Shown: one piece after another, positions 1 to 64,000 of the stretch
Layout of the letters: each line of letters opens with the position of its first letter
Numbering within the stretch: the stretch's first letter is position 1
DNA from: an archaeon SCG-AAA382B04
GTDB lineage: Archaea; Halobacteriota; Methanonatronarchaeia; Methanonatronarchaeales; Methanonatronarchaeaceae
Reading direction: 5' to 3'
Length of the DNA: 64,000 nt
NCBI GenBank assembly: GCA_003034855.1
Contig: PZKD01000062.1
Location: 1 to 64,000 of the forward strand
Made by a program: the position numbers and the translations under genes
Notes under the pieces: generated by a model
Database searches by the model: none
What the model saw: only the letters and a program-made list of their open reading frames with translations
Told to the model about the DNA's origin: nothing

Positions 1-874
1 TATCTCCTTGCCTAGCTTCTACATAATCTCCTTTCCTATACTTAGATTGGGTAGTTGTACCACCATATCTTCTCCTAGCTCCTCCTTTGGATGGTTGCTC
101 TAGATGAAGTTTTCTTCTTGAGTACTTGGGCCTTGTAACTATGTCAAACCTAAACGAGGTTAAAGAAATATCCTTGAGAACCAGAGAACCGAGTGCTATC
201 GCATCATGGACATGAGCCCTAGGTGTTCTCTCATCTTTCTTGCTTGTCTTTTCCAAGCCCAGTTTCTTTCTCTCCTCAGAGGTCTGCCAACCCTTAAACA
301 ACTCTACTGACGCAATCTCCTCTAGCCTGGAGATTAACCAGTTCTTTCCGACTTCAACCTGACTAAAGTATTTACCCCATTCTTTAGTGTAGTGGTCAAA
401 GGATACGTCTTCTATAGCCATTTTTGATATTGGATATACTTCAGATAGTTCTTTTATCACTCTCAACTCTAGTTGCTTTCTGGCTTTTATTGAAGGAGCT
501 AGCCAGTGCCCATTTCGGTTGTCAAACCTCTCTGGTCTTCTCCTGGTTTTCCTGTAACGCCTGTTTCTTCTTCTCTCTCCGCGCTTATCCATTCTATCAC
601 TCACTCCTTGGGGTAGTTCCAAATTAAAACCACATAATACAGCTTCTTTAGAAACTACAGCCAATCCGGAAAACTTACTCCCCGGATCTAGACCCACTGT
701 AACTTCCTGCTTTTCTCTACCAGATGGCTCCTCCACTAACTGGATAACAAAACCATTAATCTCTGTCCTCACCGGCTCTGCTTTCCCCTCTTCCAACCAC
801 CTTCTCGCCCTCGCAGGCTTTGTAGGCATCAGTGGTTCTCCATCAGGAGCTAAGACAGGAACCCTCTCACACAT
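1..874 (-). CDS. IsrB-like RNA-guided nuclease (HNH-less IscB relative), partial
   Basis: I translated this frame by hand from an ATG at 874. It stays open for 291 codons to the window edge, so the C-terminus is missing. Residues 12-34 form a PLMP domain (GEPLMPTKPARAR). RuvC-I is VGLDPGSKFSGLAV with D63. An Arg-rich bridge helix (RRRNRRYRKTRRRPERF) spans about 101-117. RuvC-II is MAIEDVSF with E155, and RuvC-III is HVHDAIALGS with D224. Only about 69 residues separate E155 from D224, with no HNH domain between them. In IscB the HNH lies in this gap, so the architecture is that of IsrB, a transposon-encoded omega-RNA-guided nickase family of about 350 residues. It probably belongs to an IS200/IS605-like element whose other parts lie left of the window. 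Alternative: an internally deleted IscB. Confidence 0.8.
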   Translation of the reverse strand, partial: MCERVPVLAPDGEPLMPTKPARARRWLEEGKAEPVRTEINGFVIQLVEEPSGREKQEVTVGLDPGSKFSGLAVVSKEAVLCGFNLELPQGVSDRMDKRGERRRNRRYRKTRRRPERFDNRNGHWLAPSIKARKQLELRVIKELSEVYPISKMAIEDVSFDHYTKEWGKYFSQVEVGKNWLISRLEEIASVELFKGWQTSEERKKLGLEKTSKKDERTPRAHVHDAIALGSLVLKDISLTSFRFDIVTRPKYSRRKLHLEQPSKGGARRRYGGTTTQSKYRKGDYVEARQGD

Positions 875-1211
875 CTCTATTCTCCTCTCTCTTTCTTCTT
901 TTTCCGTTTTTGTTTTTTGTTTTATGGGAGTTTTGTTTGGGAGATAATCCCTTCAGCACTCCAGAGCTGGTGTTTGCTCTTTCAAACGTCCCCTCGCCAA
1001 TGCCTACGGGAATCGTGTCGCTTCCTTGCGGAAGCCCTCCAGACCAAGACTGGAGACTTACAGGGCATGGGACTAGGGAAGCATCCCAAGGTGTTTGTCT
1101 TCCCGCGGCGTAGCCCTTAACCATCCTCTCTAGGACGGGCTCAAGCTAGTCAACTCTTAGTCGGAGCCCTGGCTCTCCAAGCTCCCTCCTTTAGGGGGGA
1201 GAAGTTGACTA
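875..1211 (-). ncRNA. Candidate omega RNA (HEARO-like) leader of the IsrB gene
   Basis: This stretch directly upstream of the IsrB start is GC-rich and full of inverted repeats in an otherwise AT-rich window, and no convincing protein frame fills it. The 9-bp repeat TAGTCAACT at 1147-1155 pairs with AGTTGACTA at 1203-1211. Between them lie two nested hairpins (GGAGCC/GGCTCTCC near 1163-1178 and CTCCCTCC/GGGGGGAG near 1182-1200). Another hairpin (CTTCC/GGAAG) lies near 1020. Known IscB/IsrB omega RNAs are encoded just 5' of the ORF with the guide at the RNA's 5' end, so the guide would be read from bases just right of 1211. Boundaries are estimated. Confidence 0.55.
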
Positions 1212-1317
1212 ATTTACGTTACTTTGACTTTTTTCTTAGAGAAATTATTTTTTATTGGTTAAAAAACATTCTTTATTTAATAGAAGTTTTTGATAGGTCG
1301 GTGCCTCAGAGGTTTTC

Positions 1318-2292
1318 ATGATGAGTAAGAAGAGATGGGTTTTGATTTTGGTTATTGTTTTGTTAGTTGTTGCTTTAGGAGGAATTGGTAGTGTTTATTT
1401 TGGTGTGGTAGAACAGCCAAGAGCTAGAGATGTTTTTGATGCTCCCATAGTTGGTGACTTTGTTAAGGAACCTGAAGTTGATGTTGTTAGTGCTAGTTGG
1501 GGTGAGATAACTGAGGAAGAGTCTGAGTTGATTGTGGGTGTGCGGGTGGATAATCCTAATCCAGTTGGTTTGGTGTTTGGGGATTTGTTGGTGGAGTATG
1601 ATGTGAGTATGAATGATGTTTTGATGGATAGTGGGGTTGAGAGGGATATTGAGTTGGGGAGTGGTGTTCAGAGGATTAATTTCTCGGTTTATCTCAATAA
1701 TTCTAGGATGGATAAGTGGTGGGTGAGTCATTTGGAGAATGATGAGTTGACGGTTATTAGTTTTAGTCCTAGGGTTGTTTTGGATTTTGGTTTTAGGAGT
1801 TTTAGTTTTGATGTCCCTGTTTTTACGAGGGAGTTTAGTACTGATTTGTTGGAGAGGTTTAATCGAGAGGTATATAAGGAGGTTCGTGTTTTGGATACTA
1901 CTGTGTTGGTTGTTAATGAAACTCGTGCAAGTTGGGGTGAGGTAAGTGGTGATGAGAGTGTTATTGATATGGAGTGGGTTGTGGATAATCCTAATAGTTT
2001 TGATGTGCCTTTGAAGGAGCTGCGGTTTGATTTGTTCATGAATGGAGTTAAGGTGGGGGAAGGTTCTAGTGAAAATATTAGTTTGGAGAGTGGTAGGAAT
2101 GTGGTGGATGGTTCTTTAGTGATTGATAATTCGAAGATGGGGGAGTGGTGGGTGAGTCACCTGAGGAATGATAGTGTTTCTAGTGTTAGGGTAGAGGTTA
2201 GTGGTGTTGTTGGGTTGTTTGGTGAGGAGTTTGAGGTGGGGGTTGGTAGTTATAGCGATAGTTTTGAGACTGATCTAGTCGGGGAGTTTTAG
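1318..2292 (+). CDS. LEA14-like desiccation-related membrane protein, two LEA_2 repeats
   Basis: The 324-residue product begins with a basic tip and one hydrophobic segment (about 6-28), followed by two homologous copies of a domain. Each carries a VDNPN motif (about 77-81 and 221-225) and the late motif KWWVSHL or EWWVSHL. VDNPN plus the beta-rich pattern is typical of the LEA_2/WHy family, small extracytoplasmic domains linked to desiccation and hypersensitive responses. It is therefore a membrane-anchored protein with two external LEA_2 domains; its ligand is unknown. The coding strand is strikingly rich in G and T, opposite to the A/C-rich gene at 2820. The end overlaps the convergent small gene at 2275 by 18 bases. 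Confidence 0.8.
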   Translation: MMSKKRWVLILVIVLLVVALGGIGSVYFGVVEQPRARDVFDAPIVGDFVKEPEVDVVSASWGEITEEESELIVGVRVDNPNPVGLVFGDLLVEYDVSMNDVLMDSGVERDIELGSGVQRINFSVYLNNSRMDKWWVSHLENDELTVISFSPRVVLDFGFRSFSFDVPVFTREFSTDLLERFNREVYKEVRVLDTTVLVVNETRASWGEVSGDESVIDMEWVVDNPNSFDVPLKELRFDLFMNGVKVGEGSSENISLESGRNVVDGSLVIDNSKMGEWWVSHLRNDSVSSVRVEVSGVVGLFGEEFEVGVGSYSDSFETDLVGEF

Positions 2293-2619
2293 TGTTTGGT
2301 TTTTTTCTATTACTCCTTTGTTTTTTATTGTTGAGATGAATGCTTGTGTTAGGTCGTGGTCGAGTTTGTGTTTTCTTTTGAGTTGTTTTTTTAGTTTTTG
2401 TTTTTTTATTCCTTTTTTGAGTTTTGGTCGGTATTTTTTGAAGAGTTTTTTGTATAGTGTGGTTGTTTTCCATTTTTTGGGGATTTCGTAGTTTTCTATT
2501 TGTTGTTGGTATTTTGTGGCTGCGCCGTCTTTTCTGAAGTCTAGTTGGTATTGTGTTGTTTGTTTTATTTGTAGGGCTATTTGTTTGTTACATATTGGGC
2601 ATATTATTCGAGATATCAT
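2275..2619 (-). CDS. Small basic protein with one N-terminal CxxC motif
   Basis: This 114-residue frame starts MISRIICPICNKQ and is very rich in Lys and Gln. One CPxC knuckle at residues 8-11 suggests half of a zinc-binding site, possibly completed by dimerisation; no second Cys pair is visible. Codons end mostly in A or C, as in many recognised genes here, which supports coding. It lies between the LEA14 gene and the pleolipovirus-like module, divergent from the spike gene. I do not recognise a family. It could be a virus-module regulator or a chance open frame. Confidence 0.45.
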   Translation of the reverse strand: MISRIICPICNKQIALQIKQTTQYQLDFRKDGAATKYQQQIENYEIPKKWKTTTLYKKLFKKYRPKLKKGIKKQKLKKQLKRKHKLDHDLTQAFISTIKNKGVIEKNQTLKLPD

Positions 2620-2687
2620 AGTGTTTTTTGTTGTTTGTTTTTGGTTGTTGTGTTTTGGGTGGGGAGAGGTAGTTGAAAGTATTTTGT

Positions 2688-2775
2688 GTGTTTTGTGGTT
2701 TTGTGTGTTTTGTGGTTTTGTGTGTTTTGTGGTTTTGTGGTGTATGTGGGTTTGGTGGTGTATGTGTGTGTTTTG
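2688..2775. repeat. GT-rich low-complexity tandem repeats
   Basis: The unit TGTGTTTTGTGGTTT recurs about three times in tandem and then grades into TGTGG/TATGTG repeats. It lies in the 200-base gap between the divergent small CxxC gene and the spike gene. The + strand changes from strongly GT-rich to strongly AC-rich just to its right. Confidence 0.8.
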
Positions 2776-2819
2776 TGTGCTAAAGTTTTAAGTGTTTGTA
2801 GAAACTTGTTTTAGCATGT

Positions 2820-4412
2820 GTGATATATGTGTATAAGAGAAGTTTGTTATATAAAATAGTCACAACCACCATAATAACAATACTACTACTAACAACACTC
2901 ACCACATTCACACCAACAATCACCGCACAAGCCCAACAACAAAACCAAACCTGGAAACAACAAATAATACAAAAAGGATTCCTCGAAACCGGGCCCCATG
3001 GAATAGCACTAGACACATGGAGCTACCTCTATGGACAAACAAAAAAATTCACAGACCAGTTCATCCTACACAAAAACCTAAAAGGAACCAAAAAAGAAAA
3101 CACCGCCGCCATATACGGACACGCCCTAACAATAAAAAAAGCAGAACAAACCACACACAAAATACAAAAAAACCACATACACGACGCAAGAAACCTAGCA
3201 TGGGCTAAAATCAAAAAACACACCCTCCAAGCCCTCCAAAACAACAGAACAAAACAATACACCAAAGTACACACCACCAGAATCATAAAAAACTACTACT
3301 CAACAATCCAATACAACCTCAACCAACAACTAAACACCCAAATAAAAACACTAAAACACCTCACACAAAAAAACCAAAACACAACAACACTCTACCAAAA
3401 CCCATTCCAAATACAAGCAACAGTCAAATACCGTAGCTGGGGCAACACCCATACCCTAACCAAGACAAAAAACCTAATCTACTACAAAACAAACACAACC
3501 CTCATAAACGGCACCACCTACCAAGTCACTGACATAAAACCAATACAAATCCCAAAAAAATCCTACAGCCACGGCCACATCACAATCGACGCAGCCACCT
3601 ACGGAGACGAAAAACCCGTTCAAGGAGACGCTCAGAACCAAAAAGTCGGAATATATGTCAAAGGCGCAATAAACGACAAAGCACTAATAATCGACACAAA
3701 CAGCTGGCGCCAAATCCATCTCCAACTCAAACAAGAAAAAAACCAAATGATTGAGAACGCAAAAAACTACATAGATGGAGTCTACAACCAATACCAAACA
3801 GGAGATATAAAAACAAAAGACCTAATCGACGCCAGCACCCTAGTATCCATCCTAAACACAAAAATAAACAAAACCGGTTATTTAGGTTATTCTAACGCAA
3901 AACTAGCTCTCTTAGGAATAAACACCTCACTAGACGCTAAAATAAAGATCAAATTAACCAAGACAAACCAATCACTAACAGGAATGCTCTACACCGACCA
4001 CCACCCCAAAAACAACTCATTCCAGGTAGGAAAAAAATACTATCCAACCAACTGGAGTGAACCATGTTACTTCCTATCCTCATCTTCATTCCACACACTC
4101 AAACAACCATTCGAGATCCAACGAATCACAAATCAAAACGGAGGAACAGTAAAAGAAATTGGGTTAGAAAACTATAATCGCCAAACACTAGATCCAAGTA
4201 ACCTAGAAAAAGAACTAAAACAACTAAACACCCTATACAACCACACAACCTCAATAGAAAAAAACAACAACACCACATTCGAAATAAAAAACCTATTCGA
4301 CGAACTAAACCAAGAATGGATGGAAATGGGATTAAACCAGTGGTACGAAGAAACAATATTCCTATTACTCCTAATAGCATTCCTATTAGTGATATTAGTG
4401 GTGAAGTGGTGA
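2820..4412 (+). CDS. Pleolipovirus VP4-like spike / envelope protein
   Basis: The 530-residue product has a hydrophobic signal-like segment (about 10-35), a long extracellular part and a C-terminal membrane anchor (about 509-529) ending in a short basic tail. This matches pleolipovirus VP4 spike proteins (about 500-560 residues). Family-like features include a helical stretch with AWAKIKKHTLQAL followed by NYYSTIQYNLNQQL, and later GYLGYSNAKLALLG and LTGMLYTD...FQVGKKYYPT. These recall the haloarchaeal envelope proteins, where a similar YY-containing helix and a G-L-aliphatic...F-x-VG-x-x-Y segment occur. VP4 is the membrane-fusion spike. The start is GTG at 2820, with an alternative GTG at 2829. 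The coding strand is A/C-rich. Similarity is judged by eye. Confidence 0.65.
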   Translation: MIYVYKRSLLYKIVTTTIITILLLTTLTTFTPTITAQAQQQNQTWKQQIIQKGFLETGPHGIALDTWSYLYGQTKKFTDQFILHKNLKGTKKENTAAIYGHALTIKKAEQTTHKIQKNHIHDARNLAWAKIKKHTLQALQNNRTKQYTKVHTTRIIKNYYSTIQYNLNQQLNTQIKTLKHLTQKNQNTTTLYQNPFQIQATVKYRSWGNTHTLTKTKNLIYYKTNTTLINGTTYQVTDIKPIQIPKKSYSHGHITIDAATYGDEKPVQGDAQNQKVGIYVKGAINDKALIIDTNSWRQIHLQLKQEKNQMIENAKNYIDGVYNQYQTGDIKTKDLIDASTLVSILNTKINKTGYLGYSNAKLALLGINTSLDAKIKIKLTKTNQSLTGMLYTDHHPKNNSFQVGKKYYPTNWSEPCYFLSSSSFHTLKQPFEIQRITNQNGGTVKEIGLENYNRQTLDPSNLEKELKQLNTLYNHTTSIEKNNNTTFEIKNLFDELNQEWMEMGLNQWYEETIFLLLLIAFLLVILVVKW

Positions 4413-4419
4413 TCTATGT

Positions 4420-4905
4420 ATGGTGAACAAAAAACTACTTTCACTCCTCTTACTAACAACCATCCTATTAGCTCCCATCACAAAAGCAAAAAACACCCAC
4501 ACCCAAATAGACAAAAACACCGTTTTAATAGGCTACACACACCAAGAATCAAGATTCAAACTAAAAATTAGGAGCGAAATAAAACAAGAAATAGCTATCT
4601 ACGACGTAATCAAGTTATTCAATGGCAAGCAAAGAGTTAAAAAAATCATAGAAATCGAAAAAGGAATTAACAACGTCACATTCAACGCTAGCTTGATGGA
4701 AGGAAAAAGCGCTATCCGAATAGTCACGAAAAAGGATTCAATTCCCCTTACAAGTAGAGACAAAGCCTTCTACCAAGAACCAGCTAACTGGATTGATGTA
4801 GAAACCGCTGCTATAACAGGAACCGCTACCGGTTTCTTATTACCTTTGTCGTATGCATTGTATGAGAAGAAGAGAGAAACCAATGAACCAGAAGAGATAA
4901 TATGA
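4420..4905 (+). CDS. Small membrane protein in the position of pleolipovirus ORF6
   Basis: The 161-residue protein has an N-terminal signal or anchor (about 5-22), a beta-rich middle and a second hydrophobic segment (about 128-150, AAITGTATGFLLPLSYALY) followed by a charged tail. It starts seven bases after the spike gene and overlaps the next gene by four bases (ATGA), so the cluster is probably one transcript. In pleolipoviruses a similarly sized, functionally unassigned membrane ORF sits between the spike gene and the ORF7/VP8 pair. I recognise it by position, size and topology, not by sequence motifs. Confidence 0.6.
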   Translation: MVNKKLLSLLLLTTILLAPITKAKNTHTQIDKNTVLIGYTHQESRFKLKIRSEIKQEIAIYDVIKLFNGKQRVKKIIEIEKGINNVTFNASLMEGKSAIRIVTKKDSIPLTSRDKAFYQEPANWIDVETAAITGTATGFLLPLSYALYEKKRETNEPEEII

Positions 4906-5552
4906 AGAACAGACTAAGACAACTCTTTAACCAGCTTGGGATAAAGGTAATAAACCAATTACCTCTTTTTTTCTTATTTTCATTCCTAATAGCAACATAT
5001 GTATTACTAAAATATCACTTATCCAAAACTCTCAGTGTTTTCTTATTAACATACACAATCACCGGCAGTGTGGTGATCTATCCATCTAAGAAATTAGTAG
5101 ATTGGATTTACACGCGAAACTACACCTACCTAATAGAACTAAGAGCCACTGATGAGGGAATAAGAGTGTTTAAGTTCCCAAATGAGGCTTGGAAAGAGGT
5201 GAAGGTTAAAAAGGGTGAATTGTTCAAAGCTCAGAACATTGAAAAAGATGTGTTTTTTTGCCAAACATTTAACAAAAACAGTTTTGTCACCACTGGCACT
5301 TGGCGTGGCTCCATTAGTGGTGTTGAGTTATTAAAACAACAGGAAAAGATAGAGGAAGTACGAGGTTCCTTAGAAAAGATGGCTCGAGATGGATTAGCAG
5401 TTAGAACACGATTATTGTCGATTGTTCGTGGCGCTGTTAACAAAATAGCTCGGGAATTAGCGCAAGAAACAGAAAAAGATGTCTTATACAAGGGTGAAGA
5501 AATAAAAAAGGCTGTAGAAGAAGAAATTGAGGAGGCGAAGGTCAATGAGTGA
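4902..5552 (+). CDS. Membrane protein in the position of pleolipovirus ORF7
   Basis: The 216-residue product has two adjacent N-terminal membrane segments (about 18-36 and 42-60), then a soluble domain of about 75 residues and a C-terminal charged helical region likely to form a coiled coil (about 140-216). The gene is translationally coupled to its neighbours by ATGA overlap upstream and an eight-base overlap downstream. Two-TM proteins with a cytoplasmic helical tail occupy this slot in pleolipovirus genomes. Function is unknown, possibly virion assembly together with the following ATPase. Confidence 0.6.
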   Translation: MKNRLRQLFNQLGIKVINQLPLFFLFSFLIATYVLLKYHLSKTLSVFLLTYTITGSVVIYPSKKLVDWIYTRNYTYLIELRATDEGIRVFKFPNEAWKEVKVKKGELFKAQNIEKDVFFCQTFNKNSFVTTGTWRGSISGVELLKQQEKIEEVRGSLEKMARDGLAVRTRLLSIVRGAVNKIARELAQETEKDVLYKGEEIKKAVEEEIEEAKVNE

Positions 5553-6414
5553 TAGCGACATATTTGCTGCTATGGACCTCAAAAAAGAGGTGGAAAAAGA
5601 CAAAGACAACTTATTAAGTCCACATATAGCTCACAGCTACAATTCGAGTACCTTGGAGTTTTTGGATTATTACAAAAACGAGTGGAAAAACATCAGTGGA
5701 GCTGATTTGTCTAACCAATTTGGGGATTCAGCCTTGTTTAGGAAGGTTGTTCGTGGACAATTAACCAAAGTTCTTTCAGAAGCAGTTAAAAAATCAAGAA
5801 CCAGTCAGATTAAGTACATAACTGGTTATAATGAGAATGCTAAGGATGTGTCTCCAACTAACTTAGTTAAGAAGTTGGCTAAGCGTGTTTGTAGAGATGG
5901 ATACTGTGCTTATTTATTTGGTAAAGTTGGTTCTGGCAAAACCGATTTCGCTTTATTTCTTTCAGAGATTTGGGAATTAATCGAAGATGGAGAGATTGGT
6001 TCAAACATCGAGAGCTTCAAGCAAAAGGACAAAAAAATTGAGTGTTTCAGCGACCTAAGCAATTGGTTAAAGAGTTCTAGTGAGGAAAAGTTGTTTGTTT
6101 TTGATGAGGCAAGTTCTTATGCCGGTGGTTATGGAAAACAGGGCTATCATGCACAAAACCTAATAAAACTACTAAAAAAGTTTAGGAAATACAACGCTTC
6201 ATTATTAATTATTGGTCATACAGGAAAGGATGTTCATCCAGAGATTAGGCGACTCTGTCATGATATTGTGGAAAAGATTAGTAAGAAAAAGGCCAGGTTT
6301 TGGAAGAAGCTGGTTGATGGAGAGGGAAGAGGAGTTGAGTTAGAAATCACAGAAATACCAAAAACCAATTATTCATATGATACACAGGAATTAACCACAT
6401 GGAGCTGGGAATGA
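5545..6414 (+). CDS. P-loop ATPase, pleolipovirus VP8-like
   Basis: I choose ATG at 5545, which has GAGGAGG just upstream, giving 289 residues. A Walker A motif (GKVGSGKTD) follows the VCRDGYCAYLF strand at about residue 130. A Walker B (LFVFDEASS) lies near 188, and a sensor-like strand (ASLLIIGHTGKD) near 224. This is the compact HerA/packaging-like fold used by the pleolipovirus VP8 family and by archaeal plasmid ATPases. Together with the three upstream genes it completes the spike-ORF6-ORF7-VP8 order. A related Walker B fragment survives at 56.4 kb, so similar elements have visited this genome more than once. Confidence 0.7.
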   Translation: MSDSDIFAAMDLKKEVEKDKDNLLSPHIAHSYNSSTLEFLDYYKNEWKNISGADLSNQFGDSALFRKVVRGQLTKVLSEAVKKSRTSQIKYITGYNENAKDVSPTNLVKKLAKRVCRDGYCAYLFGKVGSGKTDFALFLSEIWELIEDGEIGSNIESFKQKDKKIECFSDLSNWLKSSSEEKLFVFDEASSYAGGYGKQGYHAQNLIKLLKKFRKYNASLLIIGHTGKDVHPEIRRLCHDIVEKISKKKARFWKKLVDGEGRGVELEITEIPKTNYSYDTQELTTWSWE

Positions 6415-6464
6415 AATTGTTTACAAAAAAATTGAGTGTTAAAAAAAATTGGTGTTGATTTAGT

Positions 6465-7673
6465 TTGGTTTGGGGAATTATTGGAACATTAGTTGGATTC
6501 GCATTAGTTGTGGCGTTGGTAAGGAGAAATGTAGATTTCAGTGTCTCAATCTTCGCTGGAACAATCTTCATAGCGATAACCAATTCATTCACTCCTGAGA
6601 TGTTTGTTTCTTCGATTGCTGAGACTGCCCTAAGTGTTGACACTCACAATCTCTTGGTCTTGGTGATTTTTATTAATATTATTGGTTTGATAATGGAGAG
6701 AACTGGTCAAATCAATGATGTGGTTGAGAGTTTTAAGACTTTGTTTAGTAGTCGAGGAACTGCGGGTGCTATTCCAACTGTGATTGGTTTGTTACCGATG
6801 CCTGGTGGGGCTTTGATGTCTGCTCCTATAATGGATCAACCCGCCGATGAGTTGGGAGCTGATGCTGAGGAGAAGACTTTGATTAATTTTTGGTTCAGAC
6901 ACTTCATTTACTTCATCTATCCTTTTTCACCTGACTTAGCACTGGCTGCATCATCAACAGAGGTAACCGTGACACAACTAGCTATAGCAAACACCCCAAT
7001 CTTCATATTAACAACTATACTAGGATATTTTTTCTTTATAAGAAAAATGGAAAAAGGAGAAAGAAAACACAGCGAAAACAGGTTACTAGAAGTTGTTAAA
7101 ATAATCTATTGGCTTTCACCAATTCTAATAGCTGTATTAATAAAAGCAACCACAGGAATCAAATTGATGTTCATAGTTCCCATAGCTCTATTACTATTAG
7201 TTTTGCAAAACCTTGGACAGTTAACGCCAAACAAATTCTTTGGTTATCTACAGGAGGGTTTTCCTGTTAAGTTGGCTGTAGCTGTTTTTGGAATAATGTT
7301 CTTCAGACAAACAATCCTAATGACCAACTCATTGGATGCTTTGGTTTCCTTAGCTAGAGGAGTGGGTGTTCCATTAGAGCTTATTGTGTTTTTTGTTCCC
7401 TTCTTAATTGGCCTGGTCCTAGGAATTGGTTTGGGAGCAATAGCTCTCTCATTTCCACTCATCACACCATTAATGGATATGGGTGATCCCTTACAGGTTA
7501 GCGCTCTCTTCATCGCATGCTACCTAGGATACTTGGTGTCTCCAGTGCACTTGTGTTTGGTTGTTACAAAAGATTATTTTGACTCAAACCTGAAACAGGA
7601 TCTAATTGGCTTATTAAAGCCAGTTTCATTCCTAATTCTTTACCTCATCCTACTAATACTAGTGGCCTATTAA
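6465..7673 (+). CDS. DUF401-type integral membrane permease
   Basis: The 402-residue protein is almost entirely hydrophobic, with about ten membrane segments. It contains glycine-rich loops such as LLPMPGGALMSAP near 115 and LVLGIGLGAIALSFPLITP near 325, typical of the DUF401 family within the ion-transporter group that includes gluconate and citrate permeases. The substrate cannot be inferred. The start is TTG at 6465; there is no ATG nearby. It lies 50 bases after the virus-like ATPase gene and converges on aglB, and looks like a resident chromosomal gene. Confidence 0.75.
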   Translation: MVWGIIGTLVGFALVVALVRRNVDFSVSIFAGTIFIAITNSFTPEMFVSSIAETALSVDTHNLLVLVIFINIIGLIMERTGQINDVVESFKTLFSSRGTAGAIPTVIGLLPMPGGALMSAPIMDQPADELGADAEEKTLINFWFRHFIYFIYPFSPDLALAASSTEVTVTQLAIANTPIFILTTILGYFFFIRKMEKGERKHSENRLLEVVKIIYWLSPILIAVLIKATTGIKLMFIVPIALLLLVLQNLGQLTPNKFFGYLQEGFPVKLAVAVFGIMFFRQTILMTNSLDALVSLARGVGVPLELIVFFVPFLIGLVLGIGLGAIALSFPLITPLMDMGDPLQVSALFIACYLGYLVSPVHLCLVVTKDYFDSNLKQDLIGLLKPVSFLILYLILLILVAY

Positions 7674-7701
7674 AAAAAAACAAAAAATAGATGTATGGTT
7701 C

Positions 7702-9927
7702 TCACGAGGTTGTGTTATTTACTTTGTATAGTGTGATTGCTGGACCACTACCAAATCTGGCTAAATCATTTATGCTTACGTCAACATTTACAACCTGATT
7801 TCCATACAACATGGGAATTGTTGCTGATCCATTTTGTGTAAAAACACTCTGTATGTTCCTACTTGTAGTGATTCCCCACACATCATCGGTCTTAACATAC
7901 CATTGAGGAGATTGATAAGCAATTTCATAGCCCTCATAAGGTGAATCTCCCGCTCCATGGGATAAGGCGTTATAATAAGATAACTTGGTATAAGTTGAGT
8001 TCAAAGCCTTATTTCCAACTTGATTGGGGCTACGCCAAATCCATTCCTCTTCACCTTCTTCTAGTTTTTGATCCGCCATATTTGGGTGATCCTCAATTAA
8101 GCCACTAGAAACCGTTACCACAGCACCCCATTTTCCACTATAACTAATGTATTTGTTACCAACCACATAATCGACATCCTCACCACGTTCTTCAAGCATA
8201 TTAGTCGTTATATACTCCCTAGACTCCGAAATATTCGACATTGTATAGAACTTAGCAGCTTCTTCAGCATTAGATTGTGTGTTATCGGTGAATACTCCAA
8301 CATTTCCCAAAACCTTCATTGCAAAACCATAATCCCACCAACTCAAAACATGGTTCTCTGACGTTATAGACTCATTTTGATCTAGATAATTAAAAGTTGA
8401 AGTCCATGCACCAAGAGATTCCTGATAAACTACCGAAGAAACCTGTCTAGGAGTAAAATCACCTCCCAAGGCATTAGAAACTGGTAAAGATGTAACCAAA
8501 ATCAAAATTACGAATGCAAAAACTAATCCCGCCCTAACTTTGTCCCAACTAGTGAGCTTAACATAACTCTTCTCAAAGCTCTGAGTTATCTTGTTCAACC
8601 CTCCCACATAGTTTAGAGTCCAAAGTATCTCTGCAGCTATAACCGGAGTAGCTAAGAAGAGATATAATGAAAGAAACCTTGACGCTAAGAAATGCATCAA
8701 AAACGTGAAGCCAACGAAGACAAGTTCAAACATCCTCGCAGGATTAAAGTCATTTCTGAGTTTGTATAAGATATAGACTTGTGGTAAAAACAAAACAGGC
8801 AGTATAAAAGCACCTATTGTTCCAAAGCTATCGGCTAATGGTGTTAGCCCCCTTACATACGTGGATTGTAGCTCCGAAATAGTTGAATGAATTACTGCTG
8901 TTTGCTTAACCGTCCCTACCCCTCTAATGTTAAGGGGAAAGTTGCCTGTGTAGACCAGGATTACTCCAGCGAAGAAGATTAGGGTGAAGGCTGCTGTAAG
9001 TTTTTTGCGAAAGCTAACTCCATCCTCTACAAATGATAACTGAGAACTCCATTCCGGTAACTTAGTGGATACATATGGTAATAGAACCATTGGAGCTACC
9101 AATAAAACACCGGTCAGATTGCTTAATGAATTATCGAATAACAAAATTGGATATGATAGTAATATTCCTAGGAGACTAAATGTGTCTTCTTTTTTGATCT
9201 TGTCTAGCCAAGTTGCAACTACTGTGTATATTGCTATTGCAAAACCAAGCATAGCAAACATAGAGGTGTATCCTGCCCAGAACAATCCAAAGAACCCTAG
9301 AGCCAAACCTCCATAACAACTCCACTTTATTTTTCGTAAAACATTTGTTTCATTAAAGGATTTAACAAATAAAGCTAGTATTAAGGGATAGAATAGTGCT
9401 ATGTAGATGTTTGTGTCGTATTTTCCTGCTGCACCAATTAAGATGAATTGAGGAAATACAAATGTTAGTAATGCAGCAATTATTCCAACCTTCTCGTTAT
9501 ACAATTCTTTTCCCAAGAACCAATACACAACAGGTAATAACGCTCCAACTAGAACAGGAAAGATTATTACAATTTGTTTCAAAGAAACTGAAACCTCTAA
9601 TAGATTCAAAAACTCTGTAACTATCGCAGGTAATGCATGAGTCAATGGTGGGTATCCGACACCGCTTAATGTTCCTCCTGAACCAGGGAAGAGTAAGCTA
9701 TCAACTGTGGCGGGTTCCCAATGAGTGAACCAATGCTGAGATAAGTGAAACATCTCAAATGGATCAAGAGCAACCAATCTATCCAAGTAACCCATTCCCA
9801 CCCTAAGATAAGATCCAATAACTATGGACAGAACGATTGCAATGTATGAGATCTTTCTCGTCAAACCGGTTTGTGATAGGTCTTTAAAAAATGATTCTAT
9901 TGTAATCCAATCCTCTTCTTCAGACAT
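7702..9927 (-). CDS. aglB: Dolichyl-phosphooligosaccharide--protein glycotransferase AglB (STT3)
   Basis: The 741-residue protein has a membrane-embedded N-terminal half of about 12-13 segments and a soluble extracytoplasmic C-terminal half, as in AglB/STT3. The catalytic-site signature WWDYG is present (SWWDYGFAMKVLG, about 528), and an acidic first loop (ALDPFEMFHLSQHW) occurs near 35. It transfers lipid-linked glycans to Asn-X-Ser/Thr sequons on exported proteins such as pilins and S-layer proteins. The sugar operon at 13-18 kb and the island at 32-60 kb could supply substrates. Confidence 0.95.
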   Translation of the reverse strand: MSEEEDWITIESFFKDLSQTGLTRKISYIAIVLSIVIGSYLRVGMGYLDRLVALDPFEMFHLSQHWFTHWEPATVDSLLFPGSGGTLSGVGYPPLTHALPAIVTEFLNLLEVSVSLKQIVIIFPVLVGALLPVVYWFLGKELYNEKVGIIAALLTFVFPQFILIGAAGKYDTNIYIALFYPLILALFVKSFNETNVLRKIKWSCYGGLALGFFGLFWAGYTSMFAMLGFAIAIYTVVATWLDKIKKEDTFSLLGILLSYPILLFDNSLSNLTGVLLVAPMVLLPYVSTKLPEWSSQLSFVEDGVSFRKKLTAAFTLIFFAGVILVYTGNFPLNIRGVGTVKQTAVIHSTISELQSTYVRGLTPLADSFGTIGAFILPVLFLPQVYILYKLRNDFNPARMFELVFVGFTFLMHFLASRFLSLYLFLATPVIAAEILWTLNYVGGLNKITQSFEKSYVKLTSWDKVRAGLVFAFVILILVTSLPVSNALGGDFTPRQVSSVVYQESLGAWTSTFNYLDQNESITSENHVLSWWDYGFAMKVLGNVGVFTDNTQSNAEEAAKFYTMSNISESREYITTNMLEERGEDVDYVVGNKYISYSGKWGAVVTVSSGLIEDHPNMADQKLEEGEEEWIWRSPNQVGNKALNSTYTKLSYYNALSHGAGDSPYEGYEIAYQSPQWYVKTDDVWGITTSRNIQSVFTQNGSATIPMLYGNQVVNVDVSINDLARFGSGPAITLYKVNNTTS

Positions 9928-10021
9928 ATACTGGCATCACCTAAATCTTTTATTTAATTAGATTTTATTTCTCTTTTATTCTATCCCTCGTAGATTAAGA
10001 AAAAATCTTCGGTGCAACTTA

Positions 10022-10041
10022 CCCACGACTAAAGTCGTGGG
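10022..10041. mobile_element. IS200/IS605-type terminal hairpin remnant
   Basis: CCCACGACT pairs perfectly with AGTCGTGGG across a two-base loop, followed by GCTTGCGCC. Short hairpins of this form are recognised by the TnpA transposase at the ends of IS200/IS605 elements. No transposase remains nearby, so this is a solo end or scar in the gap between aglB and the zinc-ribbon gene. A rho-independent terminator is less likely because no T-run follows. Confidence 0.5.
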
Positions 10042-10153
10042 CTTGCGCCTCCATAGAAACCGTGTCAAACAAACAAAAAAAATATCATGGTTTAAGTTAT
10101 TTTAGATTTAATTTATTGAGGAAAAAACCTAAATTATGTGGTGGGTTAATTTT

Positions 10154-10462
10154 ATGTCAAAAAAAGAGGACGAAGAAATTAAAGAAGACGAAGAAGTGGA
10201 TGAGGCAGAGGGTAATTATAGGGAAAAGGATTTGAGAGAAAGTGGCTACGATAATACGACTTGTGTTCGGTGTGAGGGAGATGGAAAGCCGGTTCTTCAA
10301 GCTGGAGACAATACTGTTATTGTTTATTTGTGCCCTAGTTGTGAGCACATGTGGGGGGTTAATTATGAAAAAAAGAAGATCGAGGAAATTCCAAAAGAAT
10401 TACCCTATTATGATTCTTTGATGGATAAGATAAGAGAAGAATATGAGGATTTAGTTGCTTGA
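10154..10462 (+). CDS. Small acidic zinc-ribbon protein
   Basis: I choose the ATG at 10154, giving 102 residues: an acidic disordered N-terminus (about 1-28), then a zinc ribbon with CVRCEGDG and CPSCEHMW about 20 residues apart. The ribbon resembles those of TFS/RPA12-like transcript-cleavage factors but lacks their second ribbon and acidic hairpin, so a general zinc-ribbon assignment is safer. It converges on the nuclease-domain gene with a 12-base overlap. Confidence 0.65.
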   Translation: MSKKEDEEIKEDEEVDEAEGNYREKDLRESGYDNTTCVRCEGDGKPVLQAGDNTVIVYLCPSCEHMWGVNYEKKKIEEIPKELPYYDSLMDKIREEYEDLVA

Positions 10463-10894
10463 GCTTTCGAATTTTAGGCTTGATGGACTAACTCCTTTCT
10501 CTTCGAATAGTTCGTGGTCTATGTAGATTGGGGCTCTTTCTCTAGAGGCAATTGCTAGGGCATCGCTTGGTCTTGCGTCGAGGCTGATTTGTTTTTCTCC
10601 ATTGTTGTATGTGTTGGCGTAGATTTTTGCGAAGTAAATTCCTTCTTGAGCGTTGTCGATTGTGATTTTGTCTATTGCGCCTCCTACTTCGTTCATTATT
10701 TCTATGAATAGGTCATGGGTTTGTGGTCTTGATGTGGTTTGTTGATTGAGGCCGTTTTTTATGTTTCTTCCCTGCATTGGGTTGCATAGGATTGGTAATA
10801 CTTTTTCGTTAAATTTGTTTTTACCTTGAAGTAATACTAAGGCTCCTTCGTCGGTTCTTCCTACTTCATATATCTCGGCTTTTATTTCGGTCAT
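10451..10894 (-). CDS. Bifunctional nuclease (BFN, DUF151) domain protein
   Basis: The 147-residue protein fits the DUF151 family. It opens with a beta-rich region containing ALVLLQG...VLPILCNPMQG, then HDLFIEIMNEVGGAIDKITID, and the signature ISLDARPSDALAIASRERAPIYI near residues 103-125. Family members have been reported to have dual DNase and RNase activity; the physiological role in archaea is open. It probably shares an intergenic promoter area with the HTH gene just upstream. Confidence 0.85.
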   Translation of the reverse strand: MTEIKAEIYEVGRTDEGALVLLQGKNKFNEKVLPILCNPMQGRNIKNGLNQQTTSRPQTHDLFIEIMNEVGGAIDKITIDNAQEGIYFAKIYANTYNNGEKQISLDARPSDALAIASRERAPIYIDHELFEEKGVSPSSLKFESSSN

Positions 10895-10938
10895 TTTTCT
10901 CAGCTCAAAGTATTGGTTATTTTTTTGTGTGGAAAAAA

Positions 10939-11205
10939 TTATTCCTCGGTTTTTATTAATATAAATTTTCCTTGGGGTGGTGGGGTCATCTTTAGTGTTA
11001 TTTGTTTTTCGAGGCTATAGTATTTTTTTCTTCCATCTTTGTATGTGGTTATTATGTCTTCTTGTCGTAGTTTTTGGAGGTGGTGTTTTAGGTTTTTTCC
11101 GTCGATGTTTAGTTGGTTCATTAGTTCTGAGAAGTAGTGGTCTTTGTTTGTTAGTTGTTTTAGTATTTTTATGCGGTTTTTTTGGCTTATTGCGTCCATT
11201 AACAT
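10939..11205 (-). CDS. ArsR-like winged-helix transcription regulator
   Basis: The 88-residue protein starts DAISQKNRIKILKQLTN, the usual first helix of an ArsR-type domain. A recognition region follows (ELMNQLNIDGKNLKHHLQKL) and then a wing (KDGRKKYYSLEKQ). No metal-binding Cys cluster is present, so a metal sensor is unlikely. It is divergent from the amphi-Trp gene, 67 bases away, and could regulate it, itself or the BFN gene. Its codons mostly end in A or C. Confidence 0.7.
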   Translation of the reverse strand: MLMDAISQKNRIKILKQLTNKDHYFSELMNQLNIDGKNLKHHLQKLRQEDIITTYKDGRKKYYSLEKQITLKMTPPPQGKFILIKTEE

Positions 11206-11272
11206 AATAAGTATATTTTTACAAAGAACTTTTATTAACTTTTTTTGTTTTATTATTTCTATGTGATTTATT

Positions 11273-11557
11273 ATGGATGTTAAAGAACAAGAACCAGATA
11301 AAGATAAAAAACGAGTAACTGGGAGTTTTCAACAAGAGATTTACATGGAACGAGAAGACCTCGCTAATTTCCTTGAAGAACTTGCCAAAGAACTCAAACA
11401 AGGAAACGAAATAAAAATAATTACAGACGAGTGGGAACTACCATTTGCAATAAGAGATCAAGCTGAGGTAGAAATCGAATTAGAACATGGTGAATTAGAG
11501 ATAAAATTAGAATTAGAATTCGACGAAGACAAAAGCAAGGACCTAACAGTAGAATAG
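11273..11557 (+). CDS. Amphi-Trp domain protein
   Basis: The 94-residue acidic protein has the arrangement of amphi-Trp proteins: a short helix (YMEREDLANFLEELAKELK), then alternating strands (NEIKIITDEWELPF) with a single Trp, then VEIELEHGELEIKLELEF. Amphi-Trp proteins occur widely in haloarchaea and other prokaryotes, but no function is established. The gene is monocistronic. Confidence 0.7.
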   Translation: MDVKEQEPDKDKKRVTGSFQQEIYMEREDLANFLEELAKELKQGNEIKIITDEWELPFAIRDQAEVEIELEHGELEIKLELEFDEDKSKDLTVE

Positions 11558-11636
11558 TCTATCCAAAACCCCAAAGTTTTTTACCTATTTTTTTTCAGTA
11601 AGATACTTATTTTTCAAGGCCATAGTTTTTGTCTTG

Positions 11637-12656
11637 ATGTTCTCTAATTTAAAACTCAAATTATCGATGATGGGTTCTCTAGCAGCAATAATAGCTATAA
11701 CCACATTAGCAGCTACAGTAGTTTTATCAATGGCTGGTGCTTCTCTTACTTGGGTGTTTGTGTTCATCGTTCCATTTTTTGCTCTTCAGTGGTATCTTGG
11801 GCCAAAATTGGTTGAAAAAGGCTACAAGGTAGAGGAAGCAGGTGAAGACGAGTATCCTAGGTATCATGAATTGGTGGAGGAGTTGGCTGAGAAGAGTGGT
11901 ATTGAGAAGCCGAGTGTGATGGTTGCTGATGTTGAGATGCCTAATGCTTTTGCATATGGTAATTATTTCACAGGAGATAAGGTTGCAGTAACAAAGGGTC
12001 TTTTGAAGCAACTTGAGTGGGAGGAAGTTGAAGCTGTAGTTGGTCACGAGTTAGGACATATCGCTCACGATGATTCTAGTTACATGGTGTTTTTGTCTAT
12101 TTTGCCAGCGATTTTCATGATTGTTGGTAGAATGTTTTTCTGGTCCTCACTCTTTGGAGGTGGAGGAGATGACGAGGGACAGCTACCAATGATTGCGATT
12201 GCTGCAGCATCGATGTTGATTTATTTTGTGTTACAGATGACTATTATGCATTTTAGTAGGATGAGAGAATATTATGCAGACAGACATAGCTCCGAGGTAG
12301 TTGAAGAGGGGGATCGTAAGCTTGCTGAGGGATTAGCCAAAATAAATGAGAGTATGAGTGATTTAAAGAACCAAAAGAAGAACAAACAGAAAAAGGGAGT
12401 AAGCATTTCTAGGAGAGGAGGTAGGAGACCTGGGTCTGGTTCTAGGGGGTTTGGTGGTGTTGGTGCTGTTGGTTTGTCTATGAAGCCTTTATTGATCTCA
12501 GACCCGGATACTGCTGGTTCAGGTGGTGGTGCTAGGAGTGATATGCAGTTGGTGGAGAAGTATGCTGGTAAGGAGTTGTCTTTTGGTGATCGTGTCCGGG
12601 AGTTTTTTTCCTCTCATCCAAATATAAAAAAACGTTTAGAGGCTATGGGTTTCTAG
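11637..12656 (+). CDS. htpX: HtpX-like membrane zinc metalloprotease (M48)
   Basis: I take ATG at 11637 (a TTG lies just before it), giving 339 residues. Two N-terminal membrane segments are followed by the zinc motif HELGH (VVGHELGHIAHDD, about 139), two further membrane segments (about 158-205) and the third-ligand region SRMREYYADRHS. A Gly/Arg-rich insertion (SRRGGRRPGSGSRGFGG) separates the core from the C-terminal FFSSHPNIKKRLEAM motif, which is typical of HtpX. The enzyme degrades misfolded membrane proteins. Confidence 0.9.
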   Translation: MFSNLKLKLSMMGSLAAIIAITTLAATVVLSMAGASLTWVFVFIVPFFALQWYLGPKLVEKGYKVEEAGEDEYPRYHELVEELAEKSGIEKPSVMVADVEMPNAFAYGNYFTGDKVAVTKGLLKQLEWEEVEAVVGHELGHIAHDDSSYMVFLSILPAIFMIVGRMFFWSSLFGGGGDDEGQLPMIAIAAASMLIYFVLQMTIMHFSRMREYYADRHSSEVVEEGDRKLAEGLAKINESMSDLKNQKKNKQKKGVSISRRGGRRPGSGSRGFGGVGAVGLSMKPLLISDPDTAGSGGGARSDMQLVEKYAGKELSFGDRVREFFSSHPNIKKRLEAMGF

Positions 12657-12757
12657 GTTTAAGTCATTGGTTCTTTTGTTTTTGTTTTTGTTTTGGTTTT
12701 GGTTTTTTGTTTGTTAGGAAACATTTATGTGATTATATTCAAATATTCTAATATAGT

Positions 12758-13156
12758 ATGAGTGATGAAATAGAACAAATCAGAAAAAATAAGATAAAAC
12801 AAATCAAAAAACAAAAGAGGAATAAAAATATGACAAAAGGAAAACCCAAAACCCTAGACGAATCAAACTTCGAAGAATTCACACAAAAAAACACAGCAGT
12901 AGTAGACGCATGGGCCGAATGGTGTGGACCATGCAAAATGCTAAACCCAGTAATAAAAGAACTAGCAAAAGAATACAAAGACAAAGTCAAATTCGGAAAA
13001 CTAAACGTAGACAACAACCAAAAAATCGCGCAAAAATTCGGAATCAGATCAATACCAACAATCCTATTCTTCAAAAACGGAGAACTAATCGACCAAGTAA
13101 CAGGAGCACTACCAAAACAAAACCTAAAACAAAAAATAGACAACAACTTAATCTAA
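12758..13156 (+). CDS. trx: Thioredoxin
   Basis: The product has the active site AEWCGPCK and the cis-Pro loop RSIPTILFFKNGE, with thioredoxin-fold spacing. The 132-residue reading includes a Lys-rich N-terminal extension of about 25 residues; an internal ATG at 12830 (MTKGKPKTLDE) gives a conventional 108-residue thioredoxin and may be the true start. It overlaps the tail of the convergent glycosyltransferase gene by nine bases. Codons end almost only in A or C. Confidence 0.9.
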   Translation: MSDEIEQIRKNKIKQIKKQKRNKNMTKGKPKTLDESNFEEFTQKNTAVVDAWAEWCGPCKMLNPVIKELAKEYKDKVKFGKLNVDNNQKIAQKFGIRSIPTILFFKNGELIDQVTGALPKQNLKQKIDNNLI

Positions 13157-14242
13157 CAAATTACGATAAACCTCAAGTGTCCTATTACTTATCTTTCTCC
13201 AACTAAACTTTTTAGCGAAGTTTTTCGCATCCTCCTCTATTTTTTCTTTATTTAAACTCAATAGTTCATCTATTCCTTCTTTAATCCGATCCCCTCTCAA
13301 CTGCACTACCAACCCTCGTGGCTCTTTCACTAAGTTTTTTGCTGCATTTTTCTCTTCATCAACTGTTAACACTGGTTTTCCACATGCAAACGCCTCTAAA
13401 ACCGTTATACCAAATCCTTCCCGAGAAGAAGGGAGAACAAAAATCCCACAAGACTTAATCAAACCAATCAACTTACTATAACTGGTTTCACCAAAGAAAT
13501 CAACATCCACCTCGTTAGTTTCGGCAATTTCTTCCAATTCATCTCTTTGAGGTCCATCACCAACCACTCCAAGACTCAACCCAGAATCTCTAAGCGATTT
13601 TATCAAGATGTCGACGTTTTTTTGTGGAATTAATCGACCAACAAACAAAACATCAAACCCTCTATCCGATTCATCTATTTTTTGAATTTCTTTGTAATTA
13701 ATTCCGTTTGGGACATATTTGGATTTTGCGCCTAGTTTTTTGAGGTCTTTTTGGGTTTTCTGAGAAACAGATATTATTTGATCTGGTAACTTGGAAACTA
13801 ATTTCTCAGTCCATTTACCGAAATATCCTTTTTTTCCTAGGTAATCGAGCCAATAATCACCCCACACCTCGTGCCAAGTAACAACAAACTTAGATTTGTT
13901 GAGTGTTCTTAGTTTTCCACTAATACATGGAAGGTAGGGAAAGATGTTGAAATCGATTATGTCATGGTTGTTATCGATTTTTAGCGAATGAATTGCAAAA
14001 CCCAATGCTTCACTAATTGAGCGGCGATTGTTCTTGTATAGGTCTTTTTTGGGTGATATAGCCTTGTATGTGATGCCCTCTTTTTGTATAGTTTTTTGTT
14101 TTTCTTTTTCTTCCCACCACTTCATGGTGTAGATTGTCACTTGGTGTTCAGTGGCTAGTTTTTTGGCTATTTCGTATGTTCTTTTTTCTGCTCCTCCCCG
14201 GCTCCAGGGATAAGCTACATCTGTAACATAAGCAATATCCAT
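13148..14242 (-). CDS. Glycosyltransferase family 4
   Basis: The 364-residue GT-B enzyme begins with a Rossmann strand and glycine loop (MDIAYVTDVAYPWSRGGAEKRTY). It carries the retaining-GT4 motif SSREGFGITVLEAFACGKPV, with the E-x7-E pattern, near residue 277. It is the last gene of a five-gene minus-strand operon with intergenic gaps of 2-5 bases, so it probably adds a sugar made from the nucleotide sugars produced upstream. Donor and acceptor are unknown. Confidence 0.85.
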   Translation of the reverse strand: MDIAYVTDVAYPWSRGGAEKRTYEIAKKLATEHQVTIYTMKWWEEKEKQKTIQKEGITYKAISPKKDLYKNNRRSISEALGFAIHSLKIDNNHDIIDFNIFPYLPCISGKLRTLNKSKFVVTWHEVWGDYWLDYLGKKGYFGKWTEKLVSKLPDQIISVSQKTQKDLKKLGAKSKYVPNGINYKEIQKIDESDRGFDVLFVGRLIPQKNVDILIKSLRDSGLSLGVVGDGPQRDELEEIAETNEVDVDFFGETSYSKLIGLIKSCGIFVLPSSREGFGITVLEAFACGKPVLTVDEEKNAAKNLVKEPRGLVVQLRGDRIKEGIDELLSLNKEKIEEDAKNFAKKFSWRKISNRTLEVYRNLLD

Positions 14243-14244
14243 CT

Positions 14245-14919
14245 TTAGTTAAGTCCTAGTTTTTTCTTGAATAGATAAAAGAAGTTTTTTAATCCATCGC
14301 TCCAGCTACTAATCTCCACCTCACCCCTTCTCTCTCGATACTCAATTGGAACTTCTTTTGCACTTATTTCGGGATGTTTGAATGCTTCGATTTTAATTTC
14401 TTCGGAAAAAGGCATCCCATCACTACCTAAATCAATTTTGTCTAATACGTGTTTTTTGAAAACCCACATCCCAGACTGTGAATCCTTTATTTCATTGTGG
14501 AATAATGTTCTTTGGGTTATGTTTAGGACTGTGTTACCTATTTTGTGTTTTGGTGACATTGCTCCTTCTTTTATTTCTCCAAATCGGTTGGTTGTTAAGA
14601 AATCGAGTTCGTTGTCTTTTAGTTTTTGTATTAGTTTGTGGGTGTTTTCGGCGGGATAGGAGTCGTCTCCATCCATCGTAACCAAAATATCTCCCTTGGT
14701 TTCTTGGAAACCGGTTTTGTATGCTCTACCATATCCTTTTCTTTTTTCTACTACTACTTTGGCTCCTTTTTGTTTTGCTACTTCTTGGGTTTTGTCAGTG
14801 CTTCCTCCATCAACCACAACAACCTCATATTCCCTATCACCTAGAGATGTTTCTAAGTGCTCCAATGTTTGTTTTATTCCTTCTTCTTCATTTAAAGTAG
14901 GAATTACGACACTAATCAT
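14245..14919 (-). CDS. Glycosyltransferase family 2, dolichyl-phosphate sugar synthase type
   Basis: The 224-residue GT-A enzyme has VVIPTLNEEEGI at the N-terminus, VVVDGGSTDKT near 35, the metal-binding TMDGDDSYP near 80 and a DSQSGMW acceptor-loop motif near 149. This layout fits enzymes that load a sugar onto dolichyl phosphate, though no membrane anchor is present. It lies between the epimerase and GT4 genes in the sugar operon, consistent with lipid-linked glycan assembly for AglB. Confidence 0.85.
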   Translation of the reverse strand: MISVVIPTLNEEEGIKQTLEHLETSLGDREYEVVVVDGGSTDKTQEVAKQKGAKVVVEKRKGYGRAYKTGFQETKGDILVTMDGDDSYPAENTHKLIQKLKDNELDFLTTNRFGEIKEGAMSPKHKIGNTVLNITQRTLFHNEIKDSQSGMWVFKKHVLDKIDLGSDGMPFSEEIKIEAFKHPEISAKEVPIEYRERRGEVEISSWSDGLKNFFYLFKKKLGLN

Positions 14920-14922
14920 TGC

Positions 14923-15849
14923 TTATTTTTCCATGTACCATCTATAGAATTTCTTTAATCCTTCTTTTAAGCTAATGGTGGGTTTCCATCCCAAGTTTTT
15001 TAGTTTTGTTATATCGGCTTTGGTGGTTTCTACATCTCCCTTCCAACCCTTTCCACCGGTGTAGGTGACTTCTGGATCCACATCCATTAAATCAAAAATC
15101 ATTTTGGCGATTTGTTTAACGCTATAGGCTTTTCCACTTCCCACGTTGTAGGCTTCTCCAGCCTCTCCTCTTTGTAGTGCCAGGATAAAGGCATCTATTG
15201 CGTCTTTTATGTAGATGTAGTCCTTGGTTTGTTCTCCCGTTCCAAGGACCTCTAGGGTTGATGGGTCTTGGGTTAGTTTTTCGACGAAATCATACATCAC
15301 GCCCTTCTCATTCCTAGGGCCATATGCGTTATAGAGTCTTAAGTTAACTATTGGATGGTTGTGGGTTCCGTGCATTGCGAAGCAATAAGCTTCCGCCGAG
15401 GTCTTCGAAGCACCATAGAAAGAAATTGGTTCTAGGGCAGTGTCTTCTGGTGTTGGAATCTGTTTTGGTGTTCCATAAACGGTTGAGGTTGAAGCAAAAA
15501 CCACCTTGGCACCAATTTCTTTTGCTGTCTGTAAGACGTTTATTGTGCCGTTTAGGTTTATGTCTAAATCTTTTTCTAGTGCATTTGTTGCTTCTGGAAC
15601 AGATGATTGCGCTGCTAGGTGAAAAACTGCATCACATCCAGCCATAGATTCTTCTACTTGGCTCTTTTTCCTTACGTCTCCTCGGATGAAGGTGTAGTTT
15701 TTTGATTCTATGTCTGTTATGTTTTTTTGTTTTCCGTTTGATAAATCATCAATTCCAACAACCTCTTTTTCCATTTCTAATAGTTCTTTGACTAGGTGGT
15801 GGCCTATGAAGCCTGCGGAACCTGTTACTAATATTTTGTCGTAATTCAT
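14923..15849 (-). CDS. NAD-dependent sugar-nucleotide epimerase (GalE-like)
   Basis: I choose ATG at 15849 (MNYDKILVTGSAGFIGHH), which puts the Rossmann GxxGxxG at the very N-terminus and leaves a four-base gap to glmM. The catalytic motif is YGASKTSAEAY, preceded by FASTSTVYG. At 308 residues it is a normal extended SDR of the UDP-glucose/UDP-GlcNAc 4-epimerase group. Neighbouring genes that make hexosamine phosphates suggest a UDP-GlcNAc or UDP-Glc substrate. Confidence 0.88.
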   Translation of the reverse strand: MNYDKILVTGSAGFIGHHLVKELLEMEKEVVGIDDLSNGKQKNITDIESKNYTFIRGDVRKKSQVEESMAGCDAVFHLAAQSSVPEATNALEKDLDINLNGTINVLQTAKEIGAKVVFASTSTVYGTPKQIPTPEDTALEPISFYGASKTSAEAYCFAMHGTHNHPIVNLRLYNAYGPRNEKGVMYDFVEKLTQDPSTLEVLGTGEQTKDYIYIKDAIDAFILALQRGEAGEAYNVGSGKAYSVKQIAKMIFDLMDVDPEVTYTGGKGWKGDVETTKADITKLKNLGWKPTISLKEGLKKFYRWYMEK

Positions 15850-15853
15850 GTGT

Positions 15854-17212
15854 TTATTCCTCTTTGGTCTCTTCAACAATTTCTAGGCCTTTTCTAGCTA
15901 ATTCTTTGGCTTCTTCTAATGAAGGTGCTTCTGTAAATACACGAACCACAGGCTCAGTCCCAGATGGTCTTATTAGGATCCAGCTATCTTCCCAAAAGAT
16001 TTTCGCACCATCAATCGTCTGAGTGCATTCACCCATCCCCTCAATCTTTTTGAAGACTTTTTTCATTATTCTCTGTTTGTCTTGGACTTTGGTTTTTGTT
16101 TTTACGTGTTTGTATTGTGGTAGTTCATTTGCTAGTTCGGAAAGGGTTTTTTCTGTCGTGGATAAGAGTTCTATCATTCTTGCGGCTGTTAGGGCTCCGT
16201 CTCTGCAGTATTGGAAGTCGGGAAAGATTACTCCTCCATTTTCTTCTCCACCGCAAACACATTCATCTCCTAACTCAATCATTTTCCTCGAAACCGTTGT
16301 AGAACCAACTTCAGTCCAAACAACCTCACCACCCAACTCCTCCACTGGTTTTGAGGCTTTTTTTCCCGAGCTAACGGGTGTAACTACTTTGTTTCCTTCT
16401 TTTGTTTTAAGCATTTTTTTGAAGAAAAGGACTAGGGATACGTCTCCCATGTGTGGTTTTCCTTTTTCATCTACAAATGTGGCTCGATCGGCATCCCCAT
16501 CATGTGCAACTCCCAAATCCGCTCCAACAGCCTCTACAGTATCTGCTAAGTCCTCAATATTCTTTGGCAATGGCTCAGGTTCTCTGGCTGGGAATAATCC
16601 ATCTGGTTGTGAATTAAGTGTAACAACTTTACAACCTAGTTGCCTCAACAGATAGGGTGTTACGAAGCATCCGGCTCCATTTCCTGGGTCCACAACCACC
16701 TTAGGATTCTCCTCCAAAATGGATTCGATATCGATTTTTTGTTTAATTGCTCGTATATACATTGGAATGGCATCGTCATAAGAGTGGTTTCCTGGATTAC
16801 TCCAATCCGCATATTGAAAAATCTCCTTTTTGTAGATGCGTTCCATTTCTTCTAGTTGCTTGTGGGAGTATTCGACTCCGTCACCATCTACGAATTTCAC
16901 TCCATTGTATTCAGCTGGGTTGTGGGATGCAGTTATAATTATTCCAGAATCAAAATCATTCTCCTTAACATAGTATTGTAAGCATGGAGATGGTGCTTCT
17001 CCTATGTCAACTACATCTAGGCCAGTTGATTGAGTGCCAGTGATTGCAGCTTTCTTCAACATTTCGCCACTCACTCTTGTATCTCGTGCAATTGCGATTC
17101 TTCCATCCCCTAAAAAAGTTGCCAAGGACCTCGCTAGTTTCATTACCAACTCCGGCGTTAATTCGTCGTTCGCTATTCCTCTCACACCATTTGTTCCAAA
17201 CAATTCAGTCAA
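15854..17212 (-). CDS. glmM: Phosphohexomutase (GlmM / phosphomannomutase family)
   Basis: The 452-residue protein begins LFGTNGVRGIANDELTPE. It carries the phosphoserine loop ITASHNPAEYNGVKF (about 93-107), the metal loop AHDGDADRATFVD and the phosphate-binding IRPSGTEPVVRVFTEA near the C-terminus, which covers all four domains. The family converts hexosamine- or hexose-6-phosphate to the 1-phosphate. Being just downstream of a nucleotidyltransferase gene favours glucosamine or glucose phosphates, but specificity cannot be read directly. Confidence 0.88.
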   Translation of the reverse strand: MTELFGTNGVRGIANDELTPELVMKLARSLATFLGDGRIAIARDTRVSGEMLKKAAITGTQSTGLDVVDIGEAPSPCLQYYVKENDFDSGIIITASHNPAEYNGVKFVDGDGVEYSHKQLEEMERIYKKEIFQYADWSNPGNHSYDDAIPMYIRAIKQKIDIESILEENPKVVVDPGNGAGCFVTPYLLRQLGCKVVTLNSQPDGLFPAREPEPLPKNIEDLADTVEAVGADLGVAHDGDADRATFVDEKGKPHMGDVSLVLFFKKMLKTKEGNKVVTPVSSGKKASKPVEELGGEVVWTEVGSTTVSRKMIELGDECVCGGEENGGVIFPDFQYCRDGALTAARMIELLSTTEKTLSELANELPQYKHVKTKTKVQDKQRIMKKVFKKIEGMGECTQTIDGAKIFWEDSWILIRPSGTEPVVRVFTEAPSLEEAKELARKGLEIVEETKEE

Positions 17213-17217
17213 AACTA

Positions 17218-18222
17218 TCAGACCTCTCTTAAATATTTTTCAGTTACTTCTGTTTGATTCCAAACTCTCAAGCCATCCTTAACTTCAAGATCTGGTTTTA
17301 TCTTGCAATTGTCCCCAATAGAAGCATCCTCTACTTGGACATTTTTTTGTATCCGGGTATTTGATCCAACTAATGCATTCTTCAAAACCGCACCTTCCTC
17401 TACGGTTGTGTTGTCTAAGATCACGGAGTTTTTTACTTCAGCTCCATCCCCTATCTTCACAGCTCTGCCTAAAGAGGTTTTTTGGTCTATCGAACCATTT
17501 ATCTCTGAGTTCCCTCCAATTCTCTCTCCACCTCTCTCTTCCTCATCTATTAGTAGTTGATGGGCTTCAAGGTAACTAGTTGGTGTTCCTATGTCGATCC
17601 AGTGTCCTCTAAACTTGTAACCAAACAAATCCTCAATTATCCGAGGAAATACTTCATGCTCCATACTAACCCTCTCACCACTAGAGATGTAGTCAAAGAT
17701 CTGGGGAGTGTAGGCATACATTCCCGCATTAATCCAATCAGAAAAAACTTCACTAGAACTAGGTTTCTCCTTGAACCTAGAGACACTTCCCCTCTCATCA
17801 GTTTCTATAATCCCAAACCTAGTAGGGTCATCAACCTGCCAGAGGGAAAGAGTACCAATTCCATCACTCTGCTTATGAAACTCTATAAACTCCTCAATAT
17901 CAAGTGAAAACAAGATGTCGCCATTGAAAACCAAAAAATCTTCGTCTAAGTGGTTTTCTAGGTTTTTAACTGCTCCGCCCGTTCCAAGTGGCTCTGGCTC
18001 ATCAATTACCCGAACACACATCTCTTTGCCACTATAATAGTTCTCTATCTTTTGTTTCTGGAAGTTACAGGCCAACAAAACCTCATCCACCTCACAGGGC
18101 AACTTCTCTATAATTCTATCTAAGATTGGTTTGTTTAAGACAGGAACAAGTGGCTTTGGCCTATCTAATGTAATAGGTCTCAGTCTAGTTCCTTTGCCTC
18201 CAGCTAATACAACAGCCTTCAT
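17218..18222 (-). CDS. Sugar-1-phosphate nucleotidyltransferase with left-handed beta-helix
   Basis: I place the start at 18222 (MKAVVLAGGKGTRLRPIT); an upstream in-frame ATG at 18255 would add an unlikely 11-residue leader. The N-terminal domain has the nucleotide-binding AGGKGTRLRP, ENHLDEDFLVFNGDIL and GHWIDIGTPTSYLEAH. The C-terminal part has hexapeptide repeats (about 255-320) like archaeal GlmU-type or GDP-mannose-type enzymes. It is the first gene of the sugar operon, so the transcript likely begins just upstream near 18.25-18.35 kb. Confidence 0.85.
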   Translation of the reverse strand: MKAVVLAGGKGTRLRPITLDRPKPLVPVLNKPILDRIIEKLPCEVDEVLLACNFQKQKIENYYSGKEMCVRVIDEPEPLGTGGAVKNLENHLDEDFLVFNGDILFSLDIEEFIEFHKQSDGIGTLSLWQVDDPTRFGIIETDERGSVSRFKEKPSSSEVFSDWINAGMYAYTPQIFDYISSGERVSMEHEVFPRIIEDLFGYKFRGHWIDIGTPTSYLEAHQLLIDEEERGGERIGGNSEINGSIDQKTSLGRAVKIGDGAEVKNSVILDNTTVEEGAVLKNALVGSNTRIQKNVQVEDASIGDNCKIKPDLEVKDGLRVWNQTEVTEKYLREV

Positions 18223-18375
18223 TTTTCTATTTTCCCCAAAAAACAGTGATTTCACACTCTAATAATACTTACCAACCCCACCAGAATGGACTAATACCCT
18301 GTTTTTTTTGTGTGGGTTTTTTGGTTGTTGTCAAAACAAATTTATAGTTAGAGAAAAAATAGGTTCGTTGAACAA

Positions 18376-18690
18376 ATGACAGAAGAAGTTTGTGAAAAAT
18401 GTGGTCTCCCTAGCGAACTCTGCGTGTGTGAAGAAATAGCAAAAGAGGATCAAGAAATAAATGTTTTCGTCGAAAATCGGGCATATGGAAAGCCGATGAC
18501 AATTGTAAGTGGAATCGACAGCAAAGACATAGACCTCGATGACTTGTCAACCGAATTGAAATCGAAGTGTGCTTGTGGTGGAACCGTCAAAAACGGACAA
18601 ATAGAACTACAAGGCGAACACAAACAAAAAGTCAAAGAAATGTTACTAGAAAAAGGATTTTCAGAACAAAGCCTCATACTAGGAAAATGA
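18376..18690 (+). CDS. Translation initiation factor aIF1 (SUI1 family)
   Basis: The 104-residue protein has an N-terminal [13 protein letters not shown] zinc-like knuckle, the SUI1 core with [29 protein letters not shown], and [22 protein letters not shown]. These are hallmark features of archaeal aIF1, which governs start-codon fidelity. This matters here because several island genes appear to start at AUA or AUU. Confidence 0.92.
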
Positions 18691-18798
18691 AATAAAAAAT
18701 AAACAAAAAATAACTCCCTTTTTTGAATCTATTCTATTTTAAAAGAAGAGGATAATTAAAAAAAAGAAAGAAATAATTTCTAAGTTATTTTTGTTGGT

Positions 18799-19254
18799 TT
18801 ATTGATAGGTTTCTGTTAGCTGACTTACGGTTCCACCTGAAGGTGTATCAACTATTCTAACTTCTATTTCATCACCACTAGTTGCAGTTACATCGCCTCC
18901 CGTATCTATCGGAACTCTCTCACCCGTTTTAAAGTCATCAGTGATGGAAAACAAAGTTACTTCCGTACTATCATCAGTACCAAGATTAGTTATAACTACT
19001 TTAGTATCACTTGCATTTAAGGTATCACCGCTTTGATGAAGTATCGTAACAGTTAAATTGTCATCAGGGCTTGTGGTTGACATACTGTCTATTGTTATTG
19101 ATGCGGTTGGTGTTGCTTGTGGTGTTTGTATTACTCCGAATACGAATCCTGCTACGATTGCTGCCATTATCACGGTTATAGCGACCATCAATATGACCCC
19201 AATCACTGGAGACACGGCTTCTTCATCTTTTAGAGTCTTTTTAGGGCTTTTCAT
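18799..19254 (-). CDS. Type IV pilin (archaeal Pilin_N)
   Basis: The 151-residue precursor has a class III signal: a charged leader MKSPKKTLKDEEA followed by VSPVIGVILMVAITVIMAAIVAGFVFG, the hydrophobic assembly helix. PibD-type peptidase would cut just before the helix. The rest is a Thr/Asp-rich beta domain of about 110 residues ending GGTVSQLTETYQ. It is the intact member of a tandem pair; about 110 bases covering the helix are identical to the upstream copy. Asn-X-Ser/Thr sites (for example NLT) make it a possible AglB substrate. Confidence 0.88.
   Translation of the reverse strand: MKSPKKTLKDEEAVSPVIGVILMVAITVIMAAIVAGFVFGVIQTPQATPTASITIDSMSTTSPDDNLTVTILHQSGDTLNASDTKVVITNLGTDDSTEVTLFSITDDFKTGERVPIDTGGDVTATSGDEIEVRIVDTPSGGTVSQLTETYQ
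19091..19200 (-). repeat. 110-base identity with 19587-19696 (pilin helix region)
   Basis: The sequence encoding the hydrophobic pilin helix and the start of the mature domain is identical, as far as I can align by eye, between the two pilin genes. The flanking regions have diverged freely. That contrast suggests recent gene conversion or duplication limited to the assembly domain. Confidence 0.8.
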
Positions 19255-19291
19255 AATTTATCCCTCTTTTTTAAATCTGTTAATTAACAAC

Positions 19292-19753
19292 TTATTGTGC
19301 TGTTGCTGTTGGTTGACTTATTGTTCCACCAGATGGAGTATCAACTATTCTTGCTTCGAAATCATTACCTGTGGTAAAACCATGTCCAAATTCTGAGGAA
19401 TTAATAGTAACTCTCTCACCTGTGGTCCATGTTGAACCTATATCTGAATTAGGTCCTAAATCTAGTGTAGCGGTATTAGATGTTGCTCCTAAATCCGTAA
19501 TTACTAGATCTATATCACTTACATTTAAATCATCGCCGCTTTGATGTAGCAACGTCATTTCCCCTGTGCCGTTATTTAATTCTGAAATTGTTATTGATGC
19601 GGTTGGTGTTGCTTGTGGTGTTTGTATTACTCCGAATACGAATCCTGCTACGATTGCTGCCATTATCACGGTTATAGCGACCATCAATATGACCCCTATA
19701 ACGGGTGATACTCCTTACTTGTCCTCTAAAAACTTTTTTGGGTTATATTTCAT
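19292..19753 (-). pseudogene. Second type IV pilin with an in-frame TAA at the signal-cleavage site
   Basis: Reading from ATG at 19753 gives MKYNPKKFLEDK, then TAA (19715-19717), then GVSPVIGVILMVAITV in the same frame through to a normal C-terminus ending TISQPTATAQ. The stop replaces the residue where the paralogue has Glu or Ala before the helix. A downstream ATG exists inside the helix but would skip the processing signal. The rest of the frame is undamaged, so the mutation is recent, read through, or a base-call error. Confidence 0.75.
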
Positions 19754-19774
19754 ATTTTCTTATTCTCCTTTTGT

Positions 19775-19960
19775 TTATTTTGTTTTTGCTTCTTCTATCC
19801 GTTTTTTTAGGCCTTCGCCTTCTTTGTTGGTGTATGGGCATTCGATGTAGTGGTCTACTGCTTGTTGAAGCGCTCCCTTGGTGGTCTCTTCCCCTGCTTC
19901 TTCTTTGAGTTCGTTGAGATCACTTTCTGTTAGTATCGTTTGAGCATGAACTATTTTCAC
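19775..19960 (-). CDS. Small acidic RHH-like protein (possibly DUF5371)
   Basis: I choose GTG at 19960 (VKIVHAQTILTESDLNELKEE), preceded by GGTGAT, giving 61 residues. The order is a short strand, a helix, TTKGALQQAVDHYIECPYTNK and a charged tail. The strand-helix-helix pattern and the TK-A-x-x-AV-x-HY-x-EC motif recall DUF5371 proteins of methanogens, though I assign this only tentatively. It precedes the pilin pair on the same strand and could regulate it. Confidence 0.6.
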   Translation of the reverse strand: MKIVHAQTILTESDLNELKEEAGEETTKGALQQAVDHYIECPYTNKEGEGLKKRIEEAKTK

Positions 19961-20061
19961 CTTTAAATCACCAAACCTAAACAATAATAATCATTATGAT
20001 GTAATAAAAGTTTGGTAGAAAAAACAAAACAAAAAACCACAAACAAAAAAAACAAACAAAG

Positions 20062-21183
20062 TTATTTAAATTTAACAAATTCTTCTCTAATCTCTTTGGC
20101 TTTTGGATGCTTTATGTAATCTATGCAAGAACCCTTTGCCTCATCAATTTCGAGGTGCTCTATCAGTTCTTTGTAGCTTCCTCCACTTAATCCATTTGCT
20201 ACTAAGGCATATCCTTGGCTAGTTTTCTTTGTTTCCCTAGCCCCTAATAAATCATCTAGGACCCTAACATCGTAGTCTTTTAATTTGTTGGTTAGTCTTT
20301 TTTTGATTTGTGGTTTTTTGGTTAGTCTGCCTGATAGGAGTGTTTTGTTTGTTTTTGTAGTTGATTTGATTGATCTAACTGCCTTTTCAACTCCCTCGAG
20401 CATCGATTTTAGTGCATTTCTTTCTTTTTTGTTGTCTAGGTTGTTTAGTAGTTGTTTTGGTGTTTTGTGCCTGGTTATTGTGGATAAGCCGCCCTGGAAT
20501 ATGTGTTGTTTTTGCCAGTTTTTGCCGAGTTGTGTGAGTTCAGCATCCATACCTCCTAGGGTTAGGAATCCGGGGGCTTGGATTGTTGTTCCTCCGATGC
20601 CGTCTATTATTTTTCCTTTTTCTACTGCTATTACTGAGTTGTATCCAAAACCCATTTCGATTAGAATAAAGGAAGTGTTAAAATTTGGTTTGTTCTTGGT
20701 TTGTTGGTGGGTTGCTAGTGCTGTTACTGCTAGTTTGTCGGCTGTTCCCATGTCGAGTTTGTTGTATTTTCTATGGATTGGTACTGTTGGTAGGTTGATT
20801 ATTCCTGGTATGAAGATGGTTTTGTAGTCTCTTTTTTTGATTTCTTTGATTGCTTGTGTCATTGCGTAGTAGAGTAAGGCTCCAAAAACGTTTTTTTCAA
20901 CTGCTTCTTCGATGTATTTTTTTTGTGTTAGTAAGATGTAGTTGTAGTACCATTCTTCGAGTTTTTCCTGTGGTATTCTTTTTAGGTTAGTTGGTTCGAT
21001 TCCGTATCCACTTGGCGCTGCTAGGACATCAAATGGCTCAGCTTTCTCGAGTTCGTCAATTAGTTTTTTTGGGTTTTTTGCCACTTCTTTGGTTGGCACA
21101 CAGGATTCGTACACTATTTTTTGGTTTTTTATTGCGCATATGTCCATTGATTTGGTGCCTGGGTCAATTCCAACAGCCTTCAT
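20062..21183 (-). CDS. DUF1464 family ASKHA-fold protein
   Basis: The 373-residue protein opens with MKAVGIDPGTKSMDICAI, a phosphate-1 loop of the acetate/sugar kinase-Hsp70-actin fold. A second glycine-rich block (ILIEMGFGYNSVIAVEKGKIIDGIGG) lies near 170. This is the archaeal DUF1464 family, related by fold to kinases; no reaction is established. It is separated from glutamine synthetase by 12 bases on the same strand, so the two may be cotranscribed. Confidence 0.75.
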   Translation of the reverse strand: MKAVGIDPGTKSMDICAIKNQKIVYESCVPTKEVAKNPKKLIDELEKAEPFDVLAAPSGYGIEPTNLKRIPQEKLEEWYYNYILLTQKKYIEEAVEKNVFGALLYYAMTQAIKEIKKRDYKTIFIPGIINLPTVPIHRKYNKLDMGTADKLAVTALATHQQTKNKPNFNTSFILIEMGFGYNSVIAVEKGKIIDGIGGTTIQAPGFLTLGGMDAELTQLGKNWQKQHIFQGGLSTITRHKTPKQLLNNLDNKKERNALKSMLEGVEKAVRSIKSTTKTNKTLLSGRLTKKPQIKKRLTNKLKDYDVRVLDDLLGARETKKTSQGYALVANGLSGGSYKELIEHLEIDEAKGSCIDYIKHPKAKEIREEFVKFK

Positions 21184-21195
21184 CTTCTTAGTGTT

Positions 21196-22530
21196 TTAGT
21201 ATGTTTCTAAATATTTACTGATTTCCCATTCGCTTACTTGTGCTTTGTATTCGTTCCATTCAGCTTCTTTGGCTTCTATGAATTTTTGAGCTACATGGTC
21301 ACCTAGGGCGTTTAGTATTACTTGGTCTTGTTTGAGTGCTTCGATGGCTTGTTTGAGGTTTTCTGGTAGTGTTTGGATTCCGTATTGTTTTCTTTTTTCT
21401 TCTGTTAGTTCGTAGATGTTTTCGGTTATTGCTTCTGGTGCTTGTATTTGTTTCTCTATGCCATCTAATCCGGCTTGTAGCATAGTTGCTAGTGCAAGAT
21501 AGGGGTTACAGCTTGGGTCGGGGCTTCTGTATTCTAGGCGAGTTCCCTTGGACTTATCGGCTCCTGGGATTCTGATTAGTGCGGATCGGTTTACGCTGCT
21601 CCAAGCCATGTAAATAGGTGCCTCATAGCCAGGGACCAAGCGCTTATAAGAATTAACAGTTGGATTTGTAACCGCAGTTATCGCAGGCGCATGCTCAATC
21701 AAACCCCCAAGAAAATAGTAAGCTGTCTTGGATAGTTGATATTCATCGCTTTTGTCATAGAATACGTTTTTGTTGTCGTTGAAGAGGCTCATGTGAGTGT
21801 GCATTCCACTTCCATTGATTCCTGCAATTGGCTTAGGCATGAAAGTTGCATGCAAGTTGTTTAGCTCAGCTATCGCCCTCACCAACACTCTAAAGGTCGC
21901 GATGTTGTCTGCAGTTTTTAGGCCGTCTTCGTATTTGAAGTCGATTTCGTGTTGGCCTTCAGCGACCTCGTGGTGACTGGCTTCAACTTCGAAGCCCATG
22001 TCTTCTAAGCTCAGAATCATGTCTCTTCTTAGGTCACTTGCCAGATCTCTTGGCGCTAGGTCAAAGTATCCGCCTGCATCATGTGTGTTTAGTGTTGGCT
22101 TTTGATTTTGCTTTTCGAAAACGAAGAACTCTGGCTCGGGTCCACAGTAGAATTCATAACCCATCTCGTCTGCCTTCATAGTTGCTTTTTTTAGTACTTG
22201 TCTTGGGTCTCCACTGAATGGTTTTCCATTTGTTTGTTTTACGTCGCAAATTAGTCGTGCAGTCATCGATTCACCATTCTCATTCTTCTTCCATGGCAAC
22301 AACGTAAAGGTATCGGGATCGGGTTCTAGGCGCATATCACTCTCCTGTATCCTGACAAAACCGTTTATGGAGCTTCCATCAAAGTATATTCCTTCAGTTA
22401 ATGCCTTTTCTAGCTGACCAACAGGAATTGAGACGTTTTTAACTATTCCTAGTATATCGGTAAATTGTAATCGAACAAATTTTACGTCATTTTTTTGTGC
22501 TTTTTTGAGGATTTCTTCTTTTTTCGCCAT
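21196..22530 (-). CDS. glnA: Glutamine synthetase type I
   Basis: The 444-residue protein contains FDGSSINGF near 51, the catalytic block [43 protein letters not shown], and [16 protein letters not shown]. These include the ATP-site and glutamate-binding residues of class I enzymes of the short type. I see no adenylylation-loop tyrosine context. It forms glutamine from glutamate, ammonia and ATP. It is divergent from an Lrp gene across 122 bases, which is a likely regulatory pairing. Confidence 0.95.
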
Positions 22531-22652
22531 ATTTTTTCACCAATATGATTATTTTTCTAGTTATTTTTTGAACATTACTCATATAAAACTTGTGTTTATT
22601 AAACAAATACACAAAAACTTAAGTAAACATAACCAAAATTTGTTCCTAAGAA
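22531..22652. promoter_or_regulatory. Divergent control region between glnA and the Lrp gene
   Basis: This AT-rich spacer must hold both promoters. Candidate TATA-like stretches include CATATAAAACT near 22579 (rightward) and TTAAACAAATA near 22597. No clear palindromic Lrp box is visible by eye. The short divergent arrangement suggests the Lrp protein acts here on itself and on glnA. Confidence 0.4.
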
Positions 22653-23120
22653 ATGAAGCTCGACAAAACAGACAAAAAAATCCTAAAACAATTACAAAAA
22701 GACGCCAGAAAAAGCTACAGCGACATAGCAGAAGCCGTTGACGTAGCAGAAGGAACCGTCTACAACCGAATAGAAAAACTAAAAGAAGAAAAAATACTAA
22801 AAGGCTTCGTAGCCGACATAGACTACTCAAAACTAGGATACGACATCATAGCAATAATAGGCGTAACATCAAAAGGAGGAAAACTACCAGGACTAGAACA
22901 AAAAATCGCAAAAAACGGAAACGTAACAAGCGTATACGACGTAACAGGAGACTACGACGCAATGGTAGTAGCCAAATTCAAAGAAAGAGATCACCTAAAC
23001 CAATTCGTAAAAGAACTATTATCAAGAGACGATGTGGTTAGAACCAACACAATGGTCGTCTTAAACACAGTAAAAGAAACCCACTCAATCAACCTAAACC
23101 AACAAAAAAATAAAAAATAG
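22653..23120 (+). CDS. Lrp/AsnC family transcription regulator
   Basis: The 155-residue protein begins with the Lrp-type HTH (LDKTDKKILKQLQKDARKSYSDIAEAVDVAEGTVYNRIEKLKEE). A RAM ligand-binding domain follows from about residue 66, containing TGDYDAMVVAKFK and a closing TMVVLNTVKE. It likely senses an amino acid, with glutamine the obvious candidate given the divergent glnA. Codons end overwhelmingly in A or C. Confidence 0.9.
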   Translation: MKLDKTDKKILKQLQKDARKSYSDIAEAVDVAEGTVYNRIEKLKEEKILKGFVADIDYSKLGYDIIAIIGVTSKGGKLPGLEQKIAKNGNVTSVYDVTGDYDAMVVAKFKERDHLNQFVKELLSRDDVVRTNTMVVLNTVKETHSINLNQQKNKK

Positions 23121-23126
23121 TCAAAA

Positions 23127-23555
23127 TTATTTTCTTTTTGAATCTACCTTACCAATTGAGCCTTGGTATTTTCCGCTGTAACCGCTGGTCTCACCCTCAA
23201 CCCTAAAGAAAACTAAATTAGCAACTCCCTCACCCTCTTCCAACGTAACTGGTTCCTCAGATAAGTTTGCTAAGCTAAGAGTTATGTTTCCTTTGTATCC
23301 TGGATCGATGTAGCCTCCGCTAAAGAATATGCCTTCTCTCGCCAAACTCGAACGCATCCTAACGATCCCCGCAATATTCTTAGAGAACTCAACATTTTCT
23401 TTTGTGTGCAAGAGTGTATGGTTTTTTATTTCTGTTTTTTGTGCTGCTCTTAGGTCATACGAAGCTGGTTGAAGGCTTTCCCGGCTAAATGGCTCAATAT
23501 CTAACTCACCACTATTGAGTTTTTGAATTATCCTTTGTTCAGATAATATTGTCAT
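23127..23555 (-). CDS. dcd: dCTP deaminase / dUTPase family nucleotide hydrolase
   Basis: The 142-residue protein has SYDLRAAQ, the active-site SSLAREGIFFSGGYIDPGYKGNITLSLANLS and a C-terminal GKYQGSIGKVDSK. These match the trimeric dCTP deaminase/dUTPase fold. It is shorter than typical Dcd proteins (about 170-200 residues), so whether it deaminates dCTP or only hydrolyses dUTP is uncertain. It is convergent with the Lrp gene and lies 65 bases upstream of the tRNA that hosts the integrated element. Confidence 0.8.
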   Translation of the reverse strand: MTILSEQRIIQKLNSGELDIEPFSRESLQPASYDLRAAQKTEIKNHTLLHTKENVEFSKNIAGIVRMRSSLAREGIFFSGGYIDPGYKGNITLSLANLSEEPVTLEEGEGVANLVFFRVEGETSGYSGKYQGSIGKVDSKRK

Positions 23556-23619
23556 GGTTGATTCAAAAACTCTTATTCTTTATAACACAAATACCTTATT
23601 AATTAGGTTATCTTAAATT

Positions 23620-23694
23620 GGATCCGTAGCCTAGTCTGGACAAGGCGACGGCCTTCGGAGCCGTAGATCAGGGGTTCAAATCCTCTCGGGTCCG
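23620..23694 (+). tRNA. tRNA-Arg (anticodon TCG)
   Basis: The acceptor stem GGATCCG pairs with CGGGTCC (one G-T pair) and is followed by discriminator G. The D arm is GCC...GGC, the anticodon arm is ACGGC-CTTCGGA-GCCGT with TCG at 34-36 (reads CGA), and the T arm is AGGGG-TTCAAAT-CCTCT. No intron is seen and CCA is not encoded. An integrase gene begins 75 bases downstream, and copies of this 3' end recur at 58.75 and 61.98 kb. Confidence 0.97.
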
Positions 23695-23718
23695 TATTCG
23701 TTGGAGTTCAACATCACT
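23682..23718 (+). repeat. attL-like core: tRNA-Arg 3' end plus flank
   Basis: The end of the T arm and acceptor stem plus about 24 downstream bases recur at 61976-62012 with two one-base insertions and one substitution in the common part. The tail motif TTCAACATCAC also recurs inverted at 53492 and 61949. A direct repeat of a tRNA 3' end flanking an integrase gene is the signature of archaeal tyrosine-recombinase integration. Confidence 0.75.
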
Positions 23719-23768
23719 TATTTAAGTAGGTAGAAACAAAACTAAACAAACAAAAGAGCTGTCCAAAA

Positions 23769-24962
23769 ATGCCCATGCTGGATTATGATAAAAAAGTAAA
23801 AAGACACCTAGAACAAATAAAGAACATAGAAACACACAAAAACAATAAAGAATTATTCAAAGACTTCAATAGGTTCCTACATGCCAAAAACCACAGCAAT
23901 GCACACATAGATAAATTATTGAGTGAACTAAAAATAATGATGAAACAATTCAGCTTTGATTTTGCAGAAACAACTAGAGAAGACATGGAAGAAATAGTTG
24001 GATGGATTAACCAAAGAAACGTAAGCGATGCAACTAAACGACAATACAAAATCACATTAAAGAAATTCTATAAGTGGCTTAACGACGGAGAATACCCTAA
24101 AAAAGTTAAGTGGTTTGAAACCACTAGTCAAAGAAAAAAAGAAAAACTCCCAGAACAGCTTCTTGAAGAGGAAGACATATCAAAGATGCTTGAAGCAGCA
24201 AACAATCCACGTGACAAGGCCTTCACTGCTCTTTTATGGGAAACAGGAGCCAGGATAGGAGAACTACATGGCATGACTGTTGGGTCCATAGAAAACACCG
24301 AGAATGGCATGAAAGCAACCATAGATGGGAAAACCGGACCAAGAAGACTAACATTAATTGAGAGTGTTCCTTACATCAATACTTGGTTAGATTCACACTC
24401 AAATAATGACAATAAACAAGCTCCATTATGGGTTAACATAGGTAACACTAATCCAGGAGAAAAAAGCGGTTACCGAACCCTATACAACATGCTAAAAGAT
24501 ACAGCAGAAAGAGCTGGGGTAGATAAGCCAGTTAATCCTCATCAATTCCGGCATAGTAGAGCAACTTATTTAGCTAATGAATTTACCGAGGCCCAGATGT
24601 GTGAGTGGTTCGGTTGGAAACAAGGAAGCGACATGCCAGCCAAATACGTTCACTTATCAGGAAGAGACATAGATCAATCTTATAAACAATTACATGGAGT
24701 TGTTGAGGAAGAGGAAAAAGAAAGCGAATTAACTCCAATTGAATGCCCTAGATGTAATAACACTAACCCGCATGATGCTAAACTATGCAGTTACTGCGGA
24801 CAACCCTTCGATCATGAAACAGCAATAGAAATAGAAGAAGGAGAGGAAAAGGCTCGAGAAAAGGCTTCTAACGAAACTATTCAAGAAACACTCAAAGAAC
24901 TACAAAAAACGATTCAAAATCAACAAGAAGAGATCCAGGAACTCAAGCAAAATCAATCTTGA
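23769..24962 (+). CDS. Tyrosine recombinase / integrase with C-terminal zinc ribbon
   Basis: The 397-residue protein has an N-terminal SAM-like core-binding domain (about 10-115). The catalytic domain follows, with Arg in LLWETGARIGELHGM, the HQFRHSRATYL box (H-x-x-R), and the tyrosine in MPAKYVHLSG. After about residue 310 comes a zinc ribbon (ECPRCNNTNP...CSYCGQPF) and a Gln/Glu-rich coiled coil. Archaeal integrases with a C-terminal zinc ribbon are common in plasmid and virus elements. Its place next to tRNA-Arg makes it the likely agent of integration. Confidence 0.92.
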   Translation: MPMLDYDKKVKRHLEQIKNIETHKNNKELFKDFNRFLHAKNHSNAHIDKLLSELKIMMKQFSFDFAETTREDMEEIVGWINQRNVSDATKRQYKITLKKFYKWLNDGEYPKKVKWFETTSQRKKEKLPEQLLEEEDISKMLEAANNPRDKAFTALLWETGARIGELHGMTVGSIENTENGMKATIDGKTGPRRLTLIESVPYINTWLDSHSNNDNKQAPLWVNIGNTNPGEKSGYRTLYNMLKDTAERAGVDKPVNPHQFRHSRATYLANEFTEAQMCEWFGWKQGSDMPAKYVHLSGRDIDQSYKQLHGVVEEEEKESELTPIECPRCNNTNPHDAKLCSYCGQPFDHETAIEIEEGEEKAREKASNETIQETLKELQKTIQNQQEEIQELKQNQS

Positions 24963-25075
24963 TTTTTCTTTTTTTCTATATCTTTTTTATTTAAAAGGTA
25001 TTACAATTCAAAAAAGTAATACAAAAAACGCTTTATTCTAATATATCAACAAAATACGGGGTTTTTGTGGATTTA

Positions 25076-25085
25076 TAAGCGCTTA
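25076..25085. promoter_or_regulatory. Palindrome upstream of AbrB-like gene
   Basis: TAAGCGCTTA is a perfect 10-base palindrome 56 bases before the AbrB-like start. A TATA-like TTTATATG follows at about 25109. This would suit an operator for autoregulation by the dimeric protein encoded immediately downstream, though that is inferred from position alone. Confidence 0.35.
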
Positions 25086-25141
25086 GAGATGGGCATTTCC
25101 CAAAAAAATTTATATGCTCGTATAATTTATTATTTAGCAAG

Positions 25142-25318
25142 ATGAAAACGAACTTCAAACTGGGAAGCAGAAAGCTACAAAAGATAGGTTACAGCTTACT
25201 AATCTCAATCCCACCAAGCTGGATAAAAAACAACGACCTTGAAAAAGGAGACATCATTTCAATGAAACTCAACAAAGACGGAACTCTAAAGCTGGAGCCA
25301 GGGGATGATAGCAGATGA
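25142..25318 (+). CDS. AbrB/SpoVT-type small DNA-binding protein
   Basis: This 58-residue gene is read directly from the sequence. It has the swapped-hairpin pattern: SRKLQKIGYSLLISIPPSWI, then NNDLEKGDIISMKLNKDGTLKLEP. The S-x-x-IP-x-x-W segment followed by L-x-x-GD-x-(I/V) is characteristic of the AbrB/MazE fold in archaea. It overlaps the next gene by ATGA and begins the replication operon of the integrated element; it is probably its copy-control or antitoxin-like regulator. Confidence 0.75.
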   Translation: MKTNFKLGSRKLQKIGYSLLISIPPSWIKNNDLEKGDIISMKLNKDGTLKLEPGDDSR

Positions 25319-25467
25319 GTGAGGCCAAATCAACAAAAAAGGGTTACCCGACAAAAAAACAGCTTGAATTAGTTAAAGAGCATGGTAGCGGCATCTTTGA
25401 ACGATTACTCGCCAAGAAAATGCTGAAGAATAGAGAATACAAGGAGGCAAAAAAAGGAGTGAAATAA
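25315..25467 (+). CDS. Small hypothetical protein
   Basis: This 50-residue frame starts within the preceding stop (ATGA) and ends three bases before the next gene, so the coupling argues that it is translated. It is basic and helical: KKQLELVKEHGSGIFERLLAKKML, then charged residues. No family is recognised. A role in DNA or replication control is suggested only by its position. Confidence 0.6.
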   Translation: MSEAKSTKKGYPTKKQLELVKEHGSGIFERLLAKKMLKNREYKEAKKGVK

Positions 25468-25470
25468 AAA

Positions 25471-26076
25471 ATGCCAAGAAATGGAGAAGGGCTTGAAGCC
25501 CCCTATAATAAAGATAATTTTGAAGAAATAAAAAAGCAACGGAGCCTACTGAACGACAAAGCGATTTTGGACCCCGAAGCAACTGACAGCGAGGGAACAA
25601 TAGAATACGGAGTAATTTACCACACACGACGAGAGAACACTACAGAACTAGATTTAGAGGACTTAAATCAACTAAAGACAGAAATAGAACAAACATTCGA
25701 GAAACTAAGAAAACTAAAAAAAGGAAAAGACATAGAACGAGAAATAAACGAATACATTGGTTTATATCCAAGAAACGGAGAGAAACGGACACCAAAACTG
25801 GGAAAAAACCCATACATCGTTTTATATGAACAAAATCATAAGATGACAATATCTAAGCAAGAACTAAAGCAACTAAAGCAAGAGGTCGAAAAAGCCATAG
25901 AACAAATGAAAGAAGAGATACAAAAAATTCAGTGCGACAGATGCAACAAACAAATCAGCAAACCACAAAAAATAGAAATCGGAGACAAAGAATACGAGCT
26001 ATGTAAAGATTGTTACGCAGAAGTAAAAGCAGAGCTAAAAATAGAGACTAAGGGGCTAAGGGGTGGTAGCGAGTGA
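25471..26076 (+). CDS. Element protein with coiled coil and C-terminal zinc finger
   Basis: The 201-residue protein has two similar strand-helix blocks (IEYGVIYHTRRE...TELDLEDLNQLKTEIEQ and PYIVLYEQNHKMTISKQELKQLKQEVEK), which look like an internal duplication. Each is followed by helix; after them comes CDRCNKQ...CKDCYAE, a four-Cys zinc finger, at about 152-182. It overlaps the primase gene by four bases. The function is unknown; it may be a replication accessory protein. Confidence 0.65.
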   Translation: MPRNGEGLEAPYNKDNFEEIKKQRSLLNDKAILDPEATDSEGTIEYGVIYHTRRENTTELDLEDLNQLKTEIEQTFEKLRKLKKGKDIEREINEYIGLYPRNGEKRTPKLGKNPYIVLYEQNHKMTISKQELKQLKQEVEKAIEQMKEEIQKIQCDRCNKQISKPQKIEIGDKEYELCKDCYAEVKAELKIETKGLRGGSE

Positions 26077-27962
26077 GAGAAGCCAAGACAGCGCCAGAAA
26101 TAGAACAAGAACGAGAACAAAAAACAGAGGACGACTTAATTGACGAAGCAAACAAACTAATCCAACAACAAGAAAACGAAGAACAAGAAACCAAACAAAA
26201 AGAAGAAATAGAGGACACATGGGAGTGCCTGCGCTGTGGCCGCGAGTTCGAGCTAAAAAGAGGAGTAAAACCAGTTGAATGCGAAAACTGCGAAAGAAAA
26301 GGACCATTTGAAGCAAAAACTGGTCCACTACAGTTTTTCGATGGACAAAGGTTCCAGGTCAAGAAATTGGCTGACGAAATAACAGAAAACTACAGCTTCG
26401 TAATGCACCGAAGAACACAGGAAATCTATGTCTACGACAACGGAATATACGTTCCAAACGCAAAAACCTTCGTCAGAGAATACGTTAGAAAAAGACTAGA
26501 CGACAGAGTAAGAAGGAGCTACGTAAACGAAGCTGTGGAACACATAAAAGAAACAAATTTCGTGGACCAAGAAAGATTCAACAAAAACAAAACCCTCTTA
26601 CATTGTCAAAACGCGATGCTGGACCTAGACAAAATACTAGGCCTAGACAAAAGCGCTTCTGAACTAGAAATAGCTGACATAATAGCTGCAAAAAAAGACT
26701 TCACGCCCGAAATAGTTTCAACAACAAAAATAAACGCAAACCCCCACCATAACCCTAACGACAGGCCAGAAAAAATAGTTAACTTCTTAGAAGACGTTGT
26801 TGGAGAAGACCAAATCAAACTAATACAAGAAATGATTGGATACTGCTTAATCAAAGATTACCCAGGAAACAAGGCCTTCATGTTACTAGGAGAAGGAGAA
26901 AACGGAAAAAGCACGCTCCTAAACCTAATACAGAAGTTCTTGGGAAAAAAGAGCGTGGCACACGTTAGCTTACAGGACCTAGTTAGAAATAGATTCAGAA
27001 AAATTGACTTATATGGCAAACTAGCCAACTTGTTCGCAGACCTAGCACCCAAAAAACTAGCAGGGACGACAGCGTTCAAAATGGCGACTGGACAAGACAG
27101 CATGGCGGGAGAAACGAAGAATGTGCAGAAAAAGCTTCACTTCACGAACCACGCAAAACTAATCTACTCCGCCAATCAACTACCACACATAAAAACAAAA
27201 AACGCAACCTACGCATTCTTTAGGCGATGGATACCGATTGACTTCCCCTACAAATTCACCGACGACCCAAATGACGGAAACCCCCAAAAAGACCCCGACA
27301 AACTAGACAAAATCACAACCCAAGAACAACTAGATAAATTGTTGACTTGGTCAATAAAGGGATTAAAGCGCTTCATGGATAACGGCAAGTTTTCAACAAG
27401 CACCACAACAGAAGACATAGAGGACAGATGGCTAATGCAAACCAGCAGCATATTTGCGTTCTTCAACAGAGCAATAGAAGAACACAAAGACGCAACCATT
27501 CAAACAAAAAAAATATTTAGCGCCTATGGCCAATGGGCACAAGAAAATGACATACAGCCAAAAGACAACAGCGTGGTCGGAAGAAAGGTCCTAAACAGCT
27601 TCCCAACCGTCGAAAAAGAGCGGAGAGCAACAAAACACGGAAGCGGGAGAGAACAAACCTACGTGGGAATACGCTTCAAAAAAAGCTTCAAACAAAAACA
27701 CAAACACCTAAAAGTCTTCAAAGAAAACAACAACGAAAACAATGCAGACAACGGAACCCGAACACTAGAAGGATACTCCCAGGACAAGAGAATAAAGCAA
27801 TTCAAGAAATGGCTAAACAACAAAAACAATGGAACAAACGAGGAAGAGTGCATGAACAAACTAAGAGAGCTGGGAGCCAAAGACCCCGAACAAGACATAG
27901 AGAAACTACTAAACAAGGGAACAATAACACTAAGCGGAGATGGAGTTAAATACACAGAATAA
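26073..27962 (+). CDS. Plasmid/virus primase-helicase, P4/D5 type (SF3)
   Basis: The 629-residue protein has an N-terminal coiled coil, a zinc ribbon (CLRCGREF...CENCERKG, about 50-75), and a D5_N-type segment. The superfamily 3 helicase has Walker A GEGENGKSTLL near 275, a Walker B region (KLANLFADLAP), and HAKLIYSANQLPHIK with sensor Asn near 365. The tail includes a predicted winged helix (about 590-629). It should initiate or drive replication of the element. The start overlaps the upstream gene; GTG at 26073 is used. Codons end mostly in A or C. Confidence 0.88.
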   Translation: MREAKTAPEIEQEREQKTEDDLIDEANKLIQQQENEEQETKQKEEIEDTWECLRCGREFELKRGVKPVECENCERKGPFEAKTGPLQFFDGQRFQVKKLADEITENYSFVMHRRTQEIYVYDNGIYVPNAKTFVREYVRKRLDDRVRRSYVNEAVEHIKETNFVDQERFNKNKTLLHCQNAMLDLDKILGLDKSASELEIADIIAAKKDFTPEIVSTTKINANPHHNPNDRPEKIVNFLEDVVGEDQIKLIQEMIGYCLIKDYPGNKAFMLLGEGENGKSTLLNLIQKFLGKKSVAHVSLQDLVRNRFRKIDLYGKLANLFADLAPKKLAGTTAFKMATGQDSMAGETKNVQKKLHFTNHAKLIYSANQLPHIKTKNATYAFFRRWIPIDFPYKFTDDPNDGNPQKDPDKLDKITTQEQLDKLLTWSIKGLKRFMDNGKFSTSTTTEDIEDRWLMQTSSIFAFFNRAIEEHKDATIQTKKIFSAYGQWAQENDIQPKDNSVVGRKVLNSFPTVEKERRATKHGSGREQTYVGIRFKKSFKQKHKHLKVFKENNNENNADNGTRTLEGYSQDKRIKQFKKWLNNKNNGTNEEECMNKLRELGAKDPEQDIEKLLNKGTITLSGDGVKYTE

Positions 27963-27997
27963 CCACGTGTTTTTACCCAAACCCGGGGCACAAAACC

Positions 27998-28288
27998 ATG
28001 ATTAAAGACCTAAGAAACAAGATAAAACAAGGGGACTGCAGAAAAATAATGAAAAACCTCCCAGACAAAACAATTGACCTAGTGTTAACTAACCCACCCT
28101 ACGGAACAAACAAAAAAGACTTGGTCTTAGACCCTTTTCTTGGAAGTGGAACAACAGCAATAGCGTGTAAAAAACTAAGTAGAGACTACTTAGGAATGGA
28201 AATAAACAAGGAATACATAAAAATAGCTAAGAAACGCCTAAACAAAATAAGAGGGGAAAAGGTTACGCTCAAAGAATACAATAAATGA
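27998..28288 (+). CDS. Miniature DNA methyltransferase lacking its recognition domain
   Basis: The 96-residue frame starts KQGDCRKIMKNLPDKTIDLVLTNPPYG (target-base motif IV, NPPY) and continues without a break into LVLDPFLGSGTTAIACKKLSRDYLGMEIN (AdoMet motif I) and a terminal helix. In beta-class N6/N4 methylases motif IV is separated from motif I by a target recognition domain of about 100-200 residues. Here only about six residues separate them, so the domain is cleanly deleted in frame. It is probably inactive alone or relies on a partner. It may be a degraded gene. Confidence 0.7.
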   Translation: MIKDLRNKIKQGDCRKIMKNLPDKTIDLVLTNPPYGTNKKDLVLDPFLGSGTTAIACKKLSRDYLGMEINKEYIKIAKKRLNKIRGEKVTLKEYNK

Positions 28289-28874
28289 ATCATTTTTTCT
28301 TTGTTTTTGTCTATCTTTTTTGATGTAAAGGATGTAAGGGGTAAATCGTTTATCCTTTATTATATACTCTTGTATTATATATTACATGATGTAATATATA
28401 TTACTTTTTTTATAGTTATCTCTCATAAAAGAATACCCTCTACATCCTTTACATAACTCTTAGTAATATTTTTTCATTGGAGAAAAAACCAAAATATAAC
28501 TCCCAGTTATCGACCCCCCTATTTTACATCCCTTACATAAGAAACAAATTATAAAAAACAAATTATAAAAACAAAAAATATTACACTTGTATTACAAATA
28601 ATACAGCTGTAATACACATCCTAAGTCGTTAAATGACTTTTCTACACCTATCCTTTCTTTTTTCTCTTAAGCTTACATGAAGTTGTGGAAGAAACAGAGC
28701 CATAGTGCCTTCCCTAGTGCTAGCACTAGGTCAAGAGAGGGAGGAGGAGAGCGGGGGAGGTCGGACAAAATTGGGGGTTTCCCACCTATTATTAAGACAA
28801 CCCCCTCTTAGAATTAATTATTAAATAATTAATTTTATATGGCCTTGAATTAATGAGGTATTGGGAACAAAAAA
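28289..28874. other. Palindrome-rich intergenic region, candidate replication origin
   Basis: This gene-free stretch of 586 bases is AT-rich and dense in symmetry. A 31-base palindrome with 15-base arms (14 matches) is centred at 28388. ATGTAAAGGATGTA near 28323 recurs inverted as TACATCCTTTACAT near 28440, with a one-mismatch copy (TACATCCCTTACAT) near 28533. GTATTAC...GTAATAC lies near 28590. A perfect 18-base palindrome, CCTAGTGCTAGCACTAGG, spans 28713-28730 before a G-rich purine tract. Placement between the primase operon and a winged-helix gene favours an origin. Confidence 0.5.
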
Positions 28875-29375
28875 ATGAGCCGATACCCAATAACCGGTCC
28901 AACTAGAAGACTGGAAGAAAAAATAAATGGACAAAAGAAACCAAAGCCACAGAACCTAAAAGACAAACCATACACAAAAACCAACATAGTGCTTGCCTTA
29001 GTTGCAGAGAGAGGCGCAATCTGCTTGCACAAGGACAAGAGGGATTTCCAGGGGCAACAGGTCCTCAACGCAATCAGGGAGAGGCCAGAGTTCAAGGTGG
29101 ACAGGGACAAGGCATTAATCAGTTTGTATAATTACTTGAGCAGATTGAAGAACCAGAGATACGTTAAAAAAATCAAGGTCCTGAAAGCAGACGGAGAATA
29201 CAACAAAAAAACAGGAGCCTACGGCATCACAAAAAAGGGCTATCAAGAAGCTAATTGGCTAAAGAACCAGAGAAAACTTCCCCCTGATTTGTTGGATGCT
29301 ACTTTCGTTGACCCTAGCAGCAGGCGCTTTAGTGACAGGCGAGAAAACATCCTCATTAGGTTCACTCATCAGTAG
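28875..29375 (+). CDS. Predicted winged-helix protein of the element
   Basis: The 166-residue basic protein has a pattern seen in winged-helix domains: ALISLYNYLSRLKNQRYVKKI (recognition helix), then a hairpin and GAYGITKKGYQEANWL, similar to the closing strand and helix of MarR/PadR-type folds. I do not recognise a named family. Lying beside the palindrome-rich region suggests a replication initiator or regulator. Confidence 0.6.
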   Translation: MSRYPITGPTRRLEEKINGQKKPKPQNLKDKPYTKTNIVLALVAERGAICLHKDKRDFQGQQVLNAIRERPEFKVDRDKALISLYNYLSRLKNQRYVKKIKVLKADGEYNKKTGAYGITKKGYQEANWLKNQRKLPPDLLDATFVDPSSRRFSDRRENILIRFTHQ

Positions 29376-29589
29376 CGTTATTTTTTGTTCTCTATTTTTA
29401 TTCTTTTGTTTGTAGCTAGTAACTTATTTAACTAAAATAAAAAAGAGAAGACAAACAAAAGACGGAATGGATTAGTCAGTTTTTACTCCATATTTTTTGG
29501 CTATTTTCTTTCCTACTTCTTCTGGATTACCTAGTTCTTCGGACCTATCCAACTTCTGAATTTCAGAACTTTATTTTTTTCTTGGCAAC

Positions 29590-29787
29590 TTAATCCACCT
29601 CAGAATACTTTTTGATCATTGCTTCTTTCTCTTTTTCACTAACTTCGTCATCATTCTCTCTAGCACTATATATTATCCAACTTAGGTCATGTTTATTGAT
29701 TTTTCCGCTCTTAAATTGCTTCACTCCCTGTTTTAGTTTTTCTTCATCATATCCATATTCCTCAAATTTTTTTACACCCATATACAA
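29590..29787 (-). CDS. Small acidic hypothetical protein
   Basis: The 65-residue product, VKKFEEYGYDEEKLKQGVKQF onward, is helical and acidic with KHDLSWIIYSARENDDEVSEKEKEAMIKKY. A start at the third codon-level ATG (MGVKKFEE) is also possible. It is preceded by a TATA-like AT stretch. No family is recognised. A short related-looking tail (GNPEEVGKKIAKKYGVKTD) follows at about 29475-29555 on the same strand without a normal start. Confidence 0.5.
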   Translation of the reverse strand: MYMGVKKFEEYGYDEEKLKQGVKQFKSGKINKHDLSWIIYSARENDDEVSEKEKEAMIKKYSEVD

Positions 29788-29940
29788 ATCACCCTATATA
29801 TATCTAAGGGACTCCTTATTAATTTAATTAATCACCACATCTTTTTAATAAATTCTTTATCGCTACCACAGCTAGGAATAAGTAACAGACTAAATATGGA
29901 AATGGAAGTATTATGATAAATATTATTTTTTATTTTGTAC

Positions 29941-30075
29941 TTAATCTTCATTTCTCGATCCATCTCTTTTGTCCTCCATCTTTAGCTGTTGACAGTTGAA
30001 ACAAGTTATTCCCATCACTGTATCGTATATGGCAGTTGAGCCACATTCTGGGCATCTTCCTTTTGGATACTGCAT
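29941..30075 (-). CDS. Tiny zinc-ribbon protein (44 residues)
   Basis: Reading from ATG at 30075, which follows an excellent GGAGGTG ribosome-binding site, gives a 44-residue protein with RCPECGSTAIYDTVMGITCFNCQQL: two C-x2-C knuckles 13 residues apart, a complete zinc ribbon. The rest is a short charged tail. Such mini ribbons are frequent in archaeal plasmids and viruses. The function is unknown, perhaps nucleic-acid binding. Confidence 0.65.
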   Translation of the reverse strand: MQYPKGRCPECGSTAIYDTVMGITCFNCQQLKMEDKRDGSRNED

Positions 30076-30203
30076 TTTTTCACCTCCAAGTTTAAATATT
30101 AGTTTTTATATGTATGTCTAAAAATGTTTAAGAAAAGTTGAAGGTTTTTATTCTTTATGATTTCATAAATTTGTTTTTATTGTTCAAATTGTTGTTCATT
30201 TCT

Positions 30204-30266
30204 GTACCACCTTGCATAACACCTTTGTACCATCTTGCATAACATTCCGGTAACACCTTGCGTAAC
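30204..30266. repeat. Iteron family 1: three copies at 23-base period
   Basis: The unit GTACCACCTTGCATAAC occurs at 30204, 30227 and 30250 with one to three changes per copy and an exact 23-base step. It opens a 650-base gene-free repeat region. A related motif, GTTATGCTCTATG, recurs nearby at about 30308 and 30353. Confidence 0.8.
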
Positions 30267-30501
30267 ACCTTGGATTTGTCCACTAATACCATAGGGTTCC
30301 ACCCTCTGTGTTATGCTCTATGTTTTACTCGGGCCGATGTCGAGTTAGGCTCTATGTTATGCTCTATGATTAAACTGTCCTCACCATACATATGTGGGCT
30401 ATATTGAGGATTCATCACCCCACACCTCTCTGTAGTTTTATCACTCAAATCATTACTCAAATCACACTCATTTATGTAATTTGCCGAAAACCCCGCCGAT
30501 A

Positions 30502-30726
30502 ACACGCCCATAACTTGCCTATGACACGCCCATAACCCGCCGAAAAACACGCCGATTTGACTACAAATACTAAGGTTTGTGTGGCCAGTTTTTGGGCCAT
30601 AAATCCTTCAAAATGTGGGCCACAAATTTTCCACAGCTTGGGCCACAAATTTCCAAGATGTGGGCCACAAGATTCCAGGGTGTGGGCCACAGGTTTTCCA
30701 CAAAATTTCCAGAGCTTGGGCCACAA
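30502..30726. repeat. Iteron families 2 and 3 (ACACGCCCATAAC; TGGGCCACAA)
   Basis: ACACGCCCATAAC occurs at 30502 and 30524 among several GCCGAAAA/CGCCGAT pieces. TGGGCCACAA or a one-base variant occurs at 30593, 30616, 30639, 30661, 30683 and 30717, mostly 22-23 bases apart. Each copy is followed by ATTTCCA-like sequence. Regular spacing near two helical turns is typical of initiator-binding iterons. It is too short and uniform for CRISPR. Confidence 0.8.
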
Positions 30727-30765
30727 AATTTCCCACAAATTGTTCACTCTAGTATAGTTCTATGC

Positions 30766-30858
30766 TTAGTGGGATAATTAGTTGGATAAGTCCGATAATT
30801 AGTGGGATAATTGTACAATAATTAGTGGGATAATTGTACAATAATTAGTGGGATAATT
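30766..30858. repeat. Iteron family 4: TTAGTGGGATAATT
   Basis: Four perfect copies start at 30766, 30799, 30822 and 30845 (steps 33, 23, 23), separated by GTACAATAA or GTTGGATAA spacers. It shares the 23-base step with the neighbouring families, although the sequence is unrelated. Confidence 0.85.
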
Positions 30859-31064
30859 AGTTGGATAACTGGTGATATGTTGGCATAGAGCCCTTGTTAT
30901 GTTACCAGTTCTTTTTACTCCATATACTACATCATGGACTACATGTGTTCCTTCATATGTTCACATATATGTGATTTGTTAGAGATGTTACTTGTATATA
31001 TCCCATATGTTCCCACCTATGTAGATTCCATATAACACTTCTTGCTTCGCTCATACATCACTTG

Positions 31065-31268
31065 CTAGGGACTTCTACCCCCTCCCCCGTCTTCACCTAA
31101 TCTCTTCCTAACCTCTTTTTTGATGTCACTTGGCAATTCCTTCATTATGGTGTCCCTCATTTCGTCAAACTTCTTAGCCTTCTTACTCATCTCTCTTACA
31201 TCACCAAATGACTTATCTCCTTCTCTATACCCGGAGAATTGCTCCATCAAACCAAAGGACTCGCTCAA
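31065..31268 (-). CDS. Small charged protein divergent from the HTH gene
   Basis: The 67-residue frame begins at TTG 31268 (or ATG at 31247, MEQFSGYREGDKS). It is highly charged and helical (KKAKKFDEMRDTIMKELPSDIKKEVRKRLGEDGGGGRSP). Its upstream region is the CTCAA repeat array, mirrored by the TTGAG array before the HTH gene. That symmetry is the main reason to think it is a gene. No family is recognised. Confidence 0.4.
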   Translation of the reverse strand: MSESFGLMEQFSGYREGDKSFGDVREMSKKAKKFDEMRDTIMKELPSDIKKEVRKRLGEDGGGGRSP

Positions 31269-31381
31269 GTATTCTACTATCTACTCAAGAAACCACACAT
31301 GAGTTGCTCAAATACCTACTCAAACACTCGCTCAAGTAAAGCATATCTAGGGCTCAAAACCATGCTCAAAACCACGCTCAA
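31264..31381. repeat. CTCAA array, helically phased
   Basis: CTCAA (often GCTCAA or ACTCAA) occurs at 31264, 31284, 31307, 31319, 31331, 31353, 31365 and 31377. Most steps are 12 or 22-23 bases, so the sites sit near one face of the helix. The array lies upstream of the leftward small gene. Confidence 0.8.
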
Positions 31382-31458
31382 ACACCCAACTCCCCGCCCC
31401 CATTGTCCGGGGAAACTACAGGGGCATTAGGGGGGATATGTTTGTTCCAATATTAGAC

Positions 31459-31521
31459 TTGAGCGTGCACTTGAGTGTGTATTTGAGCGTTATTTGAGTG
31501 AGTACTTGAGCATTATTTGAG
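31459..31521. repeat. TTGAG array, helically phased, inverted partner of the CTCAA array
   Basis: TTGAG occurs at 31459, 31471, 31483, 31494, 31506 and 31517, in steps of 12, 12, 11, 12 and 11 bases. It is the reverse complement of the array at 31264-31381. It ends about 45 bases before the start of the HTH/coiled-coil gene, a good position for a centromere-like or operator array bound by that protein. Confidence 0.85.
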
Positions 31522-31564
31522 TGCCGGGGAACAAAAAATATGTTAGTGGAGAAAAAAACCTAGG

Positions 31565-32221
31565 ATGAAGCGAAGTGAGGTGCAAGAGAACAAGATGAAG
31601 CAAATACCGAGCCATAAGAAGAAGCATGTAGCAAAGCTATACATAAAGGGCCACACCTACAAAGAGATAACAGACGAAGTAGGCATATCTGAGGGCTCCG
31701 TCAGAAACATCATCAAACAACTTATGAGAGGGAAGTTAGGTCTCGATATACAAGAAGAAGCTGAATCATTGAGAGAAGTTGGAAAAAAGCTAAAGAAGAC
31801 CCCACTATCACTGGAGCAAGCAACGGTGTCCTTCAAACTACTGGAGCAGATGCAGAGACTGGATGTGGATCCCGATGAGCTAGATAAATTAGTAGAAGTA
31901 TATGAGAAGATAGAGGACCCCGAGTTCGTTGAGTCCTCCAAAAAACTACTAAAACTGGATAGAGAGCACGGGAGCTACCAAGAAGCCACTGAGAAATACG
32001 AGGAGAAAGCTAAGGAACTAGAAGACACCAAGAATCAACTGGACAAGAGAAGAAAAGAGCGAGAGCAAATCGAATCCACATTCAATGAACAGGGCCTGAG
32101 TTGGGAAGAAGCAAATGCCCTAGTCGGAGAAATACCTAGCCTCCAGAACGAAAGAGATGAGCTAGAGAGTGGGGTAGAGGATCTGGGGAAACAGAAACAG
32201 AAACAGAAACAAATAAATTGA
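31565..32221 (+). CDS. HTH protein with long coiled coil (partition- or replication-type)
   Basis: The 218-residue protein has an N-terminal helix-turn-helix (KKKHVAKLYIKGHTYKEITDEVGISEGSVRNIIKQL, about 18-55) resembling resolvase/sigma-type HTH domains. A middle helical domain and a long charged coiled coil (about 130-218) end in KQKQKQKQIN. HTH plus coiled coil behind a phased repeat array recalls plasmid centromere-binding or replication proteins. I assign no family. The array TTGAG/CTCAA is its probable binding site. Confidence 0.65.
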   Translation: MKRSEVQENKMKQIPSHKKKHVAKLYIKGHTYKEITDEVGISEGSVRNIIKQLMRGKLGLDIQEEAESLREVGKKLKKTPLSLEQATVSFKLLEQMQRLDVDPDELDKLVEVYEKIEDPEFVESSKKLLKLDREHGSYQEATEKYEEKAKELEDTKNQLDKRRKEREQIESTFNEQGLSWEEANALVGEIPSLQNERDELESGVEDLGKQKQKQKQIN

Positions 32222-32247
32222 AGGGGCCTAAGAGACTATTAAATGAG

Positions 32248-32685
32248 TCAGAAACCCGTTTTGTCTTCCATCACTTCTTCGCCTGACCTGATTTTAACTC
32301 CACAATTAATTGAAGTGTTTATTCCGGTTTTTACTTCATCCCCCAAAACAACACCAAGTTTTCGCCTTTCAGTGTCAACTTGCTTTCCTTTAATATTCAT
32401 CTTAATGGTTTCTTCGTCGTGTCTTAAGTTTGCTACTTTTGTTCCGGCGCCAAGATTACATTTCTCACCAACTACACTATCTCCTAGATAAGATAGATGG
32501 CTAATATTTGTTTCCTTATGAACTATCGAATTCTTTATTTCAACAGCATTACCCACTTTATTTTTACCGATCAAAACAGTATTTTTTCTCAAGTAACAAG
32601 TTGGTCCAACCTCTGAATCTTTGCCATATAATAGGATCCTTTTATGTAAGTACAATGGTTCTTTAAAGTATAGGAATGGGGATGA
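32248..32685 (-). pseudogene. Beta-helix tail of a sugar-nucleotide transferase, N-terminus lost
   Basis: The open frame reads FKEPLYLHKRILLYGKDSEVGPTCYLRKNTVLIGKNKVGNAVEIKNSIVH onward, ending SGEEVMEDKTGF. These are hexapeptide repeats and the acetyltransferase-like end of archaeal GlmU-type enzymes. The frame is closed by a TAA at about 32686 with no ATG, so the catalytic nucleotidyltransferase domain has been cut away. TTG at 32655 could start a short product. It marks the left edge of the polysaccharide island. Confidence 0.7.
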
Positions 32686-32887
32686 GAGTTAAATAGAGTA
32701 GCTCTCCAATTTATTTAATGGAGGAAAAGGGTTAGTTTGTTGCAGAAGTATCTTGGGATGAATAGGCCAATGAGGCTAGAAAAAAAAGGCTTAAACCCTC
32801 TTTTTTGTTTTATTCTTAGCTAAAGAACATTTCTAAGAAACTCAAACCACTACCGACTGTCTTTAAGACCTCAAATAGAAAACCAAT

Positions 32888-33841
32888 TTAATTTTCTATT
32901 AATAAATTTGAAATAAATTTATGGCCTTTTTTAGTAAAGTGATCCACGGTGTTAAAGTATAATTCTTCTACGTCTTCTCGGGTTTCGATTTCCTTAAATA
33001 ATGTTATTAAATCTATGTTGTGATTTTCGGAGAACTTTTTTATTATTTTCTCTGGTTTTTTCCATTTTAAGTTATAGCTTTTTAATTCATTTTTATTCCT
33101 TATCCTCGAAAAATCCCTATAACTATATAGGTCTTCTTTCCATATTTTAAGCGCTTGCCAGGGTGATGGCATAGAAATTATTTTAAAATGAGTGTCTTTT
33201 TTCTCTAAGAAGTTTTTAATTTGTAATATTTTTTCTTTAGTTATTTTCCATCCGAATTTAATCTGTTTGTCATATTTCTTTTTATAAACAGAGAATTGTT
33301 CTAGGGGATTAAATGTCCCTAGTTTTTTCATTAGGTTTCGAAACCCTTTTATTTTGATAAGTCCTTCATGAATAAATTTAGTGCCTGTTGGTGATTTAGG
33401 AAACAATCCTTTTAGCCCTAACCTGTTTTTTAATATGTTGTGTCTTATTGCATTTTCCCAGACATCATTTTGAAGGTAAATAACTAATATCACTTTTTGG
33501 GGGTTATAGTGATCAAAGAAATTTTTGAGGGCATAATATTCTTCTATTGTACTCCATCCTCCCGCGGCCATTATGGAAGTTTTCTGGTTTGTTTCCGAGG
33601 AATATAAGGCTGGGTAAGTTTTATCATAATTTATTCTGATTGAAGCAGTAAAAGAATCCCCTAAAAATAATGTTCCATTTTTGTTAATTGGTCCTCTAAA
33701 ACCTAGTTTGTTGGTTTTTATTATTGAATTCCATTCTTTTCCAATTAAATTATATTTCGAATTAGGGTTTAGTGTCCATTTGTGGTCTTGATTTACTTCT
33801 TTTCTTATTTCTGGATAATATTTTCCATAGATTTTTTTCAT
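32888..33841 (-). CDS. SGNH/GDSL-type hydrolase (polysaccharide esterase candidate)
   Basis: The 317-residue protein has TLFLGDSFTASIR (GDS block with Ser nucleophile, about 57), IMAAGGWST (Gly), VILVIYLQNDVWEN (Asn, about 129) and near the C-terminus YFNTVDHFTKKGHKF with the D-x-x-H dyad. This is the SGNH fold used by acetyl-esterases that trim surface sugars. No signal peptide is seen. It overlaps in direction and spacing (three bases) with the upstream phosphatase-like gene. Confidence 0.78.
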   Translation of the reverse strand: MKKIYGKYYPEIRKEVNQDHKWTLNPNSKYNLIGKEWNSIIKTNKLGFRGPINKNGTLFLGDSFTASIRINYDKTYPALYSSETNQKTSIMAAGGWSTIEEYYALKNFFDHYNPQKVILVIYLQNDVWENAIRHNILKNRLGLKGLFPKSPTGTKFIHEGLIKIKGFRNLMKKLGTFNPLEQFSVYKKKYDKQIKFGWKITKEKILQIKNFLEKKDTHFKIISMPSPWQALKIWKEDLYSYRDFSRIRNKNELKSYNLKWKKPEKIIKKFSENHNIDLITLFKEIETREDVEELYFNTVDHFTKKGHKFISNLLIEN

Positions 33842-33844
33842 ATT

Positions 33845-34690
33845 TTATCTCCTTAATTCTAGCCAAGGGATTTCACGCAAAACATCTAGGTTTGATTCTT
33901 TAGGGTGATTCCAGATTCCTTTTTCACCGAAGGCTTCACCATGATCGGAAGTAATTATAATTTTTTTATCGTTTTCTACTTCTTTAATTAGATTTGAAAC
34001 TGTTTTTAAAACTTTTTTTAGATTTTGTTTGTAGTAATACAAGATATCCCCTTTTCTGTAGGCTAATTCATCAGATTTGTTTGGCTCTAAATTTAGTTTT
34101 TTTCTTATCCACCAAATTTGTTTTTTTGATAGAGTTGAGTCAACTATTTTTCCTAATTGATCACGAAATGAACCGAGAAAACTATTATTCTCTATAGATT
34201 TTACTTCATTCTTTAATTTTTTAATAGAAACCATTTTTTGATGCTTTGGGGAATTTAGATAGGGTTTGTGGGGTTGCATATAATGCAATATGGTTTTGTT
34301 TTTTGGTTTTTGAGCGAAGTATTCGTTGTTTATGGTTCTTGGATGGATTGTGCCTAATTCATTGTTCCAATGTTTATCCCATGTGTCAACTATTTGAGTA
34401 AAGTGTTGTTTTGCATTCCAATTGTAGATACATTGGCTTATGTCAAAAGATTTTATGTTAATTCCTTTTGAATTTATATAGGGGTTTGCTGAGATATATG
34501 TGATGTCATGTTTTTGTTGAAAGATTTTATATAACCATTCGGGTGTACAACTAGCTGGACTCACTCTTTTTTCTAGTTCTCCACTTAAGTAATCGCTATA
34601 GACCTTTTTGAATACGTCGTATCTACAAGCGTCTAAGATTAAGCATATGTCCCATTCTTCCTTTAGTAGGTTCTGTTTTTTTGGAGTTAT
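33845..34690 (-). CDS. Thr-type alkaline-phosphatase-superfamily enzyme (island family), ATA start
   Basis: The frame continues upstream of GTG 34564 through LILDACRYDVFKKVYSDYLSGELEKRVSPASC-T-PEWL, so the full gene is about 281 residues. No ATG, GTG or TTG precedes the first catalytic motif; AGGAGG lies nine bases before ATA at 34690, which matches the start of the paralogues. Motifs are D in LDACRYD, Thr of the T-x-x-W-L nucleophile block, HYMQPHKPY and ITSDHGEAFGE. The superfamily uses two metals and covers phosphatases, phosphodiesterases and phosphotransferases. The substrate is unknown, probably a surface glycan or lipid. Confidence 0.75.
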   Translation of the reverse strand: MTPKKQNLLKEEWDICLILDACRYDVFKKVYSDYLSGELEKRVSPASCTPEWLYKIFQQKHDITYISANPYINSKGINIKSFDISQCIYNWNAKQHFTQIVDTWDKHWNNELGTIHPRTINNEYFAQKPKNKTILHYMQPHKPYLNSPKHQKMVSIKKLKNEVKSIENNSFLGSFRDQLGKIVDSTLSKKQIWWIRKKLNLEPNKSDELAYRKGDILYYYKQNLKKVLKTVSNLIKEVENDKKIIITSDHGEAFGEKGIWNHPKESNLDVLREIPWLELRR

Positions 34691-34712
34691 AGATTTAAAC
34701 CTCCTACTTTAG

Positions 34713-36023
34713 TTATAAATTTTTTAAATATTTTAAAACACTTCTTATACAGTCATCCATATTTAAATATTTGAATTCTGAAAATCGGCCTACTAGGTCT
34801 ATTCCTAATTCTTCAAAATAGTTTTTAGCTAATTTTCTGTTTATTGCATATTTTTTTGTGGGTATTATGTAAGCATATTTATTTCTTTTTAAGATTTCAA
34901 CTTCGGTTTTCTTATTGTTTATTATTCCTAATCTTATTAAGTCGTCTTTGACTTTATTTATGATTTTATTATCTTTTTTAGACCATATTTCATCGTTATA
35001 GTTGCACGTTATTTCTGCTAGAATTGAAGCTTTATTTTTAGGAGAGTTCTTCGGGCTATAATTGCTAGGGAAACTAACTCTATGAGATAAAACATCCTCC
35101 TGAGGCAAATAAAGCCATGATAAGTCTCCTTTACTTAAGTTTTCTTTATCTAAACCGATCATTACGGTAATAAGTGAATTAAACTTTAAATCATTTAAAG
35201 CGTTTTTAATTTTATTTGGAACCTTATCAAATGAATCTAAAAGATCGTGAATTGGAATTGTTGATATAAGTTTTTTAAACTCTTTTGTATTATTTTGACT
35301 ATAAACTCTCCATGTTGGGGGATCTTGTTGAATTTTTTCAACTTTGAAATTGGTATTTATTGGATTTGTAATTTTTTTTCTAAGTGATTTAATAATTGAC
35401 TGTATTCCTCCCTCTTTGGGGTAATAAAAATTAAGTTGATGAGTATAGCCTTCGATATCCATACCGATTGATGATTTTATTATTTCTTCTAAAGTTGGGT
35501 TTGGGATCCTTTTAACCCACTCTAATCCCATCTTTTTTGGAGGATGGTTCCATATCTTTTTATTGTAAGGTAAGAGATATTTTTTTGATATACCTTCCCC
35601 AAATTTGTTTATAAAGAAATCTTGCAAATTGTTTATTTCTTCCTTGTCTTCTCTATTCTGGATTTTCTTGTTAATATATGAATACAAACATTCAAAGTTA
35701 TCTTTTTTGGGTAAGTTTGATAATCCATATTCAAAAGGGTATTTCACAAACTTATTTTTAAACAGAATTTTGGTATTTCTTCTATTTTTTACTCTGTTTC
35801 CTTCGATTTGTTTTAATAAAAATGAAAGAGTTTCTTCATCTCTTGAAAAAAGAACATGGGAACCACCATAGTCAAAGGTGAATCCATTTTTTTCAATTGA
35901 TCTCATTAACCCACCACATTCCTCATTTTTTTCTAAAATTTCTGTACCATGTCCTCTTTTTTCTAAAAGATGTGCTAGTGTTAAGCCAGTTAATCCCCCC
36001 CCGAGTATTCCGATTTCTTTAAT
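34713..36023 (-). CDS. FAD-dependent UDP-galactopyranose-mutase/amine-oxidase-like protein, ATT start
   Basis: The open frame runs upstream of ATG 35906 through IKEIGILGGGLTGLTLAHLLEKRGHGTEILEKNEECGGLMR, the FAD-binding GxGxxG and second acidic strand, so about 436 residues are encoded. The first possible start after the TAA is ATT at 36023 (or ATA 36032), nine bases after CGGAGG. Downstream features such as YNKKIWNHPPKKMGLEWVKRIP and a C-terminal GRFSEFKYLNMDDC recall flavoenzymes of sugar-ring contraction and related oxidoreductases. It likely forms or modifies an NDP-sugar for the island glycan. Confidence 0.75.
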   Translation of the reverse strand: MKEIGILGGGLTGLTLAHLLEKRGHGTEILEKNEECGGLMRSIEKNGFTFDYGGSHVLFSRDEETLSFLLKQIEGNRVKNRRNTKILFKNKFVKYPFEYGLSNLPKKDNFECLYSYINKKIQNREDKEEINNLQDFFINKFGEGISKKYLLPYNKKIWNHPPKKMGLEWVKRIPNPTLEEIIKSSIGMDIEGYTHQLNFYYPKEGGIQSIIKSLRKKITNPINTNFKVEKIQQDPPTWRVYSQNNTKEFKKLISTIPIHDLLDSFDKVPNKIKNALNDLKFNSLITVMIGLDKENLSKGDLSWLYLPQEDVLSHRVSFPSNYSPKNSPKNKASILAEITCNYNDEIWSKKDNKIINKVKDDLIRLGIINNKKTEVEILKRNKYAYIIPTKKYAINRKLAKNYFEELGIDLVGRFSEFKYLNMDDCIRSVLKYLKNL

Positions 36024-36112
36024 TTTTTGTATCCTCCGATTTGAGTTAATAATTTTTATTTAATCTTTTATGGGAAGTTTTTTTGTTTTAAACGAAAAAT
36101 TTTAGATTATCT

Positions 36113-37069
36113 ATGATTGAAAGATATCCAATTGTTTCTATTGTAATAACTACTTGGGATAATAAAGAGATTTTGGAAAATTGTCTTGATTCAGTGAAAA
36201 ATTACACAAATTATCCAAGATATGAGGTAATAGTAGTTGATAATAACTCTAATGATGGAACCAGAGAGATGGTTGAAGAAAAATATCCTGAGGTTGAGTT
36301 TTTTTCGAGTGATGAAAAAATCTCTGTCCAAAAGGCGATTAATATTGGTATTAAAAAATCTAAGGGAGTTTTCTTACTTCATTTGGATGATGATATAGAG
36401 GCGATTCATGAGGACTGGTTAAATAATATGGTTGAGATAGCTCTGAAAAAGGAGAATGTAGGTCTTGTGGGTTGTAAATTACTATATCCAAATGGCGAAC
36501 TCCAGCATGGTGCCGGGAAGGTAACTATTATGGGCCCAAAGCATTATCAAAACGATAAGTATCTAAAGGAGTATCCTTTAGATCAGTCAGATTATGAATA
36601 TGTAACTGGAGCTTGTATCCTAATTCCTAAGAAAGTTATAGAAGATATTGGATACTTTGATGAAGGATTTAAACCCCATGGTTTCGATGATACCGACTAT
36701 TGTATGAGACTACATAAAAAAGGTTATAAAGTTATTTATACACCAAATTCGAAAATGATACATTATGAGGGGGTTTCTGGAGACCAAAAAAAATACACAC
36801 TCTTTGAGTTTTATAAATTTAAAAAAAACCAAATTAGGTTCGGATTATTAAATTTTAGAATTAAAGATTTATTGAAGTTTATATTATTAGAATTTTATTG
36901 GCTAGGTAGATGTTTTTTTGAGAAAAAAAATAAAAATTCTAGCTTATCAATACTAAACTTAAAGATCAGAGAGAGAGATAAAATTAAAAGATTGAAATTC
37001 TATTCCAGAGCAGTCTTTGAAAATATGAGTGATTTAATAGAAATAGCAAAAAAGAGAATAAAAAGATAA
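36113..37069 (+). CDS. Glycosyltransferase family 2 (rhamnosyltransferase-like)
   Basis: The 318-residue enzyme has VSIVITTWDNKEILENCLDSV, YEVIVVDNNSNDGT, the metal-binding LLHLDDDIEA near 90, YVTGACILIPKKVIEDIGYFDEGF near 165-185 and DDTDYCMRLHKKGYK. These are the GT-A motifs of WcaA/rhamnosyltransferase-type GT2. A basic C-terminal region may touch the membrane. It begins a rightward pair with the fused methyltransferase-phosphatase gene 35 bases on. Confidence 0.85.
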   Translation: MIERYPIVSIVITTWDNKEILENCLDSVKNYTNYPRYEVIVVDNNSNDGTREMVEEKYPEVEFFSSDEKISVQKAINIGIKKSKGVFLLHLDDDIEAIHEDWLNNMVEIALKKENVGLVGCKLLYPNGELQHGAGKVTIMGPKHYQNDKYLKEYPLDQSDYEYVTGACILIPKKVIEDIGYFDEGFKPHGFDDTDYCMRLHKKGYKVIYTPNSKMIHYEGVSGDQKKYTLFEFYKFKKNQIRFGLLNFRIKDLLKFILLEFYWLGRCFFEKKNKNSSLSILNLKIRERDKIKRLKFYSRAVFENMSDLIEIAKKRIKR

Positions 37070-37104
37070 ACGAAAAATTTCATTAAAAAATTGAAGAAGA
37101 TTGG

Positions 37105-38460
37105 GTGGAGAATAAAATATTGCAAACAAAAATTCCAAATACTCAAGTAGCAAAAACCATCCTTGAATTCTGTAGAGATAAAAAGGTGGTTAACTTAGGA
37201 TGTGGTGAAGATCAATATAGAGAACTATTTGAGGATATAACAAGTGATTATTTAACTCTTGATGTCAACAAGAGCTATCAACCCAATGTTTGGACCGATC
37301 TAAACGAGGGAATTCCAAGAGAAGTAAAAGAATTTGAACCACATGTCTTGTTTGCTAAAGAGACATTAGGTCACTTGGAAAATCCAGAGTATAGGATTAG
37401 TGAGTGGAAAGAAACGGCTCCTATGGTTATAGTAATCACTCCTACTCCTTGGTCTGAACATGACAATAAAAAACATAGTTTTGAAAAAAAATGGTTTACG
37501 GAGAATGATTTTGTTGTAAAGGGATATGACCCCCAAAAGCCACCCTTTGAAATTAGAAATTGCTTGGGATGGTATGGGATAGCTCTGAAGAACTTCACTC
37601 AAGCAAATTATTTTCTGGCAGTATATAGAGAAAATAGGCTATATTCTAGTACCCGAGAAAAAATATTCAAGAAGCTAATAGATCTTCCACTATCCCAGAT
37701 TTCTAAGATACATAAAAAACAACAAGATGAATTAAAGAAATTGGTTAAAGAAGATAAATATACTCTAATAATATTAGATGCCTGTAGATTCGATTACTTT
37801 AAAAAACTATATAAGAATTACATAGATGGTGAATTAAAAAAAGTAACTTCTCCAGCTTCTTGTACAAAAAATTGGCTAAAAGAAGTTGTAATAAAAAAAG
37901 AGATGTTTACTGATGCCCACTTGTACACGGCCACACCCGTAGTGAATTCATCCAACTGGTATTTCGGCCTCAATGGAAGAAATAAGTTTGAAAAAATACA
38001 TGACGTATGGAAAAAAGGTACAAAAGAGGTATATGAGCATCTTATTTATCCAAGCGATGTAAGGAGATACATAGAAAAGGAAATAAGGGAAGAAAATTTT
38101 CCAGATAAAAGCGTTATCTGGTTCATACAACCTCATACACCATTTTTAGGTGATACAAGATTAATAGACATAGAATCTCAAGAGGATTTAAAAGATTTCC
38201 CCCGAAATAGATACAACCCCCAAGTACTTGCAAGAAAAGTAAAAAAGGGGAAACTCTCAAGGAAAAAATACAAGGAAAGCTACGAAGAAAACCTAAAGTC
38301 AGTTCTGAGAGAAGTTAAAAATTTGGTAACTAGGATCGATGAAAAAACTGTCCTAACATCTGACCATGGGGAACTATTAGGTGAGTTTGGTGGATACCTA
38401 CATCCCCATTGGTTAAATTATCCTTGGCTAAGAACAGTTCCTTGGCTAAAAGTGAAATAA
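37105..38460 (+). CDS. Fusion: methyltransferase-like domain plus Thr-type AP-superfamily domain
   Basis: The 451-residue protein (GTG start) has an N-terminal Rossmann domain, about 10-190. It contains KKVVNLGCGEDQYRELF (AdoMet motif I) and LTLDVNKSYQPNVWTDLNEG, as in class I methyltransferases. A linker leads to TLIILDACRFDYFKKLYKNY, TSPASC-T-KNWL, WFIQPHTPFLGD and LTSDHGELLGEFGGY. The second half is a complete island-family phosphatase-superfamily domain with invariant D, Thr, H and DH ligands. The fusion suggests that both activities act on the same glycan. A GT2 gene precedes it. Confidence 0.8.
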   Translation: MENKILQTKIPNTQVAKTILEFCRDKKVVNLGCGEDQYRELFEDITSDYLTLDVNKSYQPNVWTDLNEGIPREVKEFEPHVLFAKETLGHLENPEYRISEWKETAPMVIVITPTPWSEHDNKKHSFEKKWFTENDFVVKGYDPQKPPFEIRNCLGWYGIALKNFTQANYFLAVYRENRLYSSTREKIFKKLIDLPLSQISKIHKKQQDELKKLVKEDKYTLIILDACRFDYFKKLYKNYIDGELKKVTSPASCTKNWLKEVVIKKEMFTDAHLYTATPVVNSSNWYFGLNGRNKFEKIHDVWKKGTKEVYEHLIYPSDVRRYIEKEIREENFPDKSVIWFIQPHTPFLGDTRLIDIESQEDLKDFPRNRYNPQVLARKVKKGKLSRKKYKESYEENLKSVLREVKNLVTRIDEKTVLTSDHGELLGEFGGYLHPHWLNYPWLRTVPWLKVK

Positions 38461-38497
38461 AAAAATTATTACTTTAAACTTTTAATTATTTAGTAAC

Positions 38498-38680
38498 CTA
38501 AAAAGGAAATTTGAGGATAGCTTTTTCTAAAGTTTTCGTGGCTTGCTTTAAAGCATAACCCAAATCTATCCTGGCATTCTTTTTTCCTTCACCAGAAGGG
38601 AGCACTAAGTTCTTTCTCTTAGCTCTTAACTTAACAGTGCTATTATAGGATACAAAAACCCAGAGATTATGTTTTTAGTA
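38498..38680 (-). pseudogene. C-terminal gene remnant next to the IS630 element
   Basis: On the minus strand a frame of about 58 codons, opened by a stop and without a plausible start, reads TVKLRAKRKNLVLPSGEGKK then ARIDLGYALKQATKTLEKAI, ending with TAG at 38498. It looks like the tail of a real protein, perhaps a transposase or nucleic-acid binding protein, that was cut by later insertions. The rest of 38461-38824 shows nothing else that I recognise. Confidence 0.35.
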
Positions 38681-38824
38681 ACCTGTCTTCCAGCTTTTCT
38701 CTTAAAAAAGAGGAGTCCTTTAGTAATACTTTTAACATTCATCTATATCAGAACTCACTTCATTTTTCCTGTTAATTCTTCAAACTTCAATCTCTTATCC
38801 TCAAGAAAACTTAAAAACAGAGAT

Positions 38825-39931
38825 TATAGTGTTGGACATAACTTTTATATGGTTTGTTGTTCTATTCTAGGGTATGCCTGGGGAGTATATCAAGGATGTT
38901 GAGAGATGGATAAGCAAAAAGGAACTCGTCGACCTAATAAAGGAGAAAAAGATAGAGGCAAAACTTCTTGAACGACTCTACTTCATAAAATTCTTGTATG
39001 AGGGAGACAATGTGCCAGAAGCCTCAGACAAAGTAGAAATATCGAATCAGACCGGATACAGATGGAGAAAAAAATGGAACAAGAAAGGAATAGAGGGACT
39101 AGAACCCGAATACGACGGAGGCCCCAAACCAAAACTAAAACTAAAGAAAAAAGAAAAGGAAGAACTAAAAGAAAAATTAAAGGAGAGAGACAACTGGACA
39201 ACCAGGGAGATAAAAAATCTAATAAAGGAGAGATTCGATGTGGAATACTCGTCAAGACACACAAGAAGAATTCTAGAGGAGATGGGAATGAAAAACGGAA
39301 AACCATATCAGCAAGACCACAGAAGACCAGAAAACGCAGAACAACAACTAAAAAAAACTGAGAAAAAACAAAAAGAAAACTGAAGAACAAAACAAAGAGG
39401 AAACCATAATTGGATTCCTAGATGAATCCTCACCCCAAACAACGGCAAACACCCAACGATTATGGTCCTTCCATAAGCCAAAGGTAAAGAAGAACACAAC
39501 AAAGAAGAGAGCAAACACATTCGGCTTCTACGCCCCAAACGGAGAAAGCATGGTCGACTTCAAAGAGAAATCAACAAAGGAAAGCGTCTGCAAGTTTCTA
39601 AGACAGATAAGAAAAGCAAACCCAAATAGAAAAATACTAACAATCCTCGATAACTTCAGCTCACACCATGCAAAAAAGACTAGAAGCGTAGCAAAAGAAC
39701 TCAATATCACCTTAATGTTTCTGCCACCCTACCCACCCGACCTCAACCCAATAGAATACATATGGAAAAGCATAAAGAGAAAACTCTCTCCCCAACTCAT
39801 AAACACAGAAGAAGAGCTAAAAACAAAAGTCGAGAAACACTTCAACAAATTCAGCAAAGACATAAGCTACGCCAAAAAATGGCTAAAAACCTTCTATCCA
39901 AAACCAAACAAAAGTTATGTCTAACACTATA
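38825..39931 (+). mobile_element. IS630-family insertion sequence
   Basis: The ends form a 22-base inverted repeat with one mismatch: TATAGTGTTGGACATAACTTTT at 38825-38846 against AAAAGTTATGTCTAACACTATA at 39910-39931. Both start with TA, the IS630/Tc1 target dinucleotide. The 1107-base length and the transposase inside agree with the family. It lies between the fusion gene and the radical SAM gene. Confidence 0.92.
38874..39924 (+). CDS. IS630 transposase in two reading frames
   Basis: Frame A (38874-39383) encodes the N-terminal HTH half: an IRLERLYFIK helix and EISNQTGYRWRKKWN, then a winged-helix stretch NWTTREIKNLIKERF. Frame B, open from about 39350, encodes GFLDESSPQTTANTQRLW, then ILTILDNFSSHHAKKTRSVA and LPPYPPDLNPIEYIWKSIK, the DDE triad region of IS630. 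Frame B lies +1 relative to A, and the overlap is an A-rich run at about 39350-39380. Either programmed frameshifting yields one 350-residue protein, or a one-base indel inactivated the gene. Confidence 0.85.
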
Positions 39932-39958
39932 CTTAATACTCCTGAAATTAGTTCTTAA

Positions 39959-41029
39959 TTAAACTTGTGCATTGTTGTCATAGCAAATTTGACAAATTAG
40001 TTCACTGTCCTTAATATCATCCCCACTAACTATCTGTCTTGCTTGTTGATATTTTTCATTATTCCATATCTCTTTTAGTGGCTTATCTTTTACATTTCCA
40101 AAATCAAATTTTTCAAACCATGCACTACAACAAGGACTTACACTTCCATTTGGATTGATGGTACATTTCTCCCAAAGCCACCCACAGTCGTCTTCAAGTT
40201 TATGTTTCTCTTTTTTTCCCTCTTTTTTATAGTTATACCTAGAAAATTCTTCTTTTTTTGGTAACCATTCTTTAGCATCTTTAAATTGTTCATTTTCATC
40301 CATAAATAACTCCTTCTCCATATTACATCGGAGTGGGCTTATCTCAAACCTATCAATACCTATTTTATCAGCAATTTCTTCTGCTTTTTTTATTTCATCT
40401 TCATTATATTTGTTAACGAGAAATCTCCATTGAACAAAAGGGTAAACTTTTCCAGCATTGTTTCTTTTTTTAATAACTTTCTTCATATTTTTAATGACAG
40501 TAGTAAAATTACTACCTTCATGATATTTTTCAACCGTTTTTTGACTCGCACCAAAAAGCGAAATCATTAATACATCAGGAGGGTTTTCAATTAATTTTTT
40601 ACAAATTCCTTCATTGAAGTGATTCAAATTAGTACTTAATTTAACAAATATCCCATAATCCCGGGCTAATTCTATCATATCGAATATTTTAGGATTAAGT
40701 AATGGTTCCCCCCAGTTATGAAAATCAATATGACTTACGTAAGGACCAATCTCTGAAATCAACTTTTTATATAAGGAAAAACTCATTGTGCTTTTGGTTC
40801 TCCCCTCCTTATTCTTACCTGTAGGACAGAGCTTACAATTAATATTGCATTTATTTATGGGATCAATTGTTATCTCTCTTGGATACCCCAACACTTTAGT
40901 AGGTTTTAATTTTCTTTGAATTCTTGTCAATACTGTATTAATAGCTCTCCTAGGAGGCCATAACAGAGAAAGCTTATATTGGAGGTGAAGACGTATTTTC
41001 TTAAAAATTGAATTTTTACTTTTAATCAT
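39959..41029 (-). CDS. Radical SAM protein with SPASM domain
   Basis: The 356-residue protein has a basic N-terminus, then CNINCKLC (C-x3-C-x2-C, Fe-S/SAM cluster) near 62, a TIM-barrel core with IDFHNWGEPLL, and a C-terminal SPASM region with CGWLWEKCTINPNGSVSPCC...CQIC. Such enzymes modify sugars, peptides or nucleoside diphosphates by radical chemistry. In this setting it probably alters a sugar nucleotide or glycan. It abuts the IS630 right end by 27 bases. Confidence 0.85.
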   Translation of the reverse strand: MIKSKNSIFKKIRLHLQYKLSLLWPPRRAINTVLTRIQRKLKPTKVLGYPREITIDPINKCNINCKLCPTGKNKEGRTKSTMSFSLYKKLISEIGPYVSHIDFHNWGEPLLNPKIFDMIELARDYGIFVKLSTNLNHFNEGICKKLIENPPDVLMISLFGASQKTVEKYHEGSNFTTVIKNMKKVIKKRNNAGKVYPFVQWRFLVNKYNEDEIKKAEEIADKIGIDRFEISPLRCNMEKELFMDENEQFKDAKEWLPKKEEFSRYNYKKEGKKEKHKLEDDCGWLWEKCTINPNGSVSPCCSAWFEKFDFGNVKDKPLKEIWNNEKYQQARQIVSGDDIKDSELICQICYDNNAQV

Positions 41030-41169
41030 CTCCTTTGAACCTCTTTTATTAAATTAGCTTTAAATCATAATAGGGCTTAGTGCAAATTGATACTGTTTAG
41101 TTAAGTGCTCGTCCTATCAAATGTTTTCCATTTTAGGCTCTTGATACTTCCTTATGCGGTTATGGTAGG

Positions 41170-42783
41170 GACAAAACTCTAACTATCTGTTGGTGCTGAA
41201 CCTTTATGTAACAGTCGTTTTTCAGAGATTTTGTCTACTTGTAGAAGAACAGGAAATATAATAAAATTCAACACAAATGGGATGTTATTCGACGAAGAAA
41301 TTATGGAAAAAGCCATAGAGGAAAAGGGGTATTCTATAGCTTTTTCAATGGATGGAGCAACTCCATTAACAAACAATTCTATTAGAAAAGGCTCAAAGAT
41401 GAACTATGTTCTAGATACTATAAATAAAATACAAAATAAAAAAGAAACAAAAAATAGCCAACTACTCAAACTCGAGGTTGTTTTTGTTGGAATGAGTCGA
41501 AACATCGAAGAGTTACTCTAACTAATAGATTTATTATCTGACTACAACGTTGGCACCTTAAAAGTTAATGGGCTGGAATCATTCTCCCTGAGATGCAGGA
41601 ACAACTTCTTTATAAGCACCAATTAGGGAAAGAATATGGAAAGCGGATTAGAGTTAACTTATTTTACCACAATAAGCTACGAACTGCGCCTGCTCTGGTA
41701 AGCCTCCCCCCAACTTATTAGTCGCTTATAAATAAACTCGAACATTTTTTTGTGAAAAAGATGAAAAGGTGGTATCGGAAGGTAAATCCCAACGATGTCG
41801 ATCATTTTAAGATCCCCAAATATGCTTTTTACCTCTGAAGGCTGATATTCTCTTTTATGGTTTCCTACAACCTTTTCTCTGCCTAGTATTCTGTTCAGAA
41901 GATTGTCTGGGTTTGGTGTTGTAATGATAACCTTGCCTTTATCTCTCAAAACCCTTTTCACTTCTGAAACAAATTTTCCGATTGAGTTCTCATTGATATG
42001 TTCTATTACTTCAAAAAGTGTGACCACATCAAATGTGTCATCCTTAAGTGGTAAATCGGCAGCCGATCCTAACATAAAACTACAATTTTCTTTGCAAACT
42101 AGATTTTCTGCATACCTTATCCCGCTCTCTGATTTGTCTACCCCCACCACTCTTTTACATATATCGGCTATTTTATCCGTTAAAAACCCATCTCCGCAAC
42201 CTAAATCCAAAACGGAGTCATCGGAGTCAATGTGTTTTCCTCCAAAATTCACCCTTGCAAATTCTATAGCAAGATCTTTTCCTTTCACATTCCCTTTGTA
42301 TGGAGTTTTATAATCAATCATTTCTTTATATGGAGTTTTATAATCAGTCATTATATATCACAAAGTATGCTTTATTGAATAAATAATGTTTTTATTCTTT
42401 AAGCCCAACTGAGAACAAAATCCGAGAGGATTTATTCTAAAGCTAGTGAAAGAGCCCAGAGCTTGGACCTAGATTTAAATCTGCCAGCTTTGAAGCCAAC
42501 TAACCCAAAGTGTGAAGTAGGAACCCTTGTAGTTGATTCAGGGGGGAATGTTTTCCCCTGCACAGTTCTACAATTTGAAAGAGACATTTATTTACAGATT
42601 AATGATGGAAAGATAGTTGAAGAAAAGGCAACTCATAAAAGAACCCCTCTCGGTAATATAAGAAAAAATGATATTTAAGGAAATATATAAAAATTTCCTT
42701 GGATTTAAAAAGAAGTTGAATAAGGATAGTTTTCCTGAAGTTTGCGATACTTGTCTCATGAAGCATAACTTAATCTGCCCCTG
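41170..42783 (+). pseudogene. Radical SAM/SPASM gene, broken and interrupted
   Basis: The piece at 41231-41521 reads IKFNTNGMLFDEEIMEKAIEEKGYS then IAFSMDGATPLTNNSIRKGS and NIEELL, the middle of a radical SAM barrel. After a stop the same strand continues with YNVGTLKVNGLESF up to about 41650. The SPASM end appears at 42463-42678 (CEVGTLVVDSGGNVFPCTVL, GNIRKNDI) and, one frame over, at about 42700-42783 (FPEVCDTCLMKHNLICP). The leftward methyltransferase gene lies between the halves, so the gene was split and has decayed. Confidence 0.8.
41677..42351 (-). CDS. Class I SAM-dependent methyltransferase
   Basis: The 224-residue enzyme has SVLDLGCGDGFLTDKIADIC (motif I), VVGVDKSE, SAADLPLKDDTFDVVTLFEVIEHI and GKVIITTPNPDNLLNR, the UbiE/Methyltransf_11 layout. 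Its first codons contain a perfect duplication (DYKTPYKEMI then DYKTPYKG), so ATG at about 42321 (MIDYKTPYKGN) may be the original start. It sits inside the split radical SAM gene. The target is unknown, presumably a sugar or lipid. Confidence 0.8.
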   Translation of the reverse strand: MTDYKTPYKEMIDYKTPYKGNVKGKDLAIEFARVNFGGKHIDSDDSVLDLGCGDGFLTDKIADICKRVVGVDKSESGIRYAENLVCKENCSFMLGSAADLPLKDDTFDVVTLFEVIEHINENSIGKFVSEVKRVLRDKGKVIITTPNPDNLLNRILGREKVVGNHKREYQPSEVKSIFGDLKMIDIVGIYLPIPPFHLFHKKMFEFIYKRLISWGEAYQSRRSS

Positions 42784-42831
42784 AATTAAAAGAGTTTATA
42801 TCAATGCAATTAAAATTATACATACGATAGA

Positions 42832-43056
42832 ATGAAGAAGGAAGAAACTGTTAATATACCTATTAAAAAGAAGTTGTATGAGAAAACAGAGAAATTGATT
42901 TCAAATACAAAATTTAATTCAGTGGAGGAATACCTGAATTTTGCTCTTGAAGAAGTATTTTTAGAAAGAAAAGAACTTGAAGAGGAGACTAAAAATTCAA
43001 GCTCCAAAGATGAAGAAAAGATAAAAAATCGCTTGAAAGAGCTTGGATATGAGTGA
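42832..43056 (+). CDS. Ribbon-helix-helix (CopG-like) protein preceding phosphatase array
   Basis: The 74-residue protein has ETVNIPIKKKLYEKTEKLISNTKFNSVEEYLNFALEEVFLE, a beta strand and two helices as in RHH regulators, then an acidic linker and KNRLKELGYE. Small RHH proteins of this type are often paired with AP-superfamily genes, and a truncated tail of a similar protein (KKRLKKLGYLNEED) precedes the paralogous gene at 48.2 kb. It may regulate the array or act as its partner. Confidence 0.7.
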   Translation: MKKEETVNIPIKKKLYEKTEKLISNTKFNSVEEYLNFALEEVFLERKELEEETKNSSSKDEEKIKNRLKELGYE

Positions 43057-43179
43057 GGTTGGCGAAAGAGTATTTTTTTGAAAAAAATTAATGCTAGTTA
43101 TCTTGTACCTATGTCGAGGACAGTATAAAGAAAAATTTTTACCCCTCCCTCTAGCTACTTTAGAAATGGTTGTGGTTTG

Positions 43180-43977
43180 ATGGAAAGACAGAAAAAGCTT
43201 ATCGAGAAAAAAGAATGGGATTATCTATTAATATTAGATGCCTGTAGATACGATTATTTAAAGGATTTAAATAGAAAAGAGAAATTCGGAAAACTTCATA
43301 AAGTGAAGCCAAATAGTAATGATACTCCTACATGGTTGAAAAAAACATTTGATAGAAAACATGATGACATAATCTATGTCTCGGCGAATCCTTTTATTAA
43401 CTCTAAAAGCGTGGAAACTGTTAAGGGATTTGACGCATCAAACATATTTTTTGACGTTATCGATGTGTGGGAAAAGGGATGGAAAGAAGATGATAAAACT
43501 GTTCCTCCTCAAGAGATGAGAAAGGAAATTATAAAAGCTAATGAAAAGTATAAGAATAAAAAGATTATAGGTCATTTTATGCAACCCCACACTCCTTACC
43601 TTTCCTTAGGCCCCGTGGATGGAGGAATTTCGAGATCTAAGAAAGCCACTTTAAAGAAACAAAAAATAAATGTTCTAAATAATATAAAAAGCTCTATGGC
43701 TCAAGCTTTAAAACTGAGGAAGCTTTATAGTAAGCTTATACATATTCTGGGCATAAACAAAAATCAGGTAGGAAAAGTGGCAGAAAGATATGGTGTTGAT
43801 GGTCTGAGAAAAGCTTATAAGGAAAATCTTGAGATTGCCCTAAAGGAAATTAAAATAATGCTTAAATATCTAAATGGGGATATAGTAATCTCTTCAGATC
43901 ATGGTGAATGGCTGGGTGAAAATAATAAGTTTGGCCATGCTCGAATGAAACTTCCATGGTTGGAAGTGAAAAAATGA
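43180..43977 (+). CDS. Thr-type AP-superfamily enzyme, tandem copy 1
   Basis: ATG at 43180 follows a TTG; the product is about 265 residues. It has the family motifs LLILDACRYDYLKDL, DT-P-T-WLKKTF (Thr nucleophile block), YVSANPFINS, HFMQPHTPYLSLG and VISSDHGEWLGENN, ending LPWLEVKK. The final P-W-L-E motif is shared by all paralogues. The two adjacent genes downstream overlap at their ends, so the three are translated from one message. No signal peptide is visible, implying a cytoplasmic enzyme or lipid-phase substrate. Confidence 0.8.
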   Translation: MERQKKLIEKKEWDYLLILDACRYDYLKDLNRKEKFGKLHKVKPNSNDTPTWLKKTFDRKHDDIIYVSANPFINSKSVETVKGFDASNIFFDVIDVWEKGWKEDDKTVPPQEMRKEIIKANEKYKNKKIIGHFMQPHTPYLSLGPVDGGISRSKKATLKKQKINVLNNIKSSMAQALKLRKLYSKLIHILGINKNQVGKVAERYGVDGLRKAYKENLEIALKEIKIMLKYLNGDIVISSDHGEWLGENNKFGHARMKLPWLEVKK

Positions 43978-44861
43978 ACAAAGAAGCGGTACCAAGACAA
44001 GAAAAATTGATTAAAGAAAGAGATTGGGACATATTAATCATATTAGATGCCTGTAGATATGATGTCTTTCTCTCTATTTATGAGGAATTTCTAAAAGGTG
44101 ACCTTACAAGGGTTAAATCGCCCGCAGCTGCAACTGAACCTTGGTTAAATTCAGTTTTTGAGAATAATTATTCAGATACAATTTATGTTTCCGGCAACCC
44201 CCATGTTTCTCAAATCGGTAAAAAAAACTTTAGAAAGATTTTTTTTAAAGTTGAGGATGTTTGGGATTATGGTTGGGAGAAGATTAATGGAATCCCAACT
44301 GTTCCACCACAAAATATCTCTCAAAAACTAATTGAAAATTTAGTTAAGTTTCCAGAAAAAAAGATAATAGCTCACTATATGCAGCCTCACGCACCCTATG
44401 TTGGAAACGAAAAATTGGCACTAGGCGGCTCTCAACAATGGTTGAGGAAAAGGGCAAAGGAGGAAGGGATTTTAGGTATACTTAATTCAAAAATACCAAA
44501 AAAAGCAAAAAATATCATTGGGTCTTCACTTCTTGGAAAAGCAATAGATAGAATTGGGATAAAGATGAGTAAGAATGAATGGAATAAGGATCCCATAGGA
44601 ATGAAAGATGCAATAGATAGATATGGCTTAAATAAGGTTAAAAGAGCTTATCAAGAAAACTTAAAACTGGTTTTAAATGATGTCAAATCTAACCTTGAAA
44701 AGGTTTTGAGGTTTAAGGAAAAAGTAGTTATATCTTCTGATCATGGTGATTTGTTTGGTGAAAAGGGTTTGTATGGCCATCCTAAAGATAGTGGTTACAA
44801 TCAACACCCTGAGCTTTATCATGTTCCATGGCTCGAGGTAGAAAATGATGAATTCAGATGA
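43974..44861 (+). CDS. Thr-type AP-superfamily enzyme, tandem copy 2
   Basis: I place the start at ATG 43974, inside the previous stop (ATGA), for about 295 residues. Motifs are IIILDACRYDVFLSIYEEF, KSPAAA-T-EPWLNSVF, YVSGNPHVSQ, HYMQPHAPYVG and VISSDHGDLFGEKGLYGHP. It is longer than copy 1 in the region after the QPH motif, where the family varies most, suggesting that this insert contacts substrate. Confidence 0.8.
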   Translation: MNKEAVPRQEKLIKERDWDILIILDACRYDVFLSIYEEFLKGDLTRVKSPAAATEPWLNSVFENNYSDTIYVSGNPHVSQIGKKNFRKIFFKVEDVWDYGWEKINGIPTVPPQNISQKLIENLVKFPEKKIIAHYMQPHAPYVGNEKLALGGSQQWLRKRAKEEGILGILNSKIPKKAKNIIGSSLLGKAIDRIGIKMSKNEWNKDPIGMKDAIDRYGLNKVKRAYQENLKLVLNDVKSNLEKVLRFKEKVVISSDHGDLFGEKGLYGHPKDSGYNQHPELYHVPWLEVENDEFR

Positions 44862-45684
44862 GTTAAAGAAACAACAGCCATTAATCCATGAAGAATCTTG
44901 GAACTATCTTATAATTTTAGACGCATGTAGGTATGATTATTTTTCGGCCATCCATGATTCTTTTTTAGAAGGTGACCTCATTAAGGTCGAATCTCCAGCA
45001 ACTGGAACCCCTAACTGGCTAGAAAAGACGTTTAGTAGTAAATTTTTGGAGGATGTGGTTTACTTATCAGCAAATCCATATGTTAACTCGGTAGATATTG
45101 AAGTTGCGGATGGATTTAATGCTAAAAACCATTTTGGGGAGATTATAGACTTATGGGATAGATGTTGGAAAGAAGATTTGAAAACAGTGCCTCCCGACGA
45201 AGTGGTTGAGGGATCTCTTTCTCATATAGAAAATCAACAAAATAAAAAGTATATAATTCATTTTATGCAACCTCATGCACCTTATTTGAAACTAAAAACG
45301 GTAGGAGAGGGTATAAGCGGAATTACGAGAAGAGCAAAAGGAAACACTTCATTAATGATAAGAGAATATATTGGTAAGTTAGTTGAAAGTGCCTTTCCCT
45401 CCCCAACTATTGATAAAATTCGAAAGAAACTTAATTTAAAAAAACCAGGACCTGAAAAACTAGTCGCAGAGAAATTTGGAAAAGATACATTAAGAGAAGC
45501 TTATAAAGAAAACCTAGAATCAGTTTTAAAGGAAACTAAAACACTGATTAGAAACTTAAATGGAAAAATTATAATAACTTCAGATCATGGGGAATTGCTC
45601 GGAGAAAAAGATTTGTATGGTCATTGTGGCTCAAATAAAAATCCTATATTAAGAGAAGTTCCCTGGCTCGAAATTGTTAAATAA
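44845..45684 (+). CDS. Thr-type AP-superfamily enzyme, tandem copy 3
   Basis: The 279-residue protein overlaps copy 2 by 17 bases; the second ATG, at 44848, is an alternative start. Motifs are LIILDACRYDYFSAIHDSF, ESPATG-T-PNWLEKTF, YLSANPYVNS, HFMQPHAPYLKL and IITSDHGELLGEKDLYGH. It ends REVPWLEIVK. Three adjacent members of one family with diverged middles suggest parallel use on different acceptors. Confidence 0.8.
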   Translation: MMNSDELKKQQPLIHEESWNYLIILDACRYDYFSAIHDSFLEGDLIKVESPATGTPNWLEKTFSSKFLEDVVYLSANPYVNSVDIEVADGFNAKNHFGEIIDLWDRCWKEDLKTVPPDEVVEGSLSHIENQQNKKYIIHFMQPHAPYLKLKTVGEGISGITRRAKGNTSLMIREYIGKLVESAFPSPTIDKIRKKLNLKKPGPEKLVAEKFGKDTLREAYKENLESVLKETKTLIRNLNGKIIITSDHGELLGEKDLYGHCGSNKNPILREVPWLEIVK

Positions 45685-45717
45685 AGAATAGTCAAATTTG
45701 GATTTAATCTTCCGCTA

Positions 45718-47133
45718 TCAAATTAAATTCTTAGAAACCCTTATTACTATATTCTTTATTCTCTCACTCAAAAAAAACAAGCAACTAAAATAAATAATGC
45801 CTCCACTACCTACTAAGATAAGGATTTCAAACACATTTAATGGAAACAATAGAGAATTGAAAACATAAACAAAAAAACCCATTAAGGCTACAGAAAAGAA
45901 TTCGAACCCTATTTCTTTTCTTGGGAAATTCACAGTAATTAATTCTTGCGCATAATTAAACGACATTCCAGAAGCTATAATCAATGAAACCAAAGAAGCG
46001 AAGGAAGCCCCTATCCAGCCAAAAACGTAGATTAAAAAGATGTTTAATGTGATATTTAGAGATATAAGCACACTATTTACTTTAAACATTAAATCAGGCC
46101 TATCTAACCCATTTATGACATTCGAAAAAACTACTTCATAGCTTTGAAAAAACTTGGAACTTACTAAAACAACCAATACAATATATCCGATGCTGAATTC
46201 TTTTCCATAAATATTTAGTATAGAGGTTCCTAGTATTACTGCTCCAATAATTCCAGGAATAACAATTATTCCTGAAAAAATCAAAGCTTCCTCAAGAATA
46301 TCTTCTAGTTTGGAAATCTTACCTCGACTTGCAAGAGAACTAAAATTTGGAAACAATGACATCCCGATAGCATCTCCAACAAATAAAAATATGCCAGCCA
46401 AGCTCCAACAAACCTCATAGTAACCCACAAATTTTGGCAAAACAAAGAAACCAAGGACAAGGGAGTCCATCCACCCAACAATTGGCCCTCTCAAGCTCCC
46501 AATCCAGCTGTATTTTGAGAAAGAAAATATGCTTTTAAAATGCCTAAGCTGTGGTTTCTTAAAATTAATGGAGAGAATGAAAAATCCAACAATCACTGAA
46601 AGTAAGAGTCCAATAAAAAGGCCAGAGACTAGTGCCATCACTCCAAATCCGAGAAAGAGTAGAATCGCCCATGTTAAAACTCTCCCCCCATTTTGAATAA
46701 CTCCAAGAAAGGAGGATCTTGCAACTTTTTTCTCTCCAATCAAACCTGATCTAAGTGAGGTTCTAACTACCTCTAAAAACAAAACCAGTAAAAGAAAGGG
46801 AAAAACATCTTCATTACCTATATAATCCACTATTTTTCCCTTGAAAAGTATAAGAATAATAGCGACTAAGCTGAACAGAATAATTTTCGAGATCAGAGTT
46901 GCAGTTAAGAAATTCCCTCTTTCTTTTTCCTCACTAACCCTTTTTCCACCAGCACCACTAACACCCAAATCTGTAAATAAGCTTGTGAGGTGGAAAACTG
47001 CATAAAATAGAAAATAAATCCCAAGGGCAGTAGCTCCAGCTATTCTAGCTGCTATAAGAGTACCTATAAAACCAACGGCTGCTATCCCTATTTTAGATAT
47101 AAATACACCTATTGAAGACTTTGCTATATCCAT
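45718..47133 (-). CDS. Polysaccharide flippase (Wzx / MOP superfamily)
   Basis: The 471-residue protein has about 12-14 membrane segments, with the typical N-terminal start GVFISKIGIAAVGFIGTLIAARIAG...ALGIYFLFYAVFHL and a loop GLDRPDLMFKVNSVL. It would move lipid-linked sugars across the membrane. It heads a leftward group with a GT4 and another phosphatase-family enzyme upstream. Confidence 0.88.
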   Translation of the reverse strand: MDIAKSSIGVFISKIGIAAVGFIGTLIAARIAGATALGIYFLFYAVFHLTSLFTDLGVSGAGGKRVSEEKERGNFLTATLISKIILFSLVAIILILFKGKIVDYIGNEDVFPFLLLVLFLEVVRTSLRSGLIGEKKVARSSFLGVIQNGGRVLTWAILLFLGFGVMALVSGLFIGLLLSVIVGFFILSINFKKPQLRHFKSIFSFSKYSWIGSLRGPIVGWMDSLVLGFFVLPKFVGYYEVCWSLAGIFLFVGDAIGMSLFPNFSSLASRGKISKLEDILEEALIFSGIIVIPGIIGAVILGTSILNIYGKEFSIGYIVLVVLVSSKFFQSYEVVFSNVINGLDRPDLMFKVNSVLISLNITLNIFLIYVFGWIGASFASLVSLIIASGMSFNYAQELITVNFPRKEIGFEFFSVALMGFFVYVFNSLLFPLNVFEILILVGSGGIIYFSCLFFLSERIKNIVIRVSKNLI

Positions 47134-47177
47134 CTACATTCCCTTTATATATGAATAGTTATATATGAATAGAGAAT

Positions 47178-48251
47178 TTATTTTTTCTTGGTTGCAACTC
47201 TTTTGTAAAGTTTTTTATGTTTTTTTGCTGCTGATTTCCAGCTTGTTGCAAATTCCCAGCTTTTAAATCCCAATTTCTTCCTTAAATCCTTATTTGAAAG
47301 GAGCTTGCAAATAGCATCATTAAGTGAATCACTATCTTTGGGAGGTACTTCGAGAGCAACTTTCTCACTTTTTAAGATATTTTCAGTAGTAATAACTGGT
47401 TTTCCGTAACCAGCAACTTTGTTTAATGGGCCACATTCATGAATACCTTCTCCCTCACGAGTGTAAGGAAAAACACAAATTTTAGCTTTTTTTATTTTCT
47501 CATTTAGTTTTGGTTCTTCGAGGAAACCGGTGAAAGAAATACAATCCTCTAATCTTAGATCTCTTACCTTTTTTTTCAAGTATTTTAAATACGACTCTCC
47601 CTGCTCATCTTCAGGGTGGGGGGAACCAACTACCTCCAGATCTACGTTAAATTTTCTTTTAACCTTATTCATAGCTTCAATCAAATATTCCACTCCCTTT
47701 CCATTTGACAAAAAGCCGAAGAAAAGAATTTTGTTTCTCTCACCTACATCGTATGGTTCTTTTGCTTTTTCAGTTCCATGAGATATAACTTCTGTTTCCT
47801 TAATTCTGTAATCACTTTCCATTATCTTCCTGCTTTCTTCGTTATGAACTATAACAGCTGAGGACTTGGATAATAACCTAGTAGCTAAATTTCGTGCACT
47901 TCTTTTTAATAAAGTAGTATCTTCACTATCTTTAGGAAAAACTAAATGCATCGTTACAATGGTTGGATATCCTTGTAGTTCTAGGAGTAATGGAAGAGTT
48001 AATGGCTGGACTGAAAATATAGACTTTCCATACAACATGTATTCATATTGTAAATGAACGATATCAGGATCATCACTTCTAACTTTTTTAATAACTTTGA
48101 TAAGGAATTTAGGAGAACTTTTGCTCCAAAAACGTTGATCAATCAATTTAGTATCTAATCCCAAATCATCAAATCTATCAACAAGCTTAGAAATATAATT
48201 AGCCACTCCACATTTGGCAGGAGGATAAGTGGAGATTATATCAATCTTCAT
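47178..48251 (-). CDS. Glycosyltransferase family 4
   Basis: The 357-residue GT-B enzyme opens MKIDIISTYPPAKCGVANYISKLVD. It has FFGFLSNGKGVEYLIEAM, GFLEEPKLNEKIKKAKICVFPYTREGEGIHECGPLNKVAGYGKPV and a C-terminal helix. The GIHE...GKPV segment deviates from the usual E-x7-E but fits a mannosyltransferase-like subgroup. It overlaps the phosphatase gene upstream by 11 bases. Confidence 0.85.
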   Translation of the reverse strand: MKIDIISTYPPAKCGVANYISKLVDRFDDLGLDTKLIDQRFWSKSSPKFLIKVIKKVRSDDPDIVHLQYEYMLYGKSIFSVQPLTLPLLLELQGYPTIVTMHLVFPKDSEDTTLLKRSARNLATRLLSKSSAVIVHNEESRKIMESDYRIKETEVISHGTEKAKEPYDVGERNKILFFGFLSNGKGVEYLIEAMNKVKRKFNVDLEVVGSPHPEDEQGESYLKYLKKKVRDLRLEDCISFTGFLEEPKLNEKIKKAKICVFPYTREGEGIHECGPLNKVAGYGKPVITTENILKSEKVALEVPPKDSDSLNDAICKLLSNKDLRKKLGFKSWEFATSWKSAAKKHKKLYKRVATKKK

Positions 48252-49119
48252 TTTCTACCTCGAGCCATGGAACATGATAAAGCTCAGGATATTCTTCGTA
48301 GGCTAGTCCAGATTGATGGCCAAAAGGCCATCTAAATAGTTCTCCATGATCAGCAGTTATTACTATATTTTTTCGTTTTGATTCTTGTATCAAGTTCGAA
48401 ACCTCTTCTAAGACCATCTTTAGGTTTCCTCTATATGCTCTTTTAATTTTAGAGGGAGAAACTAGTTCTTTTCTAAGAGCCTCTGACATTGTAGACGCAA
48501 CTTGACCTTGTTTTTTTTCTGTCAATTTAAGAAGAAAGTCATCGATTTTGTGTCCTGTTTCGTTTAGTATTTTTCTTATATATGGAGATGAATTCTTTAG
48601 GGTTGTTATAAGTTTTCTCACATGATTTATTTGTAAAAATTTAATCAAAGGATTTTTAATTTTTTTCCTCATCGTAGGAGCTACACTTTCTACAGAAAGT
48701 TTCACATCTCCAACATAGGGTGCATGGGGCTGGAGGAAGTGGGCGACAAATCTTTTGTTTTTGTGTTTTTTAGAGTTACGTATAATAGCTTTTGAAACCT
48801 CAGAAGGCGGGGTGGTTGGAATTCCATCAATATCTTTCCAACCATAATCCCACACCGAATCTACATTAAAGAAGTGATCCTTGCCTTTCCACTCCTGTAA
48901 ACCATAAGTTTGAGGATTTCCTGAAGTATAAATTGTATTTTCATAATAATCAGGAAACACTTTTTCGAGCCATTCATCCGTTTTTCCTGCAGGCGATTTA
49001 ACCTTTTCTAACTTACCATCAATCCAGTTGACTTCCTCAAATATGTCATATCTACAGGCATCTAATATGATTAGTAAATCCCACTTGTTGTTGTGAATAA
49101 GGTCAGTTTGTTCTTTTAT
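48241..49119 (-). CDS. Thr-type AP-superfamily enzyme with apparent ATA start
   Basis: The frame is open upstream of ATG 48960 through TIKEQTDLIHNNKWDLLIILDACRYDIFEEVNW and KSPAGK-T-DEWLEKVF up to ATA 49119, which follows GGAGG by seven bases. A TGA lies eight codons before, with no ATG, GTG or TTG between. The paralogues start at the same position with ATG. Other motifs are YTSGNPQTY, HFLQPHAPYVGD and VITADHGELFRWPFGHQ. The normal GE after DHG is changed to ELFRWPFG, so activity may differ. Confidence 0.75.
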   Translation of the reverse strand: MKEQTDLIHNNKWDLLIILDACRYDIFEEVNWIDGKLEKVKSPAGKTDEWLEKVFPDYYENTIYTSGNPQTYGLQEWKGKDHFFNVDSVWDYGWKDIDGIPTTPPSEVSKAIIRNSKKHKNKRFVAHFLQPHAPYVGDVKLSVESVAPTMRKKIKNPLIKFLQINHVRKLITTLKNSSPYIRKILNETGHKIDDFLLKLTEKKQGQVASTMSEALRKELVSPSKIKRAYRGNLKMVLEEVSNLIQESKRKNIVITADHGELFRWPFGHQSGLAYEEYPELYHVPWLEVENED

Positions 49120-49140
49120 TGTAACTCCTCCAGTGAGTTT

Positions 49141-49241
49141 TCAATCTTCTTCGTTGAGATAACCAAGTTTTTTCAATCGTTTTTTTGCTTTCTTTTTTTT
49201 CTCCTTTTCTTCCTCTTCGTCTTTTTTCTTTTTTTTAATTT
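49141..49241 (-). pseudogene. Truncated tail of an RHH-type gene
   Basis: Minus-strand codons between the GT2 stop and the phosphatase gene read KIKKKKKDEEEEKEKKKKAKK then RLKKLGYLNEED and a stop at 49141-49143. The end resembles KIKNRLKELGYE of the RHH gene at 42832. The N-terminal DNA-binding part is missing, so this is a remnant of an RHH-phosphatase pair. Confidence 0.5.
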
Positions 49242-50132
49242 TTACTCACCACCTTGTAATTTATTATTTAACCGCCCTATTAAATAACCTAAACTATAAG
49301 TTAAATCTGATGCCGGAACTAATAGATAAATAAAATCTCTTTTATTTATGGCGAGGTAAAGGATTGCAGCAATTCTTCCGAGATAGAGTAAAGCAAGAGG
49401 CATAACTAGGATAGTTAAAAGAGTTATTGGAATAGAAATAAGAGAAATAAAGAGTAGAAGGAACAGTAAATCTCTTCTAATACTGTATCTGGTTTCGCCA
49501 ACCCATAAAGCTTGTTTAAATAAATCATAAAAGGAATGTACCTTGTGATAGTAACTTGTTGCGTCAATTTTCTTTACTTCTATTCCTTCCTCTCTTAACT
49601 TTCTGTCGAGGTCAAGGTCTTCTCCATATCTTGTAGTCGTAAAACCACCAACCTCCTTAAATAAACTTTTTCTTAAGGCCATTATAAGTTTAGGTTGCTC
49701 CTTTCTGAGCATGAAAAGATTTAAACGATGAAAACGGTTGAAAAGCTTTTCAGATAATGTATCTTCAACTGGTTCGTTTTTCCAAGTAATTGCATCAGCT
49801 CCATCTCTAAAAGCCTCTCTAACTTTTTCCAAGAAATTTGGGCTTAAATGATCTAAGTCCCCTTCTAGAAAAAGAACTATTTTACCTTCTGATAACTCAA
49901 CACCTTGGTTTTTAGCGTTTGCAGGACTCTTATTCCCACCTATTTCATCAAATACTTTGCAATTATATTTCTCTGCAATTTCTTTGGTTCTATCATCTGA
50001 TCCTCCGTCAATAACTAGAATTTCGTGAGGAACCTCGGTCTTTCTTACGCTTTCTAGAATCCCTGCTAGAGTTTCCTCATCATTTAAAGTAGGAATTATG
50101 ATTGATATCTTGTCGACTTCCATAATTTTCAC
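49242..50132 (-). CDS. Membrane-anchored glycosyltransferase family 2
   Basis: The 296-residue protein has SIIIPTLNDEETLAGILESV, ILVIDGGSDDRT, KIVLFLEGDLDHLSP (metal site) and TRYGEDLDLDRKLREEG. Two hydrophobic segments near residues 220-265 follow. Enzymes of this form transfer sugars to lipid carriers at the membrane. It precedes the radical SAM gene by one base, so both come from one transcript. Confidence 0.85.
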   Translation of the reverse strand: MKIMEVDKISIIIPTLNDEETLAGILESVRKTEVPHEILVIDGGSDDRTKEIAEKYNCKVFDEIGGNKSPANAKNQGVELSEGKIVLFLEGDLDHLSPNFLEKVREAFRDGADAITWKNEPVEDTLSEKLFNRFHRLNLFMLRKEQPKLIMALRKSLFKEVGGFTTTRYGEDLDLDRKLREEGIEVKKIDATSYYHKVHSFYDLFKQALWVGETRYSIRRDLLFLLLFISLISIPITLLTILVMPLALLYLGRIAAILYLAINKRDFIYLLVPASDLTYSLGYLIGRLNNKLQGGE

Positions 50133-50133
50133 T

Positions 50134-51084
50134 TCAAATTGAGATTAAGGTTTTCGTGCATTTTTTACAGAGTTCTAATTTTTTCCTACTGCCTTTAAGA
50201 TGCAGTTTTCTTAACTTTTTCATCTTTTCAGAGTTCCATAGAGAATCTAAATCTCTCTTATGAATATTACCTATTATATATCTACCATCGTAATCTCGAC
50301 AACAAGGAACAACACTACCATCATATAAAATTGAAAGACTTTCAAAAGGAAATGGACAAGGAGGAAAGAAGGTTTTAGCCAAAAATTTAGTGAACTTATT
50401 ACCACTTCTATTTATGAGGTTTTTAATTTTTTTACTGTTTCCTGTCCAGTGACTACATCTCTTTATGTCTACTTCATCAACTATTGGTTTCCATTTTTTT
50501 ACGAATTTTTCAACATCCTTTTTTGGCCTTTTTTTATATAATAGCAATTCTATCTTAACGGTTTGTCTTCCTGGTTTTCTTTTTATGTATTTTTTAACGT
50601 TTTTGACTGTTTTTTGATAACTTATTGGTTCTTGAAATCTCTCAAATTCCTCCTTGGAGAGCCCTGCCCAGGAAAATTTTACAATTGATATATTAGAGTT
50701 TAATACTCCCCTTAATCTCTTACCTTCTAAGGAAGAGCCTTTGGTGCTGATTAAGGTATCTATATCTCTTGATGAGGCAATTTTAGAAAATTCATCAATT
50801 TTGGGATGTAGTACTGGGTCTCCGAAATGGTGAAGTGAAATAAATTTTGTATTCGTGTTTTCTTTGATTTGGCTAATAGCTCTTTTAAATGTCTTTTCGT
50901 TCATGTAGCCTTTTTCTCTTTTCATAAGATTTCTTGGGCACCCTGAACAGTTAAGGCCACAGTGATTTGTAAGCTCTATATTATCGATTTGGGGGGGATA
51001 ATCTAATTTTTTCCCATTTAGGCGGTATTTTATGTATTTTGAGGAACTTGTCAAAGCCCTTTTAGTTAATTTCGCAAACTTCAT
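50134..51084 (-). CDS. Radical SAM protein with SPASM domain
   Basis: The 316-residue enzyme has NHCGLNCSGC (C-x3-C-x2-C) near 44, FISLHHFGDPVLHPK, and a SPASM half with CPFPFESLSILYDGSVVPCC...CKKC. It is only distantly similar to the enzyme at 39959. The overlap with the upstream GT4 by 23 bases indicates coupling. A role in sugar modification is inferred from the cluster. Confidence 0.82.
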   Translation of the reverse strand: MKFAKLTKRALTSSSKYIKYRLNGKKLDYPPQIDNIELTNHCGLNCSGCPRNLMKREKGYMNEKTFKRAISQIKENTNTKFISLHHFGDPVLHPKIDEFSKIASSRDIDTLISTKGSSLEGKRLRGVLNSNISIVKFSWAGLSKEEFERFQEPISYQKTVKNVKKYIKRKPGRQTVKIELLLYKKRPKKDVEKFVKKWKPIVDEVDIKRCSHWTGNSKKIKNLINRSGNKFTKFLAKTFFPPCPFPFESLSILYDGSVVPCCRDYDGRYIIGNIHKRDLDSLWNSEKMKKLRKLHLKGSRKKLELCKKCTKTLISI

Positions 51085-52141
51085 TGTATGTCTCGATAGT
51101 TTTATCTATCATTTTATTTTTTGAAAATTTTTTTGTGAGATTTTTAATCATTTCTTTTGGAATTTCCTCTTTAAGTTTTTTGAGCGCAATTTCTGCAATT
51201 TCTTCTTTAGAACCACCGCTATTGCATAGTGATTTTATTTCTTTTGGTATAAGAGAATCCTCTCTCACTACGACGGGTGTTCCACACTTCAAAGCCTCCA
51301 ATATTGGTAAACCAAACCCCTCAGCAAAAGTAGGGAACAACATCACCCCAAATGAGTTATATTTTTCTACAATTTCATCCTCGGGAATAAAACCCTCAAT
51401 AGAAACCTTATCCTCGAGATTTTTCTCTTTTATTAGTTTCTTCAGATAATTTAGATAATCTTTTTTGTCAATTTTTCCACATATTTGGAATTTCAACTCA
51501 TCATCTCTTTTAGCCATTTCCTCGAAAACCTCGATTGCGTAATGTATGTTTTTTCTATAGGTCACTGGCCCAAGATAACCTACAAGTTTTTCATCACTTT
51601 CAACCTCTTCTAACTTCCTAAACTTAGAAGGCACAAATTCGTGTACAACATCGATCTTAGAGGCTTTGAAACCACTATCGATAAGTTCTTTTTCTGTCTG
51701 AGATGAAACAGCAATAATTTTATCTGCTCTCTTAGCACCAATCAACCAACTCGAAAAAACAAAATAATTAAAAAGATTAAATAATCGGTTCCTTAAGCCC
51801 TTTGGTGGGTTGATGGTGTTTGGCATGTTTTTTGGGATCATGTCATGCATTGTAACAACTTTGGGTGTGTCTTTGATGAATGGGAAAGCAAGAGAAAATC
51901 CTGGTTGAACTGCATGGATTAGATCAAAATCTTTGGCGCTTTGTAAAGTTTCTTTTGTCATAGGAATAAAGGAGTGAATTGTCTTGGAGAGCGGCGTCCT
52001 AGGATATCCAGTCCAGATGCATTCAACTTCTATTCCTCTATTTTCAAGTCCCTCATAGAGGCTTTTTGCATAGCTGTCTATACCGCCGACATAGCCCGTG
52101 CTAACTTTTTCAGGATTAAGGCCGATTATTCCTACCTTCAT
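51062..52141 (-). CDS. Glycosyltransferase family 4
   Basis: The 359-residue protein has GGIDSYAKSLYEGL in the acceptor domain, VGYLGPVTYRKNIHYAIEVF, and the donor motif LFPTFAEGFGLPILEALKCGTPVV. This arrangement is typical of retaining mannosyl- or glucosyl-transferases. It is the first gene of the leftward group GT4-rSAM-GT2. Confidence 0.85.
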   Translation of the reverse strand: MKVGIIGLNPEKVSTGYVGGIDSYAKSLYEGLENRGIEVECIWTGYPRTPLSKTIHSFIPMTKETLQSAKDFDLIHAVQPGFSLAFPFIKDTPKVVTMHDMIPKNMPNTINPPKGLRNRLFNLFNYFVFSSWLIGAKRADKIIAVSSQTEKELIDSGFKASKIDVVHEFVPSKFRKLEEVESDEKLVGYLGPVTYRKNIHYAIEVFEEMAKRDDELKFQICGKIDKKDYLNYLKKLIKEKNLEDKVSIEGFIPEDEIVEKYNSFGVMLFPTFAEGFGLPILEALKCGTPVVVREDSLIPKEIKSLCNSGGSKEEIAEIALKKLKEEIPKEMIKNLTKKFSKNKMIDKTIETYNEVCEIN

Positions 52142-52211
52142 TTGAGAAACTCTAATTATTTAAGAGGTTTTTCTTAATTAAATATTATTGTGTTCAAATT
52201 TTTTAAGAGAA

Positions 52212-52305
52212 TCCGCCTAGTCATGCTAGGCGGACCAGCCATGTTAATGGGTGTTCCAGCTGAACCTGGAAATCCCGTGGATCTCATGAATTTCTGGGAT
52301 CTCGG
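52212..52305. ncRNA. GC-rich hairpin cluster, possible IS end or structured RNA
   Basis: Three inverted repeats occur in under 100 bases: TCCGCCTAG/CTAGGCGGA with a five-base loop (52212-52234), TTCCAG/CTGGAA with a six-base loop (52254-52271), and ATCCC/GGGAT (52272-52300). The block is distinctly GC-rich against an AT-rich gene-poor background. It could be the end of a lost IS200/IS605-type element, including an omega-RNA scaffold, or an independent RNA. No promoter is evident. Confidence 0.35.
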
Positions 52306-53120
52306 TTAGGCCTCGAAAACATATATCAAAATAACCCTTCCCATTTTTGAGTTTCTTCTTTTTCTATGTTCTCCGCTTTCTATGCTTTTTTTCAACTAAT
52401 GGGTTTTCTTGATTTGAGGACTATCGTTTGCAGCTTCTGCTTCCACTGTAGACAGTTTTAAGAAGCTTTTTATTGGATATAAACTTAAGGGCAAAGAAAC
52501 ATAATTGTCTAAACAACTATGAAAGCTGAATTAGTTGAAGAAATTAATGATGGTAAGCTCACACCAGCTGCTGAGCCTTGAACTGGTGACCTCTTTCGCC
52601 AAAAACTTGAAAGAAGATATCTTGCAAAGATTTCACCTTTCTTATTCTCTACTTTTTTTAATTATAAAAGTTAACCCTGAGGCAACAAGGAAATGCCTCA
52701 CCAGACATAGAATTCATCTCAAAAGTTGTAGGCTTCCTACCTTTACCCAACCTTTCTATTCCAGATGGTGAGCTAGAAAAAACCCTATCTTGATAGTTTT
52801 GAAATGACTTCAATATCAAAATAAAAAATTTTTTTGGAAGTGAGATCCCTCTATATAACTTAAATTAATTTAACAATACCTAGTAGAGCTACCTGAAACT
52901 ATGATCCATGCACATATACGCATGATTTTGTGAACTAGAAAACTTCTTTAACCCAATTAGTTCCGCCTTATCTCATAATTAGATAAATAAGAGAAGCTAG
53001 ATAAATAGGTTCGTGTTTTTTGATACTTTTAGGATAAAACCCTATGCCTAGAGACACAAAAACCCATAACAGACAACCAGATAATTGGAATAATGAAATG
53101 ATCTAAGAATAAGTGTTTTA
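52306..53120. other. Gene-poor stretch with decayed coding remnant
   Basis: A short frame at about 52519 (MKAELVEEINDGKLTPAAEP) ends in a stop, and later fragments such as LRQQGNASPDIEFISKVVGFLP share its direction in other frames. That suggests a small degraded gene. No tRNA, intact ORF or repeat array is visible in the rest. Confidence 0.4.
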
Positions 53121-53360
53121 TTACTTATCTAGTTTGTCAAAAATCTTTTTTTCCTTAATTAAGTGACTGCTAAGCATAGAATAATCAGCTTGGCTTAGAT
53201 TATAGTTTTTAATCAACAAACCCCTATCCAGTTTATAATCATATGCCTGGGATCCTGGAGCTGGATCCACATACTTTTCAAAATCCTCTTCCATTATTTG
53301 ATTCCCAATTCTCTCAATCTTCTCAGCCTTAGATTCATCGTAATAGATTTTATAAATCAA
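53121..53360 (-). CDS. Small hypothetical protein
   Basis: The 79-residue product (MIYKIYYDESKAEKIERIGNQ onward) is mixed alpha/beta and charged, with PAPGSQAYDYKLDRGLLIKNY in the middle. Size and composition are credible, but I see no family signature and no operon partner. It lies in a gene-poor area together with an inverted copy of the att tail motif at 53492. Confidence 0.4.
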   Translation of the reverse strand: MIYKIYYDESKAEKIERIGNQIMEEDFEKYVDPAPGSQAYDYKLDRGLLIKNYNLSQADYSMLSSHLIKEKKIFDKLDK

Positions 53361-53548
53361 TCCTCCCTATCAACATTTATACTAGACTCTATTTCTTTAT
53401 CAGCTGATGTTATTATCCCATGCTCTTTTACTAAATCTTCATTAAACCTCATTTACAATTCTTAATTTAAAAAGAAGACATAAATTTTTTAGTGATGTTG
53501 AATCTTAATGGATAATTATATCGGATTCACTAATAGGAAAAAAACAAA

Positions 53549-54325
53549 ATGACTTATTTAATTTTAGGAATAGATGCGGCAACTTGGGACGTTGTCAAAC
53601 CTAATCTCGAGGAATTACCGTATTTCAATAAATTAATTGACATTTGTGAAATAAAAAATTTAGAGATTAGTGAAGCTCCATTATCCCCTTTAATTTGGAC
53701 CGGAATGTTCAGTGGAACCTATTATGAAGAACACAACCACAAAGAATTTGTTGAAGATAATGAGATTGTTTCAAGAGATGATTTGGATTTTAGCTTCATT
53801 TGGGACGAATTAGATGAAAAAATGGATGTTCGGGCATTAAATGTTCCTTTTATCGTTCCAACTTATAGTTACAATGTTGATTATGAACCTGTTGGTTTTG
53901 GGTTACCAACTGATGAGGAAGAATGGAAGGAGGAATTAGAGAAGATATCTGATAAAACTAAAGAGATACTGAAAGAGGAGCCGGATTTGGTGATTTCTGT
54001 TTTTACTTTGCTAGATAGAGTTCAACATTTTCATTGGGGTGAAGATAAAGTTTTAGAGTGGTATAAAAAACTAGATAAGAAGCTTGGTGAGTTATTGTTT
54101 GATTCTGGTTTCCTTGAAAAGAAGGAAAATAAACTAATCATTGTTAGTGACCATGGCTTCTGTGGTTTTGATGAGGCAGAGGTCCAAACCTTGCCTAAAG
54201 AGGGGTCGGAAAGAGAACTCAAAGGAGACCATTCAAGAGAAGCCATTCTTCTTACTAAAAACATCAATGGAGAAATAGAAAATCCTCAAGACATATATAA
54301 GGTTATTAAAAAAGAGATAAATTAG
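53549..54325 (+). CDS. Type I phosphodiesterase / nucleotide pyrophosphatase-like protein
   Basis: The 258-residue protein has LILGIDAATWDVV (first metal Asp), EAPLSPLIWTGMFSGTY with Thr as likely nucleophile, VFTLLDRVQHFHW (metal site) and IIVSDHGFCGF. This is the NPP/AP-superfamily pattern, distinct from the LDACRYD family. It is shorter than average for the group (often 400 or more), so it may be a compact member. It is monocistronic and preceded by a TATA-like tract. Confidence 0.7.
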   Translation: MTYLILGIDAATWDVVKPNLEELPYFNKLIDICEIKNLEISEAPLSPLIWTGMFSGTYYEEHNHKEFVEDNEIVSRDDLDFSFIWDELDEKMDVRALNVPFIVPTYSYNVDYEPVGFGLPTDEEEWKEELEKISDKTKEILKEEPDLVISVFTLLDRVQHFHWGEDKVLEWYKKLDKKLGELLFDSGFLEKKENKLIIVSDHGFCGFDEAEVQTLPKEGSERELKGDHSREAILLTKNINGEIENPQDIYKVIKKEIN

Positions 54326-54397
54326 GCCCCTAAATCTTCTGAATCCTTACTTTTATTTATAGTGCCCAGAGGGGTTCTTTTTCTTTAAGCTCTAATT

Positions 54398-55435
54398 TCA
54401 GATTTCATCCAAATCCTGAGATGGATGTACTATGGTTTCCTTTCTATCTTCTGATTGAAGTTGCTTAACCATATCCTTCACCTCTTCGCTCTTATCAATA
54501 TCTACTACTAGAAGAGCATCCTCAGTATCGATTACGACAAGGTCCTGGGTTCCTATTCCTGCAATGAGTCGGTTCTTTGAATAGAAAAATGAGTTTTCGC
54601 TTTCTTTTAAGTGTATGTCGTCTCCAATACTTATATTTCCATTTTCATCTTCTGAAAGTAATTCATATATGGCCTTCCAAGAACCGATGTCTTTCCATTT
54701 ACCCTTGTATGGGACGGTTGCAATTTTATTTGAGTCTTCCATGACAGCGTAATCGATAGATGTTTTGGGATGGTTTTCATAATTCTTAAGATATTCTTTA
54801 TAACCTAGGTCCTGGTACAAGGCTTCACAATGTTTTTTTACTTCGCTCAAAAGAATGGATGGTCTTAAGAGAAAAATTCCAGCGTTCCAAAGAGCATCTC
54901 TGTTCAATAATTTTTTGGCTTCTTCTTTAGATGGTTTTTCCCTGAAGCTTTCGACTTCATATCCTGTTTCAAGTTCATTCTCTGGCATTATGTATCCATA
55001 TCCAGTTGCTGGATAGCTTGGTTTCACTCCAAAGGTAATTAAATAATCACTAGAGAGGTTTTCGGCCTTTTTTGCTACTTCGAAAAAATCCTTATCCAGG
55101 ACATGGTCGCTTGGAAGAACCAAAAAAGGTTCGTCTCCAAAATTTTCTTTGATAAATAATGCTGCAGAAATAATCGCTGGTCCTGTCCCCTTCTTCAATG
55201 GCTCCTCTATGATCTGAACCTCATCCAGAGTCTCTGATAACTCTTTTTCTAACTGAGGTGATTGCTTTTGATTTGTAATTACAAGTACCTCATCAGCTTT
55301 GTTTTTACATCTTGAAACAGTTCTCTGGATAAGGCTTTTATCTGAACCAATTTCTAGAAACTGCTTAGGATAAAGTTCTCTACTCAAAGGCCAAAGCCTA
55401 GTTCCTGTTCCACCAGCAAGTACAACACCAATCAT
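54398..55435 (-). CDS. manC: Mannose-1-phosphate guanylyltransferase
   Basis: The 345-residue enzyme has GVVLAGGTGTRLWPLSRELYPKQF at the N-terminus, PFLVLPSDHVL near 97, FREKPSKEEAKKLL (the FVEKP region) and WNAGIFLLRPS. These are the signature motifs of GDP-mannose pyrophosphorylase. It would supply GDP-mannose for the island glycans. It is single-domain, lacking the phosphomannose isomerase fusion of bacterial ManC. Confidence 0.9.
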   Translation of the reverse strand: MIGVVLAGGTGTRLWPLSRELYPKQFLEIGSDKSLIQRTVSRCKNKADEVLVITNQKQSPQLEKELSETLDEVQIIEEPLKKGTGPAIISAALFIKENFGDEPFLVLPSDHVLDKDFFEVAKKAENLSSDYLITFGVKPSYPATGYGYIMPENELETGYEVESFREKPSKEEAKKLLNRDALWNAGIFLLRPSILLSEVKKHCEALYQDLGYKEYLKNYENHPKTSIDYAVMEDSNKIATVPYKGKWKDIGSWKAIYELLSEDENGNISIGDDIHLKESENSFFYSKNRLIAGIGTQDLVVIDTEDALLVVDIDKSEEVKDMVKQLQSEDRKETIVHPSQDLDEI

Positions 55436-55489
55436 CCTTTTCCCATAACCTCTAATTTAAATTTAGATGGATAAAAATTATTTCCAAGT

Positions 55490-56465
55490 CCACCATTTAC
55501 TTCCTCCAATTCCATAGCATAGCTCCTCCTATTCCGATTAATTGTGAAAAAAGATAATAAAGACCAAATTTTTCGGTTAATAAGTACAATAAAAACATAT
55601 TTATCAGCATACCTCCAGATCTAACCAAATGATCCCTAATCAAAGCCTTTAGGGTTTTTACGGTACCCTTAGTTCTTCTATCACCAAAGGTCCCAAAACT
55701 TATTTAAAAAAAATTAGTTAAAAGCCCCATCTCAATCCCTATAGCCCCAGAGAAAACATAAAAAAAGGCCTAATCTTGTTAAAGCATATAAACATCCTAG
55801 GTTAACTAACTACCAACAGTTCCAACGAATCCAAATTTTATAAATCTCTTTAACTCACCTGACCTATATGAAAGGGACAAAATATGGTGGATGTAATTAA
55901 AAATTTCCTTAAACCCCAATTTACTATCCCCATATTCACGGTTCCTGAATTTATAGCCTATTTCTTTAAATGAGTGGAAATCAGAGTGCACTAGTATTTC
56001 AATAAGGATTTTGTAACCTTTTGGTTTTAATTCTTCAAGGTTAATACCCTCCTTTTTAAATGCAAAAAAACCAGATTGAATATCTTTAATGGATCGAGTT
56101 TCCCTAAATATTGTTTTCGCAATAAAAGTTGCTCCAAAAGATATTAAACGTCTTAAGAATCCAAAATCTCCTGGATCTCCTCCTTCTACGAATCTGCTAC
56201 AAATTACTAATTCCTTACCTTTTTTTATCCATTTAATGAGATTGGGAATCCTACCTGGAGAGTGTTGTAGATCACCATCCATAACTACGATTATGTCATT
56301 ATTTGTTTCCTTAATTCCTTCAACTACAGCACTAGCTAGACCTCTTTTATCTATCCTCCTAATAGTTTTTATTGGGTAAAAATCAGAAAACTCTTCTGAA
56401 ATTCGCCATGTTTTGTCTAGGCTGGAGATTGCTTGATCCTCGATGAAGCTGGAATCCTATTAGAT
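55490..56465 (-). pseudogene. Dolichyl-phosphate mannose synthase-GtrA fusion, decayed
   Basis: Minus-strand codons from about 56465 read EDQAISSLDKTWRISEEFSDF, then VVMDGDLQHSPGRIP (GT-A metal site) to ELKRFIKFGFVGTVGS, where a stop falls at the start of the GtrA membrane domain. GtrA-like sequence (LINMFLLYLLTEKFGLYYLFSQ) survives in broken frames to about 55490. The 5' end, with the nucleotide-binding strand, is missing and replaced by the ATPase fragment. It was a lipid-linked sugar synthase. Confidence 0.75.
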
Positions 56466-56885
56466 AAAAAGAAATGGTATAAACAGGTAGTTAAGTCGAT
56501 TCATAAGGTCTTCCAAACCTTCAGGGCTGAAAACCTCATGGTTTTCTTAACAATGCCTAGCTTAGGTTTCATAGAAAAGAATATCCGGAAATTGTTTGAT
56601 GGTCATTTTAGTATGAAGAAACAGAGAGTATTGAAATTCAAGCGATGGCAGTATAATGCTGAGATGGATAAGGTCTATAAAAAATATTTGAGGAGAGATG
56701 GAAGGAAGATTGATAAGATCAAGATAGGTGATGTCACTGAAAACCATGAGGACCTAATTAGGGAATATGAGAGAAGGAGATTTGAGTTTTTAAAAGAGCT
56801 TCAGATGGATGAATGGAAGAAGCTAAGGGAAATTGAGACTCAGGGAGAGGAATCTTTCAATCTAACCATTGTCCTGCAGTGCTGA
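56430..56885 (+). pseudogene. 3' fragment of a plasmid/virus ATPase (HerA/Zot-like)
   Basis: The frame begins inside a Walker B strand (CLILDEAGILLDKKKWYK) and continues with VFQTFRAENLMVFLTMPSLGFIEKNIRKLF, the sensor strand, then a charged helical tail of about 100 residues. The Walker A half is absent, and the upstream sequence belongs to the antisense glycosyltransferase remnant. The junction near 56430 marks an illegitimate recombination. Confidence 0.6.
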
Positions 56886-57969
56886 AAAAACATTTTGGAA
56901 GTGCTGCAGGAGGGCAGCAGTGGCTTACCTATTAGATAACTTAACTATTGGTTACATTAAATACAAGAGATATGTTCAAAGACCATTTAAAAACTCTTGA
57001 TTTCAATATAAATGATCTTGTAGGATTAATAGGATTAGATAAAGATATAGATATAGAAAAAAGGGAAAAAATTAGGTACAAGAGATCTCAAAATACCGAA
57101 AGTATGGCGGACCATAATAAAAGTAGAAGAACCAAGATTTCATTCTGTTGATTATATATAGTATCGGAGCAATTACTGGTTTACTATCTGGGAATCCCTT
57201 AGCAAGATCTCGATGAAACTATTAATGAAAGAAGAAAATATATAGAAATTAGTGACAAATTTCTCAGGAAATTCATTGAGAAAGATGTTTTGTCGGTTAA
57301 AGGACCAATTCCAATTAATTCTGTTTGAGGTAATGAAAAAAGTGATTTTTATCCTGTAGGTATGAAGTAAAGGAATCTAGTTGTTTTTTCCCGAACAATC
57401 CAAAAATAAACTTAAAAAAACGAAATAATAGTTCCAAAAGAAATCGAGGTATACGAACCTTCTTGGAATAAATATAACTTCGGAATAATATTAATTGCAG
57501 AAAAATTATTTTCTTAGAGAGAAAGTTATTCACTAGTGTTTCAGGATGCAGTAGCTAAGGAACTAGGGGAGGTAACTCTTTTTTGAATAAATGAAAAATT
57601 CAAGGACTTATTAAAGGTTCTGCTAGGCAGAGTGATTCTAATCACTTTTTCTGAAAGTGTTGAGGTTTTAATTTAAAAAAGTTTATAATCAATACACTAA
57701 AATCTAGTGAAGTATATAGTAAAGTTAAAATGATAGAAAACTGAAAAACCTCTTAGCCTTAGTTTAGTGTTGACTTAAAATACTATCAACTAAATAGTAA
57801 TAGTTTAAATGGATTAGTTAAAGATGGCTTGATTTAAAAAAAGAAAAATAACGATAAAAGACTAACAATACACTCTTCGAGTTCTAGAGGAAAAAAGATT
57901 TTAAAAAATAATATTTAGAAAAACGAATAAATGAATATGAAATATGAAAACGCTTTGAAGGGTTAAAGA
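56886..57969. other. Decaying mobile-element debris
   Basis: No intact gene is visible. A short frame at 56948-57151 (DMFKDHLKTLDFNINDLVGLI) and winged-helix-like fragments at about 57770-57925 (LNSNSLNGLVKDGLI, then KKNNDKRLTIHSSSSRGKKIL after a stop) lie on the + strand behind the ATPase fragment. They are likely remains of the same element. Confidence 0.45.
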
Positions 57970-58587
57970 ATGAAAAAGAAGATTTGCCAGTCTTTTAAGA
58001 TGTTAGAAACGAGGACACCTCTAATTAAAGGTGCTTGTCGCGATAAAAAAGTTTTAGATATTGGTTGTTGTGGTCCAGAAAATAGGCTACATGAAATCAT
58101 TGAAGATGTCTCGGATTCAGTGATTGGAATCGATAACGATATTGAAAAAATCAAGGAAACGCCCGATGAATGGGATATTAGGCATCTAGATGCTGAAAAC
58201 TTTTATCTAGAAGAAGAATTTGATGTCGTTGTTGCTGGAGAAGTCATAGAGCATCCAACAAATATTGGATCATTCTTGGATTCAGCCAGAAATCACTTGA
58301 GAAAGGATGGGAAACTTATTATAACAACTCCAAATGTCCAAACCCCTTATAGGATTTTGAGGACTTTAGATGGATCACTTACTGGAAACATGCATATCAT
58401 TGGTTTTACTAAAAGATTGCTTGTTAACCTTCTTGAGAGAAAGAGATGGGAAGTTATTGACCTGAGGCAATTGGCACCAAACCAACCTCTCACTCTTAAA
58501 GACAAAATCTTTAACTCAATTTTACCTGAAGCCCTTCAACCTAAAATATACTGTGAGGCGAGAATTTACAGTGACCAAGATTCCTAA
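57970..58587 (+). CDS. Class I SAM-dependent methyltransferase
   Basis: The 205-residue enzyme has KKVLDIGCCGPENRLHEII (motif I), SVIGIDNDIEKI, FDVVVAGEVIEHPTNIGSFL and GKLIITTPNVQTPYRILR. It is a small-molecule or glycan methyltransferase of the Methyltransf_11/23 type. The two Cys residues in the glycine loop are unusual. It is monocistronic, with weak AT-rich promoter-like sequence upstream. Confidence 0.82.
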   Translation: MKKKICQSFKMLETRTPLIKGACRDKKVLDIGCCGPENRLHEIIEDVSDSVIGIDNDIEKIKETPDEWDIRHLDAENFYLEEEFDVVVAGEVIEHPTNIGSFLDSARNHLRKDGKLIITTPNVQTPYRILRTLDGSLTGNMHIIGFTKRLLVNLLERKRWEVIDLRQLAPNQPLTLKDKIFNSILPEALQPKIYCEARIYSDQDS

Positions 58588-58745
58588 AAAAACTTTGAAA
58601 AACTATTGATGAAAATGAAACCAGCTTTGTCAGATGTTGCTTAATAAAAACTAAACAACTTATTTTTTTATTTGTTTCTATTTAATTGATGTTTTTTAGA
58701 CTTTGGGCTTGAACTATAGGTTTTGTATGGGAACTTACTGTGATT

Positions 58746-58805
58746 AAACTCCAATGAATACGGACCTGAGGGGATTTGAACTCCTAATCTACGTCTCCGA
58801 AGGCC
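58746..58805 (-). repeat. Inverted tRNA-Arg 3'-half remnant (att scar)
   Basis: The reverse complement reads GGCCTTCGGAGACGTAGATT, then the T arm AGGAGTTCAAATCCCCT and acceptor end CAGGTCCG, then TATTCATTGGAGTTT. It is the 3' half of tRNA-Arg(TCG) plus the same downstream flank as at 23.7 kb, with about seven changes. Orientation is opposite to the intact tRNA, so an inversion or an independent integration is implied. The 5' half of the tRNA is absent, so it is not a functional gene. Confidence 0.85.
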
Positions 58806-58887
58806 AGTTCCTCAACTCCCTCTCCTCAAGCAAAACACTTAGAGCTAATGAAGCAAAAAGCTACTTATTCAACACAGCAATTTTATA

Positions 58888-59070
58888 TCAAAAAGCAGTC
58901 CACAAAGGACTTCCCCTCTCTAACAATAAAACATCAAACTCCCCATTATAAGATTTTAGATTGTTAAAATGAATAAAATCACTATCTAAACTCTCTGCCC
59001 ACTTTCTATGGCACTTATGAGGGTCTTGATACAAAAAACAGGCTTCAATATCTTCAAACTTTTGATTCAT
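58888..59070 (-). CDS. Short protein upstream-coupled to GT4, probably truncated
   Basis: The 60-residue frame (MNQKFEDIEACFLYQDPHKCHRK onward, ending LLERGSPLWTAF) overlaps the start of the neighbouring GT4 stop by four bases. Its stop falls near the tRNA-Arg scar at 58.75-58.81 kb, so the C-terminal part may have been lost at the recombination boundary. No family is recognised; DPHKCHRKWAESL suggests a real conserved core. Confidence 0.45.
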   Translation of the reverse strand: MNQKFEDIEACFLYQDPHKCHRKWAESLDSDFIHFNNLKSYNGEFDVLLLERGSPLWTAF

Positions 59071-60065
59071 TCATTAAACACTTCTTCATATGTTTCTAGG
59101 GTTTTTTTGGAACAATTTTTCCAAGTATGTTTTTTAGCAAACTCATAGCTTCCTTCTTTGGTTTTATTGATGTTAACTAAATCCTTTATGTCTTTTTTGT
59201 TTAAGTTGAAGCTGTAGCATTTTTCTTTAACGTCCTTTGGGATTAGGCAGTCTTCTGCAACTGCAACAGGTGTCTTGGTCTTCATTGCCTCAACCACAGT
59301 TAGGCCATATCCCTCTAATCGACTAGGCAAAACAAATAGATCCAAGCTATTTAGGTATTTATTTTTTTGTTCTTCGGGAATGAAGCCATGTAATTTAATT
59401 CTGTTATCATCTAGTTGTCTTAGTTTTTGGAGTTCTTTTCCTTTTCCAGCTATATGTAATTCAGCATCCATATCTGTTTTTGAAAACAATTTAGCGAATT
59501 TATGTGTTCTTTTCCTCGGTGATAACCTGCCTAGTGTTCCAATTTTAAAATCTTTATTTTTCTCTGTTCTACCTGATTCTAGATCACTAGATATGCCTAA
59601 CCTAGTTATTTTTATCTCTGATGAATCAAAATCTAAGTGTTTCTCAGCTTCTTGTTTCGTTTGCTGTGAGTTAACTAATATATAATCTGCTCTATTGTTT
59701 GTTCTTCGCATCGCTAACTTAAATAATTCCTTTCCTCCAACTCTCTTTACTACATTCCTATATACCTCAGCAGAGTATTTAATTGGCATAAAATCATGGT
59801 AAGTAACTATATTTGATTTATTTTTTGGCAACCAGATTGCTTCCCAAGGACTTAGTGCGTGATATATATCTGAATATTTTGGAATATCCAACTTTATTGT
59901 CAAAGCAGTCCACAACAAATATCTTAAAGTGTTTTGGTCCTCAGTAGATTGAACAACATCAATTTGGTGTTCTGTGTCAAGCAATTCTTTTAAGAGGTTC
60001 TCTGAATAAATGCCTAATCCACCGTTTCTGTTATTAAAGTATCGACTAACTAAGCAAATATTCAT
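59067..60065 (-). CDS. Glycosyltransferase family 4
   Basis: The 332-residue enzyme has YFNNRNGGLGIYSENLLKEL, GTLGRLSPRKRTHKFAKLF, HGFIPEEQKNKYLNSLDLFVLPSRLEGYGLTVVEAMKTKTPVAV. It is a GT-B retaining transferase with the E-x7-E motif intact. It overlaps the upstream gene by four bases. It is the last glycan gene of the island on this side. Confidence 0.85.
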   Translation of the reverse strand: MNICLVSRYFNNRNGGLGIYSENLLKELLDTEHQIDVVQSTEDQNTLRYLLWTALTIKLDIPKYSDIYHALSPWEAIWLPKNKSNIVTYHDFMPIKYSAEVYRNVVKRVGGKELFKLAMRRTNNRADYILVNSQQTKQEAEKHLDFDSSEIKITRLGISSDLESGRTEKNKDFKIGTLGRLSPRKRTHKFAKLFSKTDMDAELHIAGKGKELQKLRQLDDNRIKLHGFIPEEQKNKYLNSLDLFVLPSRLEGYGLTVVEAMKTKTPVAVAEDCLIPKDVKEKCYSFNLNKKDIKDLVNINKTKEGSYEFAKKHTWKNCSKKTLETYEEVFNE

Positions 60066-60451
60066 AGCTTTATTTCTCCTTCTACTGTTGTTTGAAAACT
60101 CTCTGTTTTTAGCTCTGGATTTATTTCTTGTTGTATCATTGATTTCTCAGTCATCGTCTTCTCCCTCCTCCTGTATTTTTTTGTTTGATTAATTGGTTCT
60201 TGAATTGTTCTACTTCTTCTTTGTTTATCCGATAGCTTTCTTGCTTCTTCTAACTGTTTTTCTACATCCTCAGGATATTCCCTCAAGAGACTGGCAATGC
60301 TATGGTAAACTTGGTTAATAATCTTATTTGGAAAACCCACAAAGAGGGGGTTACTTTTTTTACCTACCCAAAACTTAAGATCGGTTCCAGGTCTTGGTTC
60401 TTTATTCCCTACCTGGGTAAAACCATATAAAGGCCAACCTTCTTTTAACAT
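60062..60451 (-). CDS. Hypothetical protein with a VGKKSNPLFVGFPN core
   Basis: The 129-residue protein has a short N-terminal domain (WPLYGFTQVGNKEPRPGTDLKFWVGKKSNPLFVGFPN) and a Gln/Lys/Glu-rich tail. A decayed paralogue appears on the same strand at about 61030-61130, as KAIFVGFPHLYVWGEEKIFEEL. Both lie in the gene-poor right flank, which suggests a family that travels with the island. Function unknown. Confidence 0.5.
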   Translation of the reverse strand: MLKEGWPLYGFTQVGNKEPRPGTDLKFWVGKKSNPLFVGFPNKIINQVYHSIASLLREYPEDVEKQLEEARKLSDKQRRSRTIQEPINQTKKYRRREKTMTEKSMIQQEINPELKTESFQTTVEGEIKL

Positions 60452-61657
60452 AATGTAATAACATTAGAACCCCCCTTAATTTATATTCTTCCGAAAAACA
60501 GTTCAGTAGGGTTTGTAAAGGAAGGCCAAGGATCCGCATTCCTCCTAGCTTTAGTCACAATTTTCCTGGCATCACTCCTCTACAAAATAAACAAAACCTA
60601 AGCCAATAGAAAACACTCCTAAAATCCTTAATTTTTCTTTTTATTTTTTTAATTTTTAGCTAATTCAATCACTCTTAAAAGTAATATAGAAAACATAGTT
60701 ATGTTTTTGTATCTATTTTTCACATAAAAAATTGACATATACTATTTGTATTTGAAAAAACATTAATCAAAAAAGAAAAAAAATAAAATTTAGAAAAAAT
60801 AAAATAAAACAATTTAACTTCTCAAAACTAATTAGTTAACATAAGGAGACTTATTTAAGTGGTGGTATAAAAAGTGAATTAATCCTATTCCATGGAGGAT
60901 AAAATAAAAGATACGATTGAAACATGACTTCACGGAGATATCGACCCGTTTTCTGAAGATTATGACATGCAAGGGTGTGGGTTAGGATGTGAATGTTCCT
61001 AAGAACCCGAATTGGAGAATAGATATCTAAATCTCTTCTATTGCTTCGTCTAATTCCTCAAAAATCTTCTCTTCTCCCCATACATAGAGATGTGGAAAAC
61101 CAACAAAAATGGCTTTGTTCCTCTATTTGGGCCCTGCGGACAAAATCCATCTTTTTCTTTGTATGTGTTCTTGTTATGGATATGATAGAAACCTCTTAAA
61201 ACCCATCTTTGTGGTGCTGAAACCAATTTGATAAGGAGGGTTAAGAGCCTCTTTTTTTGATGGATTTAATTTTTTTAAGGTAGTCCTTGGGGCTACTCTT
61301 TTTCTTATTTTCTTTTTTTGTTTGAAAAGAATTTTCAAACTAATAGAAGAATACTTCTATTTCCGTAGAAAACGAAGAATACTTCTATTCTTTCTTTTTT
61401 GTTTCTATTTTTTATTCGTATTACCGGTATTACTTCATTTAGATATTATCTAAAAAATCCTATTGTTGAATTGTTTTTTGAAGGTTGCTTCTTAGTCTAT
61501 AAACCTACATATTTGGCTTTTATCTCGATTTATTTCTATAAACCTACAAACAATGGAATGCTTTATTTTCCAGGTCATATATCCAAAATAACCAGTTTTT
61601 AGATACTATCTAAGGATACTTTTAAGAGAATTAATAAACAATTACTAATCAACAAAA
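60452..61657. other. Gene-poor right flank of the island
   Basis: Only small remnants are visible: a C-terminal membrane-segment-like piece at about 60515-60601 (GSAFLLALVTIFLASLLYKINKT) with no start codon, the TGA-containing 36-codon frame at 60892, and the antisense paralogue fragment at about 61030-61130. The rest is AT-rich and unassigned. Confidence 0.5.
60892..61002 (+). pseudogene. 36-codon frame with one in-frame TGA
   Basis: ATG at 60892 encodes MEDKIKDTIET, then TGA, then LHGDIDPFSEDYDMQGCGLGCECS and TAA in the same frame. The post-stop part has a compact Cys-rich end (GCGLGCEC) that does not look random. A Trp codon (TGG) changed to TGA, or less likely selenocysteine, would give one small protein. 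I see no obvious SECIS-like hairpin by eye. Confidence 0.4.
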
Positions 61658-61831
61658 ATGAAATATACAACAATAAAACTACCAACTGGATTCGTCGAGA
61701 AATACATCGATGCTTTGGTAGAGGACAACAAAGAAGGATATGTAAGCAGGACAGAAGTAGTTAAAGAAGCCGTAAGAACAACACACAGCCAAGAAAAACT
61801 AAAACAAGAACTTGAAAGAAGAGGGGAATAA
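61658..61831 (+). CDS. Small RHH/ParD-like DNA-binding protein
   Basis: The 57-residue gene is read directly from the sequence. MKYTTIKLPTGFVEKYIDALVE then YVSRTEVVKEAVRTTHSQEKL is the strand-helix-helix pattern of ribbon-helix-helix proteins, with I-K-L-P in the strand and S-R-T-E-V at the second helix. It stands alone, 120 bases left of the att copy. It may be an orphan antitoxin or element regulator. Confidence 0.65.
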   Translation: MKYTTIKLPTGFVEKYIDALVEDNKEGYVSRTEVVKEAVRTTHSQEKLKQELERRGE

Positions 61832-61948
61832 TTCTTAATGAGTCGATCCTTGCAGTTTTCTGGACCCCAAAAACACCACCACCTAAATCTATATAGTTTT
61901 TGATATAAAAAAGTTGGTTAAATATGGAAAAATAAAGAAATAATTAAC

Positions 61949-62012
61949 GTGATGTTGAATCCCATTGTATACTTACCTCGGGTCCGCTATTCATTGGAGT
62001 TCCAACATCACT
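61949..62012 (+). repeat. attR-like copy of the tRNA-Arg end with an inverted tail motif
   Basis: CCTCGGGTCCGCTATTCATTG followed by GAGTTCCAACATCACT (61976-62012) repeats the tRNA-Arg 3' end and flank at 23682-23718. The inverted tail GTGATGTTGAAT stands 27 bases earlier, at 61949-61960, making a palindromic frame. A direct copy 38 kb from the integrase-bearing tRNA is a candidate distal boundary of the integrated island. Confidence 0.7.
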
Positions 62013-62498
62013 CCAATTTATTCCTACTTTTTCCTTTACTTCCCAGTTCTTTATACAATTATCTATATATTTAGGTGGTGAAAGAATTTGAGAACCAGAA
62101 AACTACAACAAAAAAAGGACAACCCCCCACCAAATAATCTCACCCAAAGACGTGGTAGAGGGTTTAGACTGGAAAAAAAGAGACAAAATAGACTTCAATT
62201 ATGAAAAAAGTGGGTTGTTAAAAACCAAAAACCTCACCTCTTGGTTTGGATCCAATCGCTCTTCTTTTCTTCACCTAGTTCTTCATTAGCCATCTTGGTT
62301 CCAATAACTTCTGAAGCATAGGATGCTAATCTTTTGTCTCGAGCGAGAGCCCAATAATTGCCTGTCACCATCAACATACATCCTAGCTCCTTTATCTTTT
62401 AGGTTGAGAAGACACCTCCTTGAATCTTTTGATTTAGGTAGGGTGATAAATCAACTACAAAGATGAAGCTAGTGGGGGATGTAGAGGGAGAAAAAAAT

Positions 62499-62645
62499 TT
62501 ATTGTTTTTGTTTTCTTGTTTTTTCTACTATTTCTCTGGCATCTTCTGTTTTTAATCCTTGTTTTTTGCTTTTTTCTTGGATTGGTTCTAGTATTTCACT
62601 AAAACTCTTTTCCAAGGCTTTCTTATCAATTTTCATCTTATTCAT
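62499..62645 (-). CDS. Small antitoxin-like protein, downstream of PIN gene
   Basis: Read directly, the frame encodes 48 residues, starting inside the stop region of the PIN gene (eight-base overlap): KIDKKALEKSFSEILEPIQEK then GLKTEDAREIVEKTRKQKQ. It is charged and helical. Tight coupling to the PIN gene suggests an antitoxin or accessory protein, but the usual antitoxin order is the reverse, so the role is open. Confidence 0.55.
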   Translation of the reverse strand: MNKMKIDKKALEKSFSEILEPIQEKSKKQGLKTEDAREIVEKTRKQKQ

Positions 62646-63324
62646 AGTTTTTTATATGTAAGTAATCGATTATCCATTTTTCTTTAGGTAAATCACCATC
62701 TAGGCCTCTATCATATTTTTTAGGTGAGAAATGAACAAATAATTCTTCAATAATTTTTTTCCCATCAATCATATCTTGGTCTTGGGTAACAAAACACAGA
62801 TTTGGCACATCCTTACTTCTAGAGTGTGCATCTATTAGAATCTCTGTATCATGCTTTCCAAAATCTAATTCTGGATGATTAAATAAAATATCTCTTAGTT
62901 GGGGGTTGTCTTCGGAAAGGCAAAAATATATCTTATCTATTGCTTTATTTAATCGATTTTTCCATGTCTTAATGAATTTTCTCATAAAAGTAAGTCTTTT
63001 ATCGATGTAAACTCCTTTTAAATATTTAACTAACTCTTTTAGATGTGAAACATCATTATTTGATAGATGCATAGGAAAATTATTCTTTATCTCTTTGTTT
63101 TTTAATTTTTCTCTTGTTATTAACTTAATTAAGTGCTTATAGGCATTTTCCCTCCTTTTCTTTATCCCTAACAATTCTTTTTTTACTTTCTCAGAGGATT
63201 CTCGAAACTCTTCTTCATTAATTATTTTTCCACATTCTTCATGGTGTTTTTCTAATTCTTCTTGAGTGACTGCGTAACCTAAGAAAATGGATGTATCTAA
63301 AAAATAAGTTGGTGGTGAATTCAT
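62638..63324 (-). CDS. PIN-domain nuclease (extended)
   Basis: The 228-residue protein has TYFLDTSIFLGYAVTQEE (first catalytic Asp) and, near 155-195, FGKHDTEILIDAHSRSKDVP then LCFVTQDQDMID, with further acidic residues in the PIN order. A helical insertion of about 100 residues (about 40-145) separates the halves, more than in ordinary VapC toxins (about 130 residues in all). It begins three bases after the upstream gene. It is probably an RNase toxin or RNA-processing enzyme. Confidence 0.75.
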   Translation of the reverse strand: MNSPPTYFLDTSIFLGYAVTQEELEKHHEECGKIINEEEFRESSEKVKKELLGIKKRRENAYKHLIKLITREKLKNKEIKNNFPMHLSNNDVSHLKELVKYLKGVYIDKRLTFMRKFIKTWKNRLNKAIDKIYFCLSEDNPQLRDILFNHPELDFGKHDTEILIDAHSRSKDVPNLCFVTQDQDMIDGKKIIEELFVHFSPKKYDRGLDGDLPKEKWIIDYLHIKNYE

Positions 63325-63327
63325 TTT

Positions 63328-63903
63328 CTAACTTAATCTTTCTTTTACTCCAGAATAAGTGTTTAAGAAATCCTTTATTTTTTCTTCATCTTTATTTGGT
63401 ATCTTTGTTTTCTCTAATGACTTTTCTAGCATTTCTTCTGTTGGTTCTAGGCCATGTTTTTTCATTAGTTGCTTTGTTTTTTCGGTAATTTCTTTTATGG
63501 CTTCTTCTGCTTCTTCTTGGTATTTCTTAGAAATATTTTTTATTTTCTTTGAGTCTCTTCCTTTTGCTGTTTTTCCGGAAATTATCCATGCTATGTATCC
63601 CCAGGCATCATTTTGGTCTAATTGGTTTTTTTGATCGAAGAAATGAGAAAAGATTCTTTTAGAGGCTTTCATTTGTTTTTTAGTTAATTTATTTTTCTCG
63701 GAGAGATGTTTTAGGCTTAGGAATAGATTCTCTATTATTTCTGTTAAGTCAATGTATGGGTCTCTTAATTCTTTAAATTCCTCTTTTGTTATTATTTCTG
63801 TATGTATTTCTGTTATTTTTTGATTTATGTTTTCTTCTAAACCTAATTTGTTTATGGTTTCTTTAAGTTCTTCCATGTCTTCCGAATCCAGTAATCTATG
63901 CAT
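63328..63903 (-). CDS. All-helical partner protein of the PIN nuclease
   Basis: The 191-residue protein is charged and predicted to be entirely helical: NKLGLEENINQKITEIHTEI, LSLKHLSEKNKLTKKQMKASKRIFSHFF, and a long C-terminal coiled region (KYQEEAEEAIKEITEKTKQLM). A DAWGYIAWIISGKTAKGRDSKK segment is the only part that looks conserved. It is the first gene of the three-gene cassette and is the more likely antitoxin by position. No family is recognised. Confidence 0.6.
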   Translation of the reverse strand: MHRLLDSEDMEELKETINKLGLEENINQKITEIHTEIITKEEFKELRDPYIDLTEIIENLFLSLKHLSEKNKLTKKQMKASKRIFSHFFDQKNQLDQNDAWGYIAWIISGKTAKGRDSKKIKNISKKYQEEAEEAIKEITEKTKQLMKKHGLEPTEEMLEKSLEKTKIPNKDEEKIKDFLNTYSGVKERLS

Positions 63904-64000
63904 GTAAACGAAGATAGGGTTATGTGCTTTATATATAGGTTGAATTCTCTTGTCAGTTAATCTTGAATAAGTTATTTCTGTGAATTCAAAGAAACTGGTT

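Follow-up and report, generated by a model that had tools for sequence, protein, structure and literature searches.

A VP3-less pleolipovirus-type VP4-ORF6-ORF7-VP8 gene module, probably a reduced provirus, in the Methanonatronarchaeaceae archaeon SCG-AAA382B04

Proviruses encoding VP4 have already been published for the order Methanonatronarchaeales (Medvedeva et al. 2023, as cited and analysed in Baquero et al. 2024, PMC10919331), so this kind of element is known, and in the tree of Baquero et al. the Methanonatronarchaeales VP4 clade was sister to the haloarchaeal clade (PMC10919331). An earlier note on the DNA described here had taken such modules to be known mainly from haloarchaea, which does not hold, since they also occur in Methanonatronarchaeales, Methanomassiliicoccales and Archaeoglobi (PMC10919331). 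According to El Omari et al. 2019, as cited in PMC10919331, pleolipovirus VP4 is exported and has a C-terminal anchor; it attaches to the host surface and carries out membrane fusion.

The window analysed here is the whole stretch of 64,000 nt taken from the first base of contig PZKD01000062.1 (contig 45) of archaeon SCG-AAA382B04, a salt-loving methanogen, which belongs to class Methanonatronarchaeia, order Methanonatronarchaeales, family Methanonatronarchaeaceae, and whose genome comprises 1.42 Mb in 132 contigs. The only same-family relative compared was 'Candidatus Methanohalarchaeum thermophilum' HMET1 (MSDW01000001, MSDW01000002), which represents a different genus. Four coupled genes on the plus strand were identified in the window (Table 1, copy A), with 7 nt between the first two and overlaps of 4 nt and 26 nt at the next two junctions. 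The spike matched its PHROG family with E 1e-58, the 161-aa protein with 5e-12, the 216-aa protein two families with 2e-35 (phrog_5952) and 3e-16 (phrog_7373), and the ATPase with 1e-65. HRPV-11 and His2, classified pleolipoviruses which served as positive control for the PHROG assignment, have collinear genes that matched the identical families with the order preserved. Pfam gave no family for the spike, the 161-aa or the 216-aa membrane protein, and only a sub-threshold AAA match for the ATPase. At the level of sequence, all four genes are identified as pleolipovirus-type VP4, ORF6, ORF7 and VP8, and the pleolipovirus core order and sizes proposed from the open reading frames were borne out in position, length and collinearity with HRPV-11 and His2.

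Table 1. Location of the module, its copies and surrounding features (window positions unless a contig or locus is named)
Feature	Location	Strand	Basis or remark
VP4-like spike / membrane fusogen, 530 aa	2820..4412	+	phrog_2231, tblastn, PDB profile, fold
HRPV-1 ORF6-like secreted or anchored protein, 161 aa	4420..4905	+	phrog_1938
HRPV-1 ORF7-like membrane protein, 216 aa	4902..5552	+	phrog_5952/7373
VP8-like P-loop ATPase, 295 aa	5527..6414	+	phrog_1979, tblastn
DUF401 membrane protein, right flank, non-viral	6465..7673	+	start of block syntenic in HMET1
Right-flank block in HMET1	C1:374-394 kb		without module
LEA_2 protein, left neighbour, probably non-viral	1318..2292	+	no PHROG match, no viral relatives
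114-aa antisense ORF	2275-2619	-	CPIC motif near start
RRXRR (IscB-like RuvC) protein	2-874	-	cut by contig end
Module copy A	2820-6414	+	window
Module copy B	contig 13 of window genome (L010/L011)
Module copy C	HMET1 contig 2 (L012:14526-19205)
ORF7 of copy C	L012:17470-18123		one in-frame TAG
Module copy D	HMET1 contig 1 (L014/L015)
Probable second integrated element	23619-29400
Tyrosine integrase of this element	23769-24962
Phage-type primase/helicase of this element	26073-27962
Type IV pilin genes and companion, duplicated	18799-19984	-
Related pilin/companion pair, HMET1	L014:12367-13085		between integrase and VP8 of copy D
Skew tract, G+T-rich	1201-2950
Skew tract, A+C-rich	2801-4400
Further skew tracts	10551-11250, 20301-21000, 22601-23100, 27401-28100, 39051-39950

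The spike carried the N-terminal hydrophobic signal and the C-terminal TM segment that had been read from its sequence, together with 13 NxS/T sites, and its pI of 9.6 was unusually basic compared with 5.1-6.8 in relatives. When it was searched by tblastn against 50,697 phage records, pleolipovirus-type spikes were found with a best E of 1e-18; HRPV-10, HRPV-11, HRPV-12, HRPV-1, HHPV-1, His2, HFPV-1 and the Archaeoglobus profundus provirus were among the 20 of 23 matches listed. A profile built from only the four Methanonatronarchaeaceae spikes described below reached the solved HRPV-2 VP5 (6QGI) with E 4e-6. For an AlphaFold model of the spike (pLDDT 58.6), the only strong Foldseek matches in PDB were VP5 of HRPV-6 and HRPV-2 (6QGL/6QGI, E about 1e-14, probability 1.00), and the top viral structural match was HRPV-11 VP4. 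The alignment of this model included haloviral VP4s from IMG/VR, so the fold match is not a fully independent test. A model built earlier on three sequences had a pLDDT of only 47 and did not enter the structure search. IMG/VR scans with the window spike, with the four-copy alignment and with the Archaeoglobi VP4s gave no relative. The structural check suggested for the 530-residue protein thus ended in agreement with the pleolipovirus spikes, both by sequence profile and by fold.

The family matches and tblastn E-values put the resemblance to pleolipoviruses far beyond chance. A chance resemblance, in which a plasmid-type ATPase lies next to unrelated genes for membrane proteins, might be suspected, as the spike is only 20-26% identical to haloviral VP4s, but four independent family matches in known-virus order plus the structural match speak against it, and with the HRPV-11/His2 control and the Foldseek match to VP5 spikes this reading was refuted and its probability is practically negligible.

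The window ATPase possessed both Walker motifs noticed earlier, GKVGSGKTD and FVFDE, and matched pleolipovirus NTPases in tblastn with E 1e-47. It lacked the C-terminal extension of roughly 70-100 residues present in most relatives, while the Archaeoglobi virus ATPases are similar in length. In the VP8 tree it grouped with pleolipovirus VP8s, its exact place there not being resolved, and membership of phrog_1979 agrees with this grouping rather than with unrelated plasmid ATPases, the outcome that the earlier note had regarded as damaging.

Judging by homology, the spike would be an exported, C-terminally anchored and probably glycosylated fusogen, which could bind the host surface and merge membranes. 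Assembly or budding of enveloped particles may be aided by the ATPase and the two membrane proteins.

VP3, which normally lies directly upstream of VP4, was not found upstream of the window VP4, and a VP3 profile derived from the remaining module copies had no match anywhere on the window contig. Neither Rep nor integrase was found among the genes adjoining the module, no replication gene (Rep, RCRE or PolB) was found beside it, and no att-like repeats, tRNA or integrase were found at it, the left side being limited in each case by the contig end 2.8 kb away. The lack of Rep, VP3 and integrase beside the module had been remarked before, and was confirmed by the gene list and the VP3 profile. 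Known members have two major structural proteins, and as VP3 is one of these, the module as found should not form a normal virion alone, and with integrase and replication genes also absent, it would not be an autonomous virus. The missing genes may lie beyond the contig, since its end is so near.

The left side contained a LEA_2 gene, a 528-nt G+T-rich spacer before the spike, and an RRXRR gene, several further full or partial copies of which exist in the window genome and probably explain the assembly break. The contig thus starts inside a multi-copy gene, and the break might fall within an element, a complete and perhaps active provirus with its VP3 analogue, replication gene and integrase to the left of the break or too divergent for recognition. 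Genomes of pleolipoviruses measure 7-18 kb and vary greatly outside the core genes, and VP3 has divergent variants (PMC10599561). Such a provirus is unlikely, because the usual place of VP3 is taken by the spacer and by a LEA_2 gene without viral relatives, and because sister copy C, lying on a 422-kb HMET1 contig between a thermosome gene and an MFS gene, also has no VP3. Between LEA_2 and the spike there was also a very basic antisense ORF of 114 aa, which had no Pfam or PHROG match and may be a real small gene.

The right flank was arranged as DUF401, AglB, TFS-like, DUF151, HTH, HtpX and thioredoxin, and the same block was present in HMET1 without the module, so the right side is host chromosome. 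Elsewhere in the window, a tRNA-Arg was followed through by a tyrosine integrase, a phage-type primase/helicase and a methyltransferase fragment, which is probably a second integrated element; no structural genes were recognised in it, and no second copy of the tRNA end was found within the window. Its integrase was 55% identical to the integrase beside HMET1 provirus D. Genes of archaeal type IV pilins were duplicated in the window together with a companion of 69-70 aa, and a related pair was located inside HMET1 provirus D.

Two spike modules per genome were revealed in the window genome and in HMET1. VP4 of copy A was 41% identical to that of copy C and 30-33% to those of copies B and D. 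In a small and unrooted VP4 tree, the four Methanonatronarchaeaceae copies formed one clade (100/100), apart from haloarchaeal and Archaeoglobi viruses, which was divided into A+C (100/99) and B+D (95/97). The VP3 profile, run over both genomes, matched only at copies B and D, which have the same four genes as A in the same order. Upstream they carry a VP3-like small membrane protein (123/126 aa) and, before the spike, a second anchored protein (223/248 aa), and D has an integrase nearby, unlike A. The VP3-like protein of copy B belonged to phrog_5900, with a weaker match to phrog_3232, the family of HRPV-11 VP2. A tRNA-Ser reported by ARAGORN in the region of copy D was disregarded, as it lay inside the ORF7 gene.

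Copy C, the sister of A, was likewise without VP3, integrase and Rep, so the VP3-less form is common to two genera, at different chromosomal sites. It differed from A by upstream ParB-N and 71-aa ORFs, a small membrane ORF, an unusual start of VP8, and a single TAG in ORF7, which takes the place of an aromatic residue and is flanked by conserved sequence. Two pairs of pyrrolysine synthetase and tRNA exist in HMET1 (PMC9071458), so that this viral-type gene may encode pyrrolysine at the TAG; alternatively, the TAG may be a recent nonsense mutation and mark the start of decay. That copy C is a set of pseudogenes was weakened, since its ATPase frame is open over full length and the single TAG occurs in an organism with two such pairs (PMC9071458), the readthrough being putative.

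Nowhere in the window was strand asymmetry stronger than in the part that includes the spike gene. G+T per 500 bp was 0.82-0.83 left of position 2820 and 0.18-0.3 right of it, with the flip at about this position, and within the tract the LEA_2 gene, which is not viral, and VP4 mirror each other. Tracts of this type were 0.5-2 kb long and reached 83% G+T on one of the strands; further ones were seen in the window and many in L012/L013. In sampled sequence, 2.8% and 5.5% of 500-bp windows deviated by more than 0.18 in the two Methanonatronarchaeaceae genomes, while sampling of six haloviruses and of eight further Halobacteriota genomes showed no equally strong tracts. To our knowledge, neither a description nor a mechanism has been given for such local strand asymmetry; as a guess, the tracts would suit strand-specific A and C deamination.

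G/T made up 9% of the four-fold degenerate sites in VP4 of copy A and 46-53% in VP4 of copies B, C and D, whereas the first and second codon positions of copy A stood at 33% and 35%. In copy C, which is also skewed, the effect was strongest in VP8 instead (four-fold sites 4%, positions 1 and 2 at 32% and 34%), whereas the ATPase gene of copy A and the module genes of the VP3-bearing copies B and D had no skew. Synonymous sites being skewed and positions 1 and 2 resistant, an old resident module with proteins under selection is suggested, and at the sequence level we infer that A and C took on the skew of the host lineage in the chromosome while their proteins stayed constrained. The residence would be dated here by the skew, and the skew might also build up in a virus lineage that replicates in this host.

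The same signature bears on whether the module is an inactive remnant, its viral genes decaying after the rest of the provirus was lost. Missing VP3, integrase, Rep and att sites, the TAG and unusual VP8 start of copy C, and the high pI of the spike would all fit decay. The four overlapping frames are intact, however, protein positions resisted a skew that saturated the synonymous sites, and the ATPase retains all motifs and is not skewed, which makes a remnant rather unlikely. Because A+C-rich DNA has few stop codons, the open frames are weaker evidence than usual.

The favoured reading, held with somewhat better than even confidence, is a reduced, coding-intact morphogenetic module of the Methanonatronarchaeia pleolipovirus-related lineage, that is, a long-resident provirus which may be helper-assisted or kept for host use. 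The codon signature suggests that the module has been long in the host-type mutational environment with its proteins under purifying selection. The reduced provirus could work with a helper such as copy B on contig 13, which could in principle supply VP3; alternatively, it would be kept for host use. The suspicion of a remnant or a reduced lineage fits these findings in that VP3, integrase and Rep are absent here and from the sister module in another genus, and the module would be an old, chromosomally resident, VP3-less reduced provirus, possibly exapted. Full domestication, in which the fusogen module became a host-owned membrane-fusion or vesicle-forming system under selection at chromosomal loci in at least two genera of Methanonatronarchaeaceae, has no more than a modest chance. 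With this system one could examine whether the four genes VP4, ORF6, ORF7 and VP8 are enough for membrane particles to be formed or fused, and whether a viral fusogen can be captured by an archaeal host. Where a tract is skewed, the contrast between its synonymous sites and those that alter the protein could also indicate if selection still acts on captured genes.

Among described groups, the three Archaeoglobi viruses of the proposed Thalassapleoviridae (AvPV1, ApPV1 and GacPV1) have a VP4-like fusogen, and two of their three ATPases are similarly short (302-312 aa), but they contain VP3 and integrase, and their VP4s form a supported clade of their own (100/99), to which copy A does not belong. 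Pleolipoviridae (HRPV-11, His2, HHPV-1 and HRPV-1), whose virions are enveloped, pleomorphic and released without lysis, share with the window the collinear VP4, ORF6, ORF7 and VP8 in common PHROGs and the VP5-type spike fold. They differ in having haloarchaeal hosts, VP3 and a replication protein, strongly acidic spikes and a different VP4 clade; the window module has no VP3, no replication gene as far as the contig reaches on the left, and a VP4 outside the haloarchaeal clade. Its VP4/VP5-type spike and the ordered four-gene block assign it to the wider pleolipovirus-related lineage. The closest systems are the Methanonatronarchaeales VP4 proviruses, which, as presented in PMC10919331, have the same host order, a VP4-like fusogen with many N-glycosylation sites and their own VP4 clade, apart from those of haloarchaeal and Archaeoglobi viruses; the window module agrees in host order and VP4 clade, and differs from what is presented there by the absence of VP3 and Rep and, up to the contig end on the left, of integrase and att sites. 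A VP3-less, mobility-less and skew-marked form was not described in the literature searched, the locus set of Medvedeva et al. 2023 being outside that search. What is unusual compared with known proviruses is therefore the reduction to a stripped-down, apparently long-resident form, a sister VP3-less version of which is carried by two genera beside ordinary VP3-bearing proviruses.

Follow-up and report, generated by a model that had tools for sequence, protein, structure and literature searches.

What do the proteins that share the motif LDACR(Y/F)D do in the glycan island of a halophilic archaeon, and does their chemistry concern phosphate or sulfate? The question is raised by a window of 64,000 nucleotides (positions 1 to 64,000 of contig C45), the whole stretch of DNA analyzed here, from a 1.42-Mb genome that is 93% complete. 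The genome belongs to the Methanonatronarchaeaceae, which are halophilic methyl-reducing methanogens. Based on structure modeling, we propose that the LDACRYD proteins represent a compact, soluble branch of the alkaline phosphatase (AP) superfamily with an active site that would work like those of EptA/MCR and LtaS.

An expanded family among glycan genes

Six members of the family are present in the window, as open reading frames (ORFs) of 266 to 301 aa and one domain of about 250 aa. The motif set described in the initial annotation, consisting of LDACR(Y/F)D, TxxWL, QPHxP(Y/F), DHG, and a terminal PWLE/K, was found in full in all six ORFs. In the numbering of the 44845 protein, which served as the reference for residue numbers and for the structure model, the invariant columns include D26, A27, C28, R29, D31, T55, W58, and L59 and, further along, Q142, P143, H144, P146, D247, H248, G249, H260, P273, W274, and L275. 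When the 147 window ORFs were searched all against all (E ≤ 1e-3), each of the six retrieved the other five exclusively, with pairwise E values of about 3e-26 to 2e-67; judged by sequence, they are true homologues, with similarity far beyond chance. The other members in the window are 37 to 46% identical to the 44845 protein and hence are old paralogues.

Three of the genes (43177, 43956, and 44845) form a head-to-tail overlapping tandem, and one (37105) encodes a fusion whose N-terminal domain is similar to the product of the Methyltransf_23 gene located at 57970 in the window (E = 8e-4, 32% identity over 74 aa) and whose AP domain is diverged and shortened. For the genes at 33845 and 48241, no ATG, GTG, or TTG was found upstream of LDACRYD; a Shine-Dalgarno sequence is followed by ATA at positions 34690 and 49119, respectively, on the minus strand. 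In a scan of about 220 kb for ATA and ATT starts, the cases listed besides three island genes were apparent chance sites within ORFs or had a normal start nearby. The neighbors in the window are family 2 and 4 glycosyltransferases, a flippase, methyltransferases, an FAD protein resembling UDP-galactopyranose mutase (UGM), and a nucleotidyltransferase (Table 1).

Table 1. Family genes and other features of the glycan island
Feature	Position	Strand	Remarks
LDACRYD-family AP enzyme, about 281 aa	33845..34690	-	Apparent ATA start after AGGAGG; T in SPASCTPEWL; nearest relatives in Ca. Methanohalarchaeum
FAD-dependent UDP-galactopyranose-mutase/protoporphyrinogen-oxidase-like protein	34713..36023	-	Apparent ATT start; profile match from residue 2
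Family 2 glycosyltransferase	36113..37069	+	Directly upstream of the 37105 fusion
Fusion of N-terminal methyltransferase-like domain (about 190 aa) and LDACRFD-family AP domain	37105..38460	+	AP domain at 37690-38460
SAM methyltransferase	41677..42351	-	
LDACRYD-family AP enzyme, first of overlapping tandem	43177..43977	+	Family motifs
LDACRYD-family AP enzyme, second of tandem	43956..44861	+	Overlaps both neighbors; family motifs
LDACRYD-family AP enzyme, third of tandem	44845..45684	+	Structure-model reference (D26, T55, H144, D247, H248, H260)
Flippase (Polysacc_synt, Wzx-like)	45718..47133	-	
Family 4 glycosyltransferase	47178..48251	-	Adjoins the 48241 gene
LDACRYD-family AP enzyme	48241..49119	-	Apparent ATA start after GGAGG; DHG-to-last-His stretch two residues shorter
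Three genes: family 2 glycosyltransferase, radical SAM/SPASM protein, family 4 glycosyltransferase	49242..52141	-	
PF01663 type I phosphodiesterase	53549..54325	+	Second kind of AP enzyme in the island; motif DAAT; E = 2.8e-14
Mannose-1-phosphate guanylyltransferase-like nucleotidyltransferase	54398..55435	-	
STT3/AglB oligosaccharyltransferase	7702		Farther from the family genes, same window

The family had been described as expanded, and we identified ten copies in the genome, eight of them intact. Beyond the six in the window, there is an intact copy at C45:78355, a copy at C45:70450-73085 interrupted by a 539-aa transposase gene, an intact orphan copy at C40:1762, and a frameshifted copy in an A-rich stretch at C56:77088-77925. 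The eight copies on contig C45, together with its four PF01663 phosphodiesterase genes (including the one at 53549), amount to twelve AP-superfamily genes on this contig. In the tree, the window copies are not grouped as one recent expansion: the 33845 copy is placed with copies of “Ca. Methanohalarchaeum thermophilum” (HMET1), 43956 pairs with 48241 (SH-aLRT support of 99, or 93 after adding viral rows), and 43177 groups with 44845, while the C40 copy is placed in a haloarchaeal/nanohaloarchaeal clade. As the C40 and C56 copies lie outside the glycan island and outside glycan loci, and as the tree does not unite the paralogues in a single recent clade, the proposal that they are a set of tailoring enzymes for one surface polymer is one possibility among others.

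Glycan genes also accompany the family elsewhere. Among 110 flanking genes, the leading classes were group 1 glycosyltransferases (11), flippases (9), PF01663 proteins (9), family 2 glycosyltransferases (8), and methyltransferases (7), these being raw counts set against the general rarity of flippase genes to gauge enrichment. By a cruder approach, a glycosyltransferase or flippase was within reach at 28 of 56 loci. On annotated plasmids of Natrinema, Natrialba, and Halostagnicola, the family gene precedes two glycosyltransferase genes, and in these genera it adjoins a longer PF00884 gene whose product also has Thr (APWT) at the nucleophile position.

Fold, predicted active site, and expected cellular location

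An AlphaFold2 model of the 44845 protein, built on 74 sequences, reached a pLDDT of 89.3 and a pTM of 0.86. Its top sixteen structural neighbors are all phosphoethanolamine transferases of the EptA/EptC/MCR/ICR group (best match, 4kav; Z = 17.4, 2.4 Å over 197 aa, 19% identity), followed at a Z of about 15 by choline sulfatase, other sulfatases, and phosphonate monoester hydrolases; Foldseek agreed on EptA/MCR-type transferases as the closest folds. All of the top neighbors are AP-superfamily enzymes, which supports the membership assigned in the initial annotation, and on the evidence of the model the LDACRYD proteins have the core fold of that superfamily.

In MCR-1, Zn1 is bound by Glu246, Thr285, Asp465, and His466 and Zn2 is bound by His395 and His478, with Thr285 at the start of a helix (PMC5175174). 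Model residue 18 aligned to MCR-1 residue 238, which places D26 on Glu246, and T55 begins helix 55-63. The E. coli EptA blocks GETSRAENF, SCGTAT, HTIGSHGPTY, and SDHGESLGENGIYLH are set, in the same order, against LDACRYDYF, SPATGT, HFMQPHAPY, and SDHGELLGEKDLYGH of the family, with equal spacings of 5 between the two His (H-x4-H-x-P) and of 12 from DH to the last His. Based on structural alignment and motif spacing, the catalytic positions are all predicted to correspond to those of EptA/MCR, with D26, D247, and H248 as putative metal ligands, T55 as the nucleophile at a helix N-cap, H144 and H260 at the second site, and also R29 and H139. Profile searching of PDB sequences gave matches largely confined to the C-terminal DHG part; the assignment of the Thr is therefore based on the structure match together with the motif spacing, both of which place Thr, rather than Cys or Ser, at the nucleophile site, where it aligns with the nucleophile Thr of EptA/MCR-1.

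Conservation follows this map, although the Thr, the last His, and DHG were left out of the patterns used for fetching members: D26, R29, D31, H144, D247, H248, and H260 are conserved in 96/96 cellular members, H139 is conserved in 95/96, and position 55 is Thr in 95/96 (with one Ser) and in 33 of 34 viral members. The Thr was thus correctly singled out in the initial annotation as an invariant nucleophile candidate, but it is not the only one: Cys28 of DACR likewise shows no variation among the six window proteins and is kept in 94 of 96 relatives. This Cys belongs to the predicted metal-binding DACR block, opposite the Ser of the EptA motif ETSR.

No signal peptide was predicted in any of the six window proteins, so that the earlier statement that most lack one was right as to absence and understated it. 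Neither these six nor 72 family members have a transmembrane segment; across the 72, the most hydrophobic 19-residue stretch averages at most 1.62, and the top-scoring stretches are internal. Having neither a signal peptide nor a membrane segment, the LDACRYD proteins should act in the cytosol.

The likeness to EptA/EptC/MCR/ICR therefore extends over the core fold, the Thr at the helix N-cap, the D and H of DHG as predicted metal ligands, and the two equally spaced second-site His, with DACR in the place of ETSR. In contrast to these enzymes, in which an N-terminal transmembrane domain precedes an extracytoplasmic catalytic domain, the LDACRYD proteins are soluble catalytic cores of 230 to 300 aa, lack the membrane domain and conserved disulfides, have Asp for the Glu ligand, and occur in a different gene context. 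LtaS and the phosphoglycerol transferases belong to the same superfamily and nucleophile type, LtaS (2w5q) is a structural neighbor of a phage member (Z = 12.2), and some homologues bear the automatic name “LTA synthase family protein”; however, LtaS is membrane anchored and extracellular, and no glycerol-phosphate polymer genes were seen in the island. Thr-type archaeal PF00884 “sulfatase” proteins (e.g., L063:6180-7766) share a Thr nucleophile, in their case within APWT, and the same DHGExxGExxxxxH but have roughly double the length and carry a C-terminal domain. The PF01663 type I phosphodiesterases/NPP share the superfamily, the Thr nucleophile, and gene neighborhoods but differ in their DAAT motif, and none of the six window proteins matches PF01663. 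Finally, the STM4013/SEN3800 family hydrolase (NF038075) is another AP protein that is compact (about 260 aa) and soluble, and the family matches it weakly at the C terminus (best E value, 1.4e-6; score of at most 28 against a cutoff of 250).

More generally, no family in Pfam, NCBIfam, PHROGs, or PADLOC matched the six window proteins above its cutoff. For PF00884 (Sulfatase; curated cutoff, 25 bits), the window proteins reach at most 23 bits and only the C40 copy attains 25.5, and for NF028537 (phosphoethanolamine transferase; cutoff, 500 bits) the family reaches at most 15 bits. The nearest relatives by profile are the Thr-type archaeal PF00884 proteins (98%, E = 2e-14, 178 columns), not EptA; an hhalign comparison with four E. 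coli Ept proteins produced an alignment of just 72 columns, all of them C-terminal.

Transfer, hydrolysis, and other candidate functions

The weak PF00884 matches, the name “sulfatase-like hydrolase/transferase” on some plasmid homologues, and the capacity of haloarchaeal glycans to be sulfated (PMC11980604) would fit sulfatases acting on the sulfated glycans of a halophile. However, the Thr found in nearly all members cannot be converted to formylglycine, and the C/S-x-P/A-x-R motif is absent near the nucleophile site. The formylglycine-generating enzyme (FGE; PF03781) and Sulfotransfer_3 were not found in the 93%-complete genome, the anaerobic sulfatase-maturing enzyme (anSME; TIGR03942) is matched only far below the cutoff (best, 84.6 bits against 349), and the window's two radical SAM/SPASM proteins have no sulfatase-maturase model among the families listed and match other radical SAM families far below cutoff. 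As the genome contains neither FGE nor a sulfatase-maturing enzyme above cutoff, formylglycine sulfatase chemistry is very unlikely on sequence grounds, in line with the initial annotation, and we give hardly any credence to sulfatases of this kind in the island. APS kinase matches, considered as a sign of sulfation, are marginal P-loop matches of about 50 residues and are uninformative on sulfation.

The phosphodiesterase or phosphotransferase chemistry anticipated for these proteins agrees with their nearest folds, EptA, MCR, and ICR. We take it as the most likely reading, at about even odds, that the LDACRYD proteins pass a phospho-group via phospho-Thr onto glycan intermediates before the flippase acts. 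In such a reaction, a metal bound by Asp26, Thr55, Asp247, and His248 would activate Thr55, which would attack a phosphodiester or pyrophosphate donor to form a phospho-Thr intermediate, the phosphate being held by Arg29 together with His144 and His260, whether or not a second metal is present. The phospho-linked group would then pass, still in the cytosol and ahead of export by the flippase, to a sugar hydroxyl of a glycan intermediate linked to a nucleotide or a lipid. The segment between QPHxPY and the C-terminal part, which is variable, probably gives the paralogues different donors or acceptors. The metal and the phospho-Thr intermediate are suggested by analogy with the AP superfamily, whereas transfer rather than hydrolysis, and a glycan as acceptor, are suggested more weakly than the metal-activated Thr step.

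Indeed, the shared fold and the Thr nucleophile cannot separate transfer from hydrolysis, which is the main and serious rival and which we regard as possible but less likely than transfer: cytosolic phosphodiesterases or phosphatases could use the same phospho-Thr chemistry to pass the group to water when nucleotide-sugars, polyprenyl-phosphate sugars, or phosphodiester-linked glycan intermediates are edited, recycled, or proofread. Such a role would suit the Thr nucleophile and the soluble location, and it agrees with the Asp metal ligand, with the rank of phosphonate monoester hydrolases next among the fold neighbors, and with the frequency of PF01663 phosphodiesterase genes among the neighbors (9/110 flanking genes, and four on contig C45). 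The closest folds, however, are transferases, the His pair matches EptA, and the presence of eight copies on a single contig, with three overlapping in tandem, points to many distinct building steps rather than to one editing step.

Several observations were counted against transfer. No donor-making enzyme shows a consistent link to the family. The characterized transferases of this group, EptA and LtaS among them, are membrane anchored and use extracytoplasmic lipid donors, whereas the LDACRYD proteins are soluble. As first metal ligand, the family has the Asp of sulfatases and phosphonate hydrolases instead of the Glu of EptA. Also counted were the profile-nearest relatives, which are the Thr-type PF00884 proteins and not EptA, and the two copies outside glycan loci. 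The genome encodes three CDP-alcohol phosphatidyltransferases, which indicate that ordinary phospholipid donors exist, no more.

Two further functions bear on the DHG region. Phosphomutases such as DeoB or iPGM, which would move phosphate within a sugar phosphate, are among the known soluble cytosolic AP enzymes, and the 33845 protein has weak NCBIfam DeoB matches (E = 0.0015); as these are confined to the DHG region, the second-site residues fit EptA rather than the full two-metal mutase set, and many paralogous mutases are not expected in glycan clusters, we judge this function highly unlikely. A part in defense rather than glycan synthesis, in the manner of the PglZ-like AP proteins of BREX, appears extremely unlikely: the weak PglZ matches that suggest it span about 40 residues around the superfamily's DHG and reach 19 bits against a cutoff of 25 (PADLOC E values, 0.0085 or worse), and the neighbors of the family genes are glycan genes, with no BREX genes seen around them.

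Distribution, viral members, and possible meaning

In a species-level collection of genomes, we found 382 family loci in many archaeal phyla, Planctomycetota, and Calditrichota. The distribution among relatives is patchy, with the family present in 12 of 60 (up to 18 matches each) and not found in the other 48. Homologues on haloarchaeal plasmids are annotated as “hypothetical protein,” “sulfatase-like hydrolase/transferase,” or “LTA synthase family protein,” and the literature searched contained no experimental work on the LDACRYD family. The superfamily and its chemistry are already known; what is new, as far as the searched libraries and literature go, is that an EptA-like site occurs in a compact, soluble form, that the family is spread over archaea, Planctomycetota, and viral contigs, and that it has expanded in a halophilic methanogen.

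The family is also encoded on 32 IMG/VR contigs, and INPHARED phages gave no match. The viral core is shorter (median, 236 aa, versus 285 in cells) with the same catalytic set, and the model of a phage member (pLDDT of 92.1) has EptA as its best fit once more (Z = 15.1 over 194 residues). On two contigs (L125 and L126), the family gene is oriented against the surrounding head genes, beside a head maturation protease, with a portal gene also on L125; on two others (L124 and L134), it lies amid glycosyltransferase, epimerase, B12-radical-SAM, and aminotransferase genes.

We tentatively put forward, while holding it doubtful as a whole, that archaea, planctomycetes, and virus contigs share a large family of cytosolic phosphotransferases that add phosphodiester-linked substituents to glycans before export, and that diverged host and phage copies vary surface glycans, with single phage genes in head-gene modules changing the receptor. 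Should this be confirmed, the phosphodiester tailoring of surface glycans that is known from bacteria would be shared by a wide range of archaea, in which, in contrast to EptA and LtaS, soluble enzymes would carry it out ahead of export; the misleading names “sulfatase” and “LTA synthase” would be replaced on hundreds of genes, and the AP genes on phage contigs would gain a testable function. The active-site map enables simple mutants and assays, and the LDACRYD family is a good candidate for biochemistry.

The viral members are scattered over several places of the tree; hence, repeated transfer is likely, although no well-supported branches speak against a single origin of the viral members. 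One viral contig (L121) may be misassigned archaeal DNA, as its family protein is 51% identical to a Methanohalarchaeum copy.

Viral and plasmid settings of the LDACRYD family

Genes of the LDACRYD family, compact Thr-type proteins of the alkaline phosphatase superfamily, were identified on 32 viral contigs (IMG/VR, L120 to L151), where they are found in part beside genes for a head protease and a portal protein and in part within glycan modules; one of these contigs (L124) carries two copies. Plasmids of Halostagnicola (L098) and Natrinema (L101) share a conserved run comprising a lysylphosphatidylglycerol-synthase-TM gene, a longer Thr-type "sulfatase" gene, a LDACRYD gene, and two glycosyltransferase genes.

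Apparent unusual start codons in the glycan island

Three island genes have, after a Shine-Dalgarno sequence at the expected N terminus, a codon other than ATG, GTG, or TTG: ATA in two LDACRYD genes (window 34690 and 49119, both minus strand) and ATT in the gene for a UGM-like FAD protein (window 36023, minus strand), in which residue 2 is the first residue of the profile match. Inspection of 170 long ORFs across ~220 kb of genomic sequence yielded no further convincing example.

Disrupted copies and probable mobile elements

Contig C45, which contains the window, carries eight LDACRYD copies and all four PF01663 phosphodiesterase genes of the genome (C45:53558-96247). Intact paralogues of the split copy persist elsewhere in the genome, and the frameshift on contig C56 could reflect phase variation, decay, or assembly error.

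Disrupted LDACRYD copies outside the window
Feature	Genome position	Extracted locus	Disruption
Split copy	G000:C45:70450-73085	L107:7451-10089	Transposase gene (L107:7788-9407, 539 aa)
Frameshifted copy	G000:C56:77088-77925	L109:5086-5926	Frameshift at A-rich stretch

Within the window, a two-ORF transposase (38874-39924; one half HTH_32/HTH_33, the other DDE-like), probably an IS630-type element, lies between two LDACRYD-family genes. Separately, tRNA-Arg, integrase-like, and primase/helicase-like genes are consecutive at 23619-29375; this row looks like an integrated element.
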